A stretch of 64,000 bases of DNA from Bacillota bacterium (lineage in GTDB: Bacteria; Bacillota; Clostridia; Lachnospirales; Lachnospiraceae). Positions 1-64,000 of the stretch are shown here, in pieces (position 1 is the stretch's first letter; every line of letters begins with the position of its first letter). The translations under genes were made by a program, and so were the position numbers. Location of the stretch: the NCBI GenBank assembly GCA_023663285.1, contig JAMPHT010000006.1:29149-93148 (forward strand). Direction: 5' to 3'. The notes under the pieces were generated by a model, which was given only the letters and a program-made list of their open reading frames with translations, did no database searches and had not been told where the DNA came from.

Positions 1-41
1 CGGGAAGGGCTGTATAACAGCTTTGCCAGGGAGGACAAACC

Positions 42-746
42 ATGGACCGAGATTACTTAAAAAGTAAACGAATCCTGCTTGTGGATGACGAGCAGGAGCT
101 TTTGGATATGCTGCTATCCATTTTGAGGGATGAGGGCTTCTGTGATATCCGGACTGCCGGAAGTGTGCGGGAGGCCCTTTCCGTGGCCGATGAGATGAAA
201 CCGGAGCTGGCGGTTCTGGATGTGATGCTGCCGGACGGCAGCGGCTTTCAACTGCTGGAGCGGCTGCGGCAGGCGGAAGAGTATCCTGTGCTTTTCCTGA
301 CCGCAAGGGGCGAGGATGAGGATAAATTCAAAGGGTTTGGTCTGGGAGCGGATGATTATGTGGTGAAGCCCTTTCTGCCCAAGGAGCTTATTTTCCGCAT
401 CATGGCGATTCTGCGCAGAAGCTATCGGGAGGAAGAACCGCTGATAAGGCTGCGCGACAGCCGGATCGATCTCGGCCGGGCAGAGGTCATAAAGGGAGAG
501 GCGTTTATCCCGTTGACTGCAAAGGAACATGCCATCCTTGCGGCACTGTACCGCAACGCGGGGCGGATCGTCACCATCGACGCTTTATGCGAGGCCGCCT
601 GGGGCGATAATCCTTTCGGATATGAAAACTCTCTGATGGCCCACATCCGGCGCATCAGAGAGAAAATAGAAGCGGATCCCTCTCACCCGGTATCCCTGCT
701 TACGGTGAAGGGGCTGGGCTACAGGCTGGTCACGGAGGAAAAATGA
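42..746 (+). CDS. OmpR-family two-component response regulator
   Basis: DNA-binding response regulator of 234 residues. The receiver domain fills about residues 9-125, with the acidic pair in LLVDDEQE, the phospho-acceptor Asp60 in LAVLDVMLPDGSG and the conserved Lys109 in YVVKPF. A winged-helix OmpR/PhoB output domain follows at about 140-232 and ends in the typical GLGYRLV wing. An AGGGAGG ribosome site lies about 7 bases upstream of the ATG. The stop is one base from the start of the sensor kinase at 748, so the two are translationally coupled. The regulated genes are not evident; they may lie upstream, outside the window. Family call is secure, target unknown. Confidence 0.95.
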   Translation: MDRDYLKSKRILLVDDEQELLDMLLSILRDEGFCDIRTAGSVREALSVADEMKPELAVLDVMLPDGSGFQLLERLRQAEEYPVLFLTARGEDEDKFKGFGLGADDYVVKPFLPKELIFRIMAILRRSYREEEPLIRLRDSRIDLGRAEVIKGEAFIPLTAKEHAILAALYRNAGRIVTIDALCEAAWGDNPFGYENSLMAHIRRIREKIEADPSHPVSLLTVKGLGYRLVTEEK

Positions 747-747
747 T

Positions 748-2181
748 ATGAAGAGTATTCCGAAACTGATAAGGCGGTATGTGGGTATCCTGCTCCTTAG
801 CTGTGTGCTTCTCCTTGTTCTGAACCTTATTTTGCTGATGGTCATGGTTTCAGACCAGATCCCCAATGCCCATCCTTGGAAAACCGCGGAGGAAGCCGCA
901 GCCGCTCTCATGCAGACGGATGAGGGCGCATATGTCCTGTCGGAGGAGATGACCAGGGAGCTTCTAAGATCCGACGCCTGGGCTGTTTTTATAGACAATG
1001 AGACAAAGCAGGTCAGGTGGCATACGGACGATCTGCCGGAAACCATCCCCCAGTCCTACACCCTTTCCGATATAGCAGGACTGACCAGGGGTTATATAGA
1101 CGGATACCCCACATTTACCGGGGAAAGGGAGGACGGGCTGGTGGTATTGGGGTACCCGAAGGACCGATTCTGGAAGCATATGTGGCCCGGCTGGGATTAC
1201 GATTTTATTGCGGGACTGCCCCGGACGTTTCTCATATTTCTGACGGTCAACGGGGCACTGATCTTCCTGATCTATATCGCTGCAAATGCAAAGCTGTTAA
1301 AGTCCGTCCACCCTATTGTAAACAGTATTCAGCGCCTGCCTGGGGGAGAGCCTGTCCATTTGCGGGAAAAGGGCCTGTTGTCAGAGCTTGCCCAAAGTAT
1401 CAATACGACCTCGGAGCTGCTGCAGACCCAGAAGAGATGGCTGCGGAAAAAGGAAACGGCCAGGGCAAACTGGATCGCAGGGGTGTCTCATGATATCAGA
1501 ACGCCCCTGTCAATGGTGATGGGATACGCCGGACAGCTGGCGGAGGATACCCGCCTGTCGGAGGAGGAACGCCAAAAGGCGGTGGTGATCCTAAAACAGA
1601 GCAGACGGATGCAGAATTTGATCAACGACCTGAATCTGGCATCAAAGCTGGAATATAATATGCAGCCTGTGAACCTGCAGGAAGAGAATATAGTGGCCAT
1701 TGTGCGGCAGACGGTGGTGGATCATATGAATATGGATATCGACAGCAGACATCCCATTATATGGGAAACAGAGGAGGCCTTTACCGCCTGTGCGGTGAAT
1801 GCGGACCGTAACCTGATGAGGCGGGCTGTGGGCAACCTGATCCAGAACTGTATCGATCATAACGAGGACGGCTGCACAATATATGTGGGCGTCGGTTCGG
1901 AAAACGGTAAGTGTGTGATAGCCGTAGAGGACGACGGGGCGGGGGTGTCAGATGAGCAGCTGGAAAAGCTTAAGAATACGTCCCACTATATGGTCTGCGA
2001 TGAAAATACAGAGGAGCAGCGCCACGGTCTGGGGCTGCTGCTTGTGAAGCAGATAACGGCGGCCCACGGCGGCACGGTCATGATGGGGCACAGCCCCAAG
2101 GGCGGTTTTTCCGTAACACTTGTGCTGCCAGAGAAAAACGTATATAATATTGACAGTAGCGGAGGAGCAGTGAATGGATAG
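748..2181 (+). CDS. Membrane sensor histidine kinase
   Basis: Partner kinase of the response regulator at 42-746; 477 residues. One membrane helix at about 11-34, an extracytoplasmic sensor loop to about 155, and a second helix at about 157-178. A HAMP-like linker follows, then a HisKA domain with His248 in VSHDIRTPLS. The HATPase domain shows the N box (AVGNLIQNCIDHNEDG), G1 (VEDDGAGVS) and G2 (RHGLGLLLVKQI). It autophosphorylates on His248 and passes the phosphate to Asp60 of the regulator. The extracellular loop matches no sensor domain I recognise, so the stimulus is unknown. Confidence 0.94.
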   Translation: MKSIPKLIRRYVGILLLSCVLLLVLNLILLMVMVSDQIPNAHPWKTAEEAAAALMQTDEGAYVLSEEMTRELLRSDAWAVFIDNETKQVRWHTDDLPETIPQSYTLSDIAGLTRGYIDGYPTFTGEREDGLVVLGYPKDRFWKHMWPGWDYDFIAGLPRTFLIFLTVNGALIFLIYIAANAKLLKSVHPIVNSIQRLPGGEPVHLREKGLLSELAQSINTTSELLQTQKRWLRKKETARANWIAGVSHDIRTPLSMVMGYAGQLAEDTRLSEEERQKAVVILKQSRRMQNLINDLNLASKLEYNMQPVNLQEENIVAIVRQTVVDHMNMDIDSRHPIIWETEEAFTACAVNADRNLMRRAVGNLIQNCIDHNEDGCTIYVGVGSENGKCVIAVEDDGAGVSDEQLEKLKNTSHYMVCDENTEEQRHGLGLLLVKQITAAHGGTVMMGHSPKGGFSVTLVLPEKNVYNIDSSGGAVNG

Positions 2182-2243
2182 CCGCCAGGCTGACGGATGT
2201 GTCGTTTTTTGTATTCTGCGGAGGGAGAGGATTGATTTAAAAC

Positions 2244-2528
2244 CTATCGGAACAGCAGCGGCATATTACCGTCCGGGCCGTCGTTAAGATCCTGCAGGCT
2301 TTCCTCCAGCTTTTTCTGAGTGGCGATGGAGCTTTCCGTCTGCAGATCCATGTAAAGGATGAACAGATCTTCCAGCGCCATTCCTTTTTCCTCCGCGATC
2401 TCCGTCATAACGGGCTTAAGCTTCTCAAGCTGCATAGAGACGGGTACCTTCTGGGGGTCGATCTCCCCCAGTACATTTTCTGCGTATGCGTTGATTCGCT
2501 GTAAAAGCTTTTTGTTTTCCTCAGTCAT
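2244..2528 (-). CDS. Small hypothetical helical protein
   Basis: Ninety-four residue protein starting MTEENKKLLQRINAYAENV. I chose this ATG, internal to a longer open frame, because an AAAGGAATC ribosome site lies just upstream and the 42 residues before it look like translated AT-rich promoter DNA. The sequence is charged and predicted helical, with no signal peptide, membrane segment or recognised domain. It is transcribed divergently from the alarmone-synthetase-like gene at 2660, with about 130 bases between them. I do not recognise a family and assign no function. Confidence 0.6.
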   Translation of the reverse strand: MTEENKKLLQRINAYAENVLGEIDPQKVPVSMQLEKLKPVMTEIAEEKGMALEDLFILYMDLQTESSIATQKKLEESLQDLNDGPDGNMPLLFR

Positions 2529-2659
2529 TTTGCTGATTCCTTTCTGTGTACGGTTATGGTATAATAATTTTGTATACATATTTTTATTGATGTAGGATAA
2601 GTATAGCACTGAAAGATGTGGATGTACAGAAAAAATGAAATGGCAGGAGATCATATTTT

Positions 2660-3295
2660 ATGCAGCCAACTGATGATAATATTTTAAAGAAAGATGGATT
2701 ATCTTTAAAAATGTTGGAAAAATTGTCATATCATTCAAATTTGAATATAAATTTAAAAAAGAATTTACACTATTTTGATAAAGAAATGTTATTTGAAGAA
2801 TTAAAAAGAATTAACAAGTGGTATGATGCAAGTGAGTATCTTTGCAATTTAACAATCGACTATAGAATAAAAAGTCTACAATCGGCTTTTTTAAAATATG
2901 AGCGTTATTATCCTGACCATCAAGCGGCGAAGGTATTTAATGATATGCTTGGATTTCGTACTCTTTGTGACAGTTATATGAATATATTATTGCTGAAAAA
3001 CTGTAAGCATATGCGAATTGCGGATATGTCGGAGGGTAAGGCGCAAGATGATGGTTATAGAGGAGTTCATGTATACTTTCAGTTAGATAATTTTCATTAT
3101 CCAATTGAAATTCAGTACAATACTTATTATGACAGACAAATGAATAACTGGCTGCATAAATATTTGTATAAGAAATCACATGATAATAGTATCGGACAAT
3201 ATTTAAGACAGGCATATGAAAATGCGGAAATCCGGACTGAAAATGAATTTAGGAGGAAATTAAGGGATGTGCTATCTGATTGCGAAAAGATTTGA
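2660..3295 (+). CDS. Small RelA/SpoT-type nucleotidyltransferase (possible ToxSAS toxin)
   Basis: Protein of 211 residues that looks like a stand-alone RelA/SpoT synthetase domain without hydrolase or regulatory regions. Visible hallmarks are RIKSLQSAFLKYERYYP, then Asp95 in FNDMLGFRT (the metal-binding Asp position), DGYRGVHVYFQ (substrate Tyr loop), and Glu150 in YPIEIQYNT (catalytic Glu position). Known single-domain members either make (p)ppGpp or act as toxins that pyrophosphorylate tRNA or make (p)ppApp. The gene is distinctly AT-richer than its neighbours, which suggests transfer. Its 3' end overlaps the next small gene by 29 bases, a layout common in toxin-antitoxin operons. Domain call is fairly firm; toxin role is inference. 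Confidence 0.75.
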   Translation: MQPTDDNILKKDGLSLKMLEKLSYHSNLNINLKKNLHYFDKEMLFEELKRINKWYDASEYLCNLTIDYRIKSLQSAFLKYERYYPDHQAAKVFNDMLGFRTLCDSYMNILLLKNCKHMRIADMSEGKAQDDGYRGVHVYFQLDNFHYPIEIQYNTYYDRQMNNWLHKYLYKKSHDNSIGQYLRQAYENAEIRTENEFRRKLRDVLSDCEKI

Positions 3296-3491
3296 TGATA
3301 CCGGCTGTGTGGCTTTACAAACGGCACATGGTTCACATTTGGTTGATTTTAAAGAACGGCTTTTGAAGGAACTCGGATATGAACATATACAACTGGTAAC
3401 CATAAGCAGACCTTCTGCTTACGGGGAATACGAACCGTATTATTTTACAGACACGGAGCAGGAATTTGAACAGGCAGTGAAAAATATGTAA
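3267..3491 (+). CDS. Small protein, DUF6718-like; possible antitoxin
   Basis: Protein of 74 residues beginning MCYLIAKRFDDTGCVALQT, a start I associate with the uncharacterised DUF6718 family. It begins inside the last 29 bases of the alarmone-synthetase-like gene, in another frame, with a ribosome site (AGGAGG) within that gene, so the two are co-translated. It is acidic at its C-terminus and has no DNA-binding or membrane motif. By position it could be the antitoxin of the upstream enzyme, but DUF6718-like proteins also occur elsewhere and that role is inference only. Confidence 0.65.
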   Translation: MCYLIAKRFDDTGCVALQTAHGSHLVDFKERLLKELGYEHIQLVTISRPSAYGEYEPYYFTDTEQEFEQAVKNM

Positions 3492-3516
3492 GTCTGTGTT
3501 TGGGGGAGAAAATAGC

Positions 3517-4101
3517 ATGAAAGCCTATCACATGAGCGAGACCCTGAAAGCCGGGGACATCCTGGAGGTGGAGCATCAAAAGCTGATAAAGCTTGCAGAG
3601 CCGTTCCTGCAGGCTCTTGAGCGAAGTGAGGACTGTTTTTACGGAATGGTTCTGAACGGGAAATATCTGGAGGCAGTGCTTGAGAGGTCCGGGATTCGGG
3701 AATGGTCGGACTACGCAAAATGGGCTACGGAAGGCGCATTTGAATATATTCGGAGGACAGAATTTCCCAATGCCATAAGCCGTCTGAAGTGTAATTTTTT
3801 TTACAATGAGCTGGAGAATGTGCGGCTTCTGTATGAATATGACTGGGGAGCTGAGCCGGAAGAAATACAAAAAAGGATCCATCTGTTTGAGGTAATGCTG
3901 GATGACGATGCTGCTTGCAGGTATGATATGAGCCTCTATGATCGGGCCTATGACGCCATGGAGGATACGCAGGATGTGCAGACGGTCTTAACCTGCGCCC
4001 GGAAATATTTTGCAGGAGAGCATACCGAAAGGCCGGTATGGGAGATATTAAGCGACAAAAACATTCTGATTACAGAAGATATAACGGCTTTGCTACGATA
4101 A
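3517..4101 (+). CDS. DUF2441-like protein of unknown function
   Basis: About 194 residues. I start at the ATG at 3517 because GGGGGAG lies 9-10 bases upstream; the open frame extends to a GTG at 3496 without a ribosome site. The N-terminus (KAYHMSETLKAGDILE) and the central YEYDWGAEPEEI region resemble DUF2441 proteins, which are uncharacterised and often sit in defence or accessory regions. No signal peptide or catalytic motif is seen. It follows the putative toxin-antitoxin pair closely and may belong to the same acquired segment, though its base composition is closer to the host. Confidence 0.55.
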   Translation: MKAYHMSETLKAGDILEVEHQKLIKLAEPFLQALERSEDCFYGMVLNGKYLEAVLERSGIREWSDYAKWATEGAFEYIRRTEFPNAISRLKCNFFYNELENVRLLYEYDWGAEPEEIQKRIHLFEVMLDDDAACRYDMSLYDRAYDAMEDTQDVQTVLTCARKYFAGEHTERPVWEILSDKNILITEDITALLR

Positions 4102-4115
4102 AGGAGGAAAATGAT

Positions 4116-5351
4116 ATGGCTGAAATAAGACCTTTTGCGGCGTACCGTCCGGCGCCCGGACTGGAGAGCAGGATCGCGGCGCTGCCCTATGATGTGTATA
4201 ACCGCAGGGAGGCATATGAGGTGGTGCGGAAAAACCCGGACTCCTTTCTTGCCATCGACAGGGCGGAGACGGGATTTGACGACAGTGTGGATACCTATGC
4301 CCCACAGGTGTATGAGCGGGCGGCAAAGCTTCTGCAGGAGCGCATTGCCGCAGGGAGCTTTGTGCAGGACGAAAGCCCCTGCTATTATCTCTATGAGCAG
4401 GTAATGAACGGCAGGAGCCAGACGGGAATCGTGGCCTGCGCTTCCATAGACGATTATCTGGAAAACAGGATAAAAAAGCATGAAAATACCAGGGCGGACA
4501 AGGAGCAGGACAGGATACGGCACGTGGACGTCTGCAATATGCAGACCGGCCCTATTTTCCTGACTTACCGCAGGAACGACGTGCTGAAAGGGATCGTTGA
4601 AACGGTAAAGGAGAAGCCTGCGGTCTGCGATTTTGTGTCGGAGGACGGCATTACCCATCGGGTATGGGTCATTGAGGACGAGGAGACCATCACGGCAATC
4701 TATGAGGAGTTTGCGCAGATTCCTGCCATCTATATTGCAGACGGCCATCACCGCTGCGCCTCTGCGGTGAAGGTGGGATTAAAGCGCAGGGAGGAGCATC
4801 CGGGCTATACCGGGGAGGAGGAGTTCAACTTCTTTCTGGCGGTGCTGTTTCAGGCGGAGGAGCTTCAGATCATGGACTATAACAGAGTGGTAAAGGATCT
4901 GAACGGAATGGACACAGAAACCTTTTTGCAGCGGGTGTCAGAGTTGTTTTTGGTGACATTACAGGGAAAGGAGCCATACCGTCCTGAGAAAAAAGGGGTA
5001 TTTGGAATGTACTTGGGAGATAGCTGGTACAGGCTGGAGGCAAAGGCTGAGATTTGTTCCGGTGATGCCGTGAAGGGGCTGGACGTATCCCTGCTCCAGG
5101 ATCATCTTCTGGGGCCGGTGCTGGGGATACAGGACCCGAAAACAGATGGGCGGATCGATTTTGTGGGGGGCATCCGAGGGCTGGAAGAACTGGAACGGAG
5201 AGTACATACCGATATGAAGGTGGCTTTTTCCATGTATCCCACCTCCATCGGGGAACTGGCTGACGTGGCGGATGCAGGAAAGCTGATGCCGCCCAAGTCC
5301 ACCTGGTTTGAACCGAAGCTTCGCAGCGGGCTGTTTCTACATTCTATTTAA
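4116..5351 (+). CDS. DUF1015 family protein
   Basis: A 411-residue cytoplasmic protein starting MAEIRPFAAYRPAPG, with AAGGAGGAAAATGAT as ribosome site; the open frame extends 26 codons further but lacks a site there. The family hallmark YIADGHHRCASAV is present near residue 205, together with LPYDVYNRREA near the N-terminus. DUF1015 (HHR motif) proteins are widespread in Clostridia, often near serine or phosphoglycerate metabolism genes, and have no established activity. Here it precedes glgB by 27 bases and may share its transcript. Confidence 0.85.
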   Translation: MAEIRPFAAYRPAPGLESRIAALPYDVYNRREAYEVVRKNPDSFLAIDRAETGFDDSVDTYAPQVYERAAKLLQERIAAGSFVQDESPCYYLYEQVMNGRSQTGIVACASIDDYLENRIKKHENTRADKEQDRIRHVDVCNMQTGPIFLTYRRNDVLKGIVETVKEKPAVCDFVSEDGITHRVWVIEDEETITAIYEEFAQIPAIYIADGHHRCASAVKVGLKRREEHPGYTGEEEFNFFLAVLFQAEELQIMDYNRVVKDLNGMDTETFLQRVSELFLVTLQGKEPYRPEKKGVFGMYLGDSWYRLEAKAEICSGDAVKGLDVSLLQDHLLGPVLGIQDPKTDGRIDFVGGIRGLEELERRVHTDMKVAFSMYPTSIGELADVADAGKLMPPKSTWFEPKLRSGLFLHSI

Positions 5352-5378
5352 AAGGTATTTGACGAAAAAGGGGAGCCG

Positions 5379-7805
5379 ATGAACAAAAAACTGTATAACC
5401 TGATGAACTGGCCTAAAATCGAAGAGATCATATATTCGGAGTGCGACGATCCTCACGCCATCTTAGGGCCTCACGGAGCGGGGAACCAGACCCTGGTGCA
5501 GGCTTACTTTCCGGAAGCGGTAAAGGCGGCCATTGTTTTCAATGAGAGCGGAAAGACTTATCAGATGGAGCTGGCGGATGAGGACGGCTATTTTGCGGCC
5601 TTGCTGCCTATGCCCAAAAAGGAGGTGCCGCCCTATCATTATAAGGTCAAGACCGGCGACGGCAACGTTATTTCCAGAGGGGAGGCATACCGCTATGGGC
5701 CTTTGATCAGCCATGAGGACACGGAGCGTTTCAAAAACGGTATCCATTACACCATTTATGAGAAGCTGGGCGCTCATCCTATCGCTCTGGACGGCGTCAG
5801 GGGGACCTATTTTGCCCTATGGGCGCCTTCGGCTATGCGGGTCAGCGTGGTGGGAGATTTTAACGGCTGGGACGGAAGGATACACCAGATGCGCAGACTT
5901 TGGGATTCCGGCATCTTTGAAATATTTGTGCCCGACGCGGCGGAGGGGGACAATTATAAATTTGAGCTGAAGCTGAAAACAGGGCTGACTTATTTAAAAT
6001 CAGATCCTTACTGTAACGCCGCCCAGCTGAGACCGGACACAGCCTCGGTGATCACCGATCTGTACGGTTTTCCCTGGGAGGACTCGGAGTTTCTGGCAAA
6101 CCGGGAGAAATTTCAGAAAGGGAACGCACCCGTCAGCGTATATGAGGTCTATCTGGGGTCTCTGACCGCGCCGGAAGAGGGAAGACCCTTTGCAAATTAT
6201 CGTAAGATCGCGGACAGCCTGATCCCCTATGTAAAGGAGATGGGCTATACCCATGTGGAGTTGATGCCGGTCATGGAGCATCCTCTGGACGCTTCCTGGG
6301 GGTATCAGGTCATAGGCTATTATGCGCCCACTTCCCGATACGGTTCTCCAAAGGATTTTATGTATTTTGTGAACGAGCTGCACAAGGCGGGGATCGGCGT
6401 TATCCTGGACTGGGTACCCGCCCATTTTCCAAGGGATACTTACGGACTTTCCAATTTTGACGGAACCTGCCTCTATGAGCATCTTGACCCCCGGCAGAGC
6501 TTTCATCCGCACTGGGGCACCCTGATCTACAATTACGGCAGACCGGAGGTGTCCAATTACCTGATCGCCAACGCGCTGTTCTGGGTGGAGAAGTTTCATG
6601 CGGACGGGATCCGCATGGACGCGGTAGCCAGTATGCTTTATCTGGATTACGGCAAAGGCGACGGGGAATGGGTGGCAAATATGTACGGCGGAAATGAGAA
6701 CCTGGAAGCCATAGAGCTGATAAAGCACCTGAATTCCATCATGAAGAAGCGTGATCCCGGCGTACTCACCATTGCGGAGGAGAGCACGGCTTTCCCTATG
6801 ATAACGGGGGCGCTTGAGGACGGAGGGCTGGGATTCGATCTGAAATGGAACATGGGCTTTATGAACGATTATCTGGATTATATCCGGTATGATCCCTATT
6901 TCAGAAGCCATCACCACGGAGAGCTGACCTTCAGCATGATCTATGCCTACAGCGAAAGGTTTATGCTGGTGTTTTCCCATGACGAGGTGGTACACGGAAA
7001 GGCGACCCTGTATAGTAAAATGCCGGGCACAAGGGAGCAGAAGTTTGCTAACTTAAGGCTGACCTATGCCTATATGATGACCCATCCGGGAAAGAAGCTT
7101 CTATTCATGGGACAGGAGCTGGGAGAGTCCGATGAGTGGAACGAGGGCAGGCTGGTGGAATGGGAGTTGTCCTCTTATCCTGAGCACGAGGGGCTGGCAA
7201 GGCTTGTCAGCGACTTAAACGGGATTTATCGCAGCGAACCGGCGCTTTACATTCTGGATGATTCACCGGAGGGCTTTGAGTGGATCAACCATATCTCCGC
7301 GGAGCAGTGCATTCTTACCTTTGTCAGAAGGGGCAGGAAAAAGGACGAGATACTGCTGGTTGCCGCCAATTTCTCCGGTATTCCCTTAGAGCTTACCACC
7401 GGGGTCCCGGCGCCGGGAAAATATAAAGAGATATTTAATTCGGATGATGAAAAGTACGGGGGCAGCGGCAGGGTGAACAGCCGGGTGAAGCGTTCTAAGG
7501 CCATAGAGTGGGACGACAGGCCGGATTCCGTCACGGTGAAGCTGGCGCCTCTGTCCTTAAGCATTTTGAAATATACGCCCTTCACGGTGGAGGAGACGAA
7601 GGGCAGGAGGAATCTTCCGGAGGCAGAGGCAACGGCAGGGGACGTTCCGAAAACGCCGACAGGGAAAAGGGCAGCCGCAGGCAGGAAAGAAACGGCGGGA
7701 GCAGCAAGAACGGCGAGGCCGGCAAAGTCAGAGGAGGCGGGGCCGGCGAGTATAAAACAGGCAGGAGCAACAGGATTTGCGGAAAGAAAAACGGGAGAGA
7801 AATAA
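5379..7805 (+). CDS. glgB: 1,4-alpha-glucan branching enzyme
   Basis: Glycogen branching enzyme, 808 residues; it transfers alpha-1,4 chains to form alpha-1,6 branches. An N-terminal CBM48-type domain (FALWAPSAMRVSVVGDFNGW) precedes the GH13 barrel, which has the nucleophile Asp414 in GIRMDAVASM and acid/base Glu467 in TIAEEST, plus the VFSHDEVVHG motif. After the C-terminal beta domain comes an Ala/Gly/Lys/Glu-rich tail of about 70 residues (about 735-808) that is not part of the family fold. AAGGGGAG precedes the ATG. No other glycogen genes are adjacent. Core identity is secure; the tail is odd and low-complexity. Confidence 0.95.
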   Translation: MNKKLYNLMNWPKIEEIIYSECDDPHAILGPHGAGNQTLVQAYFPEAVKAAIVFNESGKTYQMELADEDGYFAALLPMPKKEVPPYHYKVKTGDGNVISRGEAYRYGPLISHEDTERFKNGIHYTIYEKLGAHPIALDGVRGTYFALWAPSAMRVSVVGDFNGWDGRIHQMRRLWDSGIFEIFVPDAAEGDNYKFELKLKTGLTYLKSDPYCNAAQLRPDTASVITDLYGFPWEDSEFLANREKFQKGNAPVSVYEVYLGSLTAPEEGRPFANYRKIADSLIPYVKEMGYTHVELMPVMEHPLDASWGYQVIGYYAPTSRYGSPKDFMYFVNELHKAGIGVILDWVPAHFPRDTYGLSNFDGTCLYEHLDPRQSFHPHWGTLIYNYGRPEVSNYLIANALFWVEKFHADGIRMDAVASMLYLDYGKGDGEWVANMYGGNENLEAIELIKHLNSIMKKRDPGVLTIAEESTAFPMITGALEDGGLGFDLKWNMGFMNDYLDYIRYDPYFRSHHHGELTFSMIYAYSERFMLVFSHDEVVHGKATLYSKMPGTREQKFANLRLTYAYMMTHPGKKLLFMGQELGESDEWNEGRLVEWELSSYPEHEGLARLVSDLNGIYRSEPALYILDDSPEGFEWINHISAEQCILTFVRRGRKKDEILLVAANFSGIPLELTTGVPAPGKYKEIFNSDDEKYGGSGRVNSRVKRSKAIEWDDRPDSVTVKLAPLSLSILKYTPFTVEETKGRRNLPEAEATAGDVPKTPTGKRAAAGRKETAGAARTARPAKSEEAGPASIKQAGATGFAERKTGEK

Positions 7806-7808
7806 ATC

Positions 7809-8696
7809 ATGACAAAAATTTATCTGCCGATAGGGACATCGGTAGAAAATATCGAGGGAATAATAGAGGAAATACAACAGCCGGGCGTGTTGAAAAGCTT
7901 TTTTTCGGAACTGCCTGAAAAAGCTTTGCATCTGGGCGTCAGAGTATTGCTGGCGCTGCTGACCTTTATCATCGGGGTGCAGCTGATCAAGCTGGTCAGG
8001 AAGGTCGTGAAAAAGTCCATGAACCGGGCAGGGGCGGAGACAGGCGCGGTACAGTTCGTGGATTCCTTTATCAAGGCGGCGCTGTATGTGCTGCTGGCGC
8101 TGATGCTTGCTTCCTCCTTCGGGGTGGATGCCGCGAGCATTGTGGCTGTCCTGGGGTCAGCCGGAGTGGCTATCGGCCTTGCAGTCCAGGGGAGCCTGTC
8201 CAATCTGGCAGGGGGCGTATTGATTCTGCTCCTAAAGCCCTTCCGGGTGGGAGATTATATTCAGGAAAGCGCCACCGGCCACGAGGGGACGGTGACGGAG
8301 ATCCAGATCTTCTACACCAGACTGCTGACCGCAGACAATAAGGCCGTCATACTGCCCAACGGACAGCTGGCCAACAACAGCATTGTCAATGTCACCGCTC
8401 AGAAGGACAGGCGGATGGACATTGTGGTGGGGGTTTCCTACAAGGCGGACTTAAAGCGGGCGAAGGAGGTCCTGGAGGCTGTGCTGCGGGAGGACGAGGC
8501 GGTCTGTAAGGATAAGGATATGCTGGTGTTTGTAAGCGACTTAGGCAGCTCCAGCGTAAACTTAGGAGTGCGCTGCTGGTTTAAGCAGGAGGATTTCTGG
8601 CAGGGGAAGTGGCGGGTCACCGAGAACTGTAAGCTGGCGCTGGATGCGGCGGGCATTGAAATTCCCTTTAACCAGCTGGATGTGCATATGAACTGA
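7809..8696 (+). CDS. MscS-family mechanosensitive ion channel
   Basis: Small-conductance mechanosensitive channel subunit of 295 residues that protects against hypo-osmotic shock by opening under membrane tension. Membrane helices at about 37-58 and 75-98 are followed by the pore-lining TM3 with the family pattern GSAGVAIGLAVQGSLSNLAGG, then the beta domain (RVGDYIQ, EIQIFYTRL, ILPNGQL) and an alpha/beta C-terminal vestibule. Length matches short MscS/YggB proteins. It begins three bases after the glgB stop, so the genes are probably co-transcribed. Confidence 0.93.
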   Translation: MTKIYLPIGTSVENIEGIIEEIQQPGVLKSFFSELPEKALHLGVRVLLALLTFIIGVQLIKLVRKVVKKSMNRAGAETGAVQFVDSFIKAALYVLLALMLASSFGVDAASIVAVLGSAGVAIGLAVQGSLSNLAGGVLILLLKPFRVGDYIQESATGHEGTVTEIQIFYTRLLTADNKAVILPNGQLANNSIVNVTAQKDRRMDIVVGVSYKADLKRAKEVLEAVLREDEAVCKDKDMLVFVSDLGSSSVNLGVRCWFKQEDFWQGKWRVTENCKLALDAAGIEIPFNQLDVHMN

Positions 8697-8837
8697 CAGC
8701 TCAGCCATGCGGAAATGAAGGTTTCTAAGTTTATGCCAAGTTTAGGTGAAGTTTATGCTAAGTTTGTGAAATTTCCTGTTGAAAAAATCAGCGAGAACAG
8801 CTATAATACATTTAGTCGCGCATTTGGCGCGGCAGAT

Positions 8838-8910
8838 GCTTCCGTGGCTCAGTCGGTAGAGCGACGCACTCGTAATGCGTAGGTCACCGGTTCAAATCCG
8901 GTCGGGAGCT
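8838..8910 (+). tRNA. tRNA-Thr (anticodon CGT)
   Basis: A 73-base cloverleaf. The acceptor arm GCTTCCG pairs with CGGGAGC (one G-T pair) and the discriminator base is T. The D arm contains GCTCAGTCGGTAGAGC. The anticodon stem ACGCA/TGCGT encloses loop CTCGTAA with anticodon CGT at 8871-8873, which reads ACG threonine codons. The T arm CCGG-TTCAAAT-CCGG is intact. CCA is not encoded. A terminator follows 24 bases downstream. Confidence 0.96.
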
Positions 8911-8933
8911 TTGGATCGGCAACGATCCTATGT

Positions 8934-8967
8934 AAGGCTCGAAAGCAGCTGCTTTCGGACCTTTTTT
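8934..8967 (+). terminator. Intrinsic terminator after tRNA-Thr
   Basis: A perfect 18-base palindrome (8940-8957, CGAAAGCAGCTGCTTTCG), extended outward by AAGG/CCTT, is followed by six T residues at 8962-8967. It ends the tRNA transcript and also sits at the 3' end of the converging ABC permease gene. Confidence 0.85.
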
Positions 8968-8983
8968 GTATCCTGTCGGCTTT

Positions 8984-9802
8984 TCAGAGCCGGAATTTCT
9001 TTTTGATCCGGTGCTCCATGACCTGGATGGACTTGTAGAACAGCAGGGCGATAATGCAGAGGATGATAATGCTGGTGATTACCATATCCAGCTTAAATAC
9101 CTGTGAACCGTAGATGATCAGGTATCCAAGGCCCCGCCTTGCCGCCAGAAACTCTCCGATGATGACGCCCACCAGGGCAAGCCCGATGTTGACCTTGGAG
9201 GTGGAAAGCAGGATGGGCAGAGAGCCGGGCAGGACCACCTTGAAAAAAGCGTCTTTTCTTTTTCCGCCCAGGGTGTAGATCAGGGTGATCTTCTCCGGAT
9301 CCACCTGCTGAAAGCCTGTGTAAAAGCTGATAATGGAACCGAAAAGTGCCACGGAGATCCCGGCCACAATGATGGTGGTGCTGCCGGTGCCCAGCCAGAC
9401 GATAAAGAGGGGGGCAAGGGCGGATTTCGGCAGGCTGTTTAAGACCACCAGATAAGGCTCCAGAATCTCAGAAAGCTTTCTGGAATACCAGAGCAGGGTA
9501 GCTGCCAGCAGGCTCAAGGCGATCACCAGAAAGAAGCTTGCAACGGTCTCAAAAAGGGTCACGCCGATGTGGGAGAGCATATGGTTCGTGCGCAGCTGCC
9601 TGACAAAGCACACTGCCACACGGCTTGGACTGGAAAAGAAAAATGAATCGATCCAGCCTAGATCCGCGCTGATCTCCCAGAGACCCAGAAAGAGCAGGAA
9701 AAGGATAATGCGCCAGGAGGATACCTGGTGGTGGTGTCGTCTGTGGGCCCGGACAAACTCTTCCTGCTTTGTCAGTTCATGGTTATTCTGCTTTGTTTTC
9801 AT
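8984..9802 (-). CDS. ABC transporter permease, SsuC/TauC/ThiX-like
   Basis: Integral membrane subunit, 272 residues, of the BPD_transp_1 nitrate/sulfonate/taurine/thiamine-precursor importer type. It has about six membrane helices, and an EAA-type loop is visible around TLGGKRKDAFFKVVLPGSLP, which contacts the ATPase. The basic His/Arg-rich N-terminus (RAHRRHHHQ) is cytoplasmic. The gene overlaps the upstream ATPase gene by 20 bases. No NMT1/SsuA-type substrate-binding protein gene is adjacent on either side, so substrate specificity cannot be read from context. Confidence 0.88.
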   Translation of the reverse strand: MKTKQNNHELTKQEEFVRAHRRHHHQVSSWRIILFLLFLGLWEISADLGWIDSFFFSSPSRVAVCFVRQLRTNHMLSHIGVTLFETVASFFLVIALSLLAATLLWYSRKLSEILEPYLVVLNSLPKSALAPLFIVWLGTGSTTIIVAGISVALFGSIISFYTGFQQVDPEKITLIYTLGGKRKDAFFKVVLPGSLPILLSTSKVNIGLALVGVIIGEFLAARRGLGYLIIYGSQVFKLDMVITSIIILCIIALLFYKSIQVMEHRIKKKFRL

Positions 9803-10559
9803 GTGTCAGATCCTCCCAGAGCCTGTTGAATAAAAGTTGAAATTCCGGTGCATTTCTGGCGGCCAGGGTCGAATCGTCCTTTAAGGTCAGCTTTATAGGC
9901 ATCTCCGTCTTGACCACGGCCGGCCTGCCGGAGAGAATGATTATTTTGTCAGCCAGGCTGATTGCTTCCGACAGATCATGGGTAATGATGATCATGGTCT
10001 TTCCGGCGGCCCGTATCAGGCGGCAGATGTCGGCGGACACCATGAGCCTGGTCTGGTAATCCAGGGCGCTGAAGGGCTCGTCAAGGAGCAGCAGCTGGGG
10101 CTCCAGGGCCAGGGTGCGTATCAGGGCAGCCCGCTGCTTCATGCCGCCGGAAAGCTCGTCGGGGCGTTTATCCCGAAAGCTGTCCAGACCGTATTCCGTC
10201 AGAAGGCGGTCCACCGCTGCAAGCCGCTCAGGGGTCAGCATATGATTGAGCTCCAGCCCCAGGGTCACATTCCGGTAAACGCTGCGCCACTCAAAGAGAT
10301 GGTCGCGCTGGAGCATATATCCGATTTTCGGATAGTTTAAGCTGCCGTCGGGATTGTTGAAAAGTATGGTCCCTTCCTCCGGGTCCAGCAATCCGGCTAT
10401 AATGGAGAGAAGCGTGGATTTTCCGCAGCCGCTGGGCCCCACAATGGCAACAAATTCTCCCTCACATACTTCAAAGGAGATATTTTTAAGAGCCCTTGTC
10501 TCGCCGTGAAGGCTGTGATAGGAATAGCCGATGTTTTTCAACTCCAGAATATTTTGCAT
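9783..10559 (-). CDS. ABC transporter ATP-binding protein, SsuB/TauB-like
   Basis: Nucleotide-binding subunit of 258 residues with Walker A GPSGCGKST, Q-loop in YMLQRDHLFEW, signature LSGGMKQR, Walker B LLLLDEPFSALD and the switch His in IITHDLSEA. The Q-loop style and length fit the nitrate/sulfonate/taurine ATPase group. It is the first gene of a two-gene operon with the permease at 8984-9802, transcribed away from argH across a 154-base promoter region. The substrate is unknown because the binding protein is missing from this locus. Confidence 0.9.
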   Translation of the reverse strand: MQNILELKNIGYSYHSLHGETRALKNISFEVCEGEFVAIVGPSGCGKSTLLSIIAGLLDPEEGTILFNNPDGSLNYPKIGYMLQRDHLFEWRSVYRNVTLGLELNHMLTPERLAAVDRLLTEYGLDSFRDKRPDELSGGMKQRAALIRTLALEPQLLLLDEPFSALDYQTRLMVSADICRLIRAAGKTMIIITHDLSEAISLADKIIILSGRPAVVKTEMPIKLTLKDDSTLAARNAPEFQLLFNRLWEDLTHENKAE

Positions 10560-10621
10560 AGAATGCCATTCCTTTTTTCTTTTATCTTAAGATATGCGTG
10601 GGAAAACGCCGCGGTTACCGC

Positions 10622-10650
10622 TTGCATATTCATGCGGATTATGATATTAT
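10622..10650 (+). promoter_or_regulatory. Candidate argH promoter with ARG-box-like sequence
   Basis: TTGCAT at 10622-10627, 17 bases, then TATTAT at 10645-10650 form a good sigma-A promoter for argH. The overlapping TGCATATTCATGC resembles, on the opposite strand, the Bacillus-type ArgR box core (CATGAATA..TGCA). ArgR control of argH is common in Firmicutes, but this site is short and is offered as inference. Confidence 0.5.
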
Positions 10651-10713
10651 TAAATTTAACTTAAATTTAATCACATTTACTTTTTATTTTACATTTGCAG
10701 GAGGAATTTACGG

Positions 10714-12168
10714 ATGGCACAGCTGTGGGGCGGTCGGTTCACCAAGGAGACCGACAGGCAGGTCTATGATTTCAACGCATCCATAAGATTTGACAAAAGG
10801 CTGGTCCGCCAGGATATAGAGGGCAGCGTGGCCCATGTGGTCATGCTGGCAAGGCAGGGGGTTCTCACCGAAGAGGAAATGCGGGAAATCATCGTGGGAC
10901 TCACCTCTATTCGGGAGGATGTAGAGAGCGGGAAGCTTTCCATTGATGAAAAATACGAGGATATTCACAGCTTTGTGGAGGCAGTGCTGACAGAGCGGGT
11001 GGGAGCGGCAGGCAAAAAGCTGCACACCGGCAGGAGCCGGAACGATCAGGTGGCTCTGGATATGCGCCTTTACACCAGACTGCAGGTGACGGTGGTGGAC
11101 GCCCTGCTTAAAGGTCTGCTGGAAGTCATTTTGAACACCATGAAAGATAATCTGAATACTTATATGCCGGGGTTCACTCATTTGCAGAAGGCCCAGCCTA
11201 CCACCCTTGCTCATCACTATGGCGCTTATTTTGAGATGTTCAAGAGGGACCGTCTGCGGATGAAGGATATTTTCAGGCGGATGAATTACTGTCCCTTAGG
11301 GGCGGGGGCACTGGCGGGGACCACCTATCCTCTGAACAGGGAGCTGACGGCGGAGCTTATGGGCTTTTACGGTCCCACCTTAAACAGTATGGATTCCGTC
11401 TCGGACCGGGATTATCTGATAGAATTTCTGGCGGCGCTGGCCACAGTGATGATGCATCTGAGCCGTTTTTCCGAAGAAATCATTATCTGGAATTCCAACG
11501 AGTATCGGTTTGTGGAGATAGACGACGCTTATTCCACAGGAAGCAGCATTATGCCGCAGAAGAAGAATCCCGACATAGCGGAGCTGGTCCGGGGCAAGAC
11601 GGGGCGGGTCTACGGGGCGCTGGTAAGCTTACTTACCACCATGAAGGGGCTTCCCCTTGCCTATAACAAGGATATGCAGGAGGATAAAGAGGTCGCATTT
11701 GACGCTTTCGACACGGTGAAGGATTGTATCGGCCTTTTTACCGGTATGCTGAGTACCATGAAATTCAATAAAGAGCGTATGGCGGCCAGCGCTATGATGG
11801 GCTTTACCAACGCCACGGACGCGGCGGATTACCTGGTAAATAAGGGTGTGCCTTTCAGAGATGCACATGGGATCATCGGCAGACTGGTGCTTTACTGTAT
11901 TGAGAAGGATACGTCCATCGACGCCCTTTCCCTGGAGGAGCTGAAGGCGATCAGCGATAGATTTGAGGGGGATATTTATGATGCAGTCTCCCTGAAAACC
12001 TGTGTGGAAAAGCGGCTTACCACAGGCGGTCCGGGAACGGAGGCCATGAAAAAGGTGATTGCTCTGGAAGAGCAGTATCTGGCGGAGAAGGAAGAGGACG
12101 ACTGGTTCCCGGAGACGGAAGCTTATGATATCCAATGCGAGGTAGCAGAGTGTGAGAAGAATTTCTAA
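10714..12168 (+). CDS. argH: Argininosuccinate lyase
   Basis: Cleaves argininosuccinate to arginine and fumarate, the last step of arginine synthesis; homotetramer of the fumarase/aspartase superfamily. The 484 residues start MAQLWGGRFTKETD, show HTGRSRNDQVALD near the N-terminus and carry the superfamily signature GSSIMPQKKNPD in the flexible catalytic loop. GGAGG precedes the ATG. argG is not adjacent, so the gene appears monocistronic between its own promoter and a terminator that overlaps its stop codon. Confidence 0.97.
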   Translation: MAQLWGGRFTKETDRQVYDFNASIRFDKRLVRQDIEGSVAHVVMLARQGVLTEEEMREIIVGLTSIREDVESGKLSIDEKYEDIHSFVEAVLTERVGAAGKKLHTGRSRNDQVALDMRLYTRLQVTVVDALLKGLLEVILNTMKDNLNTYMPGFTHLQKAQPTTLAHHYGAYFEMFKRDRLRMKDIFRRMNYCPLGAGALAGTTYPLNRELTAELMGFYGPTLNSMDSVSDRDYLIEFLAALATVMMHLSRFSEEIIIWNSNEYRFVEIDDAYSTGSSIMPQKKNPDIAELVRGKTGRVYGALVSLLTTMKGLPLAYNKDMQEDKEVAFDAFDTVKDCIGLFTGMLSTMKFNKERMAASAMMGFTNATDAADYLVNKGVPFRDAHGIIGRLVLYCIEKDTSIDALSLEELKAISDRFEGDIYDAVSLKTCVEKRLTTGGPGTEAMKKVIALEEQYLAEKEEDDWFPETEAYDIQCEVAECEKNF

Positions 12169-12186
12169 CTGCCTTCGGCAGTTTTC
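12167..12186 (+). terminator. argH intrinsic terminator
   Basis: AACTGCC-TTC-GGCAGTT forms a 7-bp hairpin followed by a short T stretch (TTTTC). The first bases of the stem are the last two bases of the argH stop codon. Compact and weak in T content, but well placed. Confidence 0.6.
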
Positions 12187-12194
12187 GCTCAACA

Positions 12195-12390
12195 GCCAAA
12201 AGCCTGATTCTCAGGCTTAGCTGTTTCGCGAAGAAATTCTACGGCGCAAGGAAGCGCCTGCTCACACTGAAGAATCGCAAGAGGGTGCATAGCACACCTC
12301 TTTGGGAAGCGATTCTTCTCGGAGTCGTCAGACTCCGTGGGATTTGTTTGTGCAGGTATGACTGAAAGTGTGAACGGAATGAAGAATACA
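12195..12390 (+). repeat. Dispersed hairpin-rich intergenic element, fullest copy
   Basis: Non-coding block between argH and asd with three consecutive hairpins: AAGCCTGA/TCAGGCTT at 12200-12218; a long arm AGAATCGC/GCGATTCT (12271-12316) enclosing an inner AGAGGGTG..CACACCTCT stem; and GGAGTC/GACTCC at 12321-12336. It ends with GTGTGAACGGAATGAAG at 12368-12384. About 75 bases of its 5' part recur nearly unchanged at 58544-58620, the inner hairpin recurs at 24508, and the 3' part recurs at 21120 (tail only), 35507 and 52478. It is probably a small intergenic repeat family; function unknown. Confidence 0.7.
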
Positions 12391-12414
12391 GATAGGCAAA
12401 AAGGAGAATGAAAA

Positions 12415-13503
12415 ATGAGTGAAAAGCTGAAGGTTGGCATTTTAGGGGGCACAGGTATGGTGGGGCAGCGTTTTATCGCGCTGCTGGAAAAGCATCCCTG
12501 GTTTGAGGTGACCACTATAGCGGCAAGCCCCCGCTCTGCGGGAAAGACTTACGCAGAGGCGGTGGGAGACCGCTGGAAGATGGACACGCCCATGCCGGAG
12601 GCGGTCAAGGGGATTCAGGTCATGAACGTCAACGAGGTGGAAAAGGTGGCGTCCCAGGTGGATTTCGTATTCAGCGCCGTTGATATGACCAAGGAAGAGA
12701 TTAAAAAAATCGAGGAAGATTATGCCAGGACGGAGACGCCGGTGGTTTCCAACAACAGCGCCCACCGTTGGACCCCTGACGTGCCCATGGTTGTGCCGGA
12801 GATCAATCCGGAGCATATGCAGGTCATAGAATTTCAGAAGAAGCGTCTCGGCACGAAGCGGGGCTTTGTGGCGGTCAAGCCCAACTGCTCCATTCAGAGT
12901 TATGCGCCGGCGTTGACTGCATGGATGGAGTTTGAGCCGGTGGAGGTGGTTGCCACCACCTATCAGGCCATTTCCGGTGCGGGAAAGACCTTTAAGGACT
13001 GGCCGGAGATGGTGGGAAATATTATTCCTTTTATCGGCGGCGAGGAGGAGAAGAGCGAGAAGGAACCTTTAAGGATCTGGGGCTCCATCAGGGACGGTGT
13101 GATCGTTCCGGCAGAGGGACCGAAGATCACCTGTCAGTGTATCCGCGTACCTGTTTTAAACGGGCACACGGCGGCGGTGTTTGTAAGGTTTAAGAAAAAG
13201 CCCACGAAGGAGCAGCTGATCGAGAAGCTGCGTAGCTTCTCCGGAGAGCCTCAGCGCCTTGGGCTGCCCAGCGCGCCGAAGCAGTTCATCCAGTATCTGG
13301 AGGAGGATAACAGACCCCAGATCGTTCTCGACGTGGATTTTGAGAAGGGCATGGGTATCAGCGTGGGAAGGCTGCGGGAGGATACCATTTATGACTTCAA
13401 GTTTGTGGGCGTGTCCCACAATACGGTGAGAGGCGCTGCGGGAGGCGCGGTACTCTGCGCGGAGCTGCTGAAGGCACAGGGATATATCAGCGCAAAAAAC
13501 TAG
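12415..13503 (+). CDS. asd: Aspartate-semialdehyde dehydrogenase
   Basis: NADPH-dependent reduction of aspartyl phosphate to aspartate semialdehyde, the branch step to lysine, threonine, methionine and diaminopimelate. The 362 residues open with LKVGILGGTGMVGQRF (dinucleotide-binding Gly motif). The active-site Cys158 lies in VKPNCSIQSY. The SNNSAHRW and PEINPEHM motifs place it in the archaeal/fungal-type branch of the family rather than the classic Bacillus type. AAAGGAG precedes the ATG. It is preceded by the dispersed intergenic repeat rather than a recognisable lysine riboswitch. Confidence 0.95.
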   Translation: MSEKLKVGILGGTGMVGQRFIALLEKHPWFEVTTIAASPRSAGKTYAEAVGDRWKMDTPMPEAVKGIQVMNVNEVEKVASQVDFVFSAVDMTKEEIKKIEEDYARTETPVVSNNSAHRWTPDVPMVVPEINPEHMQVIEFQKKRLGTKRGFVAVKPNCSIQSYAPALTAWMEFEPVEVVATTYQAISGAGKTFKDWPEMVGNIIPFIGGEEEKSEKEPLRIWGSIRDGVIVPAEGPKITCQCIRVPVLNGHTAAVFVRFKKKPTKEQLIEKLRSFSGEPQRLGLPSAPKQFIQYLEEDNRPQIVLDVDFEKGMGISVGRLREDTIYDFKFVGVSHNTVRGAAGGAVLCAELLKAQGYISAKN

Positions 13504-13536
13504 TGTAAAGCATATCTTTCGGGGAGATCAAATTAC

Positions 13537-15276
13537 ATGAATGAACTGCACTATCAGTTGGACCTGCTGAAGGCTATGAACCAAAAGCTGACAGAAAAGG
13601 AAAAAATGTACAAAAGAGTTTTTGAGTTTGCGGAAGGCGCGTTCCTTTACCAGTCTTTTGAAAACAATCAGATCGCCACGTTCGGGCAGTGGAACAAATT
13701 TTTTGATTTTCAGGTGCGGGACACAAAAGACTTTTCAAAATTGCTGGAACTCGTGGAGGATTCCTGTGTGCCGGAGTTGAAAAATGTGCTTTCTCTGGAA
13801 AAGGAGGGGAAGGACAATGCCATTGCGGAGTGTCAGCTGAAAGCAACGAAAGGATGGCTGCAGTTTAGGACCCTTGTCACCTACACAAAAGACGGGCAGC
13901 CGGTGGATAAGGTCATCTATATTTTGAATGTGACAAAGGCCAGGATCCAGAATGAGGAGCTGACCTATATGGCATATTATGACGGCCTGACAGGTCTCTA
14001 TAACCGGAATTACTTTGTTCGCCTGCTGACGGAGTACACAAAGACCGCAAAGGAAAAGAATGTCATCGTCAGTGTCATGGTCCTTGATATAGATGAATTC
14101 CGCAAGGTAAACGACGGTATGGGCATCATGGTGGGGGATGAGCTGGTGCAGCAGTTTGGATTCTTTTTGAAAGAGATCTGCGGCGATGATATGATTGCCT
14201 GCCATCTGCACAGCGACGTGTTCTGTCTTGCCATTTATGACCCCTCCGGGGCAAGAAGCGTGGACGCCATTTACAGGGCGATCCAGAGGCGTGCAAGGGA
14301 GCCTTTCCATATCAGCAGCGGACAGGACATTACCGTCACGGTCAGTATCGGGGTGGCAGAGTATCCGGAAGCGGCGGCGTCTGCGCTGGAGCTGATGAAC
14401 TGCGCGGAGCTGGTGGTGTTTAAGTGTAAGAAGCAGGGTAAAAATATGCTTCAGTATTTTGACGCTCCTATTCTGGAAAATTTCCTGAGCTCCATTGAAC
14501 TGGAAAACAAACTGAAAAGGGCCGTTTTCAACAATGATTTTCATATGTATTATCAGCCCCAGTATTATGCGGGGAACCGCAGGCTCCGGGGCGTGGAGGC
14601 GCTGATCCGCTGGAAGGATGCGGACGCGCAGCAGATGATAAGCCCCGCAACCTTTATCCCCGTTGCGGAGAAGAACGGCTCCATCATCACCATAGGCAGA
14701 TGGGTGGTGGAGGAGAGCATCCGGCAGTATGCGGCCTGGCGGAAGCAGTTTGGTTTTCCCTTTATCATGTCTATCAATATTTCCGCATTACAGTATAAGC
14801 GGGAAGATTTTGTAGATTCCATCGTGGGGATCTTAAGCCGCTATGAGGTGCGGCCCTCCGAGGTGGAGCTGGAGATCACGGAGAGCGTGCTGATCGACGA
14901 TTTCAAGGCGGTTTACGAAAAGCTGAAAATACTTAGGAATTACGGGATCAGAATATCTTTGGATGATTTCGGAACAGGATTTTCCTCTCTGTCCTATCTG
15001 AAAAAGCTGCCCATTGATACGCTGAAGATCGACAAGTCCTTTATTGATACGGTGCTGACGGATTCGACGACCAGGGTCATTACGGAATCCATCATCAATA
15101 TGGTGAAATCCCTGGGATTTGAATCCATTGCCGAGGGTGTGGAGGAGGAGCAGCAATATAACTATCTGCACGCCATCGGATGCGATGTGATCCAGGGCTA
15201 TCTGTTCAACAAGCCTCTGGCGCCGGAAGAGTTGGAGAGTATGCTGGCCAGCGGGGAACCGATCGCCGCTGTCTGA
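13537..15276 (+). CDS. GGDEF-EAL protein with degenerate GGDEF; likely c-di-GMP phosphodiesterase
   Basis: Cytoplasmic signalling protein of 579 residues. A PAS-like region occupies about 1-135. The GGDEF domain (about 140-305) has a recognisable DGLTGLYNRNYF start, but its active-site loop is HSDVF (225-229) instead of GGDEF, so cyclase activity is unlikely. The EAL domain (about 320-575) is intact: EAL at 354-356, LEITES, DDFGTGFSSLSYL, DTLKIDKSFI and AEGVE. I infer hydrolysis of c-di-GMP to pGpG, with the dead GGDEF domain perhaps sensing GTP. GGGGAG precedes the ATG. The next gene begins within about 50 bases. Confidence 0.92.
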   Translation: MNELHYQLDLLKAMNQKLTEKEKMYKRVFEFAEGAFLYQSFENNQIATFGQWNKFFDFQVRDTKDFSKLLELVEDSCVPELKNVLSLEKEGKDNAIAECQLKATKGWLQFRTLVTYTKDGQPVDKVIYILNVTKARIQNEELTYMAYYDGLTGLYNRNYFVRLLTEYTKTAKEKNVIVSVMVLDIDEFRKVNDGMGIMVGDELVQQFGFFLKEICGDDMIACHLHSDVFCLAIYDPSGARSVDAIYRAIQRRAREPFHISSGQDITVTVSIGVAEYPEAAASALELMNCAELVVFKCKKQGKNMLQYFDAPILENFLSSIELENKLKRAVFNNDFHMYYQPQYYAGNRRLRGVEALIRWKDADAQQMISPATFIPVAEKNGSIITIGRWVVEESIRQYAAWRKQFGFPFIMSINISALQYKREDFVDSIVGILSRYEVRPSEVELEITESVLIDDFKAVYEKLKILRNYGIRISLDDFGTGFSSLSYLKKLPIDTLKIDKSFIDTVLTDSTTRVITESIINMVKSLGFESIAEGVEEEQQYNYLHAIGCDVIQGYLFNKPLAPEELESMLASGEPIAAV

Positions 15277-15322
15277 AGTGAAAATGAACCGTTGTCCGGG
15301 TGTCCGGGCGGCAGGATGGGAG

Positions 15323-16678
15323 ATGTCTGTGAGAGAATTTGTAGGACGCGGCGCAGAAATGAGCTTTTTGGAACAGCATTACGGTTCACCGGGCAGTCAG
15401 ATGGTGGTGGTCTACGGCAGTAAGGGCGTGGGGAAAACCAGGCTGCTTCAGGAATTCTGCAGGGACAGAAGGTCCTTTTATTATCTTGCCAGAGCCTGCT
15501 CGGAGCGGGAGCAGTGCTGCCAGTGGGGAGGCGAGCTGAGAGAAAAGGGCGCTGCCGTGTCAAAGTATCCGGACTACGAGGAATTGCTGAAAGCTTCCGT
15601 GGCGGAGAGGGAGACAGAAAAGCAGGTGCTTGTCATCGACGAGTTTCAGCATATGCTGAAGGGGGATACGGTCTTTTTTGGGAAGCTGGCGGAATTTATG
15701 GAAAACAGGCTCTCAAGCCGGCCTGTGATGATCGTGCTCTGTACCTCGGCGTCGGGCTGGGTGGAGAACCATATGGTGGAAAAGCTGGGAAGCCGGGCGG
15801 CGGCCATCGGCGGGTTCCTGAAGGTGCGGGAATTGAAGTTTGCCAAGATGCGCAGGATGTTTCCCGGCTATTCCTTTGAGGACTGTATGCGTATCTATGC
15901 GGTGCTCGGCGGAGTTCCGGGTTACTGGATGAACTTTCGGCAGGATTTAAGCGCCGGGGAAAATATCATCCGGAATATTCTGGCAAAGGAAAGCCGTCTG
16001 TATGGGGAAATGGAAGTATATCTGGAGCAGGAGCTGCGGGAACCGGGGGTGTACAACACCATTTTGACGGCTATGGCCAGGGACTGCAACAAGCTGAACG
16101 ATATATACAGGCATACGGGCTTTTCCAGAGCTAAGATCAGTGTTTACCTGAAAAACCTGATGGAGCTTGATCTGGTGGAAAAGGTCTATTCTTATGATAC
16201 GGAGGGAAGAGCCAACGCTCAGAAGGGGATCTACAGGATCGCAAACCCTTATGTGAGATTTTATTTCCGTTATCTGTTCCCCAATTCAAGTCTGCTGCAG
16301 TTGCTTTCACCGGAGGAATTTTACGACAGGAAAGTGGCCGAATCCTATGACCTGTATGTGGAGGAGGCGTACCGACGCATCTGCAGGGAACACATGGGCA
16401 GGGAGTACCGCGTCGTCGGGGAGTGGCTGGGGAAAACAGGGGCGGTCGATATTGTTGCCTCTGACGGACAGGGAGCGGTGGGCGTGGGAGCCTGCGTCTG
16501 GTCCAGAAAGATGGAATACAGCGATTATGAATGGCTTTTGTTCTCTATGAAGAAGGCGCGGCTTGCAAGCAAGGATATCAGGCTTTATTGCGAGCAGGGC
16601 TTTGACGACAGTCTGCTGCGGAAAGCGGAGGAGGGCAAAGTGAAGCTGCTTGGAATCAGGGAAAGCGAAGGTAGGTAA
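15323..16678 (+). CDS. AAA ATPase, archaeal-type with DUF234-like C-terminus
   Basis: Predicted P-loop ATPase of about 451 residues. I start at ATG 15323 (MSVREFVGRGAEM) because AGGATGGGAG lies upstream; the frame stays open back to a GTG at 15278. Walker A is GSKGVGKT and Walker B is VLVIDEFQ. A winged-helix section follows (DIYRHTGFSRAKISVYLKN), and the C-terminal part resembles the DUF234 nuclease-like fold, including VGEWLGKTGAVDIVA. Members are common in archaea and gut Firmicutes; their role is unknown, with links to mobile elements or DNA processing suspected. It lies 4 bases before topB. Confidence 0.85.
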   Translation: MSVREFVGRGAEMSFLEQHYGSPGSQMVVVYGSKGVGKTRLLQEFCRDRRSFYYLARACSEREQCCQWGGELREKGAAVSKYPDYEELLKASVAERETEKQVLVIDEFQHMLKGDTVFFGKLAEFMENRLSSRPVMIVLCTSASGWVENHMVEKLGSRAAAIGGFLKVRELKFAKMRRMFPGYSFEDCMRIYAVLGGVPGYWMNFRQDLSAGENIIRNILAKESRLYGEMEVYLEQELREPGVYNTILTAMARDCNKLNDIYRHTGFSRAKISVYLKNLMELDLVEKVYSYDTEGRANAQKGIYRIANPYVRFYFRYLFPNSSLLQLLSPEEFYDRKVAESYDLYVEEAYRRICREHMGREYRVVGEWLGKTGAVDIVASDGQGAVGVGACVWSRKMEYSDYEWLLFSMKKARLASKDIRLYCEQGFDDSLLRKAEEGKVKLLGIRESEGR

Positions 16679-16682
16679 TTTT

Positions 16683-18767
16683 TTGGGAAAGAGTTTGTTT
16701 ATTGCGGAGAAACCCAGCGTTGCCAGAGAGTTTGCAAACGCGCTGAAAATAAAGACATCCTCAAGGGACGGCTATCTGGAATCAGAATCGGCCATTGTGA
16801 CTTGGTGCGTGGGACACCTTGTCACTATGAGTTATCCTGAGGTATATGACGAAAAGTATAAGCGGTGGAGCTTTGACACCATTCCTTTTCTGCCGGAGGA
16901 ATTCCGGTACGAGGTCATTGAAAGCGCCAGGAAACAGTACGGGATCGTCAGTTCCCTGATGAAGCGGCCGGATGTGACCGTCATTTATGTCTGCACCGAC
17001 TCCGGGCGGGAGGGTGAGTACATTTACAGGCTTGTGGAGCAGATGTCCGGCGTCACCGGGAAGGAGCGCAGGCGGGTCTGGATCGACTCTCAGACGGAGG
17101 AAGAGATCTTAAGGGGCATCCGGGAGGCAAAGGATCTGAGCGAATACGATAATCTAAGCGACGCCGCCTATCTGCGGGCAAAGGAAGATTATCTGATGGG
17201 CATCAATTTTTCCCGTGTGCTGACCTTAAAATACGGAAAGACGGTGAAGGATTACCTGAAGCGGGACAGGGCTGTGATCTCTGTGGGCAGGGTCATGACC
17301 TGTGTGCTGGGAATCGTGGTGAACAGGGAGCGGGAGATACGTTCGTTTGTAAAGACGCCCTTTTACAGGGTGCTGGGAAATTTCAGTCTGAAGGGAAAGA
17401 GCTTTTCGGGAGAGTGGAGAGCCGTGGAGGGCTCCCCTTTTTATATGTCGCCGAAGCTGTATAAGGAGAACGGCTTTCAAAAGCGGGCGGATGCGGAGCA
17501 GCTGATCGGGGACCTGCTTGGGATGCCCCCAGGCAGCGTGGCGGGGATGCCGAAAGTGGCCGCAAGGGTGGAGAGTATCGAGCGGAAGAAGGAGAACAAG
17601 AATCCGCCCCTGCTGTATAATCTGGCGGAGCTTCAGAACGACTGTTCCAAATATTTTAAGATCAGCCCCGACCAGACTCTGGGGATCGTGCAGGAGCTGT
17701 ATGAGAAAAAGCTGGTGACTTATCCCAGGACGGACGCCAGGGTGCTTTCTACTGCCGTAGCCAGGGAAATACATAAGAACATCGGGGGCCTGAGAAATTA
17801 CGGACCCCTTTCCGCCTTTGCGGGAGAGATCCTGGAGAAAGGCAGTTACAAAGGAATCGCAAAGACCCGGTATGTGAATGACAAGCAGATAACGGACCAT
17901 TACGCCATTATCCCCACGGGACAGGGGCTGGGCAGCCTGGGCGGGCTTGCGCCTCTTACGGCGAAGGTGTATGAGCTGATCGCCCGCCGGTTTTTGAGCG
18001 TTTTTTATCCGGCGGCAGTATACAGGAAGTTTGCCCTCTGCGTCAGCGTGAAGGAGGAAAGGTTTTTTGCAAGCTTCAAGGTGTTGGCGGAGGAGGGCTA
18101 TCAAAAGGTCGCCTATGTATTTAGAAGAGAGGACCGTAAGGACGCCGGCGCCGGGAAAAAGGAGGCTTCCGGGGAAAGCCCTGTGGAGAACGAAACGAAA
18201 AACGGGGAGGAACAGGGCGAGACTGAGATAAAATGTGACGAGGAGTTCACCCGGCTGTTGATGGCCCTGAAAAAGGGAGAGAGCGTGGAGCTGGAAGGCT
18301 TTGAGATCAAGGAAGGGGAGACTTCTCCGCCCAAACGCTACACCTCCGGAAGCATCATTCTGACTATGGAGAACGCCGGGCAGTTTATCGAGGACGAGGA
18401 GCTTCGCGCCCAGATAAAGGGGAGCGGTATCGGCACCAGCGCCACACGGGCGGAGATACTGAAAAAACTGGTGAATATTGAGTACCTTGCCCTGAACAAA
18501 AAGAGCCAGGTGCTGACGCCCACATTGATGGGGGAAATGATCTATGATGTGGTCAGCGGTTCCATCAGGGCGCTGCTGGATCCTTCCCTGACGGCCAGTT
18601 GGGAAAAAGGGCTGACCCTGGTGGCGGAGGGAGAGATCACGTCGGGAGAGTACATGGATAAGCTGTCAGGCTTTGTGGGCAGGCGCACGGAATACGTAAA
18701 GCGGCTGAACAATCAAAGACAGCTTTACGGGCTGTTTGACGCGGCAGCGGCAAATTACAAAAGGTAA
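16683..18767 (+). CDS. topB: DNA topoisomerase III
   Basis: Type IA topoisomerase that decatenates and relaxes negatively supercoiled DNA. I start at TTG 16683 (LGKSLFIAEKPSVA) because AAGGTAGG precedes it and the Toprim motif FIAEKPSVA must be near the N-terminus; an upstream ATG inside the previous gene would add 11 unrelated residues. The 694 residues include the Toprim DSGREGE motif and the catalytic Tyr347 in LVTYPRTDAR. A charged Glu/Lys-rich insert at about 485-520 is not typical of the core. No zinc-ribbon tail is seen. Accessory TopB proteins often travel on conjugative elements, but none is visible here. Confidence 0.94.
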   Translation: MGKSLFIAEKPSVAREFANALKIKTSSRDGYLESESAIVTWCVGHLVTMSYPEVYDEKYKRWSFDTIPFLPEEFRYEVIESARKQYGIVSSLMKRPDVTVIYVCTDSGREGEYIYRLVEQMSGVTGKERRRVWIDSQTEEEILRGIREAKDLSEYDNLSDAAYLRAKEDYLMGINFSRVLTLKYGKTVKDYLKRDRAVISVGRVMTCVLGIVVNREREIRSFVKTPFYRVLGNFSLKGKSFSGEWRAVEGSPFYMSPKLYKENGFQKRADAEQLIGDLLGMPPGSVAGMPKVAARVESIERKKENKNPPLLYNLAELQNDCSKYFKISPDQTLGIVQELYEKKLVTYPRTDARVLSTAVAREIHKNIGGLRNYGPLSAFAGEILEKGSYKGIAKTRYVNDKQITDHYAIIPTGQGLGSLGGLAPLTAKVYELIARRFLSVFYPAAVYRKFALCVSVKEERFFASFKVLAEEGYQKVAYVFRREDRKDAGAGKKEASGESPVENETKNGEEQGETEIKCDEEFTRLLMALKKGESVELEGFEIKEGETSPPKRYTSGSIILTMENAGQFIEDEELRAQIKGSGIGTSATRAEILKKLVNIEYLALNKKSQVLTPTLMGEMIYDVVSGSIRALLDPSLTASWEKGLTLVAEGEITSGEYMDKLSGFVGRRTEYVKRLNNQRQLYGLFDAAAANYKR

Positions 18768-18788
18768 ATCAGTCTTGCATGAAGTGAC

Positions 18789-18927
18789 GGCGGCAGGTGA
18801 CAGTCATCCTCATGCAGATATGCTTTCGCTTGGAGGCGCGACGTAACGGTACGTAAGCAGGCAGAATACGCCTGCTAAGTACCGACGTCTTGCACAGTCT
18901 GCATGAGAACGATTGTCACCTGCCGCC
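18789..18927. repeat. Large imperfect inverted repeat with nested hairpin
   Basis: Intergenic element after topB. The 30-base outer arms at 18789-18818 and 18898-18927 pair with two mismatches and one G-T pair (outer sequence GGCGGCAGGTGAC / GTCACCTGCCGCC). A second nested stem pairs 18848-18862 with 18870-18883 (AAGCAGGC/GCCTGCT core). No T-run follows, so it is not a simple terminator. It could be a small non-autonomous mobile element or a structured RNA; no coding potential is seen. Confidence 0.7.
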
Positions 18928-18992
18928 TGTAGCAGACGGCGAGGCTGAAGGAATCGGTATAGAAGAGTATAGAAGAAAAGGAGAATGACGAC

Positions 18993-19658
18993 ATGAGCGG
19001 CATTACGGTTACAGATCTGTATGATTTAAAGGAGACCATAGCAGCGGAGCTGTTTAAGGATGTGACATACCCATGGGAGGTGCTGCCCAGGATACATGAC
19101 TTTATTCTGGCGCTGGGCAGTACCCTGCCGGAGGCGCTGTATGAAAAGAAGGTCGGGGATATCTGGATCGCCAGGAGTGCAAAGGTAGCCCCCACTGCTT
19201 GTCTGAACGGCCCCCTGATCGTGGACGAGGAGGCGGAGATCCGCCACTGCGCTTACATACGGGGCAATGCCATTGTGGGAAAGGGAGCCGTGGTAGGCAA
19301 TTCCACGGAGCTGAAAAATGTAGTGCTGTTTAATAAAGTCCAGGTGCCTCATTACAATTATGTGGGCGACAGTGTGCTGGGCTTTCGCTCCCACATGGGC
19401 GCAGGCTCCATCACCTCCAATGTGAAGAGCGACAAGACTCTGGTGGTGGTGAAGGGAGAGGATATCCGCATTGAGACGGGACTGAAAAAGATGGGCGCCA
19501 TGCTGGGAGACAACGTGGAGGTGGGCTGCAACAGCGTATTGAATCCGGGCACCGTCATCGGCAGGGAGTCAAACATTTATCCCACATCCATGGTGCGGGG
19601 AGTGGTGCCCGCCCACAGCATCTATAAAACCAGGACGGAAATTGTAGAAAAAATTTGA
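18993..19658 (+). CDS. Left-handed beta-helix (hexapeptide) acyltransferase-like protein
   Basis: Protein of 221 residues with hexapeptide repeats typical of LbH acyltransferases and of the C-terminal halves of GlmU-type enzymes: IWIARSAKVAPTACLNG, AYIRGNAIVGKGAVVGN, MLGDNVEVGCNSVLNPG and VIGRESNIYP. The N-terminal 60 residues are helical. There is no nucleotidyltransferase domain, so it is shorter than GlmU. Many Clostridia encode this protein, generally labelled UDP-N-acetylglucosamine pyrophosphorylase-like, without a tested function. AAAGGAG precedes the start. Acyl acceptor unknown. Confidence 0.85.
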   Translation: MSGITVTDLYDLKETIAAELFKDVTYPWEVLPRIHDFILALGSTLPEALYEKKVGDIWIARSAKVAPTACLNGPLIVDEEAEIRHCAYIRGNAIVGKGAVVGNSTELKNVVLFNKVQVPHYNYVGDSVLGFRSHMGAGSITSNVKSDKTLVVVKGEDIRIETGLKKMGAMLGDNVEVGCNSVLNPGTVIGRESNIYPTSMVRGVVPAHSIYKTRTEIVEKI

Positions 19659-19683
19659 AAGCAATGGAAAGGCGGTCATAAGC

Positions 19684-21003
19684 ATGACATACAATATTCT
19701 GGATTTTGGGGCGGTGGGAGACGGAGCAGTGAACGACGCCGGAGCGATACAGGCGGCCATCGACGCCTGCAGCGCAAACGGAGGGGGAAGAGTGGTAGTG
19801 CCCGCCGGCAGGTTATTTAAGACAGGATCCATCGTGCTGAAAGCAAATGTGGAATTTCATCTGGAAACGGGGGCAGTTTTAAAGGCAAGCGAGAAGCTGG
19901 AGGACTACGCGCCGGTGGATACACAGCCGGGCGGAACAGGAATGCCTGCGCCCAGAGACGTTCCCTCTTACGTGAACAGCGAATATGACGGAAAGCCCTT
20001 TCATTACTTTATTTATGCCAGGGACGCGGAATGTGTGCAGATCACAGGGTTTGGCAGGATCGACGGCTCGGAGGAGATCTACCACGGGCAGGAAGGCAGC
20101 TATCATGTGGAGGGAGCGTTTTATCCCAGGATCCCCATGCTTTTGCTGGAAAAAGTGAACCATCTTACCGTTCAGGATGTGACGCTGCAGAATAGCGGCT
20201 TCTGGACGTTACACATGGCAGGCTGTGAGGATGTGCTGATAAACGGCATCCGTATTTTGAACAGCCTGAAAATGGCTAATTCAGACGGGATCGATCCGGA
20301 TCATTGCAGGAATGTCCGAATCGTAAACTGTCACATTGAATGTGCGGATGACTGTATCGTGCTGAAAAACACAAAGGCATACGAGGCATACGGTCCCTGC
20401 GAAAATATTCTGATCACCGGCTGTACCCTGGTATCTACAAGCGCCGCCATCAAATTTGGCACGGAAGGCGAATCACCGTTTAGAAATATTATTGTGGAAA
20501 ACTGTATTATCAGCCGCAGTAACCGCGGATTTTCTCTGCAGCTTCGGGATAAGGGCTATATGGAAAATGTGATGGTTTCCAATGTCCATATAGAAACCAG
20601 ACGCTTTTCCCAGGAATGGTGGGGGCGTGCGGAGCCAATCTATATTACTGCCATTGACAGAAAACAGGGCGTGAACGCAGGCCATATCAGGAATGTGTGT
20701 TTTCGGGATATTTTCTGTGAAGGCGAAAACGGGATCCTGCTTTGGGCGGGCGAAGGCAAAAACATAGAAAATATTCGGTTTGAAAATGTGAGCGTAAGGC
20801 TGAAGAAAAAATCAAAATGGATCTCGGATGGCTACGATCTTCGCCCCTGTGAGGGGGACGGAGTCATAGGCGGCGGGATCCACGGGTTTTATGCCCACAA
20901 TATCAAGGGGCTGGAGCTTAAGGGAGTTGTCCTGGAAATGGACGAGGATATGAAAGCTGCCGTGAAGGACTTGAGCCTGTATGAGGATGTGGAACTGAAA
21001 TAA
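19684..21003 (+). CDS. Glycoside hydrolase family 28 (polygalacturonase-like)
   Basis: Right-handed beta-helix protein of 439 residues without a signal peptide, so cytoplasmic. It begins with the pectate-lyase/GH28 N-terminal motif YNILDFGAVGDGAVNDAGAIQAAIDAC. Catalytic-type motifs are NSDGIDPDHCRNV and ADDCIVLK. The usual GHG motif is not obvious; the corresponding region reads AAIKFGTEGES, and the final RIK-type motif is altered. GH28 enzymes cleave galacturonan or rhamnogalacturonan by inverting hydrolysis. Cytoplasmic members act on imported oligosaccharides. It lies upstream of GH36 and a LacI regulator. Exact substrate uncertain. Confidence 0.85.
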   Translation: MTYNILDFGAVGDGAVNDAGAIQAAIDACSANGGGRVVVPAGRLFKTGSIVLKANVEFHLETGAVLKASEKLEDYAPVDTQPGGTGMPAPRDVPSYVNSEYDGKPFHYFIYARDAECVQITGFGRIDGSEEIYHGQEGSYHVEGAFYPRIPMLLLEKVNHLTVQDVTLQNSGFWTLHMAGCEDVLINGIRILNSLKMANSDGIDPDHCRNVRIVNCHIECADDCIVLKNTKAYEAYGPCENILITGCTLVSTSAAIKFGTEGESPFRNIIVENCIISRSNRGFSLQLRDKGYMENVMVSNVHIETRRFSQEWWGRAEPIYITAIDRKQGVNAGHIRNVCFRDIFCEGENGILLWAGEGKNIENIRFENVSVRLKKKSKWISDGYDLRPCEGDGVIGGGIHGFYAHNIKGLELKGVVLEMDEDMKAAVKDLSLYEDVELK

Positions 21004-21034
21004 GACATGGACCTCTCTTTTACTTAAAATAACT

Positions 21035-21211
21035 TAAAATTAGTTAAAATTTATATTTTATTAAAATTAATTTGTGGATTTTATCTATTTCAAAATGGAC
21101 AGGTTTCCCATATGATAAAGTGTGAACGGAATGAAGATTTTCTAAGGCGTCAAAAGACGCCGCCTAAGAAAATCTAATCATTCCGGGAAGAATCCGCAGG
21201 CGGATTCTTCC
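21035..21211 (+). promoter_or_regulatory. AT-rich motif region and double hairpin before GH36
   Basis: The 259 bases between GH28 and GH36 hold an AT-rich stretch containing TAAAATTAGTTAAAA (21035-21049), a 15-mer found again exactly in the GH26 promoter at 33924-33938. They also hold the dispersed 17-mer GTGTGAACGGAATGAAG at 21120-21136. Two hairpins follow: one spanning 21135-21174 (AGATTTTCT/AGAAAATCT outer, GGCGTC/GACGCC inner) and one with arms 21186-21197/21200-21211 (GGAAGAATCCGC). No clear T-run follows. Regulatory function is inference. Confidence 0.5.
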
Positions 21212-21262
21212 GGTTTGGTGGCGGACAACGTCCGCTTTTTATGGGGAAAGGGGCATGATGAT

Positions 21263-23470
21263 ATGAATATTTTGTATGACGAGCAGGCGAGAATCTTTAA
21301 GCTGGATACGGCCCACACCAGTTATCTGATCGGACTGGCGGACGAGGAGGGCTTTATCGGCCATGTTTATTATGGGAAAACCATCAGCGACGTAAACGCC
21401 GGATATCTGATGCGGACGGGGGAGCCGCCTTTTGTGCCCTCAAAGAATAACAGGGACAGAAGCTCTTTTTTTGACGCCTTTCCCATGGAGTTTCCGGGCT
21501 GCAATACGGGGGACTACCGGGAGAGCGCAATAGAGGTGCTGGACGAAAAAATGCATAGCGCGGTGGAGATCGTATATCAGGGGCATCGTATATTCAGGGG
21601 AAAGCCTGCGCTTGCCGGGCTGCCTGCCACTTTCGGGGGAGAGCAGGAGTGCATGACCCTGGAGATCGACGGGGCGGATAAGGCGCTGGGGCTGGAGGTG
21701 ACTTTGCGCTACAGCATTTTTGCGGACGTGGATGTGATCGCAAGAAGCGTGTCGGTGAAAAATATGTCTCAGGAAAGCTTTTTCCTCACCCGGCTCATGT
21801 CCGCCAGCATTGATATGGACGCAGACGCGGATGGGGAGAATTACAGGCTGCTGACTCTCCACGGTTCCTGGGCCAGAGAGCGGCACATGGAATACAGGGA
21901 GATCGGCTGTGGCAAGACAAGCGTAAGCTCCACAAGGGGGGAATCCTCCCATCAGGAGCATCCCTTTATGGCGCTGGTGTCTGAGACGGCCACTCAGGAA
22001 AGGGGCGGCGTCTACGGCTTCCACTTTGTATATTCCGGCAATTTTCTTGCCCAGGTGGAGAAGAATCAGTTTGAAAGCCTTCGGGTGCAGATGGGTATAC
22101 ATCCGAAGAATTTCTGTTACCAGGTGAAGCCGGGAGAGGTATTTCAGGCGCCGGAGGTGATCCTGACCTATTCGGCGGAGGGGCTTGGAGGCATGAGCAG
22201 GACCTTCCATGACCTGTATCGGAACCACCTGATCAGAAGCCCTTATAAGGATAAAAGGCGTCCCATTCTCATCAATAACTGGGAGGCCACCTATTTTGAT
22301 TTTGATACGGAGAAGCTGCTGGACATTGCCAGGGAGGCGAAAAAGGCGGGCATTGAGATGCTGGTCATGGACGACGGCTGGTTCGGATACCGGAACGACG
22401 ACAACACCAGCCTGGGGGACTGGAAGGTAAATGAAAACAAGCTTCAGGGCGGCTTGAAGCATCTGGTAGACGAGGTGAATAAGATCGGTCTGAAATTCGG
22501 TATCTGGTTTGAGCCGGAGATGGTGTCGCCGGATTCCGATCTGTACCGCGCTCATCCGGACTGGGCCATCGCCATTCCGGGCCGTACCCCCTGCCGTTCC
22601 AGAAATCAGTATGTTCTGGATATCACCAGACCTGAGGTGCGGGAGTATGTCTATCGTTGTGTGGCGGAGGTGCTGCACAGCGCCAATATCGAGTATGTGA
22701 AATGGGATATGAACCGTCAACTGACGGATCTGGGCAGCTTGTATCTGGGCAGGGAGAATCAGGGAGAGCTGAGCCACCGCTACGTGCTGGCGGTGTATGA
22801 GCTGCAGGAGAGGCTGACAGGGGAATTTCCAGACCTGCTTCTGGAGAACTGTTCCGGCGGCGGCGCCAGGTTCGATCCGGGGATGCTTTATTACAGCCCC
22901 CAGATATGGTGCTCTGACGATACGGACGCCATCGAGCGGCTGGTCATCCAGGAGGGAACGGCGCTGATCTATCCCCTTTCCACCATGGGCGCCCATGTGT
23001 CGGACTGCCCCAACCATACGGTGGGCAGGAGCACACCTTTTTCCACCAGAGGGAACGTTGCCCTGGCAGGCACCTTCGGCTATGAGCTGGATATTACAAA
23101 GCTTTCGGAGGAAGAGAGGGCGCAGATACCGGAGCAGACAGCCCTGTACCACAAGTACAACGATCTGGTGAGAAGCGGTGATTATTATCGTATTGCCTCT
23201 TACCGGCAGAACCATTTTTATGACTGTTACGCGGTGGTGTCAAAGGATAAGGAGGAGGCGCTGGTCACCTATGTGCAGGTGCTGAGGCGTCCTAACTGTC
23301 ACAGCAGGATGATAAAGCTGGCGGGGCTGGACCCCGGCAAAAGGTACAGGAACGAGGAGACGGGTGAGGTATACTTTGGCGATACCCTGATGAATGGGGG
23401 CATTCCCGTACAGGAAATGTGGGGTGATTTTCAGTCAAAGCTGATCCATTTGACGGCGGAAAGGGAGTAG
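21263..23470 (+). CDS. Alpha-galactosidase, GH36
   Basis: Cytoplasmic retaining alpha-galactosidase of 735 residues that removes alpha-1,6-galactose from galacto(gluco)mannan or raffinose-type oligosaccharides. I start at ATG 21263 (MNILYDEQARIF) because GGGGAAAGGGG lies about 9 bases upstream. An N-terminal beta supersandwich precedes the barrel, which carries MLVMDDGWFG, the nucleophile Asp482 in YVKWDMNR, LENCSGGGARFDPG, and the acid/base region CSDDTD at about 551-555. It fits the mannan locus downstream as the debranching enzyme. The LacI gene starts 4 bases after it. Confidence 0.95.
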   Translation: MNILYDEQARIFKLDTAHTSYLIGLADEEGFIGHVYYGKTISDVNAGYLMRTGEPPFVPSKNNRDRSSFFDAFPMEFPGCNTGDYRESAIEVLDEKMHSAVEIVYQGHRIFRGKPALAGLPATFGGEQECMTLEIDGADKALGLEVTLRYSIFADVDVIARSVSVKNMSQESFFLTRLMSASIDMDADADGENYRLLTLHGSWARERHMEYREIGCGKTSVSSTRGESSHQEHPFMALVSETATQERGGVYGFHFVYSGNFLAQVEKNQFESLRVQMGIHPKNFCYQVKPGEVFQAPEVILTYSAEGLGGMSRTFHDLYRNHLIRSPYKDKRRPILINNWEATYFDFDTEKLLDIAREAKKAGIEMLVMDDGWFGYRNDDNTSLGDWKVNENKLQGGLKHLVDEVNKIGLKFGIWFEPEMVSPDSDLYRAHPDWAIAIPGRTPCRSRNQYVLDITRPEVREYVYRCVAEVLHSANIEYVKWDMNRQLTDLGSLYLGRENQGELSHRYVLAVYELQERLTGEFPDLLLENCSGGGARFDPGMLYYSPQIWCSDDTDAIERLVIQEGTALIYPLSTMGAHVSDCPNHTVGRSTPFSTRGNVALAGTFGYELDITKLSEEERAQIPEQTALYHKYNDLVRSGDYYRIASYRQNHFYDCYAVVSKDKEEALVTYVQVLRRPNCHSRMIKLAGLDPGKRYRNEETGEVYFGDTLMNGGIPVQEMWGDFQSKLIHLTAERE

Positions 23471-23473
23471 CTT

Positions 23474-24496
23474 ATGGCGAAAGCGGTAAAACTGGCGGAT
23501 ATTGCAAGGAAGGTGGGAGTCAGCACGGTAACTGTCTCCAAGGCGCTTTCCGGACAAAAAGGCGTCAGCGAGGAGATGCGCGAAAGGATAAAGAGGCTTG
23601 CGGATGAGCTGGGGTACCGTCAGCCCTCTGCGGCCAGGCGGGCAGTGGGCAGGGCGCGGAGTTACAATATCGGCGTACTGATAGAGGAAGAATATCTGGA
23701 TAAATATGAATCCTTTTACTGGAAGATCTATCAGCAGGTCTCCATCTGCGCTCTGAACTGCGAATGCTTTGCCATGATGGAGGTGGTGAGCAATCGTATG
23801 GAGGAGCTGCTGGAAGTGCCCAAGGTGATAAGGGAGCAGAAGGTACACGGCGTCATCGTCATCGGTAGGATGCCCGGCAGATATTTAAAGCTGCTGAAGG
23901 AAAACAGATCCCTCCCGGTGGTCTATATAGATTTTACGGACGACGATCCGGAGACCGATGCAGTGGTCTCAGACAGCTATTACGGGGCGTACCATTTGGT
24001 AAATTATCTGATCGAGCAGGGGCATGACAGGATCGCCTATGTGGGGACCCTGCTTGCCACCAGCTCCATCACGGACAGATATTTCGGCTATGCGAAAGCG
24101 CTGCTGGAGCATGATATCCCCATGAGGAAGGACTGGCAGCTGGACGATCGGCTTGTGACCAGCGGCTCTATCCAGGAGGAGCTGATGCTGATGCCGGAGG
24201 AAATGCCCACCGCCTTTTTCTGCAACTGCGATCTGACGGCGGGAAAGCTGATCCAGAAGCTGAACAGGGAGGGTTATCGGGTGCCGGAGGATATATCCGT
24301 GGTGGGCTTTGACAATTATATTTATCCCGGAATCTGCGATGTGGGCATCACCACCTACGAGGTGGATCAGGCGCAGATGGCGTCCCAGGCGGTGGAGATC
24401 CTGGTGAAACGAATGGAAAACGAGTCCTTCAGTCCCAGGACCCATATGGTGGAGGGCCGTATAGTGGTGAAAGAGAGCGTGAAGCGGGTTCATTGA
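23474..24496 (+). CDS. LacI-family transcriptional regulator
   Basis: Sugar-responsive repressor of 340 residues. The N-terminal helix-turn-helix and hinge read KLADIARKVGVSTVTVSKALSG; a periplasmic-binding-protein-like ligand domain covers about 65-335 (GVIVIGRMPG, VSDSYYGAYHLVNYLI, GFDNYIYPG). It is co-directional with GH28 and GH36 and 4 bases from the latter, so it most likely controls that cluster in response to a galactoside or mannan-derived sugar. No classic LacI palindrome was recognised upstream; the shared AT-rich 15-mer is one candidate site. Confidence 0.94.
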   Translation: MAKAVKLADIARKVGVSTVTVSKALSGQKGVSEEMRERIKRLADELGYRQPSAARRAVGRARSYNIGVLIEEEYLDKYESFYWKIYQQVSICALNCECFAMMEVVSNRMEELLEVPKVIREQKVHGVIVIGRMPGRYLKLLKENRSLPVVYIDFTDDDPETDAVVSDSYYGAYHLVNYLIEQGHDRIAYVGTLLATSSITDRYFGYAKALLEHDIPMRKDWQLDDRLVTSGSIQEELMLMPEEMPTAFFCNCDLTAGKLIQKLNREGYRVPEDISVVGFDNYIYPGICDVGITTYEVDQAQMASQAVEILVKRMENESFSPRTHMVEGRIVVKESVKRVH

Positions 24497-24507
24497 CTGG
24501 TATGCGT

Positions 24508-24533
24508 AAGAGGGTGTGTAAACACCCCTCTTT
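24508..24533 (+). repeat. Short copy of dispersed AAGAGGGTG hairpin
   Basis: AAGAGGGTGT...ACACCCCTCTT forms a stem with one bulged C. It matches the inner hairpin of the element at 12279-12303 and a part of the copy at 58625. It lies between the LacI and SGNH genes without a T-run. Confidence 0.55.
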
Positions 24534-24551
24534 GAGCACACAAGGGGTATA

Positions 24552-25826
24552 ATGATGAGAAAAAATAAGGGATACCTGGCTATATGCCTGACAGTATGTA
24601 TGCTTTTGAGCCTGACGGGCTGTGGCGGCGAAGCCGGGATGGGAAACATGGACGCAGACAGCGCCGCTTCGCTGGCAGTGCCCACGGCATTCTTAAGAGA
24701 AGAGGATATGGCGCTGGCGGATATGTGGCAGAGCTGCGACGACAGAGCCCTGGGGGCGGTGATGCGGAAAGCGGAAGCGGGAGAGCCTGTGAGTATTGTC
24801 TGCATCGGCGGCTCCATCACCCAGGGGACGATCTCCGGCGGCGCAAAGGACGGCGAACTGTTAAAAAGCAGCGAACTGCCTGAAAAAAAGGCATATGCTG
24901 AAATCTTTTTTCAGTGGTGGCAGGAGCGGTTTCCGGATACCTCCTTTGATTTTGTAAATGCGGGTATCGGCGGAACGGATTCTTATCTGGGGGTACACCG
25001 GCTGGCACAGGATGTACTGGAATACGATCCGGATCTGGTGCTGGTGGAATTTTCGGTAAACGACGGAAACGATAATTTTCATAAGATCTCATATGACAAT
25101 CTGATCTACAGCCTGTTGAAGTCGGACAGCGGGCCTGCGGTGATGCTTCTGTTCATGGCTCAGACAAACGGGACCTCCGCCCAGGGGAATCATGCCCTGG
25201 TGGGATTCCATTACAGCGTTCCCATGGTAAGCTTCGGCAACGTGATAGCGGATATGATGGAGACAGGACGCTTTACCGATAAAGATCTGTCGGGAGACCA
25301 GGTACACCCCTCCGCTCTGGGCCATGCGGTGACAGGGGAGATCCTGTGGAACTACCTGAACGGCGTATATGAGGTGCGCGGGGATATGGGCGAACCGGAC
25401 AAAGGCAGCTTGTCTGTGCTGACGAAGAAGCTCTATGACAATGCCCGCATCCTGGACAGCGACGACATTGTGCCGGATGAGCAGGGGGATTTCTCTGAGA
25501 ATCAGGTCTGCATGGAGTTTCCAAAGGGCTGGAGCTGCGACGGAGACGGGGGCATTGTGTTTACGGCTTCCTTCAGCAGGCTGGGGATACTCTATTATGC
25601 CACAACGGACGGAAAGAGCGGACGGTTTGAGGTGCTGGTGGACGGAGAACATATGCAGACCATCAACGCCGACTTTTCCGGAGGCTGGGGCAACGCCATC
25701 ATGACGGCTGAGGTCTATGCATCCGGTGAGGAGGCGGTCCATAGGGTGGAGATCCGCCGGGAGGAGGGCTCGGAGGGCAGCGTGTTCCATCTGCTGGGCC
25801 TGATGACAAGCGGAGCAGCCGATTGA
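24552..25826 (+). CDS. SGNH-hydrolase lipoprotein, CE17-like esterase
   Basis: Cell-surface lipoprotein of 424 residues: the signal peptide ends in the lipobox LTGC (Cys near residue 24). The SGNH fold shows the Ser block IVCIGGSITQGT, Gly/Asn blocks (NAGIGGTDSYLG, FSVNDGND) and the Asp-His block DQVHPSALGHA. A C-terminal beta-rich domain (about 300-424) resembles the CBM-like domain following CE17 mannan O-acetylesterases. It probably deacetylates an extracellular polysaccharide. A paralogue without signal peptide lies at 57422-58543. Fold certain; acetyl-mannan substrate is inference. Confidence 0.85.
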   Translation: MMRKNKGYLAICLTVCMLLSLTGCGGEAGMGNMDADSAASLAVPTAFLREEDMALADMWQSCDDRALGAVMRKAEAGEPVSIVCIGGSITQGTISGGAKDGELLKSSELPEKKAYAEIFFQWWQERFPDTSFDFVNAGIGGTDSYLGVHRLAQDVLEYDPDLVLVEFSVNDGNDNFHKISYDNLIYSLLKSDSGPAVMLLFMAQTNGTSAQGNHALVGFHYSVPMVSFGNVIADMMETGRFTDKDLSGDQVHPSALGHAVTGEILWNYLNGVYEVRGDMGEPDKGSLSVLTKKLYDNARILDSDDIVPDEQGDFSENQVCMEFPKGWSCDGDGGIVFTASFSRLGILYYATTDGKSGRFEVLVDGEHMQTINADFSGGWGNAIMTAEVYASGEEAVHRVEIRREEGSEGSVFHLLGLMTSGAAD

Positions 25827-25869
25827 TTTACATATACCGGACACTAGTTGTGATAGACGAAAAAGATAC

Positions 25870-25928
25870 TTGTAAATGACTGTCAGATGTGATATATAAC
25901 AATATTAGCAAGTATACTTGCTAATATT
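25870..25928 (+). promoter_or_regulatory. Promoter with 28-bp perfect palindrome at the start site
   Basis: TTGTAA (25870-25875), a 17-base spacer and TATATA (25893-25898) form a sigma-A promoter. A perfect 28-base palindrome covers 25901-25928, with half-site AATATTAGCAAGTA, directly over the expected transcription start. It is too AT-rich and lacks a T-run for a terminator, so an operator is the best reading. It governs the small secreted protein gene at 25953. Confidence 0.6.
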
Positions 25929-25952
25929 ATTATTTAATAGGAGGAATGATCT

Positions 25953-26351
25953 ATGAGAAAAAAATGTCTGGCAGTATTGATGGGGGTAGTGGTACTTTTT
26001 GGAAGTGCGGGGGTATTGAGGGCTTCTGCTAATACGTTGAATCCGACAATCAACGGAATTTCTTTTTCGGCCTACAGTAGGATTGATGATTTTTCGGCAT
26101 CGGCAGGAACAGTAAGCGGTTCTCCTTATTTGGAGGTGTCTGTATCGTCAAATTATACGTATATAAATACTAAAAATATAAATGCGGGTATTAGTGCTTA
26201 TGGTACTCAGCACGACAGTGCCAGTGGAAAGGTTGCGACGACAGTATCTTTTAGCGCACCAGAAAATTGCAGAAGCAGTGCAATAGCATCTTATCATACT
26301 GCCTCTTCGGGTAGTGAAAACTGGAGCGGTGAAACGAGTGCGGTGAAGTAA
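25953..26351 (+). CDS. Small secreted protein of unknown function
   Basis: Protein of 132 residues with a clear signal peptide (MRKKCLAVLMGVVVLFGSAG, cleavage after RASA). The mature part of about 105 residues is rich in Ser, Thr, Asn and Tyr, has one Cys, and is predicted all-beta. AGGAGG precedes the ATG. The gene is AT-richer than its neighbours and has its own promoter and palindromic operator. I recognise no family. It lies between the SGNH lipoprotein and the duplicated binding lipoproteins and may be an independent acquisition. Confidence 0.7.
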   Translation: MRKKCLAVLMGVVVLFGSAGVLRASANTLNPTINGISFSAYSRIDDFSASAGTVSGSPYLEVSVSSNYTYINTKNINAGISAYGTQHDSASGKVATTVSFSAPENCRSSAIASYHTASSGSENWSGETSAVK

Positions 26352-26378
26352 GGGTTGATTTGATCAAGGAGCGTCTAT

Positions 26379-27824
26379 ATGATGAGGAAAGATAAGTTGC
26401 TGTCCGGCCTGTTGCTGTCAGGCATTTTGACGATACTGCTGACAGGATGCGGGGGCGGCTCCAATGAAAGCACGGAGAATAACGGGAACGCAGATGGTGC
26501 CCAAAGCGGAGAGAGCACCATTACATGGGCTATGCCGAAGGCGCAATATGAATTGTCAGATTTGAGTGAGAATGTTTCTTATCTGAATAAAGTGCTGGCA
26601 GAGGACGGCTATCCTTATCAATTATCCGTTCTGCCGTTGGAACCGGCGTCCTACGACGCTATCGTTGAAAACGGCGGAGCGGAGGGCGTGGACATTTTAA
26701 GCCTGGGAGCGGGAGCAGGGGAGGGGACGGTAAGTACTCCCCAGAAGGTGCTGGAGGCCGGAGTCCTGTGTGACATAAAGGACTATCTGTATTCCGCTGA
26801 GGGCAGCGGCCTGTACAATGCCTTTTATGAGAAGCTGTGGGAAGGGGTGACGATTGACGGAAAAGTCTGCGTGATCCCCAATCAGCTTGGCCAGGACGGA
26901 ACCGCTTATGCGGCATTTCGGCGGGACATCTTTGGGGACGAGGTGCCCTGGGACGGGACGGTGAAGGGGATTTTTGAACTGGCGGAGCAGGCGGAGATCC
27001 CGGAGGATATGCTGCCGGTTTTATGGGGAGCCTCTCTTCTTGATATTTCCGTCAGTCTGGGATATGAGTATTATGACGGTCTCTTTGTCTCTCTGGAGGA
27101 CGGAAGCTGCCATTTTCCCTATCAGACCGAAATTCTGCTGGACACATACGGTCTGATGAATGAATGGCACCGTTCCGGGCGTCTGCAGCAGCGATTATAC
27201 GATAAAGCGTTCATAGCCCAAAAGAACTATGCGATATGGGTGAACTGGGAATGGAATGCGCCAAGGGAAGAGGTGGCGGAGGAGTATGTATTCCTGCAGT
27301 TTCCTTACACTTTCGGAGCCAGGATAAATGGGGGTATCGGCATCTGTGAGTCAGGCAGCCACAGGGAAGCGGCGCTGAAGCTGCTCACACTGTTGTTTAC
27401 CGAGGAACGCTATGCAAATGCCATGATGTGGGGGGAACCCGGTGTGAAATACAAGCTGACGGACGGCTTTGCGGAATATCTGGTTCCGGGTGAAGAGGGT
27501 CCTGTTTTTACCACTACCATAATAACCGGCATTTACGATCTGGTATATCCTCGGAAATCCGATGATTTTCCCGTGAACCGCAAGGATACTAAGTGGAGCC
27601 TGTACGGTACGGAGGCGGAGAAGGAGTCCCGGATGATCGGGCTGGTTCCCGATATTTCCGCTATTCAGAGCGAACTGACAGCATTGGTAGCGTTGTCTCA
27701 GGAATATGAACATGTATGGCAGGAAGAGGATATGGCTGCCGCCCTGGAGGAGGCTAACCGCCGATATGAGGAGCTGGGCGGAGATCGGATAGCCGCCGAG
27801 TTGGAAAGGCTGCTGAATAAGTAA
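26379..27824 (+). CDS. Extracellular solute-binding lipoprotein, copy 1
   Basis: Lipoprotein of 481 residues with signal peptide and lipobox LTGC, then an acidic linker and a binding-protein-like fold (ITWAMPKAQYE, VDILSLGAG, WEGVTIDGKVCVIPN, then a helical C-terminus). It resembles Lachnospiraceae oligosaccharide-binding lipoproteins. No permease gene lies in this block; an ABC-2 exporter follows instead. The next gene is a paralogue, and about 0.7 kb of the two are almost identical at the DNA level. AAGGAGCG precedes the ATG. Substrate unknown. Confidence 0.8.
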   Translation: MMRKDKLLSGLLLSGILTILLTGCGGGSNESTENNGNADGAQSGESTITWAMPKAQYELSDLSENVSYLNKVLAEDGYPYQLSVLPLEPASYDAIVENGGAEGVDILSLGAGAGEGTVSTPQKVLEAGVLCDIKDYLYSAEGSGLYNAFYEKLWEGVTIDGKVCVIPNQLGQDGTAYAAFRRDIFGDEVPWDGTVKGIFELAEQAEIPEDMLPVLWGASLLDISVSLGYEYYDGLFVSLEDGSCHFPYQTEILLDTYGLMNEWHRSGRLQQRLYDKAFIAQKNYAIWVNWEWNAPREEVAEEYVFLQFPYTFGARINGGIGICESGSHREAALKLLTLLFTEERYANAMMWGEPGVKYKLTDGFAEYLVPGEEGPVFTTTIITGIYDLVYPRKSDDFPVNRKDTKWSLYGTEAEKESRMIGLVPDISAIQSELTALVALSQEYEHVWQEEDMAAALEEANRRYEELGGDRIAAELERLLNK

Positions 27825-27843
27825 GTGGTAAAGGAGCGTCTGC

Positions 27844-29298
27844 ATGAGGAAAGATAAGCTGCTGTCCGGTCTGTTGCTGTCGGGCATCCTGACGGTACTG
27901 CTGACAGGCTGCGGAGCCGATTCCAGTGAAAGCACGGAGAATAACGGGAGCGCAGGCAATGTTCAAAACGGGGAGAGCGCCGAAAGCATTTCGATTACAT
28001 GGGCTATGCCTCAGGAGCAGTATCAATGGACGAATCTGGACGAGAATGCGTCCTATCTGAATAAAGTGCTGGCAGAGGACGGCTATCCTTATCAATTATC
28101 CGTTCTGCCGTTGGAACCGGCGTCCTATGACGCTATCGTTGAAAACGGCGGAGCGGAGGGCGTGGATATTTTAAGTCTGGGAGCGGGGGGAGGAGGGGGT
28201 ACGGTAAGTACTCCCCAGAAGGTGCTGGAGGCCGGAGTCCTGTGTGATATAAATGACTATCTGCATTCCGCTGAGGGCAGCGGTCTGTACAATGCCTTTT
28301 ACGAGAAGCTGTGGGAGGGGGTGACGATTGACGGAAAAGTCTGCGTGATCCCCAATCAGCTTGGCCAGAACGGAACAGATTATGCGGCGTTTCGTCGGGA
28401 TATCTTCGGGGACGAGGTGTCGTGGGACGGGACGGTGAAGGGGATTTTTGAACTGGCGGAGCAGGCGGAGATCCCGGAGGATATGCTGCCGGTTTTATGG
28501 GGAGCCTCTCTTCTTGATATTTCCGTCAGTCTGGGATATGAGTATTATGACGGTCTCTTTGTCTCTCTGGAGGACGGAAGCTGCCATTTTCCCTATCAGA
28601 CCGAAATTCTGCTGGACACATACGGTCTGATGAATGAATGGCACCGTTCCGGGCGTCTGCAGCAGCGATTATACGATAAAGCGTTCATAGCCCAAAAGAA
28701 CTATGCGATATGGGTGAACTGGGAATGGAACGCGCCAAGGGAAGAAGTGGCGGAGGAATATGTATTCCTGCAGTTCCCATACACCTTCGGAACCAGAATA
28801 AACGGGGGTATCGGCGTCTGTGAGTCGAGCAGTCACAGGGAAGCGGCACTGGAGCTGCTCACACTGTTATTTACCGAGGAACGCTATGCCAATGCTCTGG
28901 TGTGGGGAGAGCCGGGTGTGATATACGAACTGAAGGATGGTTTTGCGGAATATCTGGATCCGGATCAAGAGGGTTCTCTTATTCTGACCAGTCTGCTGAC
29001 GGGTATTTTTGATCTGGCATATCCCGGACGGTCCGATGATTTTCCCGTGAATCGCCGGGATACTAAATGGAGTCTGTACGGTACGGAGGCGGAGAAGGAG
29101 TCCTGGACGGCCGGGCGGCTTCCCGATATTTCCGATATTCAGAGTGAACTGGCGGCATTGACAGCGTTGTCTCAGGAATATGAGGATGTATGGGAGGCGG
29201 AGGACATGGCCGCCGCCCTGGAGGAGGCCAACCGCCGATATGAGGAGCTGGGCGGAGATCGGATAGCCGCCGAGTTGGAAAGGCTGCTGAATGAGTAA
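27844..29298 (+). CDS. Extracellular solute-binding lipoprotein, copy 2
   Basis: Tandem paralogue (484 residues) of the preceding gene, 19 bases downstream, with the same lipobox LTGC and the same AAGGAGCG leader. The region 28066-28744 nearly matches 26592-27270 at constant offset 1474, whereas the N-terminal 60 residues and the C-terminal third are visibly diverged. That pattern suggests an older duplication with recent gene conversion in the middle. Divergence at the ends includes the linker after the lipobox and the region around the EPGVIYELKDGF segment. Function as for copy 1. Confidence 0.8.
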   Translation: MRKDKLLSGLLLSGILTVLLTGCGADSSESTENNGSAGNVQNGESAESISITWAMPQEQYQWTNLDENASYLNKVLAEDGYPYQLSVLPLEPASYDAIVENGGAEGVDILSLGAGGGGGTVSTPQKVLEAGVLCDINDYLHSAEGSGLYNAFYEKLWEGVTIDGKVCVIPNQLGQNGTDYAAFRRDIFGDEVSWDGTVKGIFELAEQAEIPEDMLPVLWGASLLDISVSLGYEYYDGLFVSLEDGSCHFPYQTEILLDTYGLMNEWHRSGRLQQRLYDKAFIAQKNYAIWVNWEWNAPREEVAEEYVFLQFPYTFGTRINGGIGVCESSSHREAALELLTLLFTEERYANALVWGEPGVIYELKDGFAEYLDPDQEGSLILTSLLTGIFDLAYPGRSDDFPVNRRDTKWSLYGTEAEKESWTAGRLPDISDIQSELAALTALSQEYEDVWEAEDMAAALEEANRRYEELGGDRIAAELERLLNE

Positions 29299-29331
29299 AG
29301 GAATAAAATAGAGATAAGGAATAAAATAGAG

Positions 29332-30483
29332 ATGAAGAAGAAAGCTTTCGTATGGTGTCTGGCGGCTGTAGCGGTTGTAGCTGTGACTGTGGTGCTGATC
29401 CTGACCGGGAAAAAAGGGAGTGCAGACAGGGAGATCCCCCCTGCCTCCGAGTGGTATATGACCTATCTGGATAACAGCTACAGCTCCCTGGGAAGGCTGT
29501 ATACCGAGGACGGCTTTCTCTATTTTCAGGACGGGTCCACGGGGGAGGTGCAGATTGTCTGCGACGACGCCGTATGTGCCCACGAGCGTGAGAGCTGCAG
29601 CGCTTATTTCGGCGGCTTTATCACAGAGGGAATCGTAACAGGGGATAAGCTCCTGCTGTTTACGGATCACGGATATGATAAGCTGGGTGAGCTGTACCTG
29701 TATGAGACGGCGCTGAACGGCAGCCAGAGACGGCAGATCGCCAAGCTCAGCGACGATGTCCAGTATGTCATGGGCGCAGCCATGACGGACGAGTATATTG
29801 CCATCGCTTATTTTAATAATATCCCGGATGAAAGCGAAGAACATTCAGGGGAAAGAACAGCGGGCATCCTGCTGTATGACCGCATTCATAACACCAGCCG
29901 GGAGCTTGTTCAGATCACCATGTGGAACGCCAGCGTCATGTATCCCAGGATCATCGGTGATAAAGTATATTATGAATATATGGGATATGATATGGATCGG
30001 GAGGAAGCTATCGCCCACGGAGAGGATCCGGACTATTATCAGGAGCGGTTTCAGCTTGGGCTGGCGGCCTGCAGCATAGACGGGGAAGAGAGCGAGCCGG
30101 AGGAGATAGCTGACGTCGATGATTTTAATCCCCTGACCCTTTACAATGACTGTATCCTGTATACGGCAGAGGGTCAGCTCTACAGTTACAATGTGGAGAC
30201 GAAGGAAAAGGAACTTCTGGGAAAAGGTATGAGGGTACTGCCGGGGGACGGCAGGGGCGGCATCTGTCTTTCGGATTATGATTCCGCCACGCGGCTCTCT
30301 AAGCTGTATCGGTATGACGGAACAATGCAGTATGTGGGGGAATACACCACGGAATGGAGCATTACCGCCGTCTTTGAAAACGTGATCTATGCACTGCATT
30401 ATGACGGAGAGGTCAATTCAGGCATTATGAAGGCGGTGCCGCCGGATACCATTTTGAGTAACAGTTCAGCCATGCAGAAATGA
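29332..30483 (+). CDS. Membrane-anchored propeller-like protein with C-x4-C-x-H-x5-C motif
   Basis: Protein of 383 residues: an N-terminal membrane anchor (about 5-24, no lipobox Cys), then a repetitive all-beta region with YFQDG, YLYETAL, LLYDRIHN, VYYEYMG and LYSYNVET strands, as in DUF5050-like beta-propellers. A cysteine/histidine cluster CDDAVCAHERESC at about 78-90 could bind a metal or form a disulfide. Similar proteins commonly accompany ABC-2 exporters in Lachnospiraceae. It is followed by such a permease. A 17-base tandem duplication (AGGAATAAAATAGAGAT) lies just upstream of its start. Confidence 0.7.
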   Translation: MKKKAFVWCLAAVAVVAVTVVLILTGKKGSADREIPPASEWYMTYLDNSYSSLGRLYTEDGFLYFQDGSTGEVQIVCDDAVCAHERESCSAYFGGFITEGIVTGDKLLLFTDHGYDKLGELYLYETALNGSQRRQIAKLSDDVQYVMGAAMTDEYIAIAYFNNIPDESEEHSGERTAGILLYDRIHNTSRELVQITMWNASVMYPRIIGDKVYYEYMGYDMDREEAIAHGEDPDYYQERFQLGLAACSIDGEESEPEEIADVDDFNPLTLYNDCILYTAEGQLYSYNVETKEKELLGKGMRVLPGDGRGGICLSDYDSATRLSKLYRYDGTMQYVGEYTTEWSITAVFENVIYALHYDGEVNSGIMKAVPPDTILSNSSAMQK

Positions 30484-30562
30484 TTGTGCAAATTACGTTT
30501 GTTTTTTCAGCAGGGCGGCAGACCTGTTTACCGGTATTGACCGGCGGGTCCGGGGGATCGAA

Positions 30563-32641
30563 ATGACAGAGCAGATAGGTTATGAATGGAAAAAGATCAT
30601 AGGGAGGAAATCTCTTGTATTTCTGATGGCGGCCTTTGTCTTTTTAAGCCTGATCCTGTATTTCGCAAGGCTCTGGATGCCGGAGTTTGGAAGCGGCATT
30701 CGTCCGGCGGCCTATCGGCAGGCAGCGGTGGGGCTTGCAGGGCAGGACGGGGAAGAGGCTTATATCCGGGTCAGGGAGACGATGGAGGCGATCCTGTACC
30801 GGGGAGAATGGCCGGGACAGTACGGACAGACCCCTGGGGAGGCATATTTCCTGTGTGAATTCTTAAGTCGGGAGCTGTCCCAGGTATCAGGCTATGAAGC
30901 CTATATCGAGGGGATCCTGGAAACCGCAGAGAAGCGCAGCGGGGGATTCTTAGGGGCGGATGCGGAAAGCAGGCGGCTCAATGACAGGATATTCAAGGAT
31001 TTTTCAGATCTGCGGGGAGTGTCCCTGGCCTTTACGGGAAGCTGTGGCATCTATCTCTTCTGGCAGGCGGATCTGTGGGACGCTTTTTTATGTATGGTAT
31101 TGATGCTGTTCGTGTACGCCCTGGTGCTCACGGAATATGAGGAAGGGAAAATGAGCCTGATGAGAGCTGCGCCGAGGGGAAGGGAAGCCTGCTTCGGAGC
31201 CAAGCTTTTATTGGGCTTTTGTTTTGTCACAGTGCTGCAGACGGGGGTGCAGCTGATGCGCTTTCTCCTGTCTGTGGCAGCTTTCGGCTGCCCTGATCTG
31301 ACAGCGCCTATTCAGACTGTATACGGCGCAGGCTCGTGCCCCTGGACGCTGTCGGTGGGGCAGGGACTGCTGCTGTTTTGGGGCGGCAAGACCCTTGGGT
31401 CTGTGATTTTGTATTGCCTGCTGGTGTTTCTGGCGCTGCTGTGCAGGGACGGACGGCTTTTTTACGGGCTCTGCGGGGGAGGTGCGGCAGTGTTTCTGCT
31501 GTGTTATACCCAGATCGACACAAACAGCTTTCTGGTAAACCTGAAATGGCTGAATCCGGCGGCTTTTCTGGATACGGGCAGGCTGTTGACGGAATATCGT
31601 AATATACAGGTGCTCGGCCATCCCGTTGGCTATCCTCTGCTGGCGACAGTCATCGGAATAGCGGTCCTGCCGTTTTTGATATGCGGTTCTCTGGGGCTGT
31701 ACAAAAGCGGTCTGCCGGGCAGACGGATACCCTATACAGGTATGCGGGGCGTGGGAAAGCTTCGGGGCAGGGGTCTTGGAAGCATGGAGCACAGGAAATA
31801 TTGGACCAATCAGGGATTGGCAGGAATCTGTCTGGCCTATCTGCTGCTGGCGGCGGCAGTATATACGCCCCTGACCGAGGGGCTGTATACAAAGACGGAA
31901 ATCTATTATAAGACTTATGTGACCCAGCGGGAGGGACCTTACAGCGAGGAAAAGCTTCAGAGCCTTTATCAGGAGCGGGAGCGGCTGGATAAGATAGAAG
32001 CGTTGCTGGCTTCCGGAGAAAATTACCATGCTTCCGTAATTGATTATTATCAGACGGAGCTGGAAAGACAAGGAGGCTTGGAAGCGGCTGTCCGGTATGT
32101 GGAGTATGTGAGGGACCACGGGGATACGATCCTCTATGAAGCAGGCTTCAGACAGCTGCTTGGGCAGGGGGACGGGCGGCTGGCCCTGCTCTTGTGCAGA
32201 CTGGCAAGCCTGGCGCTGATGTGTCTGTTTTCCGTCACCATATGGCATTATGACAGGCGCACCGGTATGGAAAAGCTGATCCGCATTTCCCGGACAGGCA
32301 GTAAGGGGCTGGAAAGGTATCAATACGGCAATGTTTTGTGGGCGGGCTGTCTGATCTTTGCCATCACTTACCTTCCCTGGATCTATAATGTATCCTCCGC
32401 ATACAGCGTAGGATTTCCGGCTGCGGCGGCAAAAAGCCTGGAGATGTTCGCCTTCCTGCCGGGATGGATCAGTATCGGGCTTCTTTACGGAGTATTTTAC
32501 GGAGCGCATTTGTTGTACTTGCTGGTGGCAGGCTGGACGGCAAAGTGGGTCTGCAGGAAGATCAATCATTCGGTGGGGGCGTCGCTGGCCCTGTTTGCGG
32601 CATTTATGCTGCCGATCCTGCTGCAGCACTTTTGCCTGTGA
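30563..32641 (+). CDS. ABC-2 type transporter permease
   Basis: Membrane protein of 692 residues with at least twelve hydrophobic segments in two halves, each starting with a helix and a large extracytoplasmic loop (about 40-150 and 440-540), as in bacitracin/lantibiotic-type ABC-2 permeases. It pairs with the ATPase at 32845-33729. The adjacent lipoproteins at 26-29 kb and the anchored propeller at 29.3 kb may belong to the same exporter system. Substrate unknown; lipid, peptide or signal export are all possible. Confidence 0.82.
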   Translation: MTEQIGYEWKKIIGRKSLVFLMAAFVFLSLILYFARLWMPEFGSGIRPAAYRQAAVGLAGQDGEEAYIRVRETMEAILYRGEWPGQYGQTPGEAYFLCEFLSRELSQVSGYEAYIEGILETAEKRSGGFLGADAESRRLNDRIFKDFSDLRGVSLAFTGSCGIYLFWQADLWDAFLCMVLMLFVYALVLTEYEEGKMSLMRAAPRGREACFGAKLLLGFCFVTVLQTGVQLMRFLLSVAAFGCPDLTAPIQTVYGAGSCPWTLSVGQGLLLFWGGKTLGSVILYCLLVFLALLCRDGRLFYGLCGGGAAVFLLCYTQIDTNSFLVNLKWLNPAAFLDTGRLLTEYRNIQVLGHPVGYPLLATVIGIAVLPFLICGSLGLYKSGLPGRRIPYTGMRGVGKLRGRGLGSMEHRKYWTNQGLAGICLAYLLLAAAVYTPLTEGLYTKTEIYYKTYVTQREGPYSEEKLQSLYQERERLDKIEALLASGENYHASVIDYYQTELERQGGLEAAVRYVEYVRDHGDTILYEAGFRQLLGQGDGRLALLLCRLASLALMCLFSVTIWHYDRRTGMEKLIRISRTGSKGLERYQYGNVLWAGCLIFAITYLPWIYNVSSAYSVGFPAAAAKSLEMFAFLPGWISIGLLYGVFYGAHLLYLLVAGWTAKWVCRKINHSVGASLALFAAFMLPILLQHFCL

Positions 32642-32770
32642 CAAGCAGATCACAGACGGCGGATGATAGCCGACAGTCGGTCTATTGCGCTGCGGAGTGA
32701 CAAACAGGTCACAGACGGCGGATGATAGCCGATAGCCGGTCTATTGCGCTGCGGAGTGACAAGCAGATTA
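32640..32770 (+). repeat. 59-bp tandem repeat, 2.2 copies
   Basis: Unit 1 (32640-32698) and unit 2 (32699-32757) differ at four positions, and a third partial unit covers 32758-32770. The first unit overlaps the permease stop codon. Each unit contains GACGGCGGATGATAGCCGA and ends CTGCGGAGT. Non-coding, in the 203-base gap before the ATPase gene. Confidence 0.85.
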
Positions 32771-32844
32771 CTGCCAGCCGCGCCGTCACTTGCGGCGTAC
32801 AGTTTTAAACAAAAGAGAACAAACCGGAGGAGGAAACGTACATT

Positions 32845-33729
32845 ATGGCTGAAGCAAGCGGCGGGAGACTGCAAATAGAGCATTTGAGGAAGGTCTACGG
32901 GAAAAAGACAGCCCTGGATGATTTTTCCGTGTCCGCAGACAGGGGGATCTACGGGATCCTGGGAGCCAACGGGGCAGGAAAGACCACACTGATGAGCCTT
33001 CTGACGGACAATGCAAAACGGGACGGGGGCAGTATCCTCTGGGAAGGACGGGAGATCCTGGAGCTGGGAGAGGCATATCGCAGGCAGGTGGGCTATATGC
33101 CTCAGGAGCAGATCTGCTATCCCCAGTTCTATGCAAGGGAATTTCTGGAGTATATGGCGGTCTTAAAAGGCTTAAGGGTGAAAGAGCCGGGGGTTCGGAA
33201 GCACATTGATGAGCTGTTGGAGAAGGTGCATCTTAAAGAGGTGCAAAACGACAGAGTGGGAAGCTTCTCCGGAGGCATGAAACGCAGGCTGCTCTTAGCG
33301 CAGGCCATGCTGGGAGAGCCGAATCTGATCATTCTGGACGAGCCCACTGCCGGGCTGGATCCGAGAGAAAGGATCGCCATGCGGAATATGATCGTGGAGC
33401 TGGCAAGGGACAGGGTGATCCTTCTGGCCACTCATATAGCGGCGGATATTGAATGTGTGGCAAATTCCGTTATTATCATAAAAGACGGAAAAGTGCTGCG
33501 GAACGCGCCGCCCGCCGTGCTGATGCAGGAGGTGCTTCCCCATGTCAGGGAGATATTCTGTGCCAATGAGGAAATCCCGGAGTATCAGCGGAGATTTAAG
33601 GTGGGCAACATTATGCAGCGAAACGACGGATGCCTGCTCCATGTGATAGAGCGGGAGAATGGAGAACTGCCGAAGCCTGCTACCGTTGTCACCATGGACG
33701 ATGTCTATTTATATTACTGTGAACCCTGA
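32845..33729 (+). CDS. ABC transporter ATP-binding protein (ABC-2 exporter)
   Basis: Nucleotide-binding subunit of 294 residues with Walker A GANGAGKTT, Q-loop MPQEQ, signature FSGGMKRRLLLAQ, Walker B LIILDEPTAGLD and switch His in LATHI. It resembles the CcmA/BcrA export ATPases, with a roughly 70-residue C-terminal extension. AGGAGG precedes the ATG. It works with the permease at 30563-32641; a strong terminator follows, ending this operon. Confidence 0.93.
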   Translation: MAEASGGRLQIEHLRKVYGKKTALDDFSVSADRGIYGILGANGAGKTTLMSLLTDNAKRDGGSILWEGREILELGEAYRRQVGYMPQEQICYPQFYAREFLEYMAVLKGLRVKEPGVRKHIDELLEKVHLKEVQNDRVGSFSGGMKRRLLLAQAMLGEPNLIILDEPTAGLDPRERIAMRNMIVELARDRVILLATHIAADIECVANSVIIIKDGKVLRNAPPAVLMQEVLPHVREIFCANEEIPEYQRRFKVGNIMQRNDGCLLHVIERENGELPKPATVVTMDDVYLYYCEP

Positions 33730-33769
33730 TTTTTTTGAAAAATAAATTTTAGCTAAAATTAATCAGACC

Positions 33770-33816
33770 AAAGGACTAGTTTCTTTTTAAAAGAAACTAG
33801 TCCTTTGTGTATTTTG
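33770..33816 (+). terminator. Strong intrinsic terminator
   Basis: Arms 33770-33787 and 33789-33806 (AAAGGACTAGTTTCTTTT and its complement) form an 18-bp near-perfect hairpin with A-rich and T-rich flanks, followed by TTTGTGTATTTT. It ends the ABC-2 operon and insulates the GH26 promoter. Confidence 0.85.
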
Positions 33817-33878
33817 CACAAAAAAAAAAAACGGAATTGGTAATATGGTAAAATCGACGAATGAAACACAGAAAGAGA

Positions 33879-33937
33879 TTGAATTAATTTTGCAAAGGAT
33901 TTATAATTTAACTAACGCAAAGCTAAAATTAGTTAAA
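33879..33937 (+). promoter_or_regulatory. GH26 promoter and operator-like inverted repeat
   Basis: TTGAAT (33879-33884), 17 bases, TATAAT (33902-33907) is a near-consensus promoter. An inverted repeat TTTAACTAA (33907-33915) / TTAGTTAAA (33929-33937) covers the expected start site. The 15-mer TAAAATTAGTTAAAA (33924-33938) recurs upstream of GH36 at 21035-21049, and a related AGCTAAAATTAATC lies at 33750. This suggests a shared regulator of the mannan genes. Confidence 0.65.
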
Positions 33938-33965
33938 AATCGTTGGTTTTACGGGGAGTTTTACT

Positions 33966-35492
33966 ATGAAAAGGTGGAAGAAAACAGCGGCATATCTGAT
34001 GGTGCTGACCCTGTCCGGCAGCCAGCTTGCGGCCTGTGGCGGAGAGGCACAGCAGGGATCGGAGGAAGGGACGCCGGAAGTGGCACAGGAAGAACCATTT
34101 GTGCCGGAGGTGATAGCGACCCTTGAGGCGGAGGATGCGTCTTTTGCGGGAAGCGTACACGGGAGCACCGGAAAGCCGGAATGCAGCGGAGGCGGATACG
34201 CCACCGGGTTCCAGAACGACGGGGACGCCTGTATTTTCAGTGTGGAGATCCCGGAGGACGGCTTTTATGATCTGTGGTTTTGCAGCGCGGCCAGCGACCA
34301 CAAGGAAAATTATGTGACTGTGGACGGAGAGGCTTTTGGAAATCTGGTGACGGATAACAAAGCCTTTGCAGAGTCGGGTATCAGCAGAGTATACCTGACG
34401 GCGGGAGCCCATGAGGTCTCCGTTTCAAAATATTGGGGATGGATCGACTTGGACTATATGAAGATAACCACATCGAAGCCAATACCGGCGTCGACCTATC
34501 AGGTCTCAGGGAAGCTTATCAATGAGAACGCCACGGATAACGCGAAACGACTGATGAGCTATCTGGCGGATAATTACGGAAGTAAGATCCTTTCCGGACA
34601 GTACTGTGACACGGGAATCAACGGAAAGGAATTCCAGGTGGTCAAAAAGGTGACCGGAAAGACGCCAGCGGTGCTGGGGCTTGACTTCATGGAATACACG
34701 CCTTCCTTTGTGGAGCATGGAAGCACGGGACATTCTACAGACCTTGCCATCCAGTGCTGGGAGCAGGGCGGGATCGTCACCTTCTGCTGGCACTGGAACG
34801 CCCCGACAAAATACCTGACCGGGAACTGGTACAGCGGTTTTTACTCTGAGTACACCAACCTGGACCTGGCAAAGGTCATGAACGGACAGGACACGGAAGG
34901 GTACGAACTGCTGATGCAGGATATCGACGCCATTGCGGCGCAGCTTGAGATCTTACAGGAGGCGGGGGTCCCCGTTCTCTGGCGGCCCCTTCATGAGGCA
35001 AGCGGCGGATGGTTCTGGTGGGGGGCTGCGGGCCCGGAGCCTTACATACAGCTTTACAGACTGCTCTATGACAAACTGACAAATGAATATAAGCTGAACA
35101 ACCTGATCTGGGTCTGGAACGGTCAGAACAAGGACTGGTATCCCGGAGACGAATACGTTGATATCATCGGCGAGGACATTTATCCCGGCGAGCGGGTATA
35201 TACCTCCCAGGTAAACAAATATCTGGAGGCCGTGGATTATACGGAAGCGGGGAAGATGGTGGTCCTGTCGGAGAACGGCTGTGTATTCGACCCTGACCTG
35301 GCGGTGCGGGACGGAGCCATGTGGGGGTTCTGGTGTACCTGGAGCGGTGAGTTCGTGGCAAAGGATTCCTCCATTTTCGCCTACAGTGAACAGTACACTG
35401 AGGCGGAGGCGCTGAAACGCTTTTATGAGGCGGAAGCGGTGATCACACTGGATGAGCTTCCGGATCTGAAGGAATATCCCATCCGGGATTAG
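33966..35492 (+). CDS. Beta-mannanase GH26 with CBM35-like domain, lipoprotein
   Basis: Endo-beta-1,4-mannanase of 508 residues, anchored to the cell surface. The signal peptide has a lipobox-like LAAC at about residues 17-20. A CBM35-type jelly roll follows at about 45-165 (LEAEDASFAG, GGGYATGFQNDGD, WIDLDYMKI). The GH26 barrel (about 180-500) has the acid/base Glu344 in WRPLHEASGGWFWWG and the nucleophile Glu436 in VVLSENGC. It makes the first cut in extracellular mannan and opens the utilisation locus. GGGGAG precedes the ATG. Confidence 0.93.
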   Translation: MKRWKKTAAYLMVLTLSGSQLAACGGEAQQGSEEGTPEVAQEEPFVPEVIATLEAEDASFAGSVHGSTGKPECSGGGYATGFQNDGDACIFSVEIPEDGFYDLWFCSAASDHKENYVTVDGEAFGNLVTDNKAFAESGISRVYLTAGAHEVSVSKYWGWIDLDYMKITTSKPIPASTYQVSGKLINENATDNAKRLMSYLADNYGSKILSGQYCDTGINGKEFQVVKKVTGKTPAVLGLDFMEYTPSFVEHGSTGHSTDLAIQCWEQGGIVTFCWHWNAPTKYLTGNWYSGFYSEYTNLDLAKVMNGQDTEGYELLMQDIDAIAAQLEILQEAGVPVLWRPLHEASGGWFWWGAAGPEPYIQLYRLLYDKLTNEYKLNNLIWVWNGQNKDWYPGDEYVDIIGEDIYPGERVYTSQVNKYLEAVDYTEAGKMVVLSENGCVFDPDLAVRDGAMWGFWCTWSGEFVAKDSSIFAYSEQYTEAEALKRFYEAEAVITLDELPDLKEYPIRD

Positions 35493-35506
35493 TGTGAAGT
35501 GTGCAA

Positions 35507-35557
35507 ATTGTTTGTGCCACCGTTGGCGGCATGATTGGAAGTGTGAACAGAATGAAG
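35507..35557 (+). repeat. 3' module of dispersed intergenic element
   Basis: TTGTTTGTGCCACCGTTGG followed by CGGCATGATTGGAAG and GTGTGAACAGAATGAAG matches the tail of the element at 12336-12384 and, in part, 52478-52525. It carries a GCCaCC/GGcGGC mini-hairpin. Sits between GH26 and the DUF624 gene. Confidence 0.55.
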
Positions 35558-35583
35558 ATCGAGATAGAAAACGAGACGTAAAT

Positions 35584-36255
35584 ATGAAAAAGAAGGAATC
35601 CGGAGGCGCATTTCCCGGTGAGGGAAAAATAGTGGGTCTGCTGAATAAGTCGGGGGAGATCATCCTGTTAAATATGACGTTCCTGCTGTGCTGTCTGCCG
35701 GTGGTGACGGTGGGGCCGGCCCTCTCATCCCTTTATTACGCCACTATGAAAAGCATCCGGCGGGAGAGAGGATACCCGGTGCGGGAGTTTTTCTTCTCCC
35801 TGAAGCGGACGCTGAAAAAAGGGATACTTCTTACTTTGCTGGCTGTCCTCTGGCTGGGATGTCTGTTCTTCGGCAGATATTACGCAAAGACGGGGCAGTG
35901 GAAGGCGTCGCCGGGGCCGGGACTGTATGATGCGTTCATCATAGTCAGCGTCTGCGTACTGACCTACATTTTCCCGGTGCTTTCCAGATTCGAGATGAAG
36001 CTGACGGGCATCCTGAAGCTCAGCTTTCTGATGTGTATCAGGTTTCTGCCGGTGACGGTATTGAGCCTTGCCGGGACGGTGGCGGTGGTCTTACTGATGA
36101 TATTTGTCCTGCCGATCCCCTGCATCCTGTTTGTGCCGGGACTGTGGTGCCTGGCGCTGACTTACCTTTTAGAGAGGGCGCTGCAGGCATACACGCCTGA
36201 GGCGGAGCCGGGAGAGGAACAATGGTTTGACAAAGAGGTTGATAAAGAGCTTTAA
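35584..36255 (+). CDS. DUF624 (YesL-like) membrane protein
   Basis: About 223 residues from ATG 35584 (MKKKESGGAFPGEG); the open frame begins earlier but the first 30 residues are translated intergenic repeat. Five hydrophobic helices are visible, with the family hallmark LNMTFLLCCLPVVTVGPALSSLYYATMK near the N-terminus (positions about 30-57). DUF624 proteins regularly accompany CUT1 sugar transporters and are thought to assist them or sense flux; no activity is established. It precedes the large binding protein gene by 32 bases and is probably in the same operon. Confidence 0.85.
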   Translation: MKKKESGGAFPGEGKIVGLLNKSGEIILLNMTFLLCCLPVVTVGPALSSLYYATMKSIRRERGYPVREFFFSLKRTLKKGILLTLLAVLWLGCLFFGRYYAKTGQWKASPGPGLYDAFIIVSVCVLTYIFPVLSRFEMKLTGILKLSFLMCIRFLPVTVLSLAGTVAVVLLMIFVLPIPCILFVPGLWCLALTYLLERALQAYTPEAEPGEEQWFDKEVDKEL

Positions 36256-36287
36256 AATATGTGCATGGCGCGGAAAAGGGGAAAACA

Positions 36288-39281
36288 ATGAAGCAAGCTA
36301 AAATTTTGAGAAAATCTACAGCGGCGGTCCTTCTTGCATCTATGGTGCTTACGATGCTGCCTGTTGCGGGCTTAGAGTCCAAGGCAAAAACAGACTGCTC
36401 CATGGATGAATTTGACGAGATGATCAGCACCTACAATGTGGACGACTCCATTCCTTCCTACAAGGAATATAAGGCACTGCATTCGGACGCCGCCTATCCC
36501 GACACCGTGGTGGAGATCCCTGCTTCGGGCTTCGTCAGGTACGAGGAGAGCGACGCGCCTGCCAAGCCGCAGGTCTATTCCGATTATGAGGGGATGGCGG
36601 GAGACAGTGTGCTGACAGGCGAGGACTCCCTGATCGAGTTTGAAGTGAATGTGGCCCAAAGCGGTATGTACAATCTCTCGGTGGTGTATTACCCCACGGA
36701 GGGTAAAAACTCTGATATCCAGCGGAGCCTGTTTGTGGACGGAGCGCTGCCCTTTGAGGAGCTGGCGCTGCTGACCTTCCCCAGAGTGTGGACCAATTAT
36801 GTGGCGGATACAAGGGTAGATAAAAACGGCGTCACTGTCATGAACTGGGAAAAGGACAATCAGGGCAACGATGTGAAGCCTAAGACAATGGAGATACCTG
36901 AGTGGCAGACCAGGTACTTATATGACAGTGACGGCTATATCACCGAGCCCCTTTCAATTTACCTGGAAGCGGGAGAGCATACCGTCAGCATCGTGTCCCT
37001 GCGGGAGCCCATGCTGATAAACAAGCTGATTTTAAGCAACGCCGAAGAGGTGAAAAGCTACGCTCAGGTAAAGGCGCTCTGGGATGCGGCGGGGGCGGCG
37101 GATACCACCGGCGCCCACATCCTTCTGGAGGGAGAATACGCTACCAAGACCTCTTCCCAGATGCTTTATCCTCAGCAGGACCAGTCCTCCCCGGCAGTGT
37201 CGCCCTCCAGCGCCAAGGCGCTTCTGAACAACTCCATCGGCGGTAATTCCTGGAGGCTGGTGGGACAGTGGATCGAGTGGGAGTTTGATATTTTAAAGGA
37301 CGGTTATTATTGTATCTCTTTCTATGACAAACAGAATTTCTCCAGAGGCATTCATGTGTCCCGCCGTATCACCATTGACGGGGAAGTGCCATTCTCGGAG
37401 ATGAACGATTACGCCTTCGATTACAGCCAGAGCTGGCGGGAGGATAAGCTGACGGATGAAAGCGGCGAGCCTTACCGTTTCTATATGGAGGAGGGGCATC
37501 ATGTGCTCCGCATGGAGGTGGTGCTGGGCGAGTTTTCCGAGATCGTAGGTCTGGTGGAAGAGGCGGTACAGCAGTTGAACAGCATTTACCGCCAGGTGAT
37601 CAAGGTCACCGGCGTGGCCCCTGATACTTACCGGAGCTATCAGCTGGAGGCGACCCTGCCGCAGCTGCACGATCAGCTGGTGGAGGCCAGAGCCACCGTG
37701 AATGAAGCCCTGGAAAAGCTGGAGGCAGTGGCAGGAAGCAACACCGATAAAAAGGCGGTGCTTCTGACCATGAGGGACCAGTTGGACGATCTGATCAAGG
37801 ACGGAGAGTACTTTGTCAGGGTCATCGGCACTTACAAGACCAATGTCCGGGCGCTGGGCACCTGGATCACCAACGTGATCAGCCAGCCCCTGCAGATAGA
37901 CCGCATCAATATCTATTCGCCGGATGTGAAGATCAAGTATGACAAGACCGGATTTTTCAGCCAGGCGGGATATGAGATCAGCAGGCTGTATTACTCCTTC
38001 ATCATCGACTACAACAACATCGGCAGTGTGGACGAGAGCAATAAGGACAACACGGCGCTGACTCTGTGGATCGGTTCCGGCCGTGACCAGGCCAATGTCA
38101 TCAAGGCTCTGATAGACGACACCTTCACCAGCCAGACCGGCGTCAGTGTCAATGTGCAGCTGGTGGATATGAATACCCTGTTAAAAGCCACCCTGGTGGG
38201 AGAGGGCCCCGACGTGGCGATCCAGGTGGCAAACACCAACGGCGTGGCCGGAGCGGTGCTGTACACCGGCAACGACACCCCGGTGAACTACGGCATCCGA
38301 AACGCAGTGCTGGATCTGACTCAGTTTGCGGACTGTGAAGAGGTGCTTGCCCGGTTCCCGGATGCGGCAAATACCCAGTTTACCTACGACGGCGCGGTGT
38401 ACGCCCTGCCGGAGACCATCACTTATCCGGTGATGTTCTACAGGAAGGACATCTTAAAGGAGATTGGTCTGGAGGTGCCAGAGACCTGGGATGATGTGAA
38501 GGTGGCAATGACCGTGCTGGCAAAGAACCAGATGGAGTTCGGTATGCTGGCAAACGAGCAGATATTCGCCTCCCTGCTGTACCAGAACGGAGGCAGATAT
38601 TATAACGACGACGGCACCGCATCGGATCTGGATTCGGACATTGCGGTGAATACCTTCAAGGATTTCTGCGAGTACTATACGGATTACAAGCTGGATAAGG
38701 AGACCAGCGTGGAGGAGCGGTTCAGGACAGGCGAGTGTCCCATCATCATATCGGACTACACCACCTACAACAACTTTGCCGTGTCTGCTCCGGATATAGC
38801 GGGCCTGTGGAGCTTCACCCAGATTCCGGGAACAGTGCAGGCGGATGGCGGCGTGGACCATTCTGTGGCGAGTACCGGGCTGGCGAGCATGATCATGGCG
38901 GATACGGACTATCCGGATGCTGCCTGGGAGTTCGTCAAGTGGTGGACCAGCGCGGACACCCAGACCCAGTATGGGCGGGAGATGGAGTCTCTGATGGGCT
39001 CCGCAGCCAGAGTGCCCACCGCAAACTATGAGGCATTCTTAAATATGCCATGGCCTGTGGATGATTTTGAGGCGCTGAAGGAAGCCATGGAGAGCGCAGA
39101 GGGCATCCCTCAGGTGCCTGGCGGATATTATTCCTGGCGTAATGTGTACAACGCCTTTTACGAGGTGGTGACCAACACAGACACCGCCCTTCCCAGAGAG
39201 GAACTGATGGATAAGGTCATCTACATCAACGCGGAAATCGACTACAAGCGCGAAGAACTGGAATTGGACAAGAAGAAATAA
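36288..39281 (+). CDS. Large secreted solute-binding protein with N-terminal jelly-roll modules
   Basis: Protein of 997 residues starting at ATG 36288 (AAAGGGG upstream). The signal peptide ends around ESKA without a lipobox Cys, so it appears secreted or otherwise retained. Two CBM-like jelly rolls occupy about 82-254 (FVRYEESDAPAKPQ, SGMYNLSVVYYP) and 277-420 (ILLEGEYATKT, DGYYCISFYDKQN). A helical linker covers about 430-550, and a CUT1 binding-protein fold fills about 590-985 (LTLWIGSGRDQANV, GEGPDVAIQVANTN, YALPETITYPVMFYRKDI). Two permease genes follow. Typical binding proteins are about 450-550 residues, so the added modules are unusual. Likely ligand: mannan oligosaccharides. Confidence 0.85.
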   Translation: MKQAKILRKSTAAVLLASMVLTMLPVAGLESKAKTDCSMDEFDEMISTYNVDDSIPSYKEYKALHSDAAYPDTVVEIPASGFVRYEESDAPAKPQVYSDYEGMAGDSVLTGEDSLIEFEVNVAQSGMYNLSVVYYPTEGKNSDIQRSLFVDGALPFEELALLTFPRVWTNYVADTRVDKNGVTVMNWEKDNQGNDVKPKTMEIPEWQTRYLYDSDGYITEPLSIYLEAGEHTVSIVSLREPMLINKLILSNAEEVKSYAQVKALWDAAGAADTTGAHILLEGEYATKTSSQMLYPQQDQSSPAVSPSSAKALLNNSIGGNSWRLVGQWIEWEFDILKDGYYCISFYDKQNFSRGIHVSRRITIDGEVPFSEMNDYAFDYSQSWREDKLTDESGEPYRFYMEEGHHVLRMEVVLGEFSEIVGLVEEAVQQLNSIYRQVIKVTGVAPDTYRSYQLEATLPQLHDQLVEARATVNEALEKLEAVAGSNTDKKAVLLTMRDQLDDLIKDGEYFVRVIGTYKTNVRALGTWITNVISQPLQIDRINIYSPDVKIKYDKTGFFSQAGYEISRLYYSFIIDYNNIGSVDESNKDNTALTLWIGSGRDQANVIKALIDDTFTSQTGVSVNVQLVDMNTLLKATLVGEGPDVAIQVANTNGVAGAVLYTGNDTPVNYGIRNAVLDLTQFADCEEVLARFPDAANTQFTYDGAVYALPETITYPVMFYRKDILKEIGLEVPETWDDVKVAMTVLAKNQMEFGMLANEQIFASLLYQNGGRYYNDDGTASDLDSDIAVNTFKDFCEYYTDYKLDKETSVEERFRTGECPIIISDYTTYNNFAVSAPDIAGLWSFTQIPGTVQADGGVDHSVASTGLASMIMADTDYPDAAWEFVKWWTSADTQTQYGREMESLMGSAARVPTANYEAFLNMPWPVDDFEALKEAMESAEGIPQVPGGYYSWRNVYNAFYEVVTNTDTALPREELMDKVIYINAEIDYKREELELDKKK

Positions 39282-39298
39282 CAGAAGGGGGCATATAA

Positions 39299-40264
39299 AT
39301 GGCAGAGCAAATGCAAGCGTCCGCAAAGACGACAGGTGTATCCCAGGAGACCCTGAATCTGATCAAAAAGCAGGGAACGTTGGGGTATCAGATCAAAAGA
39401 AGTAAATCGTCCTATCTCATGCTGGCTCCATATTTTATTATGTTTTTCTTCTTCACCGTACTGCCGGTGGTGATGAGTGTGGCTTTCAGCTTTACCTACT
39501 ACAATATGCTGGAAATGCCGGAGTTTGTGGGATGGAAAAACTACATCAAGCTGTTCCTGGAGGATGATATTTTCATGACTTCCCTGAAGAACACCCTGAT
39601 CCTGGCAGTGATCACAGGACCGGTCAGTTATTTCCTGTGCCTGCTGTTCGCCTGGATCATCAACGAGTTCAAGGGATGGCTGAGAGCTTTCCTGACCCTG
39701 ATTTTCTATGCGCCCAGCATCTGCGGTAACGCATATGTGGTCTGGAACCTGATCCTCTCCGGCGACCGGTACGGCTACTTGAACGGTATACTCTTAAAGC
39801 TTGGCATTCTGGACGAGGCCGTGATATGGATGAAAACGGAAAAGTATGTGCTGCCCATGCTGATTGTAGTGCAGCTGTGGCTGAGTCTGGGCACCGGCTT
39901 CCTGTCCTTTATCGCCGGACTCCAGACCGTAGACAAGAGCCTGTATGAGGCGGCGGCATTGGACGGCGTAAAGAACCGCTGGCAGGAGCTGTGGCACGTG
40001 ACGCTGCCTGCCATGAAGCCTCAGCTGATGTTCGGCGCGGTCATGCAGATCACACAGTCCTTTGCCATTGCGGACGTGTCCATCCAGCTGGCGGGCAATC
40101 CTTCTGTGAACTACGCGGGCGCTACCGTGGTCACACACCTTCTGGACTACGGTACGGTGCGATTTGAGATGGGGTATGCGTCGGCGATAGCCACCGTGCT
40201 GTTCCTGTTGATGGTAGGCAGCAATAAGCTGGTACAGAGACTCTTAAGGAGGGTTGGCGAATAA
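39299..40264 (+). CDS. CUT1 sugar ABC permease, LplB/UgpA-type
   Basis: First permease (321 residues) of the transporter fed by the binding protein at 36288-39281. Six core helices plus an extra N-terminal cytoplasmic stretch of about 40 residues. The EAA loop reads YEAAALDGVKNRWQELWHVTLP, which docks the ATPase. AGAAGGGGGC precedes the ATG. Its stop overlaps the next permease start by one base. No ATPase is encoded in the locus; such systems use a shared MsmK-type ATPase. Confidence 0.92.
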   Translation: MAEQMQASAKTTGVSQETLNLIKKQGTLGYQIKRSKSSYLMLAPYFIMFFFFTVLPVVMSVAFSFTYYNMLEMPEFVGWKNYIKLFLEDDIFMTSLKNTLILAVITGPVSYFLCLLFAWIINEFKGWLRAFLTLIFYAPSICGNAYVVWNLILSGDRYGYLNGILLKLGILDEAVIWMKTEKYVLPMLIVVQLWLSLGTGFLSFIAGLQTVDKSLYEAAALDGVKNRWQELWHVTLPAMKPQLMFGAVMQITQSFAIADVSIQLAGNPSVNYAGATVVTHLLDYGTVRFEMGYASAIATVLFLLMVGSNKLVQRLLRRVGE

Positions 40265-41139
40265 TGAAAAAGAAAAGAAGATTTTTCAAGCCAAAGGAGA
40301 AAAGGCTGAACCGTTCCATGGCGGGCAACACCCTGTTGTTCGTGCTGATGTTTATCTGCGGCCTGGCTATGATCCTGCCTCTGGTAATGGTGATCAACAA
40401 TTGCTTAAAGCCCCTGGATGAACTGTATCAGTTCCCGCCCAGGATATTTGTGCGCAACCCTACTCTTGAGAACTTTTCGGATCTGTTTACATTGATGAGT
40501 GATTCCTGGGTGCCCTTTTCCCGGTATATGCTGAATACCATCATCATTACCGGCGGCGGTATGGTGGGGCACGTCATTGTGGCTTCCCTGGCGGCATATC
40601 CCCTGGCGAAGCACCGGTTTCCCGGCAAGAACATCCTGTTTAGCATGGTAGTGCTTTCCATGATGTTTTCCTGGACCGTGACCCAGACCCCGCAGTATAT
40701 GATCATTTCCTGGCTTCATATCAACAATACCTACCTTGCGTTGATCCTGCCGGCCTGCTCCTTCGGTATGGGGCTGTACCTGATGAAACAGTTTATGGAG
40801 CAGCTGCCCGATTCCCTGATGGAGTCGGCCAGACTGGACGGAGCCAGCGAGTGGAAGATATTCTGGAATATCGTAATGCCTAACGTGAAGCCTGCCTGGC
40901 TGACCCTGGCTATCTTCCAGTTCCAGCAGATGTGGGGCAACACGGGAAGTACCTTCTTACGCGACGAGCAGCTCAAGCCCCTGCAGTATGCCTTGCAGCA
41001 GGTTTCTGCAGGCGGTATGGCAAGAGCCGGCGCTGCGGCGGCAGTTACCTTTATCATTGCGGCGGTGCCCATCACCTTCTTCCTGATCTGCCAGAAGAAC
41101 GTATTGGAGACCATGACCTCCTCAGGTATGAAAGATTAG
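40264..41139 (+). CDS. CUT1 sugar ABC permease, LplC/UgpE-type
   Basis: Second permease (291 residues) of the same transporter. Start ATG overlaps the upstream stop in a TAATG junction, so translation is coupled; AAGGAGGG lies inside the previous gene. Six membrane helices and the EAA loop ESARLDGASEWKIFWNIVMP are visible. Together with 39299-40264 it forms the membrane channel, probably for manno-oligosaccharides. Confidence 0.92.
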   Translation: MKKKRRFFKPKEKRLNRSMAGNTLLFVLMFICGLAMILPLVMVINNCLKPLDELYQFPPRIFVRNPTLENFSDLFTLMSDSWVPFSRYMLNTIIITGGGMVGHVIVASLAAYPLAKHRFPGKNILFSMVVLSMMFSWTVTQTPQYMIISWLHINNTYLALILPACSFGMGLYLMKQFMEQLPDSLMESARLDGASEWKIFWNIVMPNVKPAWLTLAIFQFQQMWGNTGSTFLRDEQLKPLQYALQQVSAGGMARAGAAAAVTFIIAAVPITFFLICQKNVLETMTSSGMKD

Positions 41140-41163
41140 TCTACAGAAAGGCAGGGTAAAAAT

Positions 41164-42678
41164 TTGAAAATAAATTTTCCAAATAGAAAAATAATCCGGA
41201 AATTTACGCGGGTCCTGTCCATCTGTCTTGCATCTTTACTGCTGGCGGGCATGACTGTACAGGAGGTACACGCGACCTCCATCCCCTATGATACTTACAA
41301 TTATGACTACAGAGAATATATCCATTTTACTCCCGCGGCCTATGTGCCGGATACCACCATTCGGGGAGGGGACTTTACCTGGAACGGGGAGCCTCTTGGA
41401 AACTTTCTGACCCCCCAGGACTTAAGCCAGGCGGATGACGGAAAGATCTATGTGGCGGACACCGGCAACAACCGTATCGTGGTGCTGGACGAGAGAATGA
41501 AGCAGGTCCTGAATGTGATAACCACCTTTGACAACAACGGTGCAGAGGACAGCTTCAAGCAGCCCTACGGCGTGTTTGTATCCGAGAAGAATGAGATCTA
41601 CATTGCGGATTCCCAGAATAACCGTATCGTGGTGTTGAATCAGGCGGGAGAGCTGGTGAAGATCGTGTCGAATCCACAGTCCGAGAGCCTGGAGGACAAT
41701 TATGTGTTCGTTCCCCTGAAGGTGGCGGTAGACTATGCGGACAGAGTGTACTGTATCGCCCAGAATATGTTCGAGGGCATCATGGTATTCGAGAGCAACG
41801 GAAGCTTTTCCACTTTCTTTGGAACTATCGACGTGGAGATCAGCGCCTGGGAAAAATTCTGGGCAAGGCTGGCGTCCAAGGAGGAGAGGGCGAAGCAGCT
41901 GCTGTTCATCCCTACGGAGTTTACGGGGATCGACATCGATCCCGACGGCTTTGTATATGCCTCCAACATCGACCCTGACGGGGAGCAGGGCGTGAGACGC
42001 TTAAATCCCAGAGGAGAGGACGTTATCAAGAAGGGGGAAAACGGTAATGTGGGCGGCGACCTGTGGACGGACGGCAGCACTGACTATGCCGGTCCTTCTC
42101 AATTCACGGACGTGGTGTACAGGGACAACGGCATCTACTCCTGTCTGGACAGAAAGAGAGGGCGTATCTTCACCTATGACCATGAAGGCAACCTGCTTTA
42201 TATCTTCGGCGGTCTGGGCAGTCAGGAGGGGACTTTCGCACTGCCGGTGGCAGTGGAGGATATCGGGGACAGGATCGTGGTGCTGGACGCTACCAGAGGA
42301 GATATCTGCTGCTTTGAAATGACGGAGTACGGCAGGCTGATCAACGAGGCGGTGGGGCTTCGCTATGACGGCGACGAGGCTTCGGCGGTAGCCATCTGGG
42401 AAAGGGTGCTGGAGCTTGACGAGAACAACGAGCTGGCAAACACCGGTATCGGGAAAGCCTATCTCACCGCAGGAGACTATAAGCAGGCCATGAAATATCT
42501 GAAGCTGGGCATGAACAGAGACCATTACTCCGTGGCCTTCAGACGTTACAGGAACGATCTGCTGACAGCCAACGCCAGCTACTTCCTCACAGGCGTCGCG
42601 GTGCTGCTGGTGATCTGGTTCGGCTATAAGCAGTTCAAAAAGAAAAAGGCAAAAAAAGGAGGTGTGGTAAATGGGTAA
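41164..42678 (+). CDS. Membrane-anchored NHL-repeat beta-propeller with TPR
   Basis: Protein of 504 residues starting at TTG 41164 with AAAGGCAGGG upstream. A signal peptide (to about residue 36) precedes extracellular NHL repeats, most clearly KIYVADTGNNRIVVLD and EIYIADSQNNRIVVLN, which would form a propeller to about residue 400. A TPR-like pair follows (AIWERVLELDENNELA, AYLTAGDYKQAMKYL), then a single C-terminal helix (about 475-495) and a Lys-rich cytoplasmic tail. NHL/TPR domains bind proteins or glycans. Its stop overlaps the YIP1 gene by 8 bases, so the two are co-translated. Role in sugar uptake is inferred from context only. Confidence 0.85.
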   Translation: MKINFPNRKIIRKFTRVLSICLASLLLAGMTVQEVHATSIPYDTYNYDYREYIHFTPAAYVPDTTIRGGDFTWNGEPLGNFLTPQDLSQADDGKIYVADTGNNRIVVLDERMKQVLNVITTFDNNGAEDSFKQPYGVFVSEKNEIYIADSQNNRIVVLNQAGELVKIVSNPQSESLEDNYVFVPLKVAVDYADRVYCIAQNMFEGIMVFESNGSFSTFFGTIDVEISAWEKFWARLASKEERAKQLLFIPTEFTGIDIDPDGFVYASNIDPDGEQGVRRLNPRGEDVIKKGENGNVGGDLWTDGSTDYAGPSQFTDVVYRDNGIYSCLDRKRGRIFTYDHEGNLLYIFGGLGSQEGTFALPVAVEDIGDRIVVLDATRGDICCFEMTEYGRLINEAVGLRYDGDEASAVAIWERVLELDENNELANTGIGKAYLTAGDYKQAMKYLKLGMNRDHYSVAFRRYRNDLLTANASYFLTGVAVLLVIWFGYKQFKKKKAKKGGVVNG

Positions 42679-43303
42679 ATACTTTTCAAAGGAAAAATGG
42701 AAATATATGTTTTATACCATTACCCACCCCATGGACGGATATTATTGGATCCGCCATCAGGACAGAGGCAGCGTGCCCATTGCCATTCTGATGGTCATAC
42801 TGTTCTCCGTCAGCTTCTCGTCCAATCGGCTGCTGGCGTCCTTTGTGGTCAATGACATAGATCCCAGAGGGGTTGACAGTCTCTATGAGCTGCTGGGCGT
42901 CCTGGCGGCCTATCTGCTGCTGTGTGTCAGCAACTGGTCCATCACCTGTCTGATGAACGGGGAGGGCAGGATGAAGGATATTGCCATAGCGGTCGGCTAC
43001 GGCACGGTGCCCATCACCATCATGATGTTCCTGGGCACTCTGGTAAGCCAGTTTGTGGCGGACGATGAGCAGGCATTTTACACCATGGTTCTGGCGGTGG
43101 GCATTGCCTACGGTGTGATCATGATACTGGTAGGCATTATGCAGGTACACAATTACACCCTGGGAAAGACCCTGCTCACCCTGTTCCTTACGCTGGTGGC
43201 AATGTTTATCATCATCTTTTTGCTGCTTCTTTTGAGTAACCTGCTGGGCATGGTGGTGAATTTCGTCAGAAGCATCTACACGGAAATCATTTTTAGGACT
43301 TAA
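42671..43303 (+). CDS. YIP1-family membrane protein
   Basis: Integral membrane protein of 210 residues with about five helices and short loops; the N-terminal MDGYYWIRHQDRG region and the central AYLLLCVSNWSITCLM segment fit the YIP1 family. Bacterial members have no known activity. It starts inside the end of the NHL gene (8-base overlap; AAAGGAGGTG site), and the DUF5696 gene follows after 12 bases. The three are best viewed as one membrane module inside the mannan transporter operon. Confidence 0.82.
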   Translation: MGKYFSKEKWKYMFYTITHPMDGYYWIRHQDRGSVPIAILMVILFSVSFSSNRLLASFVVNDIDPRGVDSLYELLGVLAAYLLLCVSNWSITCLMNGEGRMKDIAIAVGYGTVPITIMMFLGTLVSQFVADDEQAFYTMVLAVGIAYGVIMILVGIMQVHNYTLGKTLLTLFLTLVAMFIIIFLLLLLSNLLGMVVNFVRSIYTEIIFRT

Positions 43304-43315
43304 GGAGGCAGGAGC

Positions 43316-45670
43316 ATGAAATCTTCCAAGGAAAAGGAAAAGAAAATAAAAAAGCCCATGAGCCTGAAGAAAAAGGTAGTGCTTGGCCTTCTGTGTCTGG
43401 TGGTGGTGCTGGTGGCGATTTATCTGCTGTATTACTTCATCCATTACACCTGGTATAGCGATTATAAAGCATATCTTTCCGGCTATGAGTACGAGACAGG
43501 CAGCCCCTTTGCGCCGAAGCAGGAGGCGGACAGCGACGTGCCGGGCTTTGTGCTGGTGGACGAGAACGAGTACCTGAAGCTCTACACCGATACGGCAACA
43601 GCCAATGTGGCTGTGTATGACAAGCGGGACGGCAGCGTCACCTATGCGAATCCCCTGAATGCGGATGAGGACAGCATTGCCAATAAGGCTAATGTCAACT
43701 ATTTGAAATCCCAGTTCATCCTGCAGTATTACAATGCGGATGTAAAATCCAGTAACCTGGATTCCTACAGCCAGTCGGTGGCAAAGGGACAGTTCTCTGC
43801 GGAGAGTATCGGAAACGGTATCCGTTACATCTATCAGGTGGGCGATTTGACAGAGGGACAGATCCACTTTGATATTCCTCTGGAATACCGTTTAAACGGC
43901 GACAGGCTGGAGGTCTCCGTACCGGTGGACGGCATCGGGGAATACGGCGGCGGATATATCTACCGCATCCAGCTGCTGCGTTATATGGGAGCAGCCCACA
44001 ACACTGAGGAAGGGTACCTGGTGGTGCCAAACGGTTCCGGTTCCCTGATACGATTCAACAACGGCAAGACCTCGGCGGCAAACTATTCACAGTATGTTTT
44101 TGACATTGACCCTATGACGGCAAACTATACCACCACTGAGAATACCTACAGCGCCAAGCTGCCTGTGTTCGGCATCTGCCGGACGGACAGAAGCCTGCTG
44201 GTGACGGTGGAGGATGGGGCCACCACCTCGGTGATCACCGCAGGGGTGTCCGGCAGCTACAACGATTACAATTACGCCTATCCTACCTTTGTATTAAGAA
44301 ACATTGATAATCTGCGGATGTTTGGCAATTCTGCCACAGACGTGTTTGTCATGGAGCCGGATATGTATGACATCAATATGAAGGTGAGCTACAGCTTCCC
44401 CGGTGAAGCCTATCAGGGATATGCAGGGCTGGCTAACTATTACAGGGAACGGCTGATTGCAGAGGGTCAGCTGTCGCCCCTGACAGAAGGGGGAGACATT
44501 CCCTTCTACTACGACGTGATTGCAGGGGTGAAGGAGACCGCCCATTTCCTGGGGGTACAGTATCTCAATACCTTCGTTATGACGGATTTTGAGGACGCGG
44601 AGGCAATGGCAAAGGAGCTGTCAGAGGCAGGCATCACCAACCAGGTGATGAATCTCCAGGGCTGGTTCAACGGCGGGTATTATCATGACGCTGCAGACAA
44701 GGTGAAGGTCATGGGCAAGCTGGGGGGCAAGTCCGGTCTGGAGGATCTGAATCAGACCCTGGCTGACTTGGGCGGCAGGCTGTACGCGGATGTGGCGTTC
44801 CAGCAGGTGACCTTTGCGGACGACGGCTTTAATTACAATGCGGAGAGTTCCCGGTATTACGGGGCAGGCTTTGTGGCTTCTTTCGGCCAGGTGAACCCTA
44901 CCACCTTAAGAAATACTTCCTCTCTGGATTATTCGGAGACCAAATATGATTTGCTTTCGCCCAAATTCCTGCCAAGGTATGTGGGGAAATTTGCGAAGAA
45001 AATACAAAAATTCGACCTTTACGGCGTATCTCTGCGGGATCTGGGCAATGTGCTCACCTCCGACAAGAAGCGGACTCAGATCGTCAACAGGGAAGAGGCG
45101 CTGGATGTGCTTCAGGCGCAGCTTGAGGTACTGGAAGGCACAGGCAAGAAGTTGATGACGAACGGAGCGAACGCATACAGCTTCCCCTACAGCACGGATA
45201 TCATCAACGTGCCCATCGAGTCCAACAAATACCAGATCGTGGACGAGAGCATTCCCTTTTATGAGATGGTGATCCACGGCTGTATCTCTTACTCCACGGA
45301 CCTGCTGAACTATCAGGACGAGGAGGATATGACGGGCGTCGTCCTGAAAATGATAGAGGCGGGTGCGTCTCCTCATTATGTCTTTACCTGGAGTGAGTCC
45401 AGCAGGATGAAGGACACCGGCTTAAACCGCTATTATGCCACCACCTTTGATGTGTGGAAGGGGGAGGCGGCAGACATCTACAGCCGGGTGAACGAGGCGC
45501 TGAAATATGTGTCCGACGCCAGGATCACAGGCCACGAGATCCTGGAGAACGGGGTCAGAAAAGTCACTTACGACAACGGTGTGATCCTCTATATCAACTA
45601 CGACGACGAGGCTTTAGAAACGGACGGCATGGAGATACCTGCAATGTCCTACAGAATGGAGGGGATGTAA
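43316..45670 (+). CDS. DUF5696-like membrane-anchored extracellular protein
   Basis: Protein of 784 residues with a basic N-terminus, one membrane helix (about 22-45) and a large extracellular part. The N-terminal half is beta-rich (LKLYTDTATANVAVYDKRDG, YLVVPNGSGSLIRFNNG). The C-terminal half, from about 400, reads like a TIM-barrel glycosidase fold (GITNQVMNLQGWFNGGYY, GRLYADVAFQQVTF, NGANAYSFPYSTDI). I associate it with DUF5696, which regularly sits next to CUT1 transporters in Firmicutes. Catalytic residues cannot be assigned. Its last base directly abuts the next permease start. A glycan-processing role is inference. Confidence 0.75.
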   Translation: MKSSKEKEKKIKKPMSLKKKVVLGLLCLVVVLVAIYLLYYFIHYTWYSDYKAYLSGYEYETGSPFAPKQEADSDVPGFVLVDENEYLKLYTDTATANVAVYDKRDGSVTYANPLNADEDSIANKANVNYLKSQFILQYYNADVKSSNLDSYSQSVAKGQFSAESIGNGIRYIYQVGDLTEGQIHFDIPLEYRLNGDRLEVSVPVDGIGEYGGGYIYRIQLLRYMGAAHNTEEGYLVVPNGSGSLIRFNNGKTSAANYSQYVFDIDPMTANYTTTENTYSAKLPVFGICRTDRSLLVTVEDGATTSVITAGVSGSYNDYNYAYPTFVLRNIDNLRMFGNSATDVFVMEPDMYDINMKVSYSFPGEAYQGYAGLANYYRERLIAEGQLSPLTEGGDIPFYYDVIAGVKETAHFLGVQYLNTFVMTDFEDAEAMAKELSEAGITNQVMNLQGWFNGGYYHDAADKVKVMGKLGGKSGLEDLNQTLADLGGRLYADVAFQQVTFADDGFNYNAESSRYYGAGFVASFGQVNPTTLRNTSSLDYSETKYDLLSPKFLPRYVGKFAKKIQKFDLYGVSLRDLGNVLTSDKKRTQIVNREEALDVLQAQLEVLEGTGKKLMTNGANAYSFPYSTDIINVPIESNKYQIVDESIPFYEMVIHGCISYSTDLLNYQDEEDMTGVVLKMIEAGASPHYVFTWSESSRMKDTGLNRYYATTFDVWKGEAADIYSRVNEALKYVSDARITGHEILENGVRKVTYDNGVILYINYDDEALETDGMEIPAMSYRMEGM

Positions 45671-46594
45671 ATGAAAAAAAAGAAAAAAATGACTCTTCTC
45701 CAAAAGCGCAGCATGACGGGTTGGCTGTTCATCCTGCCCTGGCTGGTGGGCTTCCTGGTATTCTATGTGAGAAGTCTGTTTATGACGGGACAGTTCGCTT
45801 TCAGCACCATGACAATAGACGCCATCAACGGAGGCTATACCCTGGAATTTGCGGGGATCGAGAATTTCCGCTATGCCTTTATGGTCCATCCTTCTTTTAA
45901 GCAGGAGTTGACCACCTCCGTGATGAATATGCTGATCGACGTTCCTCTGATTACCTTTTTCAGTCTGTTCATGGCAATGCTGTTAAATAAGAAATTTCCC
46001 GGAAGGACCCTGGTGAGGGCGATCTTCTTCCTGCCCATCATCCTGAATTCCGGGGCCATCACGGCGGCTCTGAATTTAAGCCAGCAGATGATGAACGGCG
46101 GTATTTCCACCCAGGCGGCGGACGCGGCTGCGACGGCAGGCTCCACACTTGCCTTTGATGTGGATTACCTTATCAGTATGTTTATGAACCTGGGGCTGCC
46201 TGCTTCCATTCTGGACTATATCGTTCAGGCGGTGGCGCGGATCAATGACATTATTTCCGCCAGCGGCGTACAGATCATTATCTTTATTGCAGCCCTTCAG
46301 TCCATTCCCGGTTCCATGTACGAGGTGGCGAAGATCGAGGGCGCAACGGGGTATGAGACTTTCTGGAAGGTGACATTCCCCATGGTGATGCCCCACATCA
46401 TCACCAACGTGGTATACACCATTGTGGACAGCTTTACGGAGAGCGGTGTAGTGAACCTGGCTTATGAGACTACCCTGGAAAAGTTCAATTACGGCTTAGG
46501 CTCGGTATTCAGCCTGGTGTCCACCATCGTCACCTGTGTGATACTTGTGGTGGTATGCGGCTTTATCCAGAAGCGTGCGTTCTATTATAACTAG
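45671..46594 (+). CDS. CUT1 sugar ABC permease, first of second pair
   Basis: Permease of 307 residues with six helices, including the N-terminal family motif GWLFILPWLVGFLVFYV, a long insert at about 125-165 typical of the MalF/UgpA-like group, and the EAA loop YEVAKIEGATGYETFWKVTFP. It starts on the base after the DUF5696 stop, so translation is coupled. With 46612-47604 and the binding protein at 49674 it forms the second CUT1 importer in the locus. Confidence 0.92.
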   Translation: MKKKKKMTLLQKRSMTGWLFILPWLVGFLVFYVRSLFMTGQFAFSTMTIDAINGGYTLEFAGIENFRYAFMVHPSFKQELTTSVMNMLIDVPLITFFSLFMAMLLNKKFPGRTLVRAIFFLPIILNSGAITAALNLSQQMMNGGISTQAADAAATAGSTLAFDVDYLISMFMNLGLPASILDYIVQAVARINDIISASGVQIIIFIAALQSIPGSMYEVAKIEGATGYETFWKVTFPMVMPHIITNVVYTIVDSFTESGVVNLAYETTLEKFNYGLGSVFSLVSTIVTCVILVVVCGFIQKRAFYYN

Positions 46595-46611
46595 GGAAGG
46601 AGGAGAAGAAA

Positions 46612-47604
46612 ATGCAAAAGGCAATGACGCAAAATAATTTTTTGAGAAAGCTGAAGGCTTCCGCACAGGATCCGGATCAGCGGAAGAGCCTGGGGAACGA
46701 CATCAAGAAGATCGCTCTGGCGATTTTAAAGGCCGCCATTCTTATAGGCGTAGGCTATGTGATCCTTTCCCCGGTGATAGGAATGGTCGTGAATTCTTTC
46801 TCCTCAGACACGGATGCGGTGGATCCCATGGTGTTCGTTCTGCCTAAGAATCCCACCCTGTCCAGATATTCCCTGGCGGCGCTGAGGATGGATTATCTTC
46901 CCACCATGGCAAAGGATCTGGTCTATACTCTGACCCTGACCCTGCTGCAGCTTCTGGTCTGCTCCATGGTAGGGTATGGCTTTGCCAGATTTGACTTCCC
47001 GCTCAAGAAGCTTCTGTTCGGCTGCGTGGTGGTGATGATCGTCATTCCCTCCCACACCATCATGCTTCCCCTGTACCTGTCCTTCAGGGAGTTCAATCCC
47101 TTAGGACTGGTAAAGCTGATAACGGGCTCCACCATAAACCTGATGGGCACGCCGATCCCTATGTACATCATGACCCTTTTAGGCTGCGGCGTCCGATCCG
47201 GACTGTATATCTACATTTTTAACCAGTTCTTTCGAGGACTGCCGAAAGAGATCGAAGAGGCGGCGTTAGTGGACGGCGCGGGGGTATGGTACACCTACTT
47301 CAAGATCATGTTAAGAAACGCAATGCCCTCTGTCATCACGGTGGCGGTATTCTCCATCGTGTGGCAGTTCAACGATACTTTTTATGCAAAGTTATTTCTG
47401 ATCAGTGAAGATATCGTGATCAGTAAAAAGATATCTACCTTACAGGCAGTGATTGCCAACCAGGACAAGATTTTGTCGGTGACTCTCCAGGAGCTGTATC
47501 TGGACGCCGGTATCATCCTGGTATTGCTGCCCATCATACTGATCTATATTTTCCTGCAGAAATACTTTATAGAGGGTGTGGAGAGAAGCGGTATCGTAGG
47601 ATAA
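46612..47604 (+). CDS. CUT1 sugar ABC permease, second of second pair
   Basis: Permease of 330 residues of the MalG/LplC type, with an N-terminal cytoplasmic section of about 40 residues and six helices; the EAA loop reads IEEAALVDGAGVWYTYFKIML. GGAAGGAGGAG precedes the ATG. It is 17 bases downstream of its partner permease. Substrate inferred as manno- or glucomanno-oligosaccharide from neighbours. Confidence 0.92.
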   Translation: MQKAMTQNNFLRKLKASAQDPDQRKSLGNDIKKIALAILKAAILIGVGYVILSPVIGMVVNSFSSDTDAVDPMVFVLPKNPTLSRYSLAALRMDYLPTMAKDLVYTLTLTLLQLLVCSMVGYGFARFDFPLKKLLFGCVVVMIVIPSHTIMLPLYLSFREFNPLGLVKLITGSTINLMGTPIPMYIMTLLGCGVRSGLYIYIFNQFFRGLPKEIEEAALVDGAGVWYTYFKIMLRNAMPSVITVAVFSIVWQFNDTFYAKLFLISEDIVISKKISTLQAVIANQDKILSVTLQELYLDAGIILVLLPIILIYIFLQKYFIEGVERSGIVG

Positions 47605-47658
47605 CGGCTCTTTGCAAAACCCATCAACTTTTAACAACGAAAAAGGAGGATGAAAAAG

Positions 47659-49587
47659 TTGAAGAAAAAATTTTTGGCCTGCCTTCTGGCGGGCGCCATG
47701 GCACTGTCCATGGCAGCGTGCGGCGATGACAGCCAGCAGTCTTCAGACTCTACTCTTACAGAGGACGTGACCACGCCTTCTGAGAGCGAGCCTGAGAGTA
47801 CGCCTGAACCCACACCGGAACCTGTGGCGGAGGACGCAAGCATTGACTTTGAGGATGGGAACATGGGCTTTGTGTCCGTATATTCCCAGCCTGCGGACGC
47901 AGCTGACGTGGAGCTGTCCATAGCGGATTTCGGCGGCAGCAAAGCCCTGCAGGTAAAGAACCTGACAGGCAAGGTGCCCTATGTAGCCATTGACGCAACC
48001 AGCCTGCTGGGGGCGGATGTGGCAAAGGTAGCCAGCATCGAGCTGAATGTGGGGGTGTCCTATGAGGATGGCAGCTTCAATGCCTGCTCCGGTGCGCTGA
48101 TTGCATGGAGCGGCGCGGATTTGACAGAAAGCAGGGATAACTGGTCTGTTTATCTTGAAAAGTCAAATCCTAAAAAACAGACCGCGACCTTGTCCGCAGG
48201 GGAGGAGTTCGTTGCAGACGCAGGCAATATGCTGGTGGTGCAGTTAAAGACTGACAACGGTGTGGACGCAGGCGCGGGCAACGCAACCATGTACATCGAC
48301 GACATCCGTTTTCTGGATGCTTCCGGCAATCTGCTGACGGCAGACAGCTCTGCGACTTTCGTGGCAAACGCTATGTTTGAGAGCAGCGGTCCTGATTATG
48401 TGAATCTGGCATACATTGCGAATCCTGTGAATTTTGACGGCTTTGCCTGCACCGGCGGCGGCTGGGCGCAGAACGGCTTTGAGGTACCACAGACATTCCT
48501 GGATGCGCTGGTGCCCGGCTCTGTCATAGAGATCGAGTACAAGTCTGACTCCGGCAATATGTGGATGCTGATGAACGGGGCTGCGGCGGGCTGGATCCGC
48601 GTAGGCTGCGGACCTATAGACGGTTTGGACGGGGAGCATCCCGAAAAGGATACCTCTGCTTACTACAACAGCGGCAGGACCAAGTGCCAGATCACCTTTG
48701 AGCAGCTGGCGGCGTGGTATACCGATGATGTATCCACATGGGGGACCAGTATGCAGTGCGAGTCTGATTCCGATTGGGAAGTATTCTCCGTGAAGGTAGG
48801 ACAGGCGTCTCCTTACTACGCGCCTCTGGGCAGTGAGGCAGTAGAGTTCTCCGGCTTTGCCTGCAGTGGCGACGGCTGGGCACAGAACGGCTTTGATATG
48901 CCCCAGGAGATTCTGGACGCACTTGTACCCGGTTCTGTGGTAGAGATCAGCTATACTTCTGAGAACGACGATATGTGGCTCGTAATGCCCGGCTGCGCAA
49001 AGGGCTGGAAGAGAGTGGGCCACAATGAAGGCACCGACGAAGGAGAGGGCTATGCGACCTGCGACGGCAGCAAGTGCTATGTTCCTTACGAGATGCTGGA
49101 GGCAGTGTGCGGCGGCGACGTATCCACTTTCGGAACTACCATGCAGTGTGAGGCTTCCGGCGCATGGGAGGTGTATTCTGTAAAGGTGGGTCCTGCTAAG
49201 GAATTCAAGATGATGAGAGACCCTGTAGAGTTCTCCGGCTTTGCCTGCAGCGGCGACGGCTGGGCACAGAACGGCTTCGATATGCCTCAGGAGATCCTGG
49301 ACGCACTTGTACCCGGTTCTGTAGTGGAGATCGCTTATACCTCTGAGAATGACGATATGTGGCTTGTAATGCCCGGCTGTGCAAAGGGTTGGAAGAGAGT
49401 AGGCCACAATGAGGGAACCGATGAAGGAGAGGGCTACGCATCCTGTAACGGAAGCGTCTGCCAGGTGCCTTATGAGATGCTGGAGGCAGTGTGCGGCGGC
49501 GACGTATCCACTTTCGGAACTACCATGCAGTGTGAGGCTTCCGGCGCATGGGAGGTATACAGCGTAAGCGTAGGTATGGCGCAGTAA
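47659..49587 (+). CDS. Lipoprotein with three CBM-like repeats
   Basis: I start at TTG 47659, because GGAGG at 47645-47649 abuts the alternative ATG at 47650 but is correctly spaced for the TTG. About 642 residues: signal peptide with lipobox MAAC, a Ser/Pro/Glu-rich linker, an N-terminal CBM-like beta domain (about 60-220), then three repeats of about 120 residues at about 254-376, 394-512 and 522-640. Each begins with a GFAC and WAQNGF motif and contains LDALVPGSVVEI. Repeats 2 and 3 are near-identical in DNA, offset 384 bases. No enzyme motif is seen; likely a surface glycan-binding protein serving the transporters. Confidence 0.82.
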   Translation: MKKKFLACLLAGAMALSMAACGDDSQQSSDSTLTEDVTTPSESEPESTPEPTPEPVAEDASIDFEDGNMGFVSVYSQPADAADVELSIADFGGSKALQVKNLTGKVPYVAIDATSLLGADVAKVASIELNVGVSYEDGSFNACSGALIAWSGADLTESRDNWSVYLEKSNPKKQTATLSAGEEFVADAGNMLVVQLKTDNGVDAGAGNATMYIDDIRFLDASGNLLTADSSATFVANAMFESSGPDYVNLAYIANPVNFDGFACTGGGWAQNGFEVPQTFLDALVPGSVIEIEYKSDSGNMWMLMNGAAAGWIRVGCGPIDGLDGEHPEKDTSAYYNSGRTKCQITFEQLAAWYTDDVSTWGTSMQCESDSDWEVFSVKVGQASPYYAPLGSEAVEFSGFACSGDGWAQNGFDMPQEILDALVPGSVVEISYTSENDDMWLVMPGCAKGWKRVGHNEGTDEGEGYATCDGSKCYVPYEMLEAVCGGDVSTFGTTMQCEASGAWEVYSVKVGPAKEFKMMRDPVEFSGFACSGDGWAQNGFDMPQEILDALVPGSVVEIAYTSENDDMWLVMPGCAKGWKRVGHNEGTDEGEGYASCNGSVCQVPYEMLEAVCGGDVSTFGTTMQCEASGAWEVYSVSVGMAQ

Positions 49588-49608
49588 GGTTTCTGTTGCA
49601 AAGGGATC

Positions 49609-49648
49609 ATGCAGACCGGCCAGGCTTTCCGGTGAAGCCGGTCTGCAT
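49609..49648 (+). promoter_or_regulatory. Intercistronic hairpin before binding-protein gene
   Basis: Perfect 12-bp arms ATGCAGACCGGC (49609-49620) and GCCGGTCTGCAT (49637-49648), no T-run, followed by AAAGGAGG of the next gene. Likely an mRNA processing or stabilising structure that boosts binding-protein expression relative to the permeases. Confidence 0.65.
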
Positions 49649-49673
49649 CAAATAAAGGAGGAAATATTCTAAC

Positions 49674-51278
49674 ATGAAAAATATGAAAAAATTTATGGCA
49701 CTGGGCCTTGCCACAGCCATGACTCTGTCCATGGCAGCCTGTGGAAACGGCGGCAGCGGCGACAGCCAGAGCGGCAGTCAGGGCAATTCCGGCAACCAGG
49801 GGAATCAGGGTGATTCCGGCAATCAGGGCGCTTCCGTGGATACGGACAAGGTTTTTGGCCCCGGCGACGGACACATTGAGATCGGTTCCTGGTGGGTGCA
49901 GTACTATGACAGTGCAAACTATGCCGACGGCGATATGAATGTGAATCCCGACTGGGTATCCGCTCAGGATGCCGAGGGGGATGATGAGGAGACTGCAAAG
50001 CAGAAGGCAATCAACCGGAATGTGGCTCAGTTGAAGTGGGACAATGTAAAGACGATCGAAGAAAAATACGGTGTGAAATTCACCTGGGAGAACCTGACCT
50101 ATGAAGGGACCCAGGATTCCATCAACACCTCCATCATTGCGGGCAGCCCCGACTGTGAAGTGTATCTGGTGGAATCCAGCATGGCGATCCCTGCACAGAT
50201 GAACGGTCTGGCAGTTGACTTAAAGACCATTCTGCCTGCGGATGACGATCTGTTTACCGACCAGTCCAACATGGGATATCTGGATATGGGAGACGGGAAG
50301 GCCTGTGTTCTGTACCAGAAATCCGGACAGAATAACGTAGAAGGTACTTATCCTCTGGGCTTCAATATGCAGCTTCTGGAGGAGAACAACCTGGAAGACC
50401 CCAGAGACCTTTGGGAGAGGGGCGAGTGGACCTGGGATAAGTTCATCGAGTACTGCCAGGTGCTGACCCAGGATACCGACGGCGACGGTCAGGTGGATCA
50501 GTACGGTTACTGCGGCTACGAGCAGGAAACCTTTGAACAGCTGCTGATGTCCAACGGCGCAAGCATTGCTTCCACCACCACGGAGTCACTGTCCTCTGCG
50601 GCTACCGGCGAGGCTCTGCAGATGCTGTACGATATGTATAATACCTACAAGTCCACAGACGGATACAGTATTTGCTATCCCTATGATTTTGATACAACTA
50701 CCAACTCTGATACCATGAGAATTCAGTACTGCCAGGGTAATGTTGGTTTCTTCCCCATTGCGGTATGGATTGCAAACGGACAGAACAACTATTCCCCCAG
50801 CACGGCAGATAATGATTACAGTGCAAAGAACCTGACTTTTGATACCGCTTATGTGCGCTGGCCTGTGGGCTACTCCGGGAACAAGGATACCAACCCCGGC
50901 AAGAACGCCGCATCCGGCACCAGCTATTTCATCATTGCAGCCGGCAGCCAGAATCCCGGCACTGCATATTATGTGCTGTCTGATTTCTTTAACTGGTATC
51001 ATGACGATATCAACGTGCGTGACGACAAGGCTACCCTGAACTGGTGGTACACAGAGAATGCTTATGAGCCGGAGCTGCAGACCGAGAACTACGAAGTTAT
51101 GTTTGACTGCGGATCTCACTCAACCGTTGATTTCTGGAATGCTCTGGGAGTGGATTACAGCACAGATACCATGAATGGTATAGAAGCTCTGATCAGCGGT
51201 ACTATGACACCTGCACAGTTCCAGGAGACATTCAAGCAGAGAGTGCAGGATGCACTGGATTCCACATACGGCAACTAA
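49674..51278 (+). CDS. CUT1 solute-binding lipoprotein
   Basis: Binding protein of 534 residues for the second transporter: signal peptide with lipobox MAAC, a Gly/Ser/Asn/Gln-rich linker (about 25-60), and an LplA-like fold with GHIEIGSWWVQYYD, IIAGSPDCEVYLVES and a C-terminal EALISGTMTPAQFQETF. An EF-hand-like loop DTDGDGQVDQYGY at about 265 probably binds calcium, as in related binding proteins. AAAGGAGG precedes the ATG by 12 bases. Ligand inferred as beta-mannan oligosaccharides. Confidence 0.92.
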   Translation: MKNMKKFMALGLATAMTLSMAACGNGGSGDSQSGSQGNSGNQGNQGDSGNQGASVDTDKVFGPGDGHIEIGSWWVQYYDSANYADGDMNVNPDWVSAQDAEGDDEETAKQKAINRNVAQLKWDNVKTIEEKYGVKFTWENLTYEGTQDSINTSIIAGSPDCEVYLVESSMAIPAQMNGLAVDLKTILPADDDLFTDQSNMGYLDMGDGKACVLYQKSGQNNVEGTYPLGFNMQLLEENNLEDPRDLWERGEWTWDKFIEYCQVLTQDTDGDGQVDQYGYCGYEQETFEQLLMSNGASIASTTTESLSSAATGEALQMLYDMYNTYKSTDGYSICYPYDFDTTTNSDTMRIQYCQGNVGFFPIAVWIANGQNNYSPSTADNDYSAKNLTFDTAYVRWPVGYSGNKDTNPGKNAASGTSYFIIAAGSQNPGTAYYVLSDFFNWYHDDINVRDDKATLNWWYTENAYEPELQTENYEVMFDCGSHSTVDFWNALGVDYSTDTMNGIEALISGTMTPAQFQETFKQRVQDALDSTYGN

Positions 51279-51288
51279 GCTTAAGCTT

Positions 51289-51318
51289 TTGTACACTGCA
51301 GAAAGGCATGGTTATAAT
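51289..51318 (+). promoter_or_regulatory. Promoter-like sequence abutting GH130_2 start
   Basis: TTGTAC (51289-51294), 18 bases, TATAAT (51313-51318). The ATG of the next gene is only 5 bases past the -10 box and has no ribosome site, so a transcript from here would be leaderless. Could also be chance within the operon. Confidence 0.4.
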
Positions 51319-51323
51319 AGAAT

Positions 51324-52346
51324 ATGAGCAATATAAAGATGATATCCCCTGCGGTGCCCAATGTGCCCTGGCAGGAAAGGCCCGAAGGGCTTAAAGGAGC
51401 GCCGGTCTGGAGATATACGGAGAATCCCATTATCGGCAGGAATCCCCTGGAGGGTGTGGCACGTATCTTCAACAGCGCGGTGATGCCCTATGAGGGAAAG
51501 TTTATCGGCGTGTTCAGGGGAGAGCAGACCAATGGTATTCCCTATATTTATCTGGGGAGAAGCGAGGATGCTATCCACTGGGAGTTCGATAAGGAAAAGA
51601 TCCCTTTTGTGGACGAGGCAGGAAAGCCCTTTATGCCCATTTATGCTTATGATCCCAGGCTGGTAAAGGTGGAGGACACCTATTATATCATCTGGTGTCA
51701 GGACTTTTACGGAGCGTCTATCGGTATGGCAAGGACCACGGATTTCAAGACCTTTACCAGGCTGGAAAATCCTTTCCTTCCCTTTAACCGCAACGCAGTC
51801 CTGTTTCCCAGAAAGATCCACGGCAACTTTATGCTGCTGAGCCGTCCTTCCGATTCCGGCCATACGCCTTTCGGTGATATCTTTATCAGCGAGAGCCCGG
51901 ATCTGGTATACTGGGGGAAGCACAGACACGTAATGAGCCGGGGCAATGAGTGGTGGGAGTCTCTAAAGATTGGCGGGGGCGCTGCTCCTATCGAGACCAA
52001 TGAGGGCTGGCTGCTGTTTTACCACGGCGTCAGCGGAACCTGCAACGGATATGTATACTCCATCGGAGGCGCTATCCTGGATCTGGAGAATCCATCCAGG
52101 GTTCTGTACCGCTGCGAGAACTTCCTGCTGACTCCCGAAGAGTGGTACGAGGAGAGAGGCTTTGTTCCCAATGTTACCTTCCCCTGCGCCACCATTCATG
52201 ATTCCGAGAGCGGGAAGATCGCCATCTACTACGGCTGCGCAGACAGCTATGTGGGCCTGGCATTTACCACGCTGGAGGAGATCGTTGCCTACATCAAAGA
52301 CAATAGCGTGACCAACGACAACGACAGAGAGATCGGAATGAGATAG
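51324..52346 (+). CDS. GH130_2-type beta-1,4-mannooligosaccharide phosphorylase
   Basis: Cytoplasmic phosphorylase of 340 residues that releases mannose-1-phosphate from the non-reducing end of beta-1,4-manno-oligosaccharides. The N-terminus PNVPWQERPEG, FNSAVMPYEGKFIGVFRGEQ and the proton-donor Asp110 in YAYDPRLVK match the short GH130 group like Ruminococcus albus RaMP2. Arg/His phosphate-binding residues lie in SRPSDSGHTPFGD. Five-bladed propeller fold. No Shine-Dalgarno is visible upstream. It works with the epimerase and GH130_1 enzyme downstream. Confidence 0.9.
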   Translation: MSNIKMISPAVPNVPWQERPEGLKGAPVWRYTENPIIGRNPLEGVARIFNSAVMPYEGKFIGVFRGEQTNGIPYIYLGRSEDAIHWEFDKEKIPFVDEAGKPFMPIYAYDPRLVKVEDTYYIIWCQDFYGASIGMARTTDFKTFTRLENPFLPFNRNAVLFPRKIHGNFMLLSRPSDSGHTPFGDIFISESPDLVYWGKHRHVMSRGNEWWESLKIGGGAAPIETNEGWLLFYHGVSGTCNGYVYSIGGAILDLENPSRVLYRCENFLLTPEEWYEERGFVPNVTFPCATIHDSESGKIAIYYGCADSYVGLAFTTLEEIVAYIKDNSVTNDNDREIGMR

Positions 52347-52362
52347 CTTAAGAAGCTTAAGC

Positions 52363-52458
52363 GGGGCTGTTGTAAATGGATCAAAGGATCAAAATTTGCA
52401 ACGGCCCCTCTTTCAACAATAGAATTCCCGGAGCGAGAATTATATTGTTGAAAGAGGG
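52363..52458 (+). promoter_or_regulatory. Two overlapping hairpins upstream of GH5
   Basis: Hairpin 1 pairs 52363-52377 (GGGGCTGTTGTAAAT) with 52394-52408 using two G-T pairs. Hairpin 2 pairs 52406-52421 (CCCTCTTTCAACAATA) perfectly with 52443-52458. They share 52406-52408, so cannot both be complete. Possible attenuator or processing site; no T-run is present. Confidence 0.5.
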
Positions 52459-52477
52459 CAAGCCGCCGGACTTCGAT

Positions 52478-52525
52478 GGATTGGTTTGTGTCGTCGCTGG
52501 CAGCATGACCGGAGTATGCGGAGAG
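52478..52525 (+). repeat. Partial copy of dispersed intergenic element
   Basis: GGATTGGTTTGTGTCGTCGC followed by TGGCAGCATGACCGGAGTATGCGGAG (in two parts) aligns with the 3' module at 35507-35557 and the end of the 58.6-kb copy. Weaker than the others and overlaps the GH5 leader. Confidence 0.4.
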
Positions 52526-52538
52526 GAGACAACAGGGT

Positions 52539-53552
52539 ATGTCAGAGGCAATGAATTTCGTGAAAAATATCAAGGTAGGGATCAGCATCGGGAATACGCT
52601 GGACGCCGTAAGCGCTCATCTGTCCAGGGACGCGGCGCCGGAGGCATTTGAGACGGCATGGTTCAATCCTGTCATCACGGAGCAGCTGGTAGATACCATG
52701 CTGAGATCCGGGTTTGACCTGATTCGTTTCCCGGTGTCCTGGACCAATCATCTGGGACCGGAGCCTGATTTTCTCATTGAAAAGAGCTGGATGGACAGGG
52801 TACAGGAGGTAGTGGATCATGCTTATAAGCGGAATGCATATATTATCCTGAATCTGCATCATGAGGACTGGAATTATCCCTATTATGACAACTGCGAGGC
52901 GGCATGCCGGAAGATGAAGGCTGTGTGGAGCCAGATCTGTGAACGGTTTGCGGAATATGACGAGCATCTGATCTTCGAGGCACAGAACGAGCCCCGGAAG
53001 ATTGGTACGAAGTTGGAATGGAACGGCGGAGACAAAGAGGGCTGGGATGTGGTGAACGCCACTAACCGGGCGTTTCTGGAGACGGTAAGGGGCGCGGGGG
53101 GACATAATCCTAAGCGCTATGTGATGCTGCCCGGATACGGCGCAAACTGCACAGTGGGCGTCCGGCATATTGAAGTGCCGGAGGATGAAAGGGTGATGAT
53201 TTCCGTACACGCCTATGAGCCTTATGAGTTCGCGCTGCAGATCCCAGGCAGAAGGAACTGGAACCATGACACCCAGGCCATAGACGCCCTGATGCAGAGC
53301 CTGAAGGAGTTGTATACAGATAAGGGTATCCCCGTTATCATCGGTGAGTTCGGCGCCATGAACAAGGAGGACAACGAGGAGGAGCGGGCGGAGTGGGTCA
53401 GCTACTATGTACACGCCGCGGCTCGAATCGGCGTCCCCTGTGTCTGGTGGGACAACGGGCTGTTTGAGGGCGAGGGGGAGTTGTTTGGGCTTTTCAACAG
53501 GCATGACTGTTCCTGTGTGTATCCGAAGGTGCTGGCTAGTTTGATTTTTTAA
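52539..53552 (+). CDS. Cytoplasmic GH5 glycoside hydrolase
   Basis: Retaining beta-glycanase fold of 337 residues without a signal peptide. It begins KVGISIGNTLDA (GH5 N-terminus), has HHEDWNYP, the acid/base Glu151 in FEAQNEPRK and the nucleophile Glu270 in PVIIGEFGAMN. Typical GH5 cellulases or mannanases are secreted; this one would hydrolyse imported glucomanno- or cello-oligosaccharides. GAGGAG precedes the ATG. The epimerase gene follows after 15 bases. Subfamily and exact linkage not assigned. Confidence 0.88.
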   Translation: MSEAMNFVKNIKVGISIGNTLDAVSAHLSRDAAPEAFETAWFNPVITEQLVDTMLRSGFDLIRFPVSWTNHLGPEPDFLIEKSWMDRVQEVVDHAYKRNAYIILNLHHEDWNYPYYDNCEAACRKMKAVWSQICERFAEYDEHLIFEAQNEPRKIGTKLEWNGGDKEGWDVVNATNRAFLETVRGAGGHNPKRYVMLPGYGANCTVGVRHIEVPEDERVMISVHAYEPYEFALQIPGRRNWNHDTQAIDALMQSLKELYTDKGIPVIIGEFGAMNKEDNEEERAEWVSYYVHAAARIGVPCVWWDNGLFEGEGELFGLFNRHDCSCVYPKVLASLIF

Positions 53553-53567
53553 AGGGGAGAATACAAG

Positions 53568-54833
53568 ATGGCGGAGATAGCAAGAATGGCGGCAGAGGCG
53601 AAGGAACATCTGCTGGGGAAAATCGTTCCTTTCTGGCGTTCCTTAAGGGACGATACCTATGGGGGCTGGTACGGCTATGTGTCCTATGACCTGAATACAG
53701 ACAGGGAGGCGGTGAAGGGGTGCATCCTGAACAGCAGAATCACCTGGTTTTTTTCCAATGTGTACCTCTGCTGTAAGGAGGGGCTGATCACAGCAAAGGA
53801 TTGCCTGCAATATGGGTATTCTCCGGAGGATATCCGGTCAGAAGCTGAGCATGGCTATCAGTTTCTGAAGAAACACTGTCTGGACAGGGAAAATGGAGGC
53901 ATCTACTGGTCCCTGCAGGCGGACGGCACACCGGAGGATGACACAAAGCATACCTACAATCAGGCGTTTTGCATTTACGCCCTTTCCTCTTATTATGAGG
54001 CGCTGGGGGACAGGGGGGCGCTGCAGACCGCTTTTGAATTGTTTGACCTGATCGAGGGAAAATGTACGGATGAGGTGGGGTATCTGGAGGCATTTACCGT
54101 TGATTTTAAGCCGGCCTCCAATGAGAAGCTGTCGGAAAACGGCGTCATGGCGGCAAAGACCATGAACACCCTGCTCCATGTGTTTGAAGCCTATACCCAG
54201 CTTTATAAGGTTTCCGGGAATGAAAGGGTGGGGAAGCGGCTGGAATGGATACTTGATACCTTTGCAGATAAGATCTATGATCCGGAAAAGCATCGGCAGG
54301 AAGTGTTTTTTGATGAAAATTATCATTCTATCATTGATCTGCACTCATACGGACATGATATTGAGACCGCATGGCTCATAGACTTAGGGCTGGATGTTCT
54401 TGGAGACCCGGCGTATGAAAAGAAGCTTGCGCCAATCACGAAGGATCTGACTGCTCAGATCTATAAAACAGCTTTTAACGGCCATTCTCTGGCAAACGAG
54501 TGTGAAAAGGGGACAGTTAATACCCATCGCATCTGGTGGGTGCAGGCGGAGAGTGTGATAGGATTTTTAAACGGTTACCAGAAGGAGGGCAGCCACAGGG
54601 AGTATCTGAAGGCGGCGCTGAACCAGTGGAAATTTATTCTGGAATATGTGGTGGACAGCCGTTCCGGCTCCGAGTGGTTCTGGGAGGTGGACGAAGAGGG
54701 AACGCCCTATCCGGACAGACCCATTGTGGAGCCCTGGAAATGTCCCTACCATAACGGAAGGATGTGCATGGAAATATTGAAGCGGGCGCGGGAGCTGGCA
54801 GAAGGGGACACAGCGCCGGAAGCGGAAGCGTAA
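53568..54833 (+). CDS. Cellobiose 2-epimerase (AGE superfamily)
   Basis: Interconverts the reducing-end glucose and mannose of beta-1,4-disaccharides; in mannan pathways it turns mannobiose into mannosyl-glucose for the GH130_1 enzyme. The 421 residues form an (alpha/alpha)6 barrel with the three characteristic His motifs: His128 in KHTYNQAF, His259/His263 in HSYGHDIE, and His320 in HRIWWVQAE. AAGGGGAG precedes the ATG. The last codons (PEAEA) and stop lie in a short duplicated sequence that continues beyond the gene. Confidence 0.92.
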   Translation: MAEIARMAAEAKEHLLGKIVPFWRSLRDDTYGGWYGYVSYDLNTDREAVKGCILNSRITWFFSNVYLCCKEGLITAKDCLQYGYSPEDIRSEAEHGYQFLKKHCLDRENGGIYWSLQADGTPEDDTKHTYNQAFCIYALSSYYEALGDRGALQTAFELFDLIEGKCTDEVGYLEAFTVDFKPASNEKLSENGVMAAKTMNTLLHVFEAYTQLYKVSGNERVGKRLEWILDTFADKIYDPEKHRQEVFFDENYHSIIDLHSYGHDIETAWLIDLGLDVLGDPAYEKKLAPITKDLTAQIYKTAFNGHSLANECEKGTVNTHRIWWVQAESVIGFLNGYQKEGSHREYLKAALNQWKFILEYVVDSRSGSEWFWEVDEEGTPYPDRPIVEPWKCPYHNGRMCMEILKRARELAEGDTAPEAEA

Positions 54834-54987
54834 AGTCAGGGGACGCGGTGCCGGAAGCGGAAGCGTAAAGCAGAAAGCCAGCCGGAGATAGCAGTGATGA
54901 AAAAGAAAGCATAAAGAAAGCCAGAGATAGCGGAGATGGAAGAAGAGGCATAAAGGAAGCCGGAGATGGCGGTACCGGATGCGGAAG
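54804..54987 (+). repeat. Minisatellite-like duplications after the epimerase
   Basis: Two 32-base units, 54804-54835 and 54839-54870, share GCCGGAAGCGGAAGCGTAAA; the first includes the end and stop of the epimerase gene. Three degenerate units of about 37-39 bases follow (around 54880-54916, 54917-54955 and 54956-54987), each with a GCC(A/G)GAGAT(A/G)GC core. Non-coding. Confidence 0.7.
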
Positions 54988-55019
54988 GGCCATGGACGAG
55001 AGAATAGGAGATAAAGAAT

Positions 55020-56195
55020 ATGGTACATGAAAAATATTTTGAGATGGCAAAAGAACAGGAGAAGCTGTTATGCAGGAAAAACGAAAAGGACGCCGCTTTT
55101 TACAATGGCGTCTATGATCGTTATGTTTATCCTGTCCTCACAAGGGAGCACATTCCCCTGACCTGGCAATATGATTTGAATAAGGAGAGCAATCCTTATT
55201 TTTTGGAGCGTCTTGGAGTCAACGCGGTGATGAATTCCGGGGCGATCTATCTGAACGGGAAATATTATCTGGTGGCACGCATTGAGGGAAACGATCGTAA
55301 ATCCTTCTTTGGGGTGGCGGAGAGCGATAACGGCGTGGACGGGTTCCAGTTCTGGGATTACCCGATTCTGTTTGAGGACACCTGCCCGGAGGAGGTCAAT
55401 GTGTACGATATGCGCCTGACACAGCATGAGGACGGCTATATCTACGGTGTTTTCTGCTCTGAGAGCAAGGACAGGTCGGTGAATGATCTGTCTGCGGCTG
55501 TGGCGGCGGCAGGTATTGTGCGCACAAAGGATCTGAAGCAATGGGAGCGTCTGGATAATCTTGTGACCCTGCGCTCTCCCCAGCAGAGAAACGTGGTGCT
55601 GCACCCTGAATTTGTAAATGGCAAATATGCCTTTTATACCAGGCCCATGGATGATTTTATCGAGACGGGAAGCGGCGGCGGTATCGGCTTCGGACTTTGC
55701 GACGATATCACCCATGCGGTGGTGGATGAAGAGAAAATGACGAGCCTCCGCAAATACCACACTATCACCGAGACGAAAAACGGTGCGGGCGCGGTCCCCA
55801 TAAAGACGGACGCAGGATGGATCCATATTGCCCACGGCGTGCGGAACACGGCTGCGGGGTTAAGGTATGTGATCTATGCTTTTGCCACGGCGCTGGATGA
55901 TCCCTCCAGGGTGATCGCGGAGCCTTCCGGCCTGCTGATAGGACCCAGAGGAGGCGAACGGGTGGGGGATGTTTCCAACGTTGTGTTTACCAACGGCGCC
56001 ATTGTCAACGAGAAGGAAGAGGTATTTATTTATTATGCTTCCGCCGACACAAGGCTCCATGTGGCCACGACCACCCTTGACAGGCTTAAAAGTTATGTGT
56101 TCAATACCCCCGCCGATCCCGGCAGGAGCGTGGAATGTGTTGCCCAGAGGTGCGGGCTGATTGAGAAAAATCTGGAGCTTCTGAAGAATGTATAA
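55020..56195 (+). CDS. GH130_1-type 4-O-beta-mannosyl-glucose phosphorylase
   Basis: Phosphorylase of 391 residues converting mannosyl-glucose and phosphate to mannose-1-phosphate and glucose. The long N-terminal helix, [29 protein letters not shown], and proton-donor Asp130 in [13 protein letters not shown] match the GH130_1 group (RaMP1-like), which is about 390 residues. Phosphate-binding Arg/His residues are expected in YTRPMDDF and WIHIAHGVR. Together with the epimerase it recovers the last disaccharide. GGAGATAAAGAAT precedes the ATG. Confidence 0.92.
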
Positions 56196-56317
56196 AACCA
56201 GGGCATTCTTCCTGTAGAATTAGGAAATAGCAACAAGCGCCTGCGGCAGCATACAGCAAAAAGCTTATGCTTATGTTGTCAGAAAGTCGTGGGCTGCGGA
56301 AAGGCATGGTCAATAAT

Positions 56318-57400
56318 ATGTTGGTTTTACCGGATCAGAAAGGTTTGACATACAGCGGGCGGATCGATTTTGAGGACGGACAGGCTCCGGTGTTTGTCTA
56401 TGCAGGCAGCTATGTGAGCATCCGGTTCACCGGAAGCTGCATCGGAGTCATCATTTCCAATCAAAGAAGCTATGGCTCCAATTATGTGGGGTATATTCTG
56501 GACGGGGTACAGGGAAAATTTCTGCTGGACAAAGAAGAACAGGAGGGTGATGCTTCCTCTGGGCAGGCCGGCTGGCGGCAGGGTTACTGCCTGGGCAGGG
56601 ATCTGGCAGCGGGTGAGCATGAGCTGCTTTTGTTCAAGCGCATGGACGCCTGTCATTACTTTACTTTCCACGGATTTGAACTGGAGGACGGAAGCAGGGT
56701 GCTGCCGCCTGCTCCGCTCCCCACGCGGCGTATTGAGGTGTTCGGCGACAGCGTATCCTGCGGGGAAGTGTCGGAGGCGGTGGAGTATGTGGGAAAAGAA
56801 GATCCTGAGCACGACGGTGAATTTTCCAACAGCTGGTATTCTTATTCCTGGATGACGGCAAGAAGGCTGAATGCGGAGCTGCACATCACTGCCCAGGGCG
56901 GGGCGGCGCTGCTGGATGGGACAGGCTGGTTCTGCGGGCCTGATTTTGTGGGGATGGAGTCCATCTATGACAGGATACAGTATAATCCTCAGCTTGGAGC
57001 AACGAAAAAATGGGATTTCAGCAGATGGATCCCCCATGTGGTGGTACTGGCCATCGGGCAGAATGATGCAAATCCGGAGAATTACATGGCGGAGGACTAT
57101 GGGTCCGAAAAGGCGGTAAACTGGCGCAGACGTTACAGGGCTTTCGTTGAAAAGCTGATGGAGCTTTACCCCAAGGCGTATTTTGTGCTGACCACCACCA
57201 TTCTGGGGCATGATGCGGCCTGGGACCGGGCCATTGAGGAGGTCTGCAGAGAGCTTGACAGCCCTAAGGTGCAGCATTTTCTGTATGAAAAAAACGGCTG
57301 CGGCACACCGGGGCACATCCGCATTCCGGAGGCGGAAAAGATGGCGGAGGAGTTAAGTGCTTTTATTGATTCTCTTGGGGAACATATTTGGAAAGTGTGA
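56318..57400 (+). CDS. CE2-type acetylesterase (SGNH)
   Basis: Cytoplasmic esterase of about 360 residues from ATG 56318 (MLVLPDQKGLTYSGR); the frame is open from 56267 and GGAAAGG at 56298-56304 is closer to ATG 56306, so the start is uncertain. An N-terminal beta sandwich (about 5-115) precedes the SGNH domain with IEVFGDSVSCGE (Ser), AQGGAALL, VVVLAIGQNDANP and CGTPGHIRIPEAEKMAEE (His). This order is the CE2 arrangement. Roseburia CE2 removes 3-O-, 4-O- and 6-O-acetyl groups from mannooligosaccharides, and the same role is likely here alongside the next gene. Confidence 0.88.
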   Translation: MLVLPDQKGLTYSGRIDFEDGQAPVFVYAGSYVSIRFTGSCIGVIISNQRSYGSNYVGYILDGVQGKFLLDKEEQEGDASSGQAGWRQGYCLGRDLAAGEHELLLFKRMDACHYFTFHGFELEDGSRVLPPAPLPTRRIEVFGDSVSCGEVSEAVEYVGKEDPEHDGEFSNSWYSYSWMTARRLNAELHITAQGGAALLDGTGWFCGPDFVGMESIYDRIQYNPQLGATKKWDFSRWIPHVVVLAIGQNDANPENYMAEDYGSEKAVNWRRRYRAFVEKLMELYPKAYFVLTTTILGHDAAWDRAIEEVCRELDSPKVQHFLYEKNGCGTPGHIRIPEAEKMAEELSAFIDSLGEHIWKV

Positions 57401-57421
57401 AGGGAATGAAGGAGAAATTTT

Positions 57422-58543
57422 ATGATAAGCTTGAATTATGAGGCTGCGGTGGCAAACCGCGGAGATCAGGGGAGAATAAAAAGTGTATTTGAGCGGGCAA
57501 AGCAGGGAGAAAAGCTGACGTTGGGATTCTTAGGAGGTTCTATTACCCAGGGATCTCTTGCAACAGACCCGAAATTCTGCTATGCTTACCGTGTATATGA
57601 GTGGTGGTGCAGGACCTTTCCCAATGCGGAGTTTGTGTACCTGAATGCCGGAATAGGGGCGACGGACTCCCAGTTTGGCTGTGCAAGGGTTGACAGCGAC
57701 CTGCTGGCGTACAGGCCGGACTTCGTCATTGTGGAATTTTCGGTGAATGACAGCGCAACTCCTCACTACCTGGAAACCTATGAAGGGCTGGTGCGCAAGA
57801 TCTACGGCGCGGAGTGGCAGCCTGCGGTGCTGCTGGTACATAATGTGTGCTATGACAACGGCGGCAATGCTCAGTTGATGCATGGCAGGGTCGCCCGGTA
57901 TTATGAACTTCCTGCTGTCAGTATGCAGAGCTGTATTTATCCGGAGTTGGTTTCCGGAAGGCTGGAAAATCGGACTATTACATCGGATGATCTGCACCCT
58001 AACGATTACGGCCATGAACTGGTGGCGTCTGTTATCACTTATTTTCTGGAGAAAATTCTGGGAGATGAGAGCCTGGCGGATAAGTGTCTGACAGATGAGA
58101 AGCTGACAGATGAGAGCCTGACGGCAAACGCTTATGAGAATTCCGTCCGGTACAGGAATGACAATGCCTCGCCTGTTTTACAGGGCTTTACGCCGGATCC
58201 TGCGCCGCAGGAAGTAATCACCGATATTTTCAAAAAGGGTTGGACGGCATCCGAAAAAGGGGCGTCCATCGTGTTTGAGGTGGAGGGCAGCTGTATCGGA
58301 GTCCAGTACAGAAAGACCATTCAGCTTCCTGCGCCGGTGGCGGAGCTGGTCCTGGATGGCGACGAGGCTCACCCTTTTGTGCTGGACGCTAATTTTGACG
58401 AGACCTGGGGAGACAAGCTGGTGCTGGATACCGTGCTGGAGCACGGAGAGGATAAGCTGCACAGGGTTGAGATCCGTTTGAGTAAGACCCATGAGGATGA
58501 TAAGCTTCCTTTTTATCTGGTGTCTGTCATTGCAAGTAGCTAA
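57422..58543 (+). CDS. Cytoplasmic SGNH esterase, CE17-like
   Basis: Esterase of 373 residues with SGNH blocks LGFLGGSITQGS (Ser), LNAGIGATDSQFG, VEFSVNDSATP and DDLHPNDYGHEL (Asp/His), followed from about residue 230 by a C-terminal beta domain after a short repetitive linker (DESLADKCLTDEKLTDES). The arrangement resembles CE17 2-O-acetylmannan esterases that work together with CE2. No signal peptide, unlike its paralogue at 24552. A GAAGGAG site lies 7-8 bases before the ATG, inside the 17-mer motif also seen at 12368 and 21120. Confidence 0.87.
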   Translation: MISLNYEAAVANRGDQGRIKSVFERAKQGEKLTLGFLGGSITQGSLATDPKFCYAYRVYEWWCRTFPNAEFVYLNAGIGATDSQFGCARVDSDLLAYRPDFVIVEFSVNDSATPHYLETYEGLVRKIYGAEWQPAVLLVHNVCYDNGGNAQLMHGRVARYYELPAVSMQSCIYPELVSGRLENRTITSDDLHPNDYGHELVASVITYFLEKILGDESLADKCLTDEKLTDESLTANAYENSVRYRNDNASPVLQGFTPDPAPQEVITDIFKKGWTASEKGASIVFEVEGSCIGVQYRKTIQLPAPVAELVLDGDEAHPFVLDANFDETWGDKLVLDTVLEHGEDKLHRVEIRLSKTHEDDKLPFYLVSVIASS

Positions 58544-58690
58544 AAAGCCTGATTTTCAGGCTTAGCTGTTTCGCGGGGAAATTCTACGGCGCAGGGAAGC
58601 CGCCTGCTCACACTTAAAGAACGCCAAGAGGGTGCATAGCCCACCTCAAAGAGGGTCGCCAGACTCCGTGGGATTGGCTTGTGCCGCCGG
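58544..58690 (+). repeat. Second large copy of dispersed hairpin-rich element
   Basis: Matches 12198-12350: the AAGCCTGA/TCAGGCTT hairpin, then TAGCTGTTTCGCG, AAATTCTACGGCGCA and GCCTGCTCACACT are conserved almost base for base. The later part is rearranged: the AGAGGGTGCATAGC hairpin has lost its outer arm, and the GGAGTC/GACTCC hairpin keeps only one side. Ends with GTGGGATTGGCTTGTGCCGCC. Occupies most of the gap before the GH1 fusion gene. Confidence 0.7.
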
Positions 58691-58734
58691 ATTCGGTACG
58701 TTTGGAAGAAAAATGGAAGAAAGAACTTTGAATT

Positions 58735-61038
58735 ATGTTTGACAGGGATTTTGTCTGGGGCGTGGCGAGCAGCGCGTACCAGGTGGAGGGGACTGACCCG
58801 GAGGACGGGAGAGGGAAAAATATATGGGATACCTTTGTGGAGGCAGGCAGGATATTTGAGGGGCAGAACGCCAATACCTCCTGCGACCACATACACCGGT
58901 ACAGGGAGGATTATGCCCTGATGCGGAATCTGGGCATACGGGCATACCGTTTTTCCATGAATTGGGCCAGACTGATCCCGGACGGAGATGGGGCGGTCAA
59001 CGGGAAAGCGGTGGAGCTGTACAGAAACATGATTCTTTCCATGAAGGAAAACGGCATCAGACCTTATGTGACGCTGTTTCACTGGGAATTTCCCCAGGCC
59101 CTGCAGGATAAGGGCGGCTGGCTGAATCCGGATGTGGTGGAGTGGTTCGGCAATTACGCCAGGGTCGTGGCGGAGAATTTTTCGGATATCTGTCAGGATT
59201 TTATTACCATCAACGAGCCCCAGTGCGCCGTGGGGCTGGGGCATTTAAGCGGCGTTCATGCGCCGGGACTTAAGCTTTCCTACAGGGAGACCTTCCAGAT
59301 TGCCCACAATCTGCTGAAAGCTCACGGGAAAGCTGTTATCATGCTGCGCAAATATGCAAAGCAGCCCATCCGGATAGGGTATGCGCCCACAGGAGGCGTG
59401 GCGTATCCATACACCGATTCCCCGGAGGATATCGAGGCGGCAAAGAAGGTGTATTTCGGCTTTTACAATCCTATGAGCAACTGGACCTGGAATGTGGCCT
59501 GGTTCTCCGATCCCGTATTTCTGGGGCATTATCCGGAGGAAGGGCTGAAGCAGTTTCAGGAATATCTGCCGGAGATCACCCTTAAGGATATGGAGCTTAT
59601 CCACCAGCCTCTGGATTTCATGGGGCAGAATATATACAACGGATACTATATCAGGGCAGGCCAGGACGGAGAGCCTGAGTTTGTCACCAGGGAGCCGGGA
59701 TTCCCAAAGACCGGAACGGATTGGCCGGTGACGCCGAGAGCCTTTTATTACGGTATTAAGTTTCTGACAGAGCGTTATCCGCTGCCTCTGTATATTACGG
59801 AAAACGGTATGGGCTGCCATGACAACGTATCTCCCGACGGCAGGGTACATGACAATGACAGAATCACTTTTCTGGACAGCTATATTGGCGCGATGCAGAA
59901 GGCCATGGAAGAGGGCGCGGATGTGAGGGGCTATTTCCTTTGGACCTTTCTGGACAACTTCGAGTGGAGCGACGGCTATAAGCAGCGCTTCGGTATTGTG
60001 TATGTGAATTATCAGACCCAGAAGAGAATCGTGAAGGATTCCGCTTTCTGGTACAAGGAGGTAATAGAAACTATGGGTGCAAATCTTTCCTGTAACAATC
60101 CCTGTCAGGATATTCTGTTCCTGAATCCTGTGTTTACCCACAATATATGGGGCGGAAGCAGGCTGCGTGAGGACTTTGGGTATCCTGTGGAGGGAACGGA
60201 CATAGGCGAGTGCTGGGGTATCTCCGCCCACCCAAACGGGGAGGGGACCATACGGGACGGCGCTTATGCCGGTGTGAAGCTCTCAGAGCTTTGGAAAGCC
60301 CATCCTGAGATGTTCGGAAATGTGGCGTCTGATCGGTTCCCGCTGCTGGTGAAGATCATTGATGCGAAAGATGACTTAAGCATTCAGGTACATCCGGATG
60401 ATGCTTATGCAAAGGTCCATGAGAACGGTTCGCTGGGCAAGACGGAGTGCTGGTATGTGCTGGACTGCCCTCCGGATGCGGCACTCGTCATCGGTCATAA
60501 CGCCGGGACAAGGGAGGAGCTTGCAGATATGATCCATCAGGGGCGCTGGAAGGAGTTTATCCGGGAGATCCCGGTGAAGAAGGGAGATTTCATTCAGATC
60601 GATCCCGGCACCGTCCATGCCATCAAGGGCGGGCTGCTGATACTGGAAACCCAGCAGAACAGCGATATTACTTATCGCGTTTATGATTATGACAGGCTGT
60701 CAAACGGAAAACCCAGGCAGCTTCATGTAGAGCAGAGTATAGATGTTATCACTGTTCCGGCAAAATCTGCGGAGGACAGTGTAATGTCTGCGGCTGATTT
60801 GCCTGAAAACCATATGAATGAGTTGTATCGGTGCAGCTATTACCGGGTGTCAAAACTGCAGGTAAACGACAGCTTTGTCTTTGAGCCGGATGCCCCTTTC
60901 CTACTGGCGACGGTATTGTCAGGTGACGGTATTGTCAACAGCCAGCCGGTGAAGAAAGGAGACTTTTTCCTGGTTCCCAATGGGGTGAAAAGGCTTGAAT
61001 TTACAGGGAAAATGGAGCTGATCCTGTCTAATGTTTAG
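58735..61038 (+). CDS. Fusion of GH1 beta-glycosidase and class I mannose-6-phosphate isomerase
   Basis: One uninterrupted 767-residue frame. Residues about 1-446 are a complete GH1 enzyme: FVWGVASSAYQVEG, acid/base Glu161 in TINEPQ, nucleophile Glu356 in YITENG and FLWTFLDNFEWSDGY. From about residue 459 a type I phosphomannose isomerase begins (LNPVFTHNIWGGSRL), with zinc ligands at His553 in QVHPDD, Glu571 in KTECWY and His628 in PGTVHAIKGG, running to the C-terminus. GH1 would remove terminal beta-glucosyl or mannosyl units; the isomerase converts mannose-6-phosphate to fructose-6-phosphate. Each half is normal length. The ribosome site is weak. I know of no described example of this fusion. 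Confidence 0.93.
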   Translation: MFDRDFVWGVASSAYQVEGTDPEDGRGKNIWDTFVEAGRIFEGQNANTSCDHIHRYREDYALMRNLGIRAYRFSMNWARLIPDGDGAVNGKAVELYRNMILSMKENGIRPYVTLFHWEFPQALQDKGGWLNPDVVEWFGNYARVVAENFSDICQDFITINEPQCAVGLGHLSGVHAPGLKLSYRETFQIAHNLLKAHGKAVIMLRKYAKQPIRIGYAPTGGVAYPYTDSPEDIEAAKKVYFGFYNPMSNWTWNVAWFSDPVFLGHYPEEGLKQFQEYLPEITLKDMELIHQPLDFMGQNIYNGYYIRAGQDGEPEFVTREPGFPKTGTDWPVTPRAFYYGIKFLTERYPLPLYITENGMGCHDNVSPDGRVHDNDRITFLDSYIGAMQKAMEEGADVRGYFLWTFLDNFEWSDGYKQRFGIVYVNYQTQKRIVKDSAFWYKEVIETMGANLSCNNPCQDILFLNPVFTHNIWGGSRLREDFGYPVEGTDIGECWGISAHPNGEGTIRDGAYAGVKLSELWKAHPEMFGNVASDRFPLLVKIIDAKDDLSIQVHPDDAYAKVHENGSLGKTECWYVLDCPPDAALVIGHNAGTREELADMIHQGRWKEFIREIPVKKGDFIQIDPGTVHAIKGGLLILETQQNSDITYRVYDYDRLSNGKPRQLHVEQSIDVITVPAKSAEDSVMSAADLPENHMNELYRCSYYRVSKLQVNDSFVFEPDAPFLLATVLSGDGIVNSQPVKKGDFFLVPNGVKRLEFTGKMELILSNV

Positions 61039-61094
61039 AACTCTTTCTTTTCTCGGTAAGAGAAAATTCTCTACGAGAAAAAGAAATAAAAAAT

Positions 61095-61143
61095 GCCTCT
61101 CTGTCTGAACCACAGAGAGGCGGTGTCCATTAGGACATTTTTT
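61095..61143 (+). terminator. Double hairpin terminator after the mannan locus
   Basis: GCCTCTCTGT (61095-61104) pairs with ACAGAGAGGC (61112-61121). Immediately after, TGTCC-ATTA-GGACA is followed by TTTTTT at 61138-61143, a compact intrinsic terminator. The T-run overlaps the first bases of the left direct repeat. Confidence 0.8.
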
Positions 61144-61271
61144 ACTTGACAACTATCCGAAGTCGGACTATATTATAAAAGTCCGATTTCGGATAGTTTG
61201 TTTGTGTTGACTTTGTATCAATACTAAAGGCCAACATAGGTGGCGGATATTTTATATGTTTTGCCGGATAC
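61137..61271 (+). repeat. Left 135-bp direct repeat carrying promoter and operator
   Basis: Nearly identical (five differences) to 63660-63794. It contains TTGACA (61146-61151), 17 bases, TATATT (61169-61174), and an inverted repeat with 17-base arms: 61152-61168 (ACTATCCGAAGTCGGAC) and 61181-61197 (one mismatch). Unlike the right copy it has no intact gene downstream. Confidence 0.9.
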
Positions 61272-61496
61272 GGGTCTTCAACGCTTGCTATTCAAGAAAC
61301 ACATATCACGCCAAGCAATCTAATAACAACGTTGAAGAATATGAATATCGCGAATGTGCACGACATTGATTATATGGCTCTTTACAAAGGAAGCAAAGCC
61401 CTCGATGCCTTGGCACAGCTGACCATGCTTCCCTTGGACAGACGCCACTACCGGCCAAAGGATTTAAACAGCATCATAAAAAAAATATTGAAGTAG
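61272..61496 (+). pseudogene. Transposase C-terminal remnant, IS1634-like
   Basis: An open frame in phase with the end of the left repeat reads STLAIQETHITPSNLITT, LKNMNIANVHDIDYMALYKG, SKALDALAQLTMLPLDRR and HYRPKDLNSIIKKILK before TAG at 61494-61496. The LKNMN..YMALYKG..ALxxL..YRPKDLN spacing resembles the extreme C-terminus of IS1634/IS4-type transposases. The catalytic DDE part is absent, so it is a fragment. Family assignment is from memory of the C-terminal pattern and moderate. The 170 bases after it to the BlaR1-like gene contain only a short GCCGG-rich hairpin region near 61534-61564. Confidence 0.5.
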
Positions 61497-61529
61497 CAGA
61501 AATATACAACATTTTTAAGCATGACAAAA

Positions 61530-61570
61530 GCCGAAATTTCCTTATTCTGTAAGGAATTCCGGCTTTATTA
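61530..61570. terminator. Bidirectional hairpin between transposase remnant and BlaR1-like gene
   Basis: AAGCCGAAATTTCCTTA (61530-61546) faces TAAGGAATTCCGGCTTTATTAA (in two parts, 61550-61570), giving an imperfect stem with A-rich and T-rich flanks. It lies between converging units and could stop both. Confidence 0.5.
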
Positions 61571-61666
61571 ATTGTTTTAAGTGTTGAAAACGGAATTAAG
61601 TATATCACTCCGATGTCCAATAATCAACGGCTGTCTTTGGGACATTTTGTCTCAAATCCATACTTT

Positions 61667-63094
61667 TTAATTATCCATCACGCAACTGCTATTAGGATAA
61701 TCTACAAAATCAACAGACCACTCTGTACCATCCACTTTCTCAAAGCTTGGGACTTTTCCTTCTAAGAAATCCGACATTTTATATCCGGGAATTTTGCCGC
61801 TTTCAATATCTGCGATAATTTGCTCCATCTCTGCCTCCGTATACCTGGGGCCTGTAGGCTGATAATAAAAATCTTCTTCTTGTTGACTCTGGTTCATTGT
61901 ACCTTCCGGTGTAATGTTAAAATCGGCATTATCCAAATTATCAAGCTCGGTCGGTGGAATACTATACTCAGCCGATAACCCATTGAGTTTGCTATCGGGG
62001 TTATAAACGTATTTTCCACTTTCGTCAAGGGAAAATCTGGGAGCAACCGTTAGATGGCCATCGAAAACGGTGGGATTTCCATTTTCATCCGTTACGAAGT
62101 AATCAGACTCCTGTTGGGCAGAAGTTGCAAAGGCCGTAGTTGTACCGAAAATCAAAGCAAGGGCAAGGACAAGAGAAAAAATACTGGTTTTCTTATACTT
62201 CATAATGGCTGTTATCCTTTCTTCAATCGCATTTTTGTTAAAATTGTTGCACAGAGGGGTCAAGCCGCTCCGAGTTTCTTCCATGCTGATTAGCGACCGC
62301 GCATAGGCTGCCTTTGTGTTTTCTCCGAAATGCCGGATGACTGCTTCATCGCAAGACAACTCAATATCCCGGTTTGCGAGAATATACATCGCCCACACCA
62401 GAGGGTTGAACCAATGCACACATAATATCACAATCAGCACTAATTTTGTAATGCTGTCAAAACGCCGGATATGCACATATTCATGCGTCAAAACATACTG
62501 TAGTGATTTTGTATTTTCCCAGTCGATGGAAGTGGGCATCAAAATCACCGGACGGAATATTCCATAGGTGAGCGGTGCTGAAAACCGATTGGACTGCCGA
62601 ATAGAAATCGGGCGTTTTAGCCGATGTTCATTTAACCAGCTCTGAATAAAGCCATTGTCCACCGGCAAAGAGGTTTGAAATTCTTGTCGGCACTTCCAGT
62701 ATGCTACGGCAAAGACTAAAGCGCAAACCAGCACACCAGCGCCCCAAATGACTGTCCAGACAGAAACGGGGTTCACAGTGTTTGAAATATTATCGGGTAT
62801 CACCGTCTGCCCGTATATGTCGCTCGGCAGCGTCACAGCAGTCTGCGGCCATTTTACGGAATTTACCACAGGTGCGGGATTGCCTATCAGTGAATACAAA
62901 CTGAACGCAGAGGGGATACAGAACGGGAGTAAAAGCCGTGCAACCGCTATTCCCCAAAGTACCAAAAAAGTCTTTTTTGGCAATAAGTTGATTGCCAAGG
63001 CGCGTATTACAATGATTGCCAAAATCATCACAGCCCCCGCAAAGCTCATTTGCAATAGGCTCATATACACCACCTCATTCCAAATCGCCGACAA
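61667..63094 (-). CDS. BlaR1/MecR1-like M56 membrane metallopeptidase without beta-lactam sensor
   Basis: Membrane protein of 475 residues of the M56 family. Helices lie at about 12-32, 38-56 and 112-132; the zinc site HEYVH (His204, Glu205, His208) is on the cytoplasmic side, followed by the SCDEAV motif, and a further helix lies at about 305-325. The roughly 150-residue extracellular C-terminus (YFVTDENGNPTVF, SEYSIPPTELDNL, YTEAEMEQIIADIESG) is not the penicillin-binding sensor of BlaR1, so another signal is expected. It overlaps the BlaI-like repressor by 20 bases; on activation it would cleave that repressor. Confidence 0.88.
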   Translation of the reverse strand: MSAIWNEVVYMSLLQMSFAGAVMILAIIVIRALAINLLPKKTFLVLWGIAVARLLLPFCIPSAFSLYSLIGNPAPVVNSVKWPQTAVTLPSDIYGQTVIPDNISNTVNPVSVWTVIWGAGVLVCALVFAVAYWKCRQEFQTSLPVDNGFIQSWLNEHRLKRPISIRQSNRFSAPLTYGIFRPVILMPTSIDWENTKSLQYVLTHEYVHIRRFDSITKLVLIVILCVHWFNPLVWAMYILANRDIELSCDEAVIRHFGENTKAAYARSLISMEETRSGLTPLCNNFNKNAIEERITAIMKYKKTSIFSLVLALALIFGTTTAFATSAQQESDYFVTDENGNPTVFDGHLTVAPRFSLDESGKYVYNPDSKLNGLSAEYSIPPTELDNLDNADFNITPEGTMNQSQQEEDFYYQPTGPRYTEAEMEQIIADIESGKIPGYKMSDFLEGKVPSFEKVDGTEWSVDFVDYPNSSCVMDN

Positions 63095-63434
63095 TTTGTT
63101 TTAGCTTTTCAATCTGCGTGGCACTTAATTTTTTTCGTCCCAGCAAGGCTGCAAACAGCTTGTCGGCGGAGCCGTCATAAATCTTGTTAATCAACTCGTT
63201 TGTTTCCGCCTCCTGCACATCTTCTTTTGGCACAAGCGCATGACACATGAAACCGGGTTCGGAGCGTTCAATCGCGCCCTTTTTAATACACCGCTTGATT
63301 AGGGTATAGGTCGTATTGACATTCCAGCCCAGCTCCTCGGTCAGCAGTTTAGCGATATGTTTTGCGGGAACATCGCCATCGCGCCAAAGGACAGACATCA
63401 CTTTCAATTCAGAGTCGAAAAGTTTAATGTCCAT
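63075..63434 (-). CDS. BlaI/MecI-family transcriptional repressor
   Basis: Winged-helix repressor of 119 residues: FDSELKVMSVLWRDGDVPAKHIAKLL then NVNTTYTLIKRCIKKGAIER (the DNA-recognition region), with a C-terminal dimerisation helix bundle. AAGGAGGTGATTG precedes the ATG. It heads an operon with the M56 protease gene and lies directly downstream of an operator containing TACTAC half-sites. It should repress its own promoter until cleaved by the partner protease. Confidence 0.93.
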   Translation of the reverse strand: MDIKLFDSELKVMSVLWRDGDVPAKHIAKLLTEELGWNVNTTYTLIKRCIKKGAIERSEPGFMCHALVPKEDVQEAETNELINKIYDGSADKLFAALLGRKKLSATQIEKLKQIVGDLE

Positions 63435-63450
63435 TCAATCACCTCCTTTT

Positions 63451-63505
63451 AAGACTGTGGTAGTAGCTACGAACAAATACTACCACAGTCTTAAAACTTT
63501 GTCAA
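63451..63505 (-). promoter_or_regulatory. Promoter and operator of the BlaI-like operon
   Basis: On the minus strand TTGACA (63505-63500), 17 bases, TAGTAT (63482-63477) is a strong promoter. A perfect inverted repeat with 15-base arms, 63451-63465 (AAGACTGTGGTAGTA) and 63478-63492, overlaps the -10 box. A second GTAGTA half-site lies at the -35 box. The TACTAC core fits BlaI/MecI operators, consistent with autoregulation. Confidence 0.8.
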
Positions 63506-63659
63506 TACTACTCTGGTCTTAAAATCAGAAAGGAAACTACATTTTAGCTTTGGGCTCCCCAATAGCGGCGGATCAATGTAGGTTGGCTCTATTCTTGTGT
63601 GTCGGTTTATTATCCCATTGTCAAATACACTAACGGGAAATACAGCACAATAATTTCAA

Positions 63660-63794
63660 ATTTTTTACTTGACAACTATCCGAAGTCGGACTATATTATA
63701 AAAGTCCGATTTCGGATAGTTTGTTTGTGTTGACTTTGTATCAATGCTAAAGGCCAATATAGGTGGCAGATACTTTATATATTTTGCCGGATAC
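63660..63794 (+). repeat. Right 135-bp direct repeat with MarR promoter/operator
   Basis: Second copy of 61137-61271, shifted by 2523 bases. TTGACA 63669-63674 and the 17-base inverted-repeat arms in 63675-63720 are unchanged. It lies 30 bases before a MarR-family gene, whose promoter and operator it very likely is. The 225 bases between the BlaI-like operator (from about 63430) and this repeat contain no other gene. Confidence 0.9.
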
Positions 63795-63824
63795 AGGGTA
63801 GAAAAATAAGGATAGGGTGGTCAT

Positions 63825-64000
63825 ATGAAAACAGAACGGGAGCAGCTTTCAGAATACAATAGAATGATATGGGAGAATGATGAGATATATCGAAATACCG
63901 CAAGGGCAGTGGGGCTTTCCGATTGTGCCTTCTGGATACTGTATTTCAGCCTTGAAAGGGAAAATAATTCGCACAAATTCTGCTGATGAATAGGCTCTTT
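63825..64000 (+). pseudogene. MarR-family regulator, interrupted near window end
   Basis: ATG at 63825, preceded by GGATAGGGTGG, starts a MarR-like N-terminus: REQLSEYNRMIWENDEIYRN then ARAVGLSDCAFWILYFSLER. The frame meets TGA at 63984 after 53 residues, where MarR proteins continue into a Gln-rich TQxEI segment. A neighbouring frame reads AQILLMNRLF to the window end, so a frameshift is likely; the remainder is outside the window. Either a broken gene or a short assembly error. It would bind the palindrome just upstream. Confidence 0.6.

Follow-up and report, generated by a model that had tools for sequence, protein, structure and literature searches.

What might a bacterium gain from making a glycosidase and a sugar-phosphate isomerase as one polypeptide? 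The question is raised by the gene at 58735-61038 (+) of the window, that is, of the whole stretch of 64,000 nucleotides analysed here, in which a glycoside hydrolase family 1 (GH1) domain is followed by a class I mannose-6-phosphate isomerase (ManA). We favour, with a probability of about 0.78, the reading that the last gene of a beta-mannan run encodes a single bifunctional protein, composed of a GH1 exo-beta-glycosidase and the isomerase, and that the benefit of the join is co-expression. This reading draws on the frame, the domains, their conservation, the synteny and the low dN/dS of both halves in our analysis, and on the isomerase activity of the Roseburia intestinalis counterpart, as reported in the part of that publication available to us.

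The gene is a single open frame from ATG to TAG with 767 codons (767 aa). Pfam places Glyco_hydro_1 (PF00232) at residues 2-447 with 464.7 bits, PMI_typeI_cat at 462-561 and MPI_cupin_dom at 698-766, and each half exceeds the curated cut-off of an NCBIfam model, namely TIGR03356 for GH1 beta-glucosidases (494.9 vs 478.5 bits) and TIGR00218 for manA (195.6 vs 116.2 bits). Both halves are full length when aligned to solved structures, residues 2-451 matching 3-452 of the GH1 structure 9l0q and residues 460-766 matching 8-318 of the 319-residue 1qwr (E 4e-90). The GH1 domain, of the beta-glucosidase type by PF00232, TIGR03356 and 9l0q, thus occupies residues 1-451 (58735-60087, +), the linker residues 452-459 (60088-60111, +) and the isomerase domain, assigned by TIGR00218 and 1qwr, residues 460-767 with the stop codon (60112-61038, +). 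We take Glu161 in the motif TINEP (59215-59217, +) to be the GH1 acid/base and Glu356 in ITENG (59800-59802, +) to be the nucleophile, while His553, Glu571 and His628 are presumably the zinc ligands of the isomerase. Whole domain and active-site residues are shared with GH1 beta-glucosidases of the TIGR03356 type such as Ks5A7 (PDB 9l0q), which, however, stand alone; 1qwr likewise is a stand-alone enzyme and differs in having Lys at the position of Gln551 of the fusion. A 6-phospho-beta-glycosidase was considered for the GH1 half and rejected, as the fusion scores below the cut-offs of all six NCBIfam 6-phospho models (323.8/610, 280.1/561.2, 185.9/624, 179.8/623, 154.4/639 and 153/686 bits).

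That the window lies within a draft genome of 90 contigs might suggest an assembly artefact, or else a recent loss of the stop codon between two genes, but we give these explanations next to no chance. An artefact is ruled out by the full-length copies, isolates included, at 96 of the 110 loci (the first 110 taken), which represent 90 distinct proteins; the first-pass annotation had proposed a search of other genomes for the two-domain architecture, and this is what the search returned. Since "full-length" was defined as one unbroken match from residue 30 or earlier to residue 740 or later, an open junction is partly built into the figure of 96/110; the other 14 loci match one half only. Every full-length copy was then followed in translation up to the first stop codon, and the junction was displayed for all 90 distinct proteins; six of the 96 copies are duplicates, probably because the same genome was encountered twice. 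The isolates among them are R. hominis An869 (L045), R. faecis M72 (L064), three Pseudobutyrivibrio (L049, L050, L054) and Petralouisia muris (L096). A scan of contigs yielded 156 loci encoding a relative, of which 80 were kept; in each of these the match begins at residue 1 or 2 of the query and extends to residue 761 or further.

Full-length matches were present in 16 of 101 genomes of the same genus (the genome of the window counted), in 12 of 299 genomes of the same family (E up to 1e-150), with a probable thirteenth spread over two contigs (G106), and in 4 of 391 genomes of the class (E up to 1e-200), all four from the family of the window. The record titles name Lachnospiraceae or one of its genera for 70 of the 80 named loci, the remaining ten being vaguer or different, including metagenome-assembled genomes called Ruminococcus (L056), Bacillus (L105) and Clostridium (L110). 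The fusion seems to be characteristic of some of the Lachnospiraceae.

Conservation extends to the catalytic residues of both halves. Among the 90 distinct fusions, Glu161 is Glu in all 90 and Glu356 in 89, nine further GH1 active-site residues that were checked are invariant, and so are His553, Glu571 and His628 of the isomerase (90/90), which are also present in 1qwr. The expectation in the first-pass annotation of two complete enzymes with intact motifs in one frame was therefore borne out by Pfam, NCBIfam, both structures and the residue conservation. The linker has 8 residues in 79 of the 90 fusions and 9-11 in the other 11, so that the length of the junction varies by at most 3 residues. 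Between six close copies, dN/dS was 0.044-0.060 for GH1 (8 of 15 pairs valued) and 0.034-0.061 for the isomerase (12 of 15), saturated pairs giving no value (7 and 3 of 15, respectively) and dS exceeding 1 in many pairs. By these sequence comparisons, both halves look to be kept by selection. The sole fusion with Lys at the nucleophile position (L098, ITKNG) carries either a sequence error or a dead GH1.

The genes upstream place the fusion in a beta-mannan locus. All on the forward strand, they encode an ABC sugar-binding protein (49674-51278; PF01547); a GH130 of the manno-oligosaccharide phosphorylase type (51324-52346; PF04041, with TM1225 1vkd and then 5ayd as best solved matches), presumably of a GH130_2-like subfamily; a GH5 family glycoside hydrolase (52539-53552; PF00150); a cellobiose 2-epimerase homologue, by context a mannobiose epimerase (53568-54833; PF07221, 3vw5); a GH130 of the 4-O-beta-mannosyl-glucose phosphorylase type (55020-56195; best solved match 5ay9), which we assume to be GH130_1-like; a CE2 acetyl esterase (56267-57400; PF17996); and an SGNH esterase (57422-58543; PF13472, matching the "GDSL-like protein" 6hfz with E 2.7e-159), which we take to be CE17-like. 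Genes for GH26-CBM35 and GH36 lie farther upstream of this run. A terminator-like hairpin directly follows the fusion gene (61122-61139, +), as judged by a pattern scan that found 6 such sites across the region against 3.6 (sd 1.9) in shuffled sequences. Among the 58 named loci whose upstream sequence covers a full 8 kb, 55 have a CE17-like gene, 35 a GH130 and 56 at least one of CE17, CE2, GH130 and epimerase; one synteny query, labelled "DUF4185?", starts like a LacI-type regulator and was left out of these results. Elsewhere in the window, a 645-aa protein with three CBM65_1 stretches adjoins the mannan locus (47650-49587), and a 1006-aa protein (36261-39281) has a sugar-binding-protein domain at about residues 613-905, preceded by some 600 residues that match no Pfam or NCBIfam model. 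Four successive long frames at 26379-32641 (481, 484, 383 and 692 aa) have no Pfam match at E 0.001.

In the genome of the window, which is 86% complete, we found no GH1 and no class I ManA besides the fusion, and elsewhere in it two genes of the PGM/PMM type and five GH3 matches. More broadly, 23 of 27 carrier genomes, comprising that of the window and 26 others, have no class I ManA over the cut-off apart from the fusion, a figure that gaps in the assemblies, type II isomerases or a more thorough search could alter; the four carriers with a second ManA over the cut-off are G039, G198, G175 and G156. The 26 other carriers of this census came from the genus and family samples, carriers from the contig scan and the class sample being left out, and eight non-carriers were included; its family search also gives matches in 9 of 14 control genomes. 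That most carriers examined show no isomerase besides that of the fusion is as compatible with a housekeeping function as with one in mannan use.

The 2019 Nat Commun study of R. intestinalis, which we presume to be that of La Rosa and others, bears directly on this protein. In the part of its text available to us (PMC6385246), the counterpart RiGH1 (ROSINTL182_05469/70) of the mannan locus MULL of R. intestinalis L1-82 is called a "predicted bi-functional protein"; it has 768 residues and, like the 767-aa protein of the window, belongs to a beta-mannan locus. The same text reports that the GH1 gene of the locus is expressed more on beta-mannan, that the construct RiGH1_D2 interconverts mannose 6-phosphate and fructose 6-phosphate, and that RiGH1_D1, which ends at residue 246, was inactive on the tested substrates, including G4, M4, M5, M6P, G6P and F6P. 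A second counterpart, RhGH1-M6P, is named as a prediction in the locus RhMosUL of R. hominis A2-183 (PMC9784577, Microorganisms 2022, available in part), and RhMosUL is described there as holding two GH130, an epimerase and two esterases, like the mannan locus of the window. The window shows the features of both, namely an N-terminal GH1 and a C-terminal class I ManA in one frame, within a locus that has two GH130, an epimerase, CE2 and a second esterase, and the copy of R. hominis An869 is 72% identical to its fusion. The first-pass annotation knew of no description of such a fusion and had set down beforehand that an already catalogued architecture would speak against it; as far as the accessible text of the 2019 and 2022 papers goes, the architecture is on record as RiGH1 and RhGH1-M6P. 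The fusion itself is already known, and the claim of discovery falls. A 2016 paper (PMC5320581) lists GH1 in the gluco- and galactomannan locus of R. intestinalis, and a 2026 paper (PMC13278490) does not mention the isomerase, each in the part accessible to us. Our literature search, which left most subscription journals outside its scope and had partial texts to go by, recognised no assay of the whole GH1 domain of a GH1-isomerase protein.

The published domain border at residue 246 differs from that of the window, at about residue 452, and very probably falls in the middle of GH1, an argument that rests on homologues of nearly the length of RiGH1 rather than on the R. intestinalis L1-82 sequence. 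With the cut inside GH1, D1 would very probably lack the nucleophile (E356 in the window); D1 would be half a barrel, and D2 the other half together with the isomerase. The methods of PMC6385246, in the accessible text, mention that the 3' end of 05470 contained ambiguities, which were corrected prior to the cloning of D2, which suggests that the published split arose from two draft gene models. If D1 lacks the nucleophile, its inactivity would be uninformative and would leave the activity of GH1 open.

This bears on the view that the GH1 half is catalytically dead, or a mere scaffold or stabiliser for the isomerase, which we consider improbable. It could appeal to the reported inactivity of RiGH1_D1 (PMC6385246, seen in part) and to the single fusion in 90 (L098) with Lys at the nucleophile position. 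However, by the numbering of the window, a D1 of residues 1-246 would be without Asn299, Tyr301, Glu356, Trp403, Glu410 and Trp411, each of which is conserved in at least 89 of the 90 fusions, the dN/dS values of GH1 and of the isomerase are about equally low, and one relative (L117) keeps the whole GH1 with most of the isomerase half gone. The reported inactivity of D1 also weighs against the reading that we favour, as does the removal of glucose by two GH3 beta-glucosidases in R. intestinalis, as stated in the available text of PMC6385246, by which GH1 may be redundant; the genome of the window has five GH3 matches. A channelling of sugar from GH1 to the isomerase, or an allosteric coupling of the halves, seems quite improbable to us: the short, near-fixed linker (8 residues in 79/90) could hold the domains in a fixed relative position, but a kinase, or a phosphorylase and a mutase, must act between the two enzymes, and in relatives the isomerase is replaced by a CE2 esterase, or GH1 by one of the CE17-like type.

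For the bifunctional protein that we favour, we infer the activity and substrate of the GH1 half, the cellular location and the benefit of fusion as follows. The protein is probably cytoplasmic, because GH1 begins at residue 2 and leaves no space for a signal peptide. The GH1 half would most likely be an exo-beta-glycosidase, acting chiefly as a beta-glucosidase and removing non-reducing glucose, and perhaps mannose, from imported gluco-manno-oligosaccharides, and this trimming would let the two GH130 phosphorylases and the epimerase proceed. Mannose 6-phosphate could then derive from the GH130 product mannose 1-phosphate via a mutase, or from mannose via a kinase, and would be converted to fructose 6-phosphate by the class I phosphomannose isomerase half. 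The first-pass annotation had seen in the fusion a link between the two ends of the encoded pathway. The beta-mannan locus, with products that feed mannose phosphate, stands. The pathway does not begin with GH1, however, since endo-enzymes, import, esterases and GH130 work ahead of it or alongside it. Nor are the two fused steps consecutive, since GH1 frees sugars and the isomerase uses mannose 6-phosphate. Given that the two reactions share no intermediate, the benefit would most likely be a fixed 1:1 co-expression rather than channelling, and the partner swaps in relatives also point to co-expression as the main benefit.

A co-expressed fusion might still be accompanied, in the window and its nearest relatives, by free isomerase, translated from an internal start within the gene. 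The candidate site consists of the Shine-Dalgarno-like AAGGAGG (60055-60061) and an in-frame ATG (60073-60075), together spanning 60055-60075 (+), and two products, the full-length fusion and free isomerase, are in our estimate unlikely, if worth keeping in mind. The upstream site has 7 Shine-Dalgarno matches, as compared with 3 before the GH1 start; ATG and site are found in the window, L002, L003 and L031 (7 matches each) and in L005 (5), while R. hominis L045 (6) and R. faecis L064 (8) each carry a separate site at a different codon. At least 5 matches precede 34 of 119 junction ATGs, as against 144 of 1653 other in-frame ATGs and 21.0 junction ATGs expected under synonymous resampling; counted by sequence, this is 29 of 90 against 19.5 expected, although the sequences are related and such counts therefore non-independent. 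At 6 matches or more, however, the junction is only at the codon-based expectation (8 seen, 7.5 expected), much of its signal arising from the codons for WYKEV, and the Met at 60073 is not conserved. In the GH1 body, sites with at least 6 matches are rarer than expected (4 vs 17.9), which is not so at the junction; with at least 5 matches, 85 were seen in this control and 96.6 expected.

The relatives also indicate how the fusion may have come about. L117 (G067) has a whole GH1 and a separate ManA elsewhere, most of the isomerase being absent from the frame; in L114 (G141), GH1 stops shortly after the start of the linker and ManA lies elsewhere in the genome; and L018 and L019 retain a linker-like tail after NGASL, the census finding no class I ManA in the genome of L019 (G078), where GH1 is kept. 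Another 24 unfused GH1 tails were seen, 20 of which extend no further than the NGxxL position, one being a residue longer and three longer still. A free-looking ManA sits among mannan genes in L118, L127, L192, L193 and L194, the last a short contig, with no GH1 within the stretch fetched. The join is not essential, given that one half is missing, or the halves are separate, in several relatives. Others have exchanged a partner: GH1 continues in frame into a CE2 esterase in an 806-aa protein of G387 (L113:4211-6631), which has its ManA elsewhere, and in an 81% identical protein of G781 (L184) in the same kind of mannan locus, and in G003 a CE17-like SGNH esterase and a class I ManA share one 682-aa frame (L174:1292-3337 (-), the same as L188 3697-5724), with GH1 absent within the stretch fetched.

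A single clade of ManA-fused GH1 was rejected (p-AU 2e-10) in a GH1 tree of 41 rows, hand-picked from 127, in which the GH1-CE2 protein and L017, with an isomerase remnant, counted as unfused. In this tree, unfused rows nest within fused ones and 7 changes are needed; in quick trees, 124 isomerase rows need 10 changes and 127 GH1 rows need 8, but these have many weak forks and flagged long branches and disagree with each other in places. The trees leave out half-matches with an internal stop or with less than 75% coverage of the half, and change counts alone cannot separate gain from loss. Given the nested unfused rows, a linker of almost constant length and what is left of the isomerase in L117, the simplest story, which we favour on these comparisons, would be one old fusion with several later losses, though repeated gain or gene replacement may also account for the pattern. 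We further see a slightly better than even chance for the joint proposition that the Lachnospiraceae mannan loci hold a set of exchangeable fusions, in which the neighbouring genes for CE17, GH1, isomerase and CE2 fuse, separate and exchange partners and joins often fall at the same GH1 end (GH1-ManA, GH1-CE2, CE17-ManA), and that the GH1 is active on glucomanno-oligosaccharides.

Class I ManA is found in other company as well. It is fused to a ROK-family kinase domain in proteins of 632 and 634 aa (L175:321-2216 (-) and L176:370-2271 (-)), where the phosphorylation and the isomerisation of a sugar could share one chain, and it follows a nucleotidyl transferase and a MannoseP_isomer cupin in single frames of 782 aa (L177:999-3344 (-)) and 730 aa (L178:86-2275, a stretch starting inside the gene).

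For annotators, the consequence is that in 23 of the 27 carriers the sole class I phosphomannose isomerase found is part of a gene with the appearance of a glycosidase gene. The losses and swaps, with the GH1-CE2 and CE17-isomerase proteins, form a natural series for probing the use of fusions between operon neighbours. Finally, where no clear function has been assigned to the GH1 part in print, the basis, in the accessible text, is a fragment whose end very probably falls within the GH1 barrel, and an assay with a correctly bounded construct would decide what role this conserved mannan enzyme of gut bacteria has.
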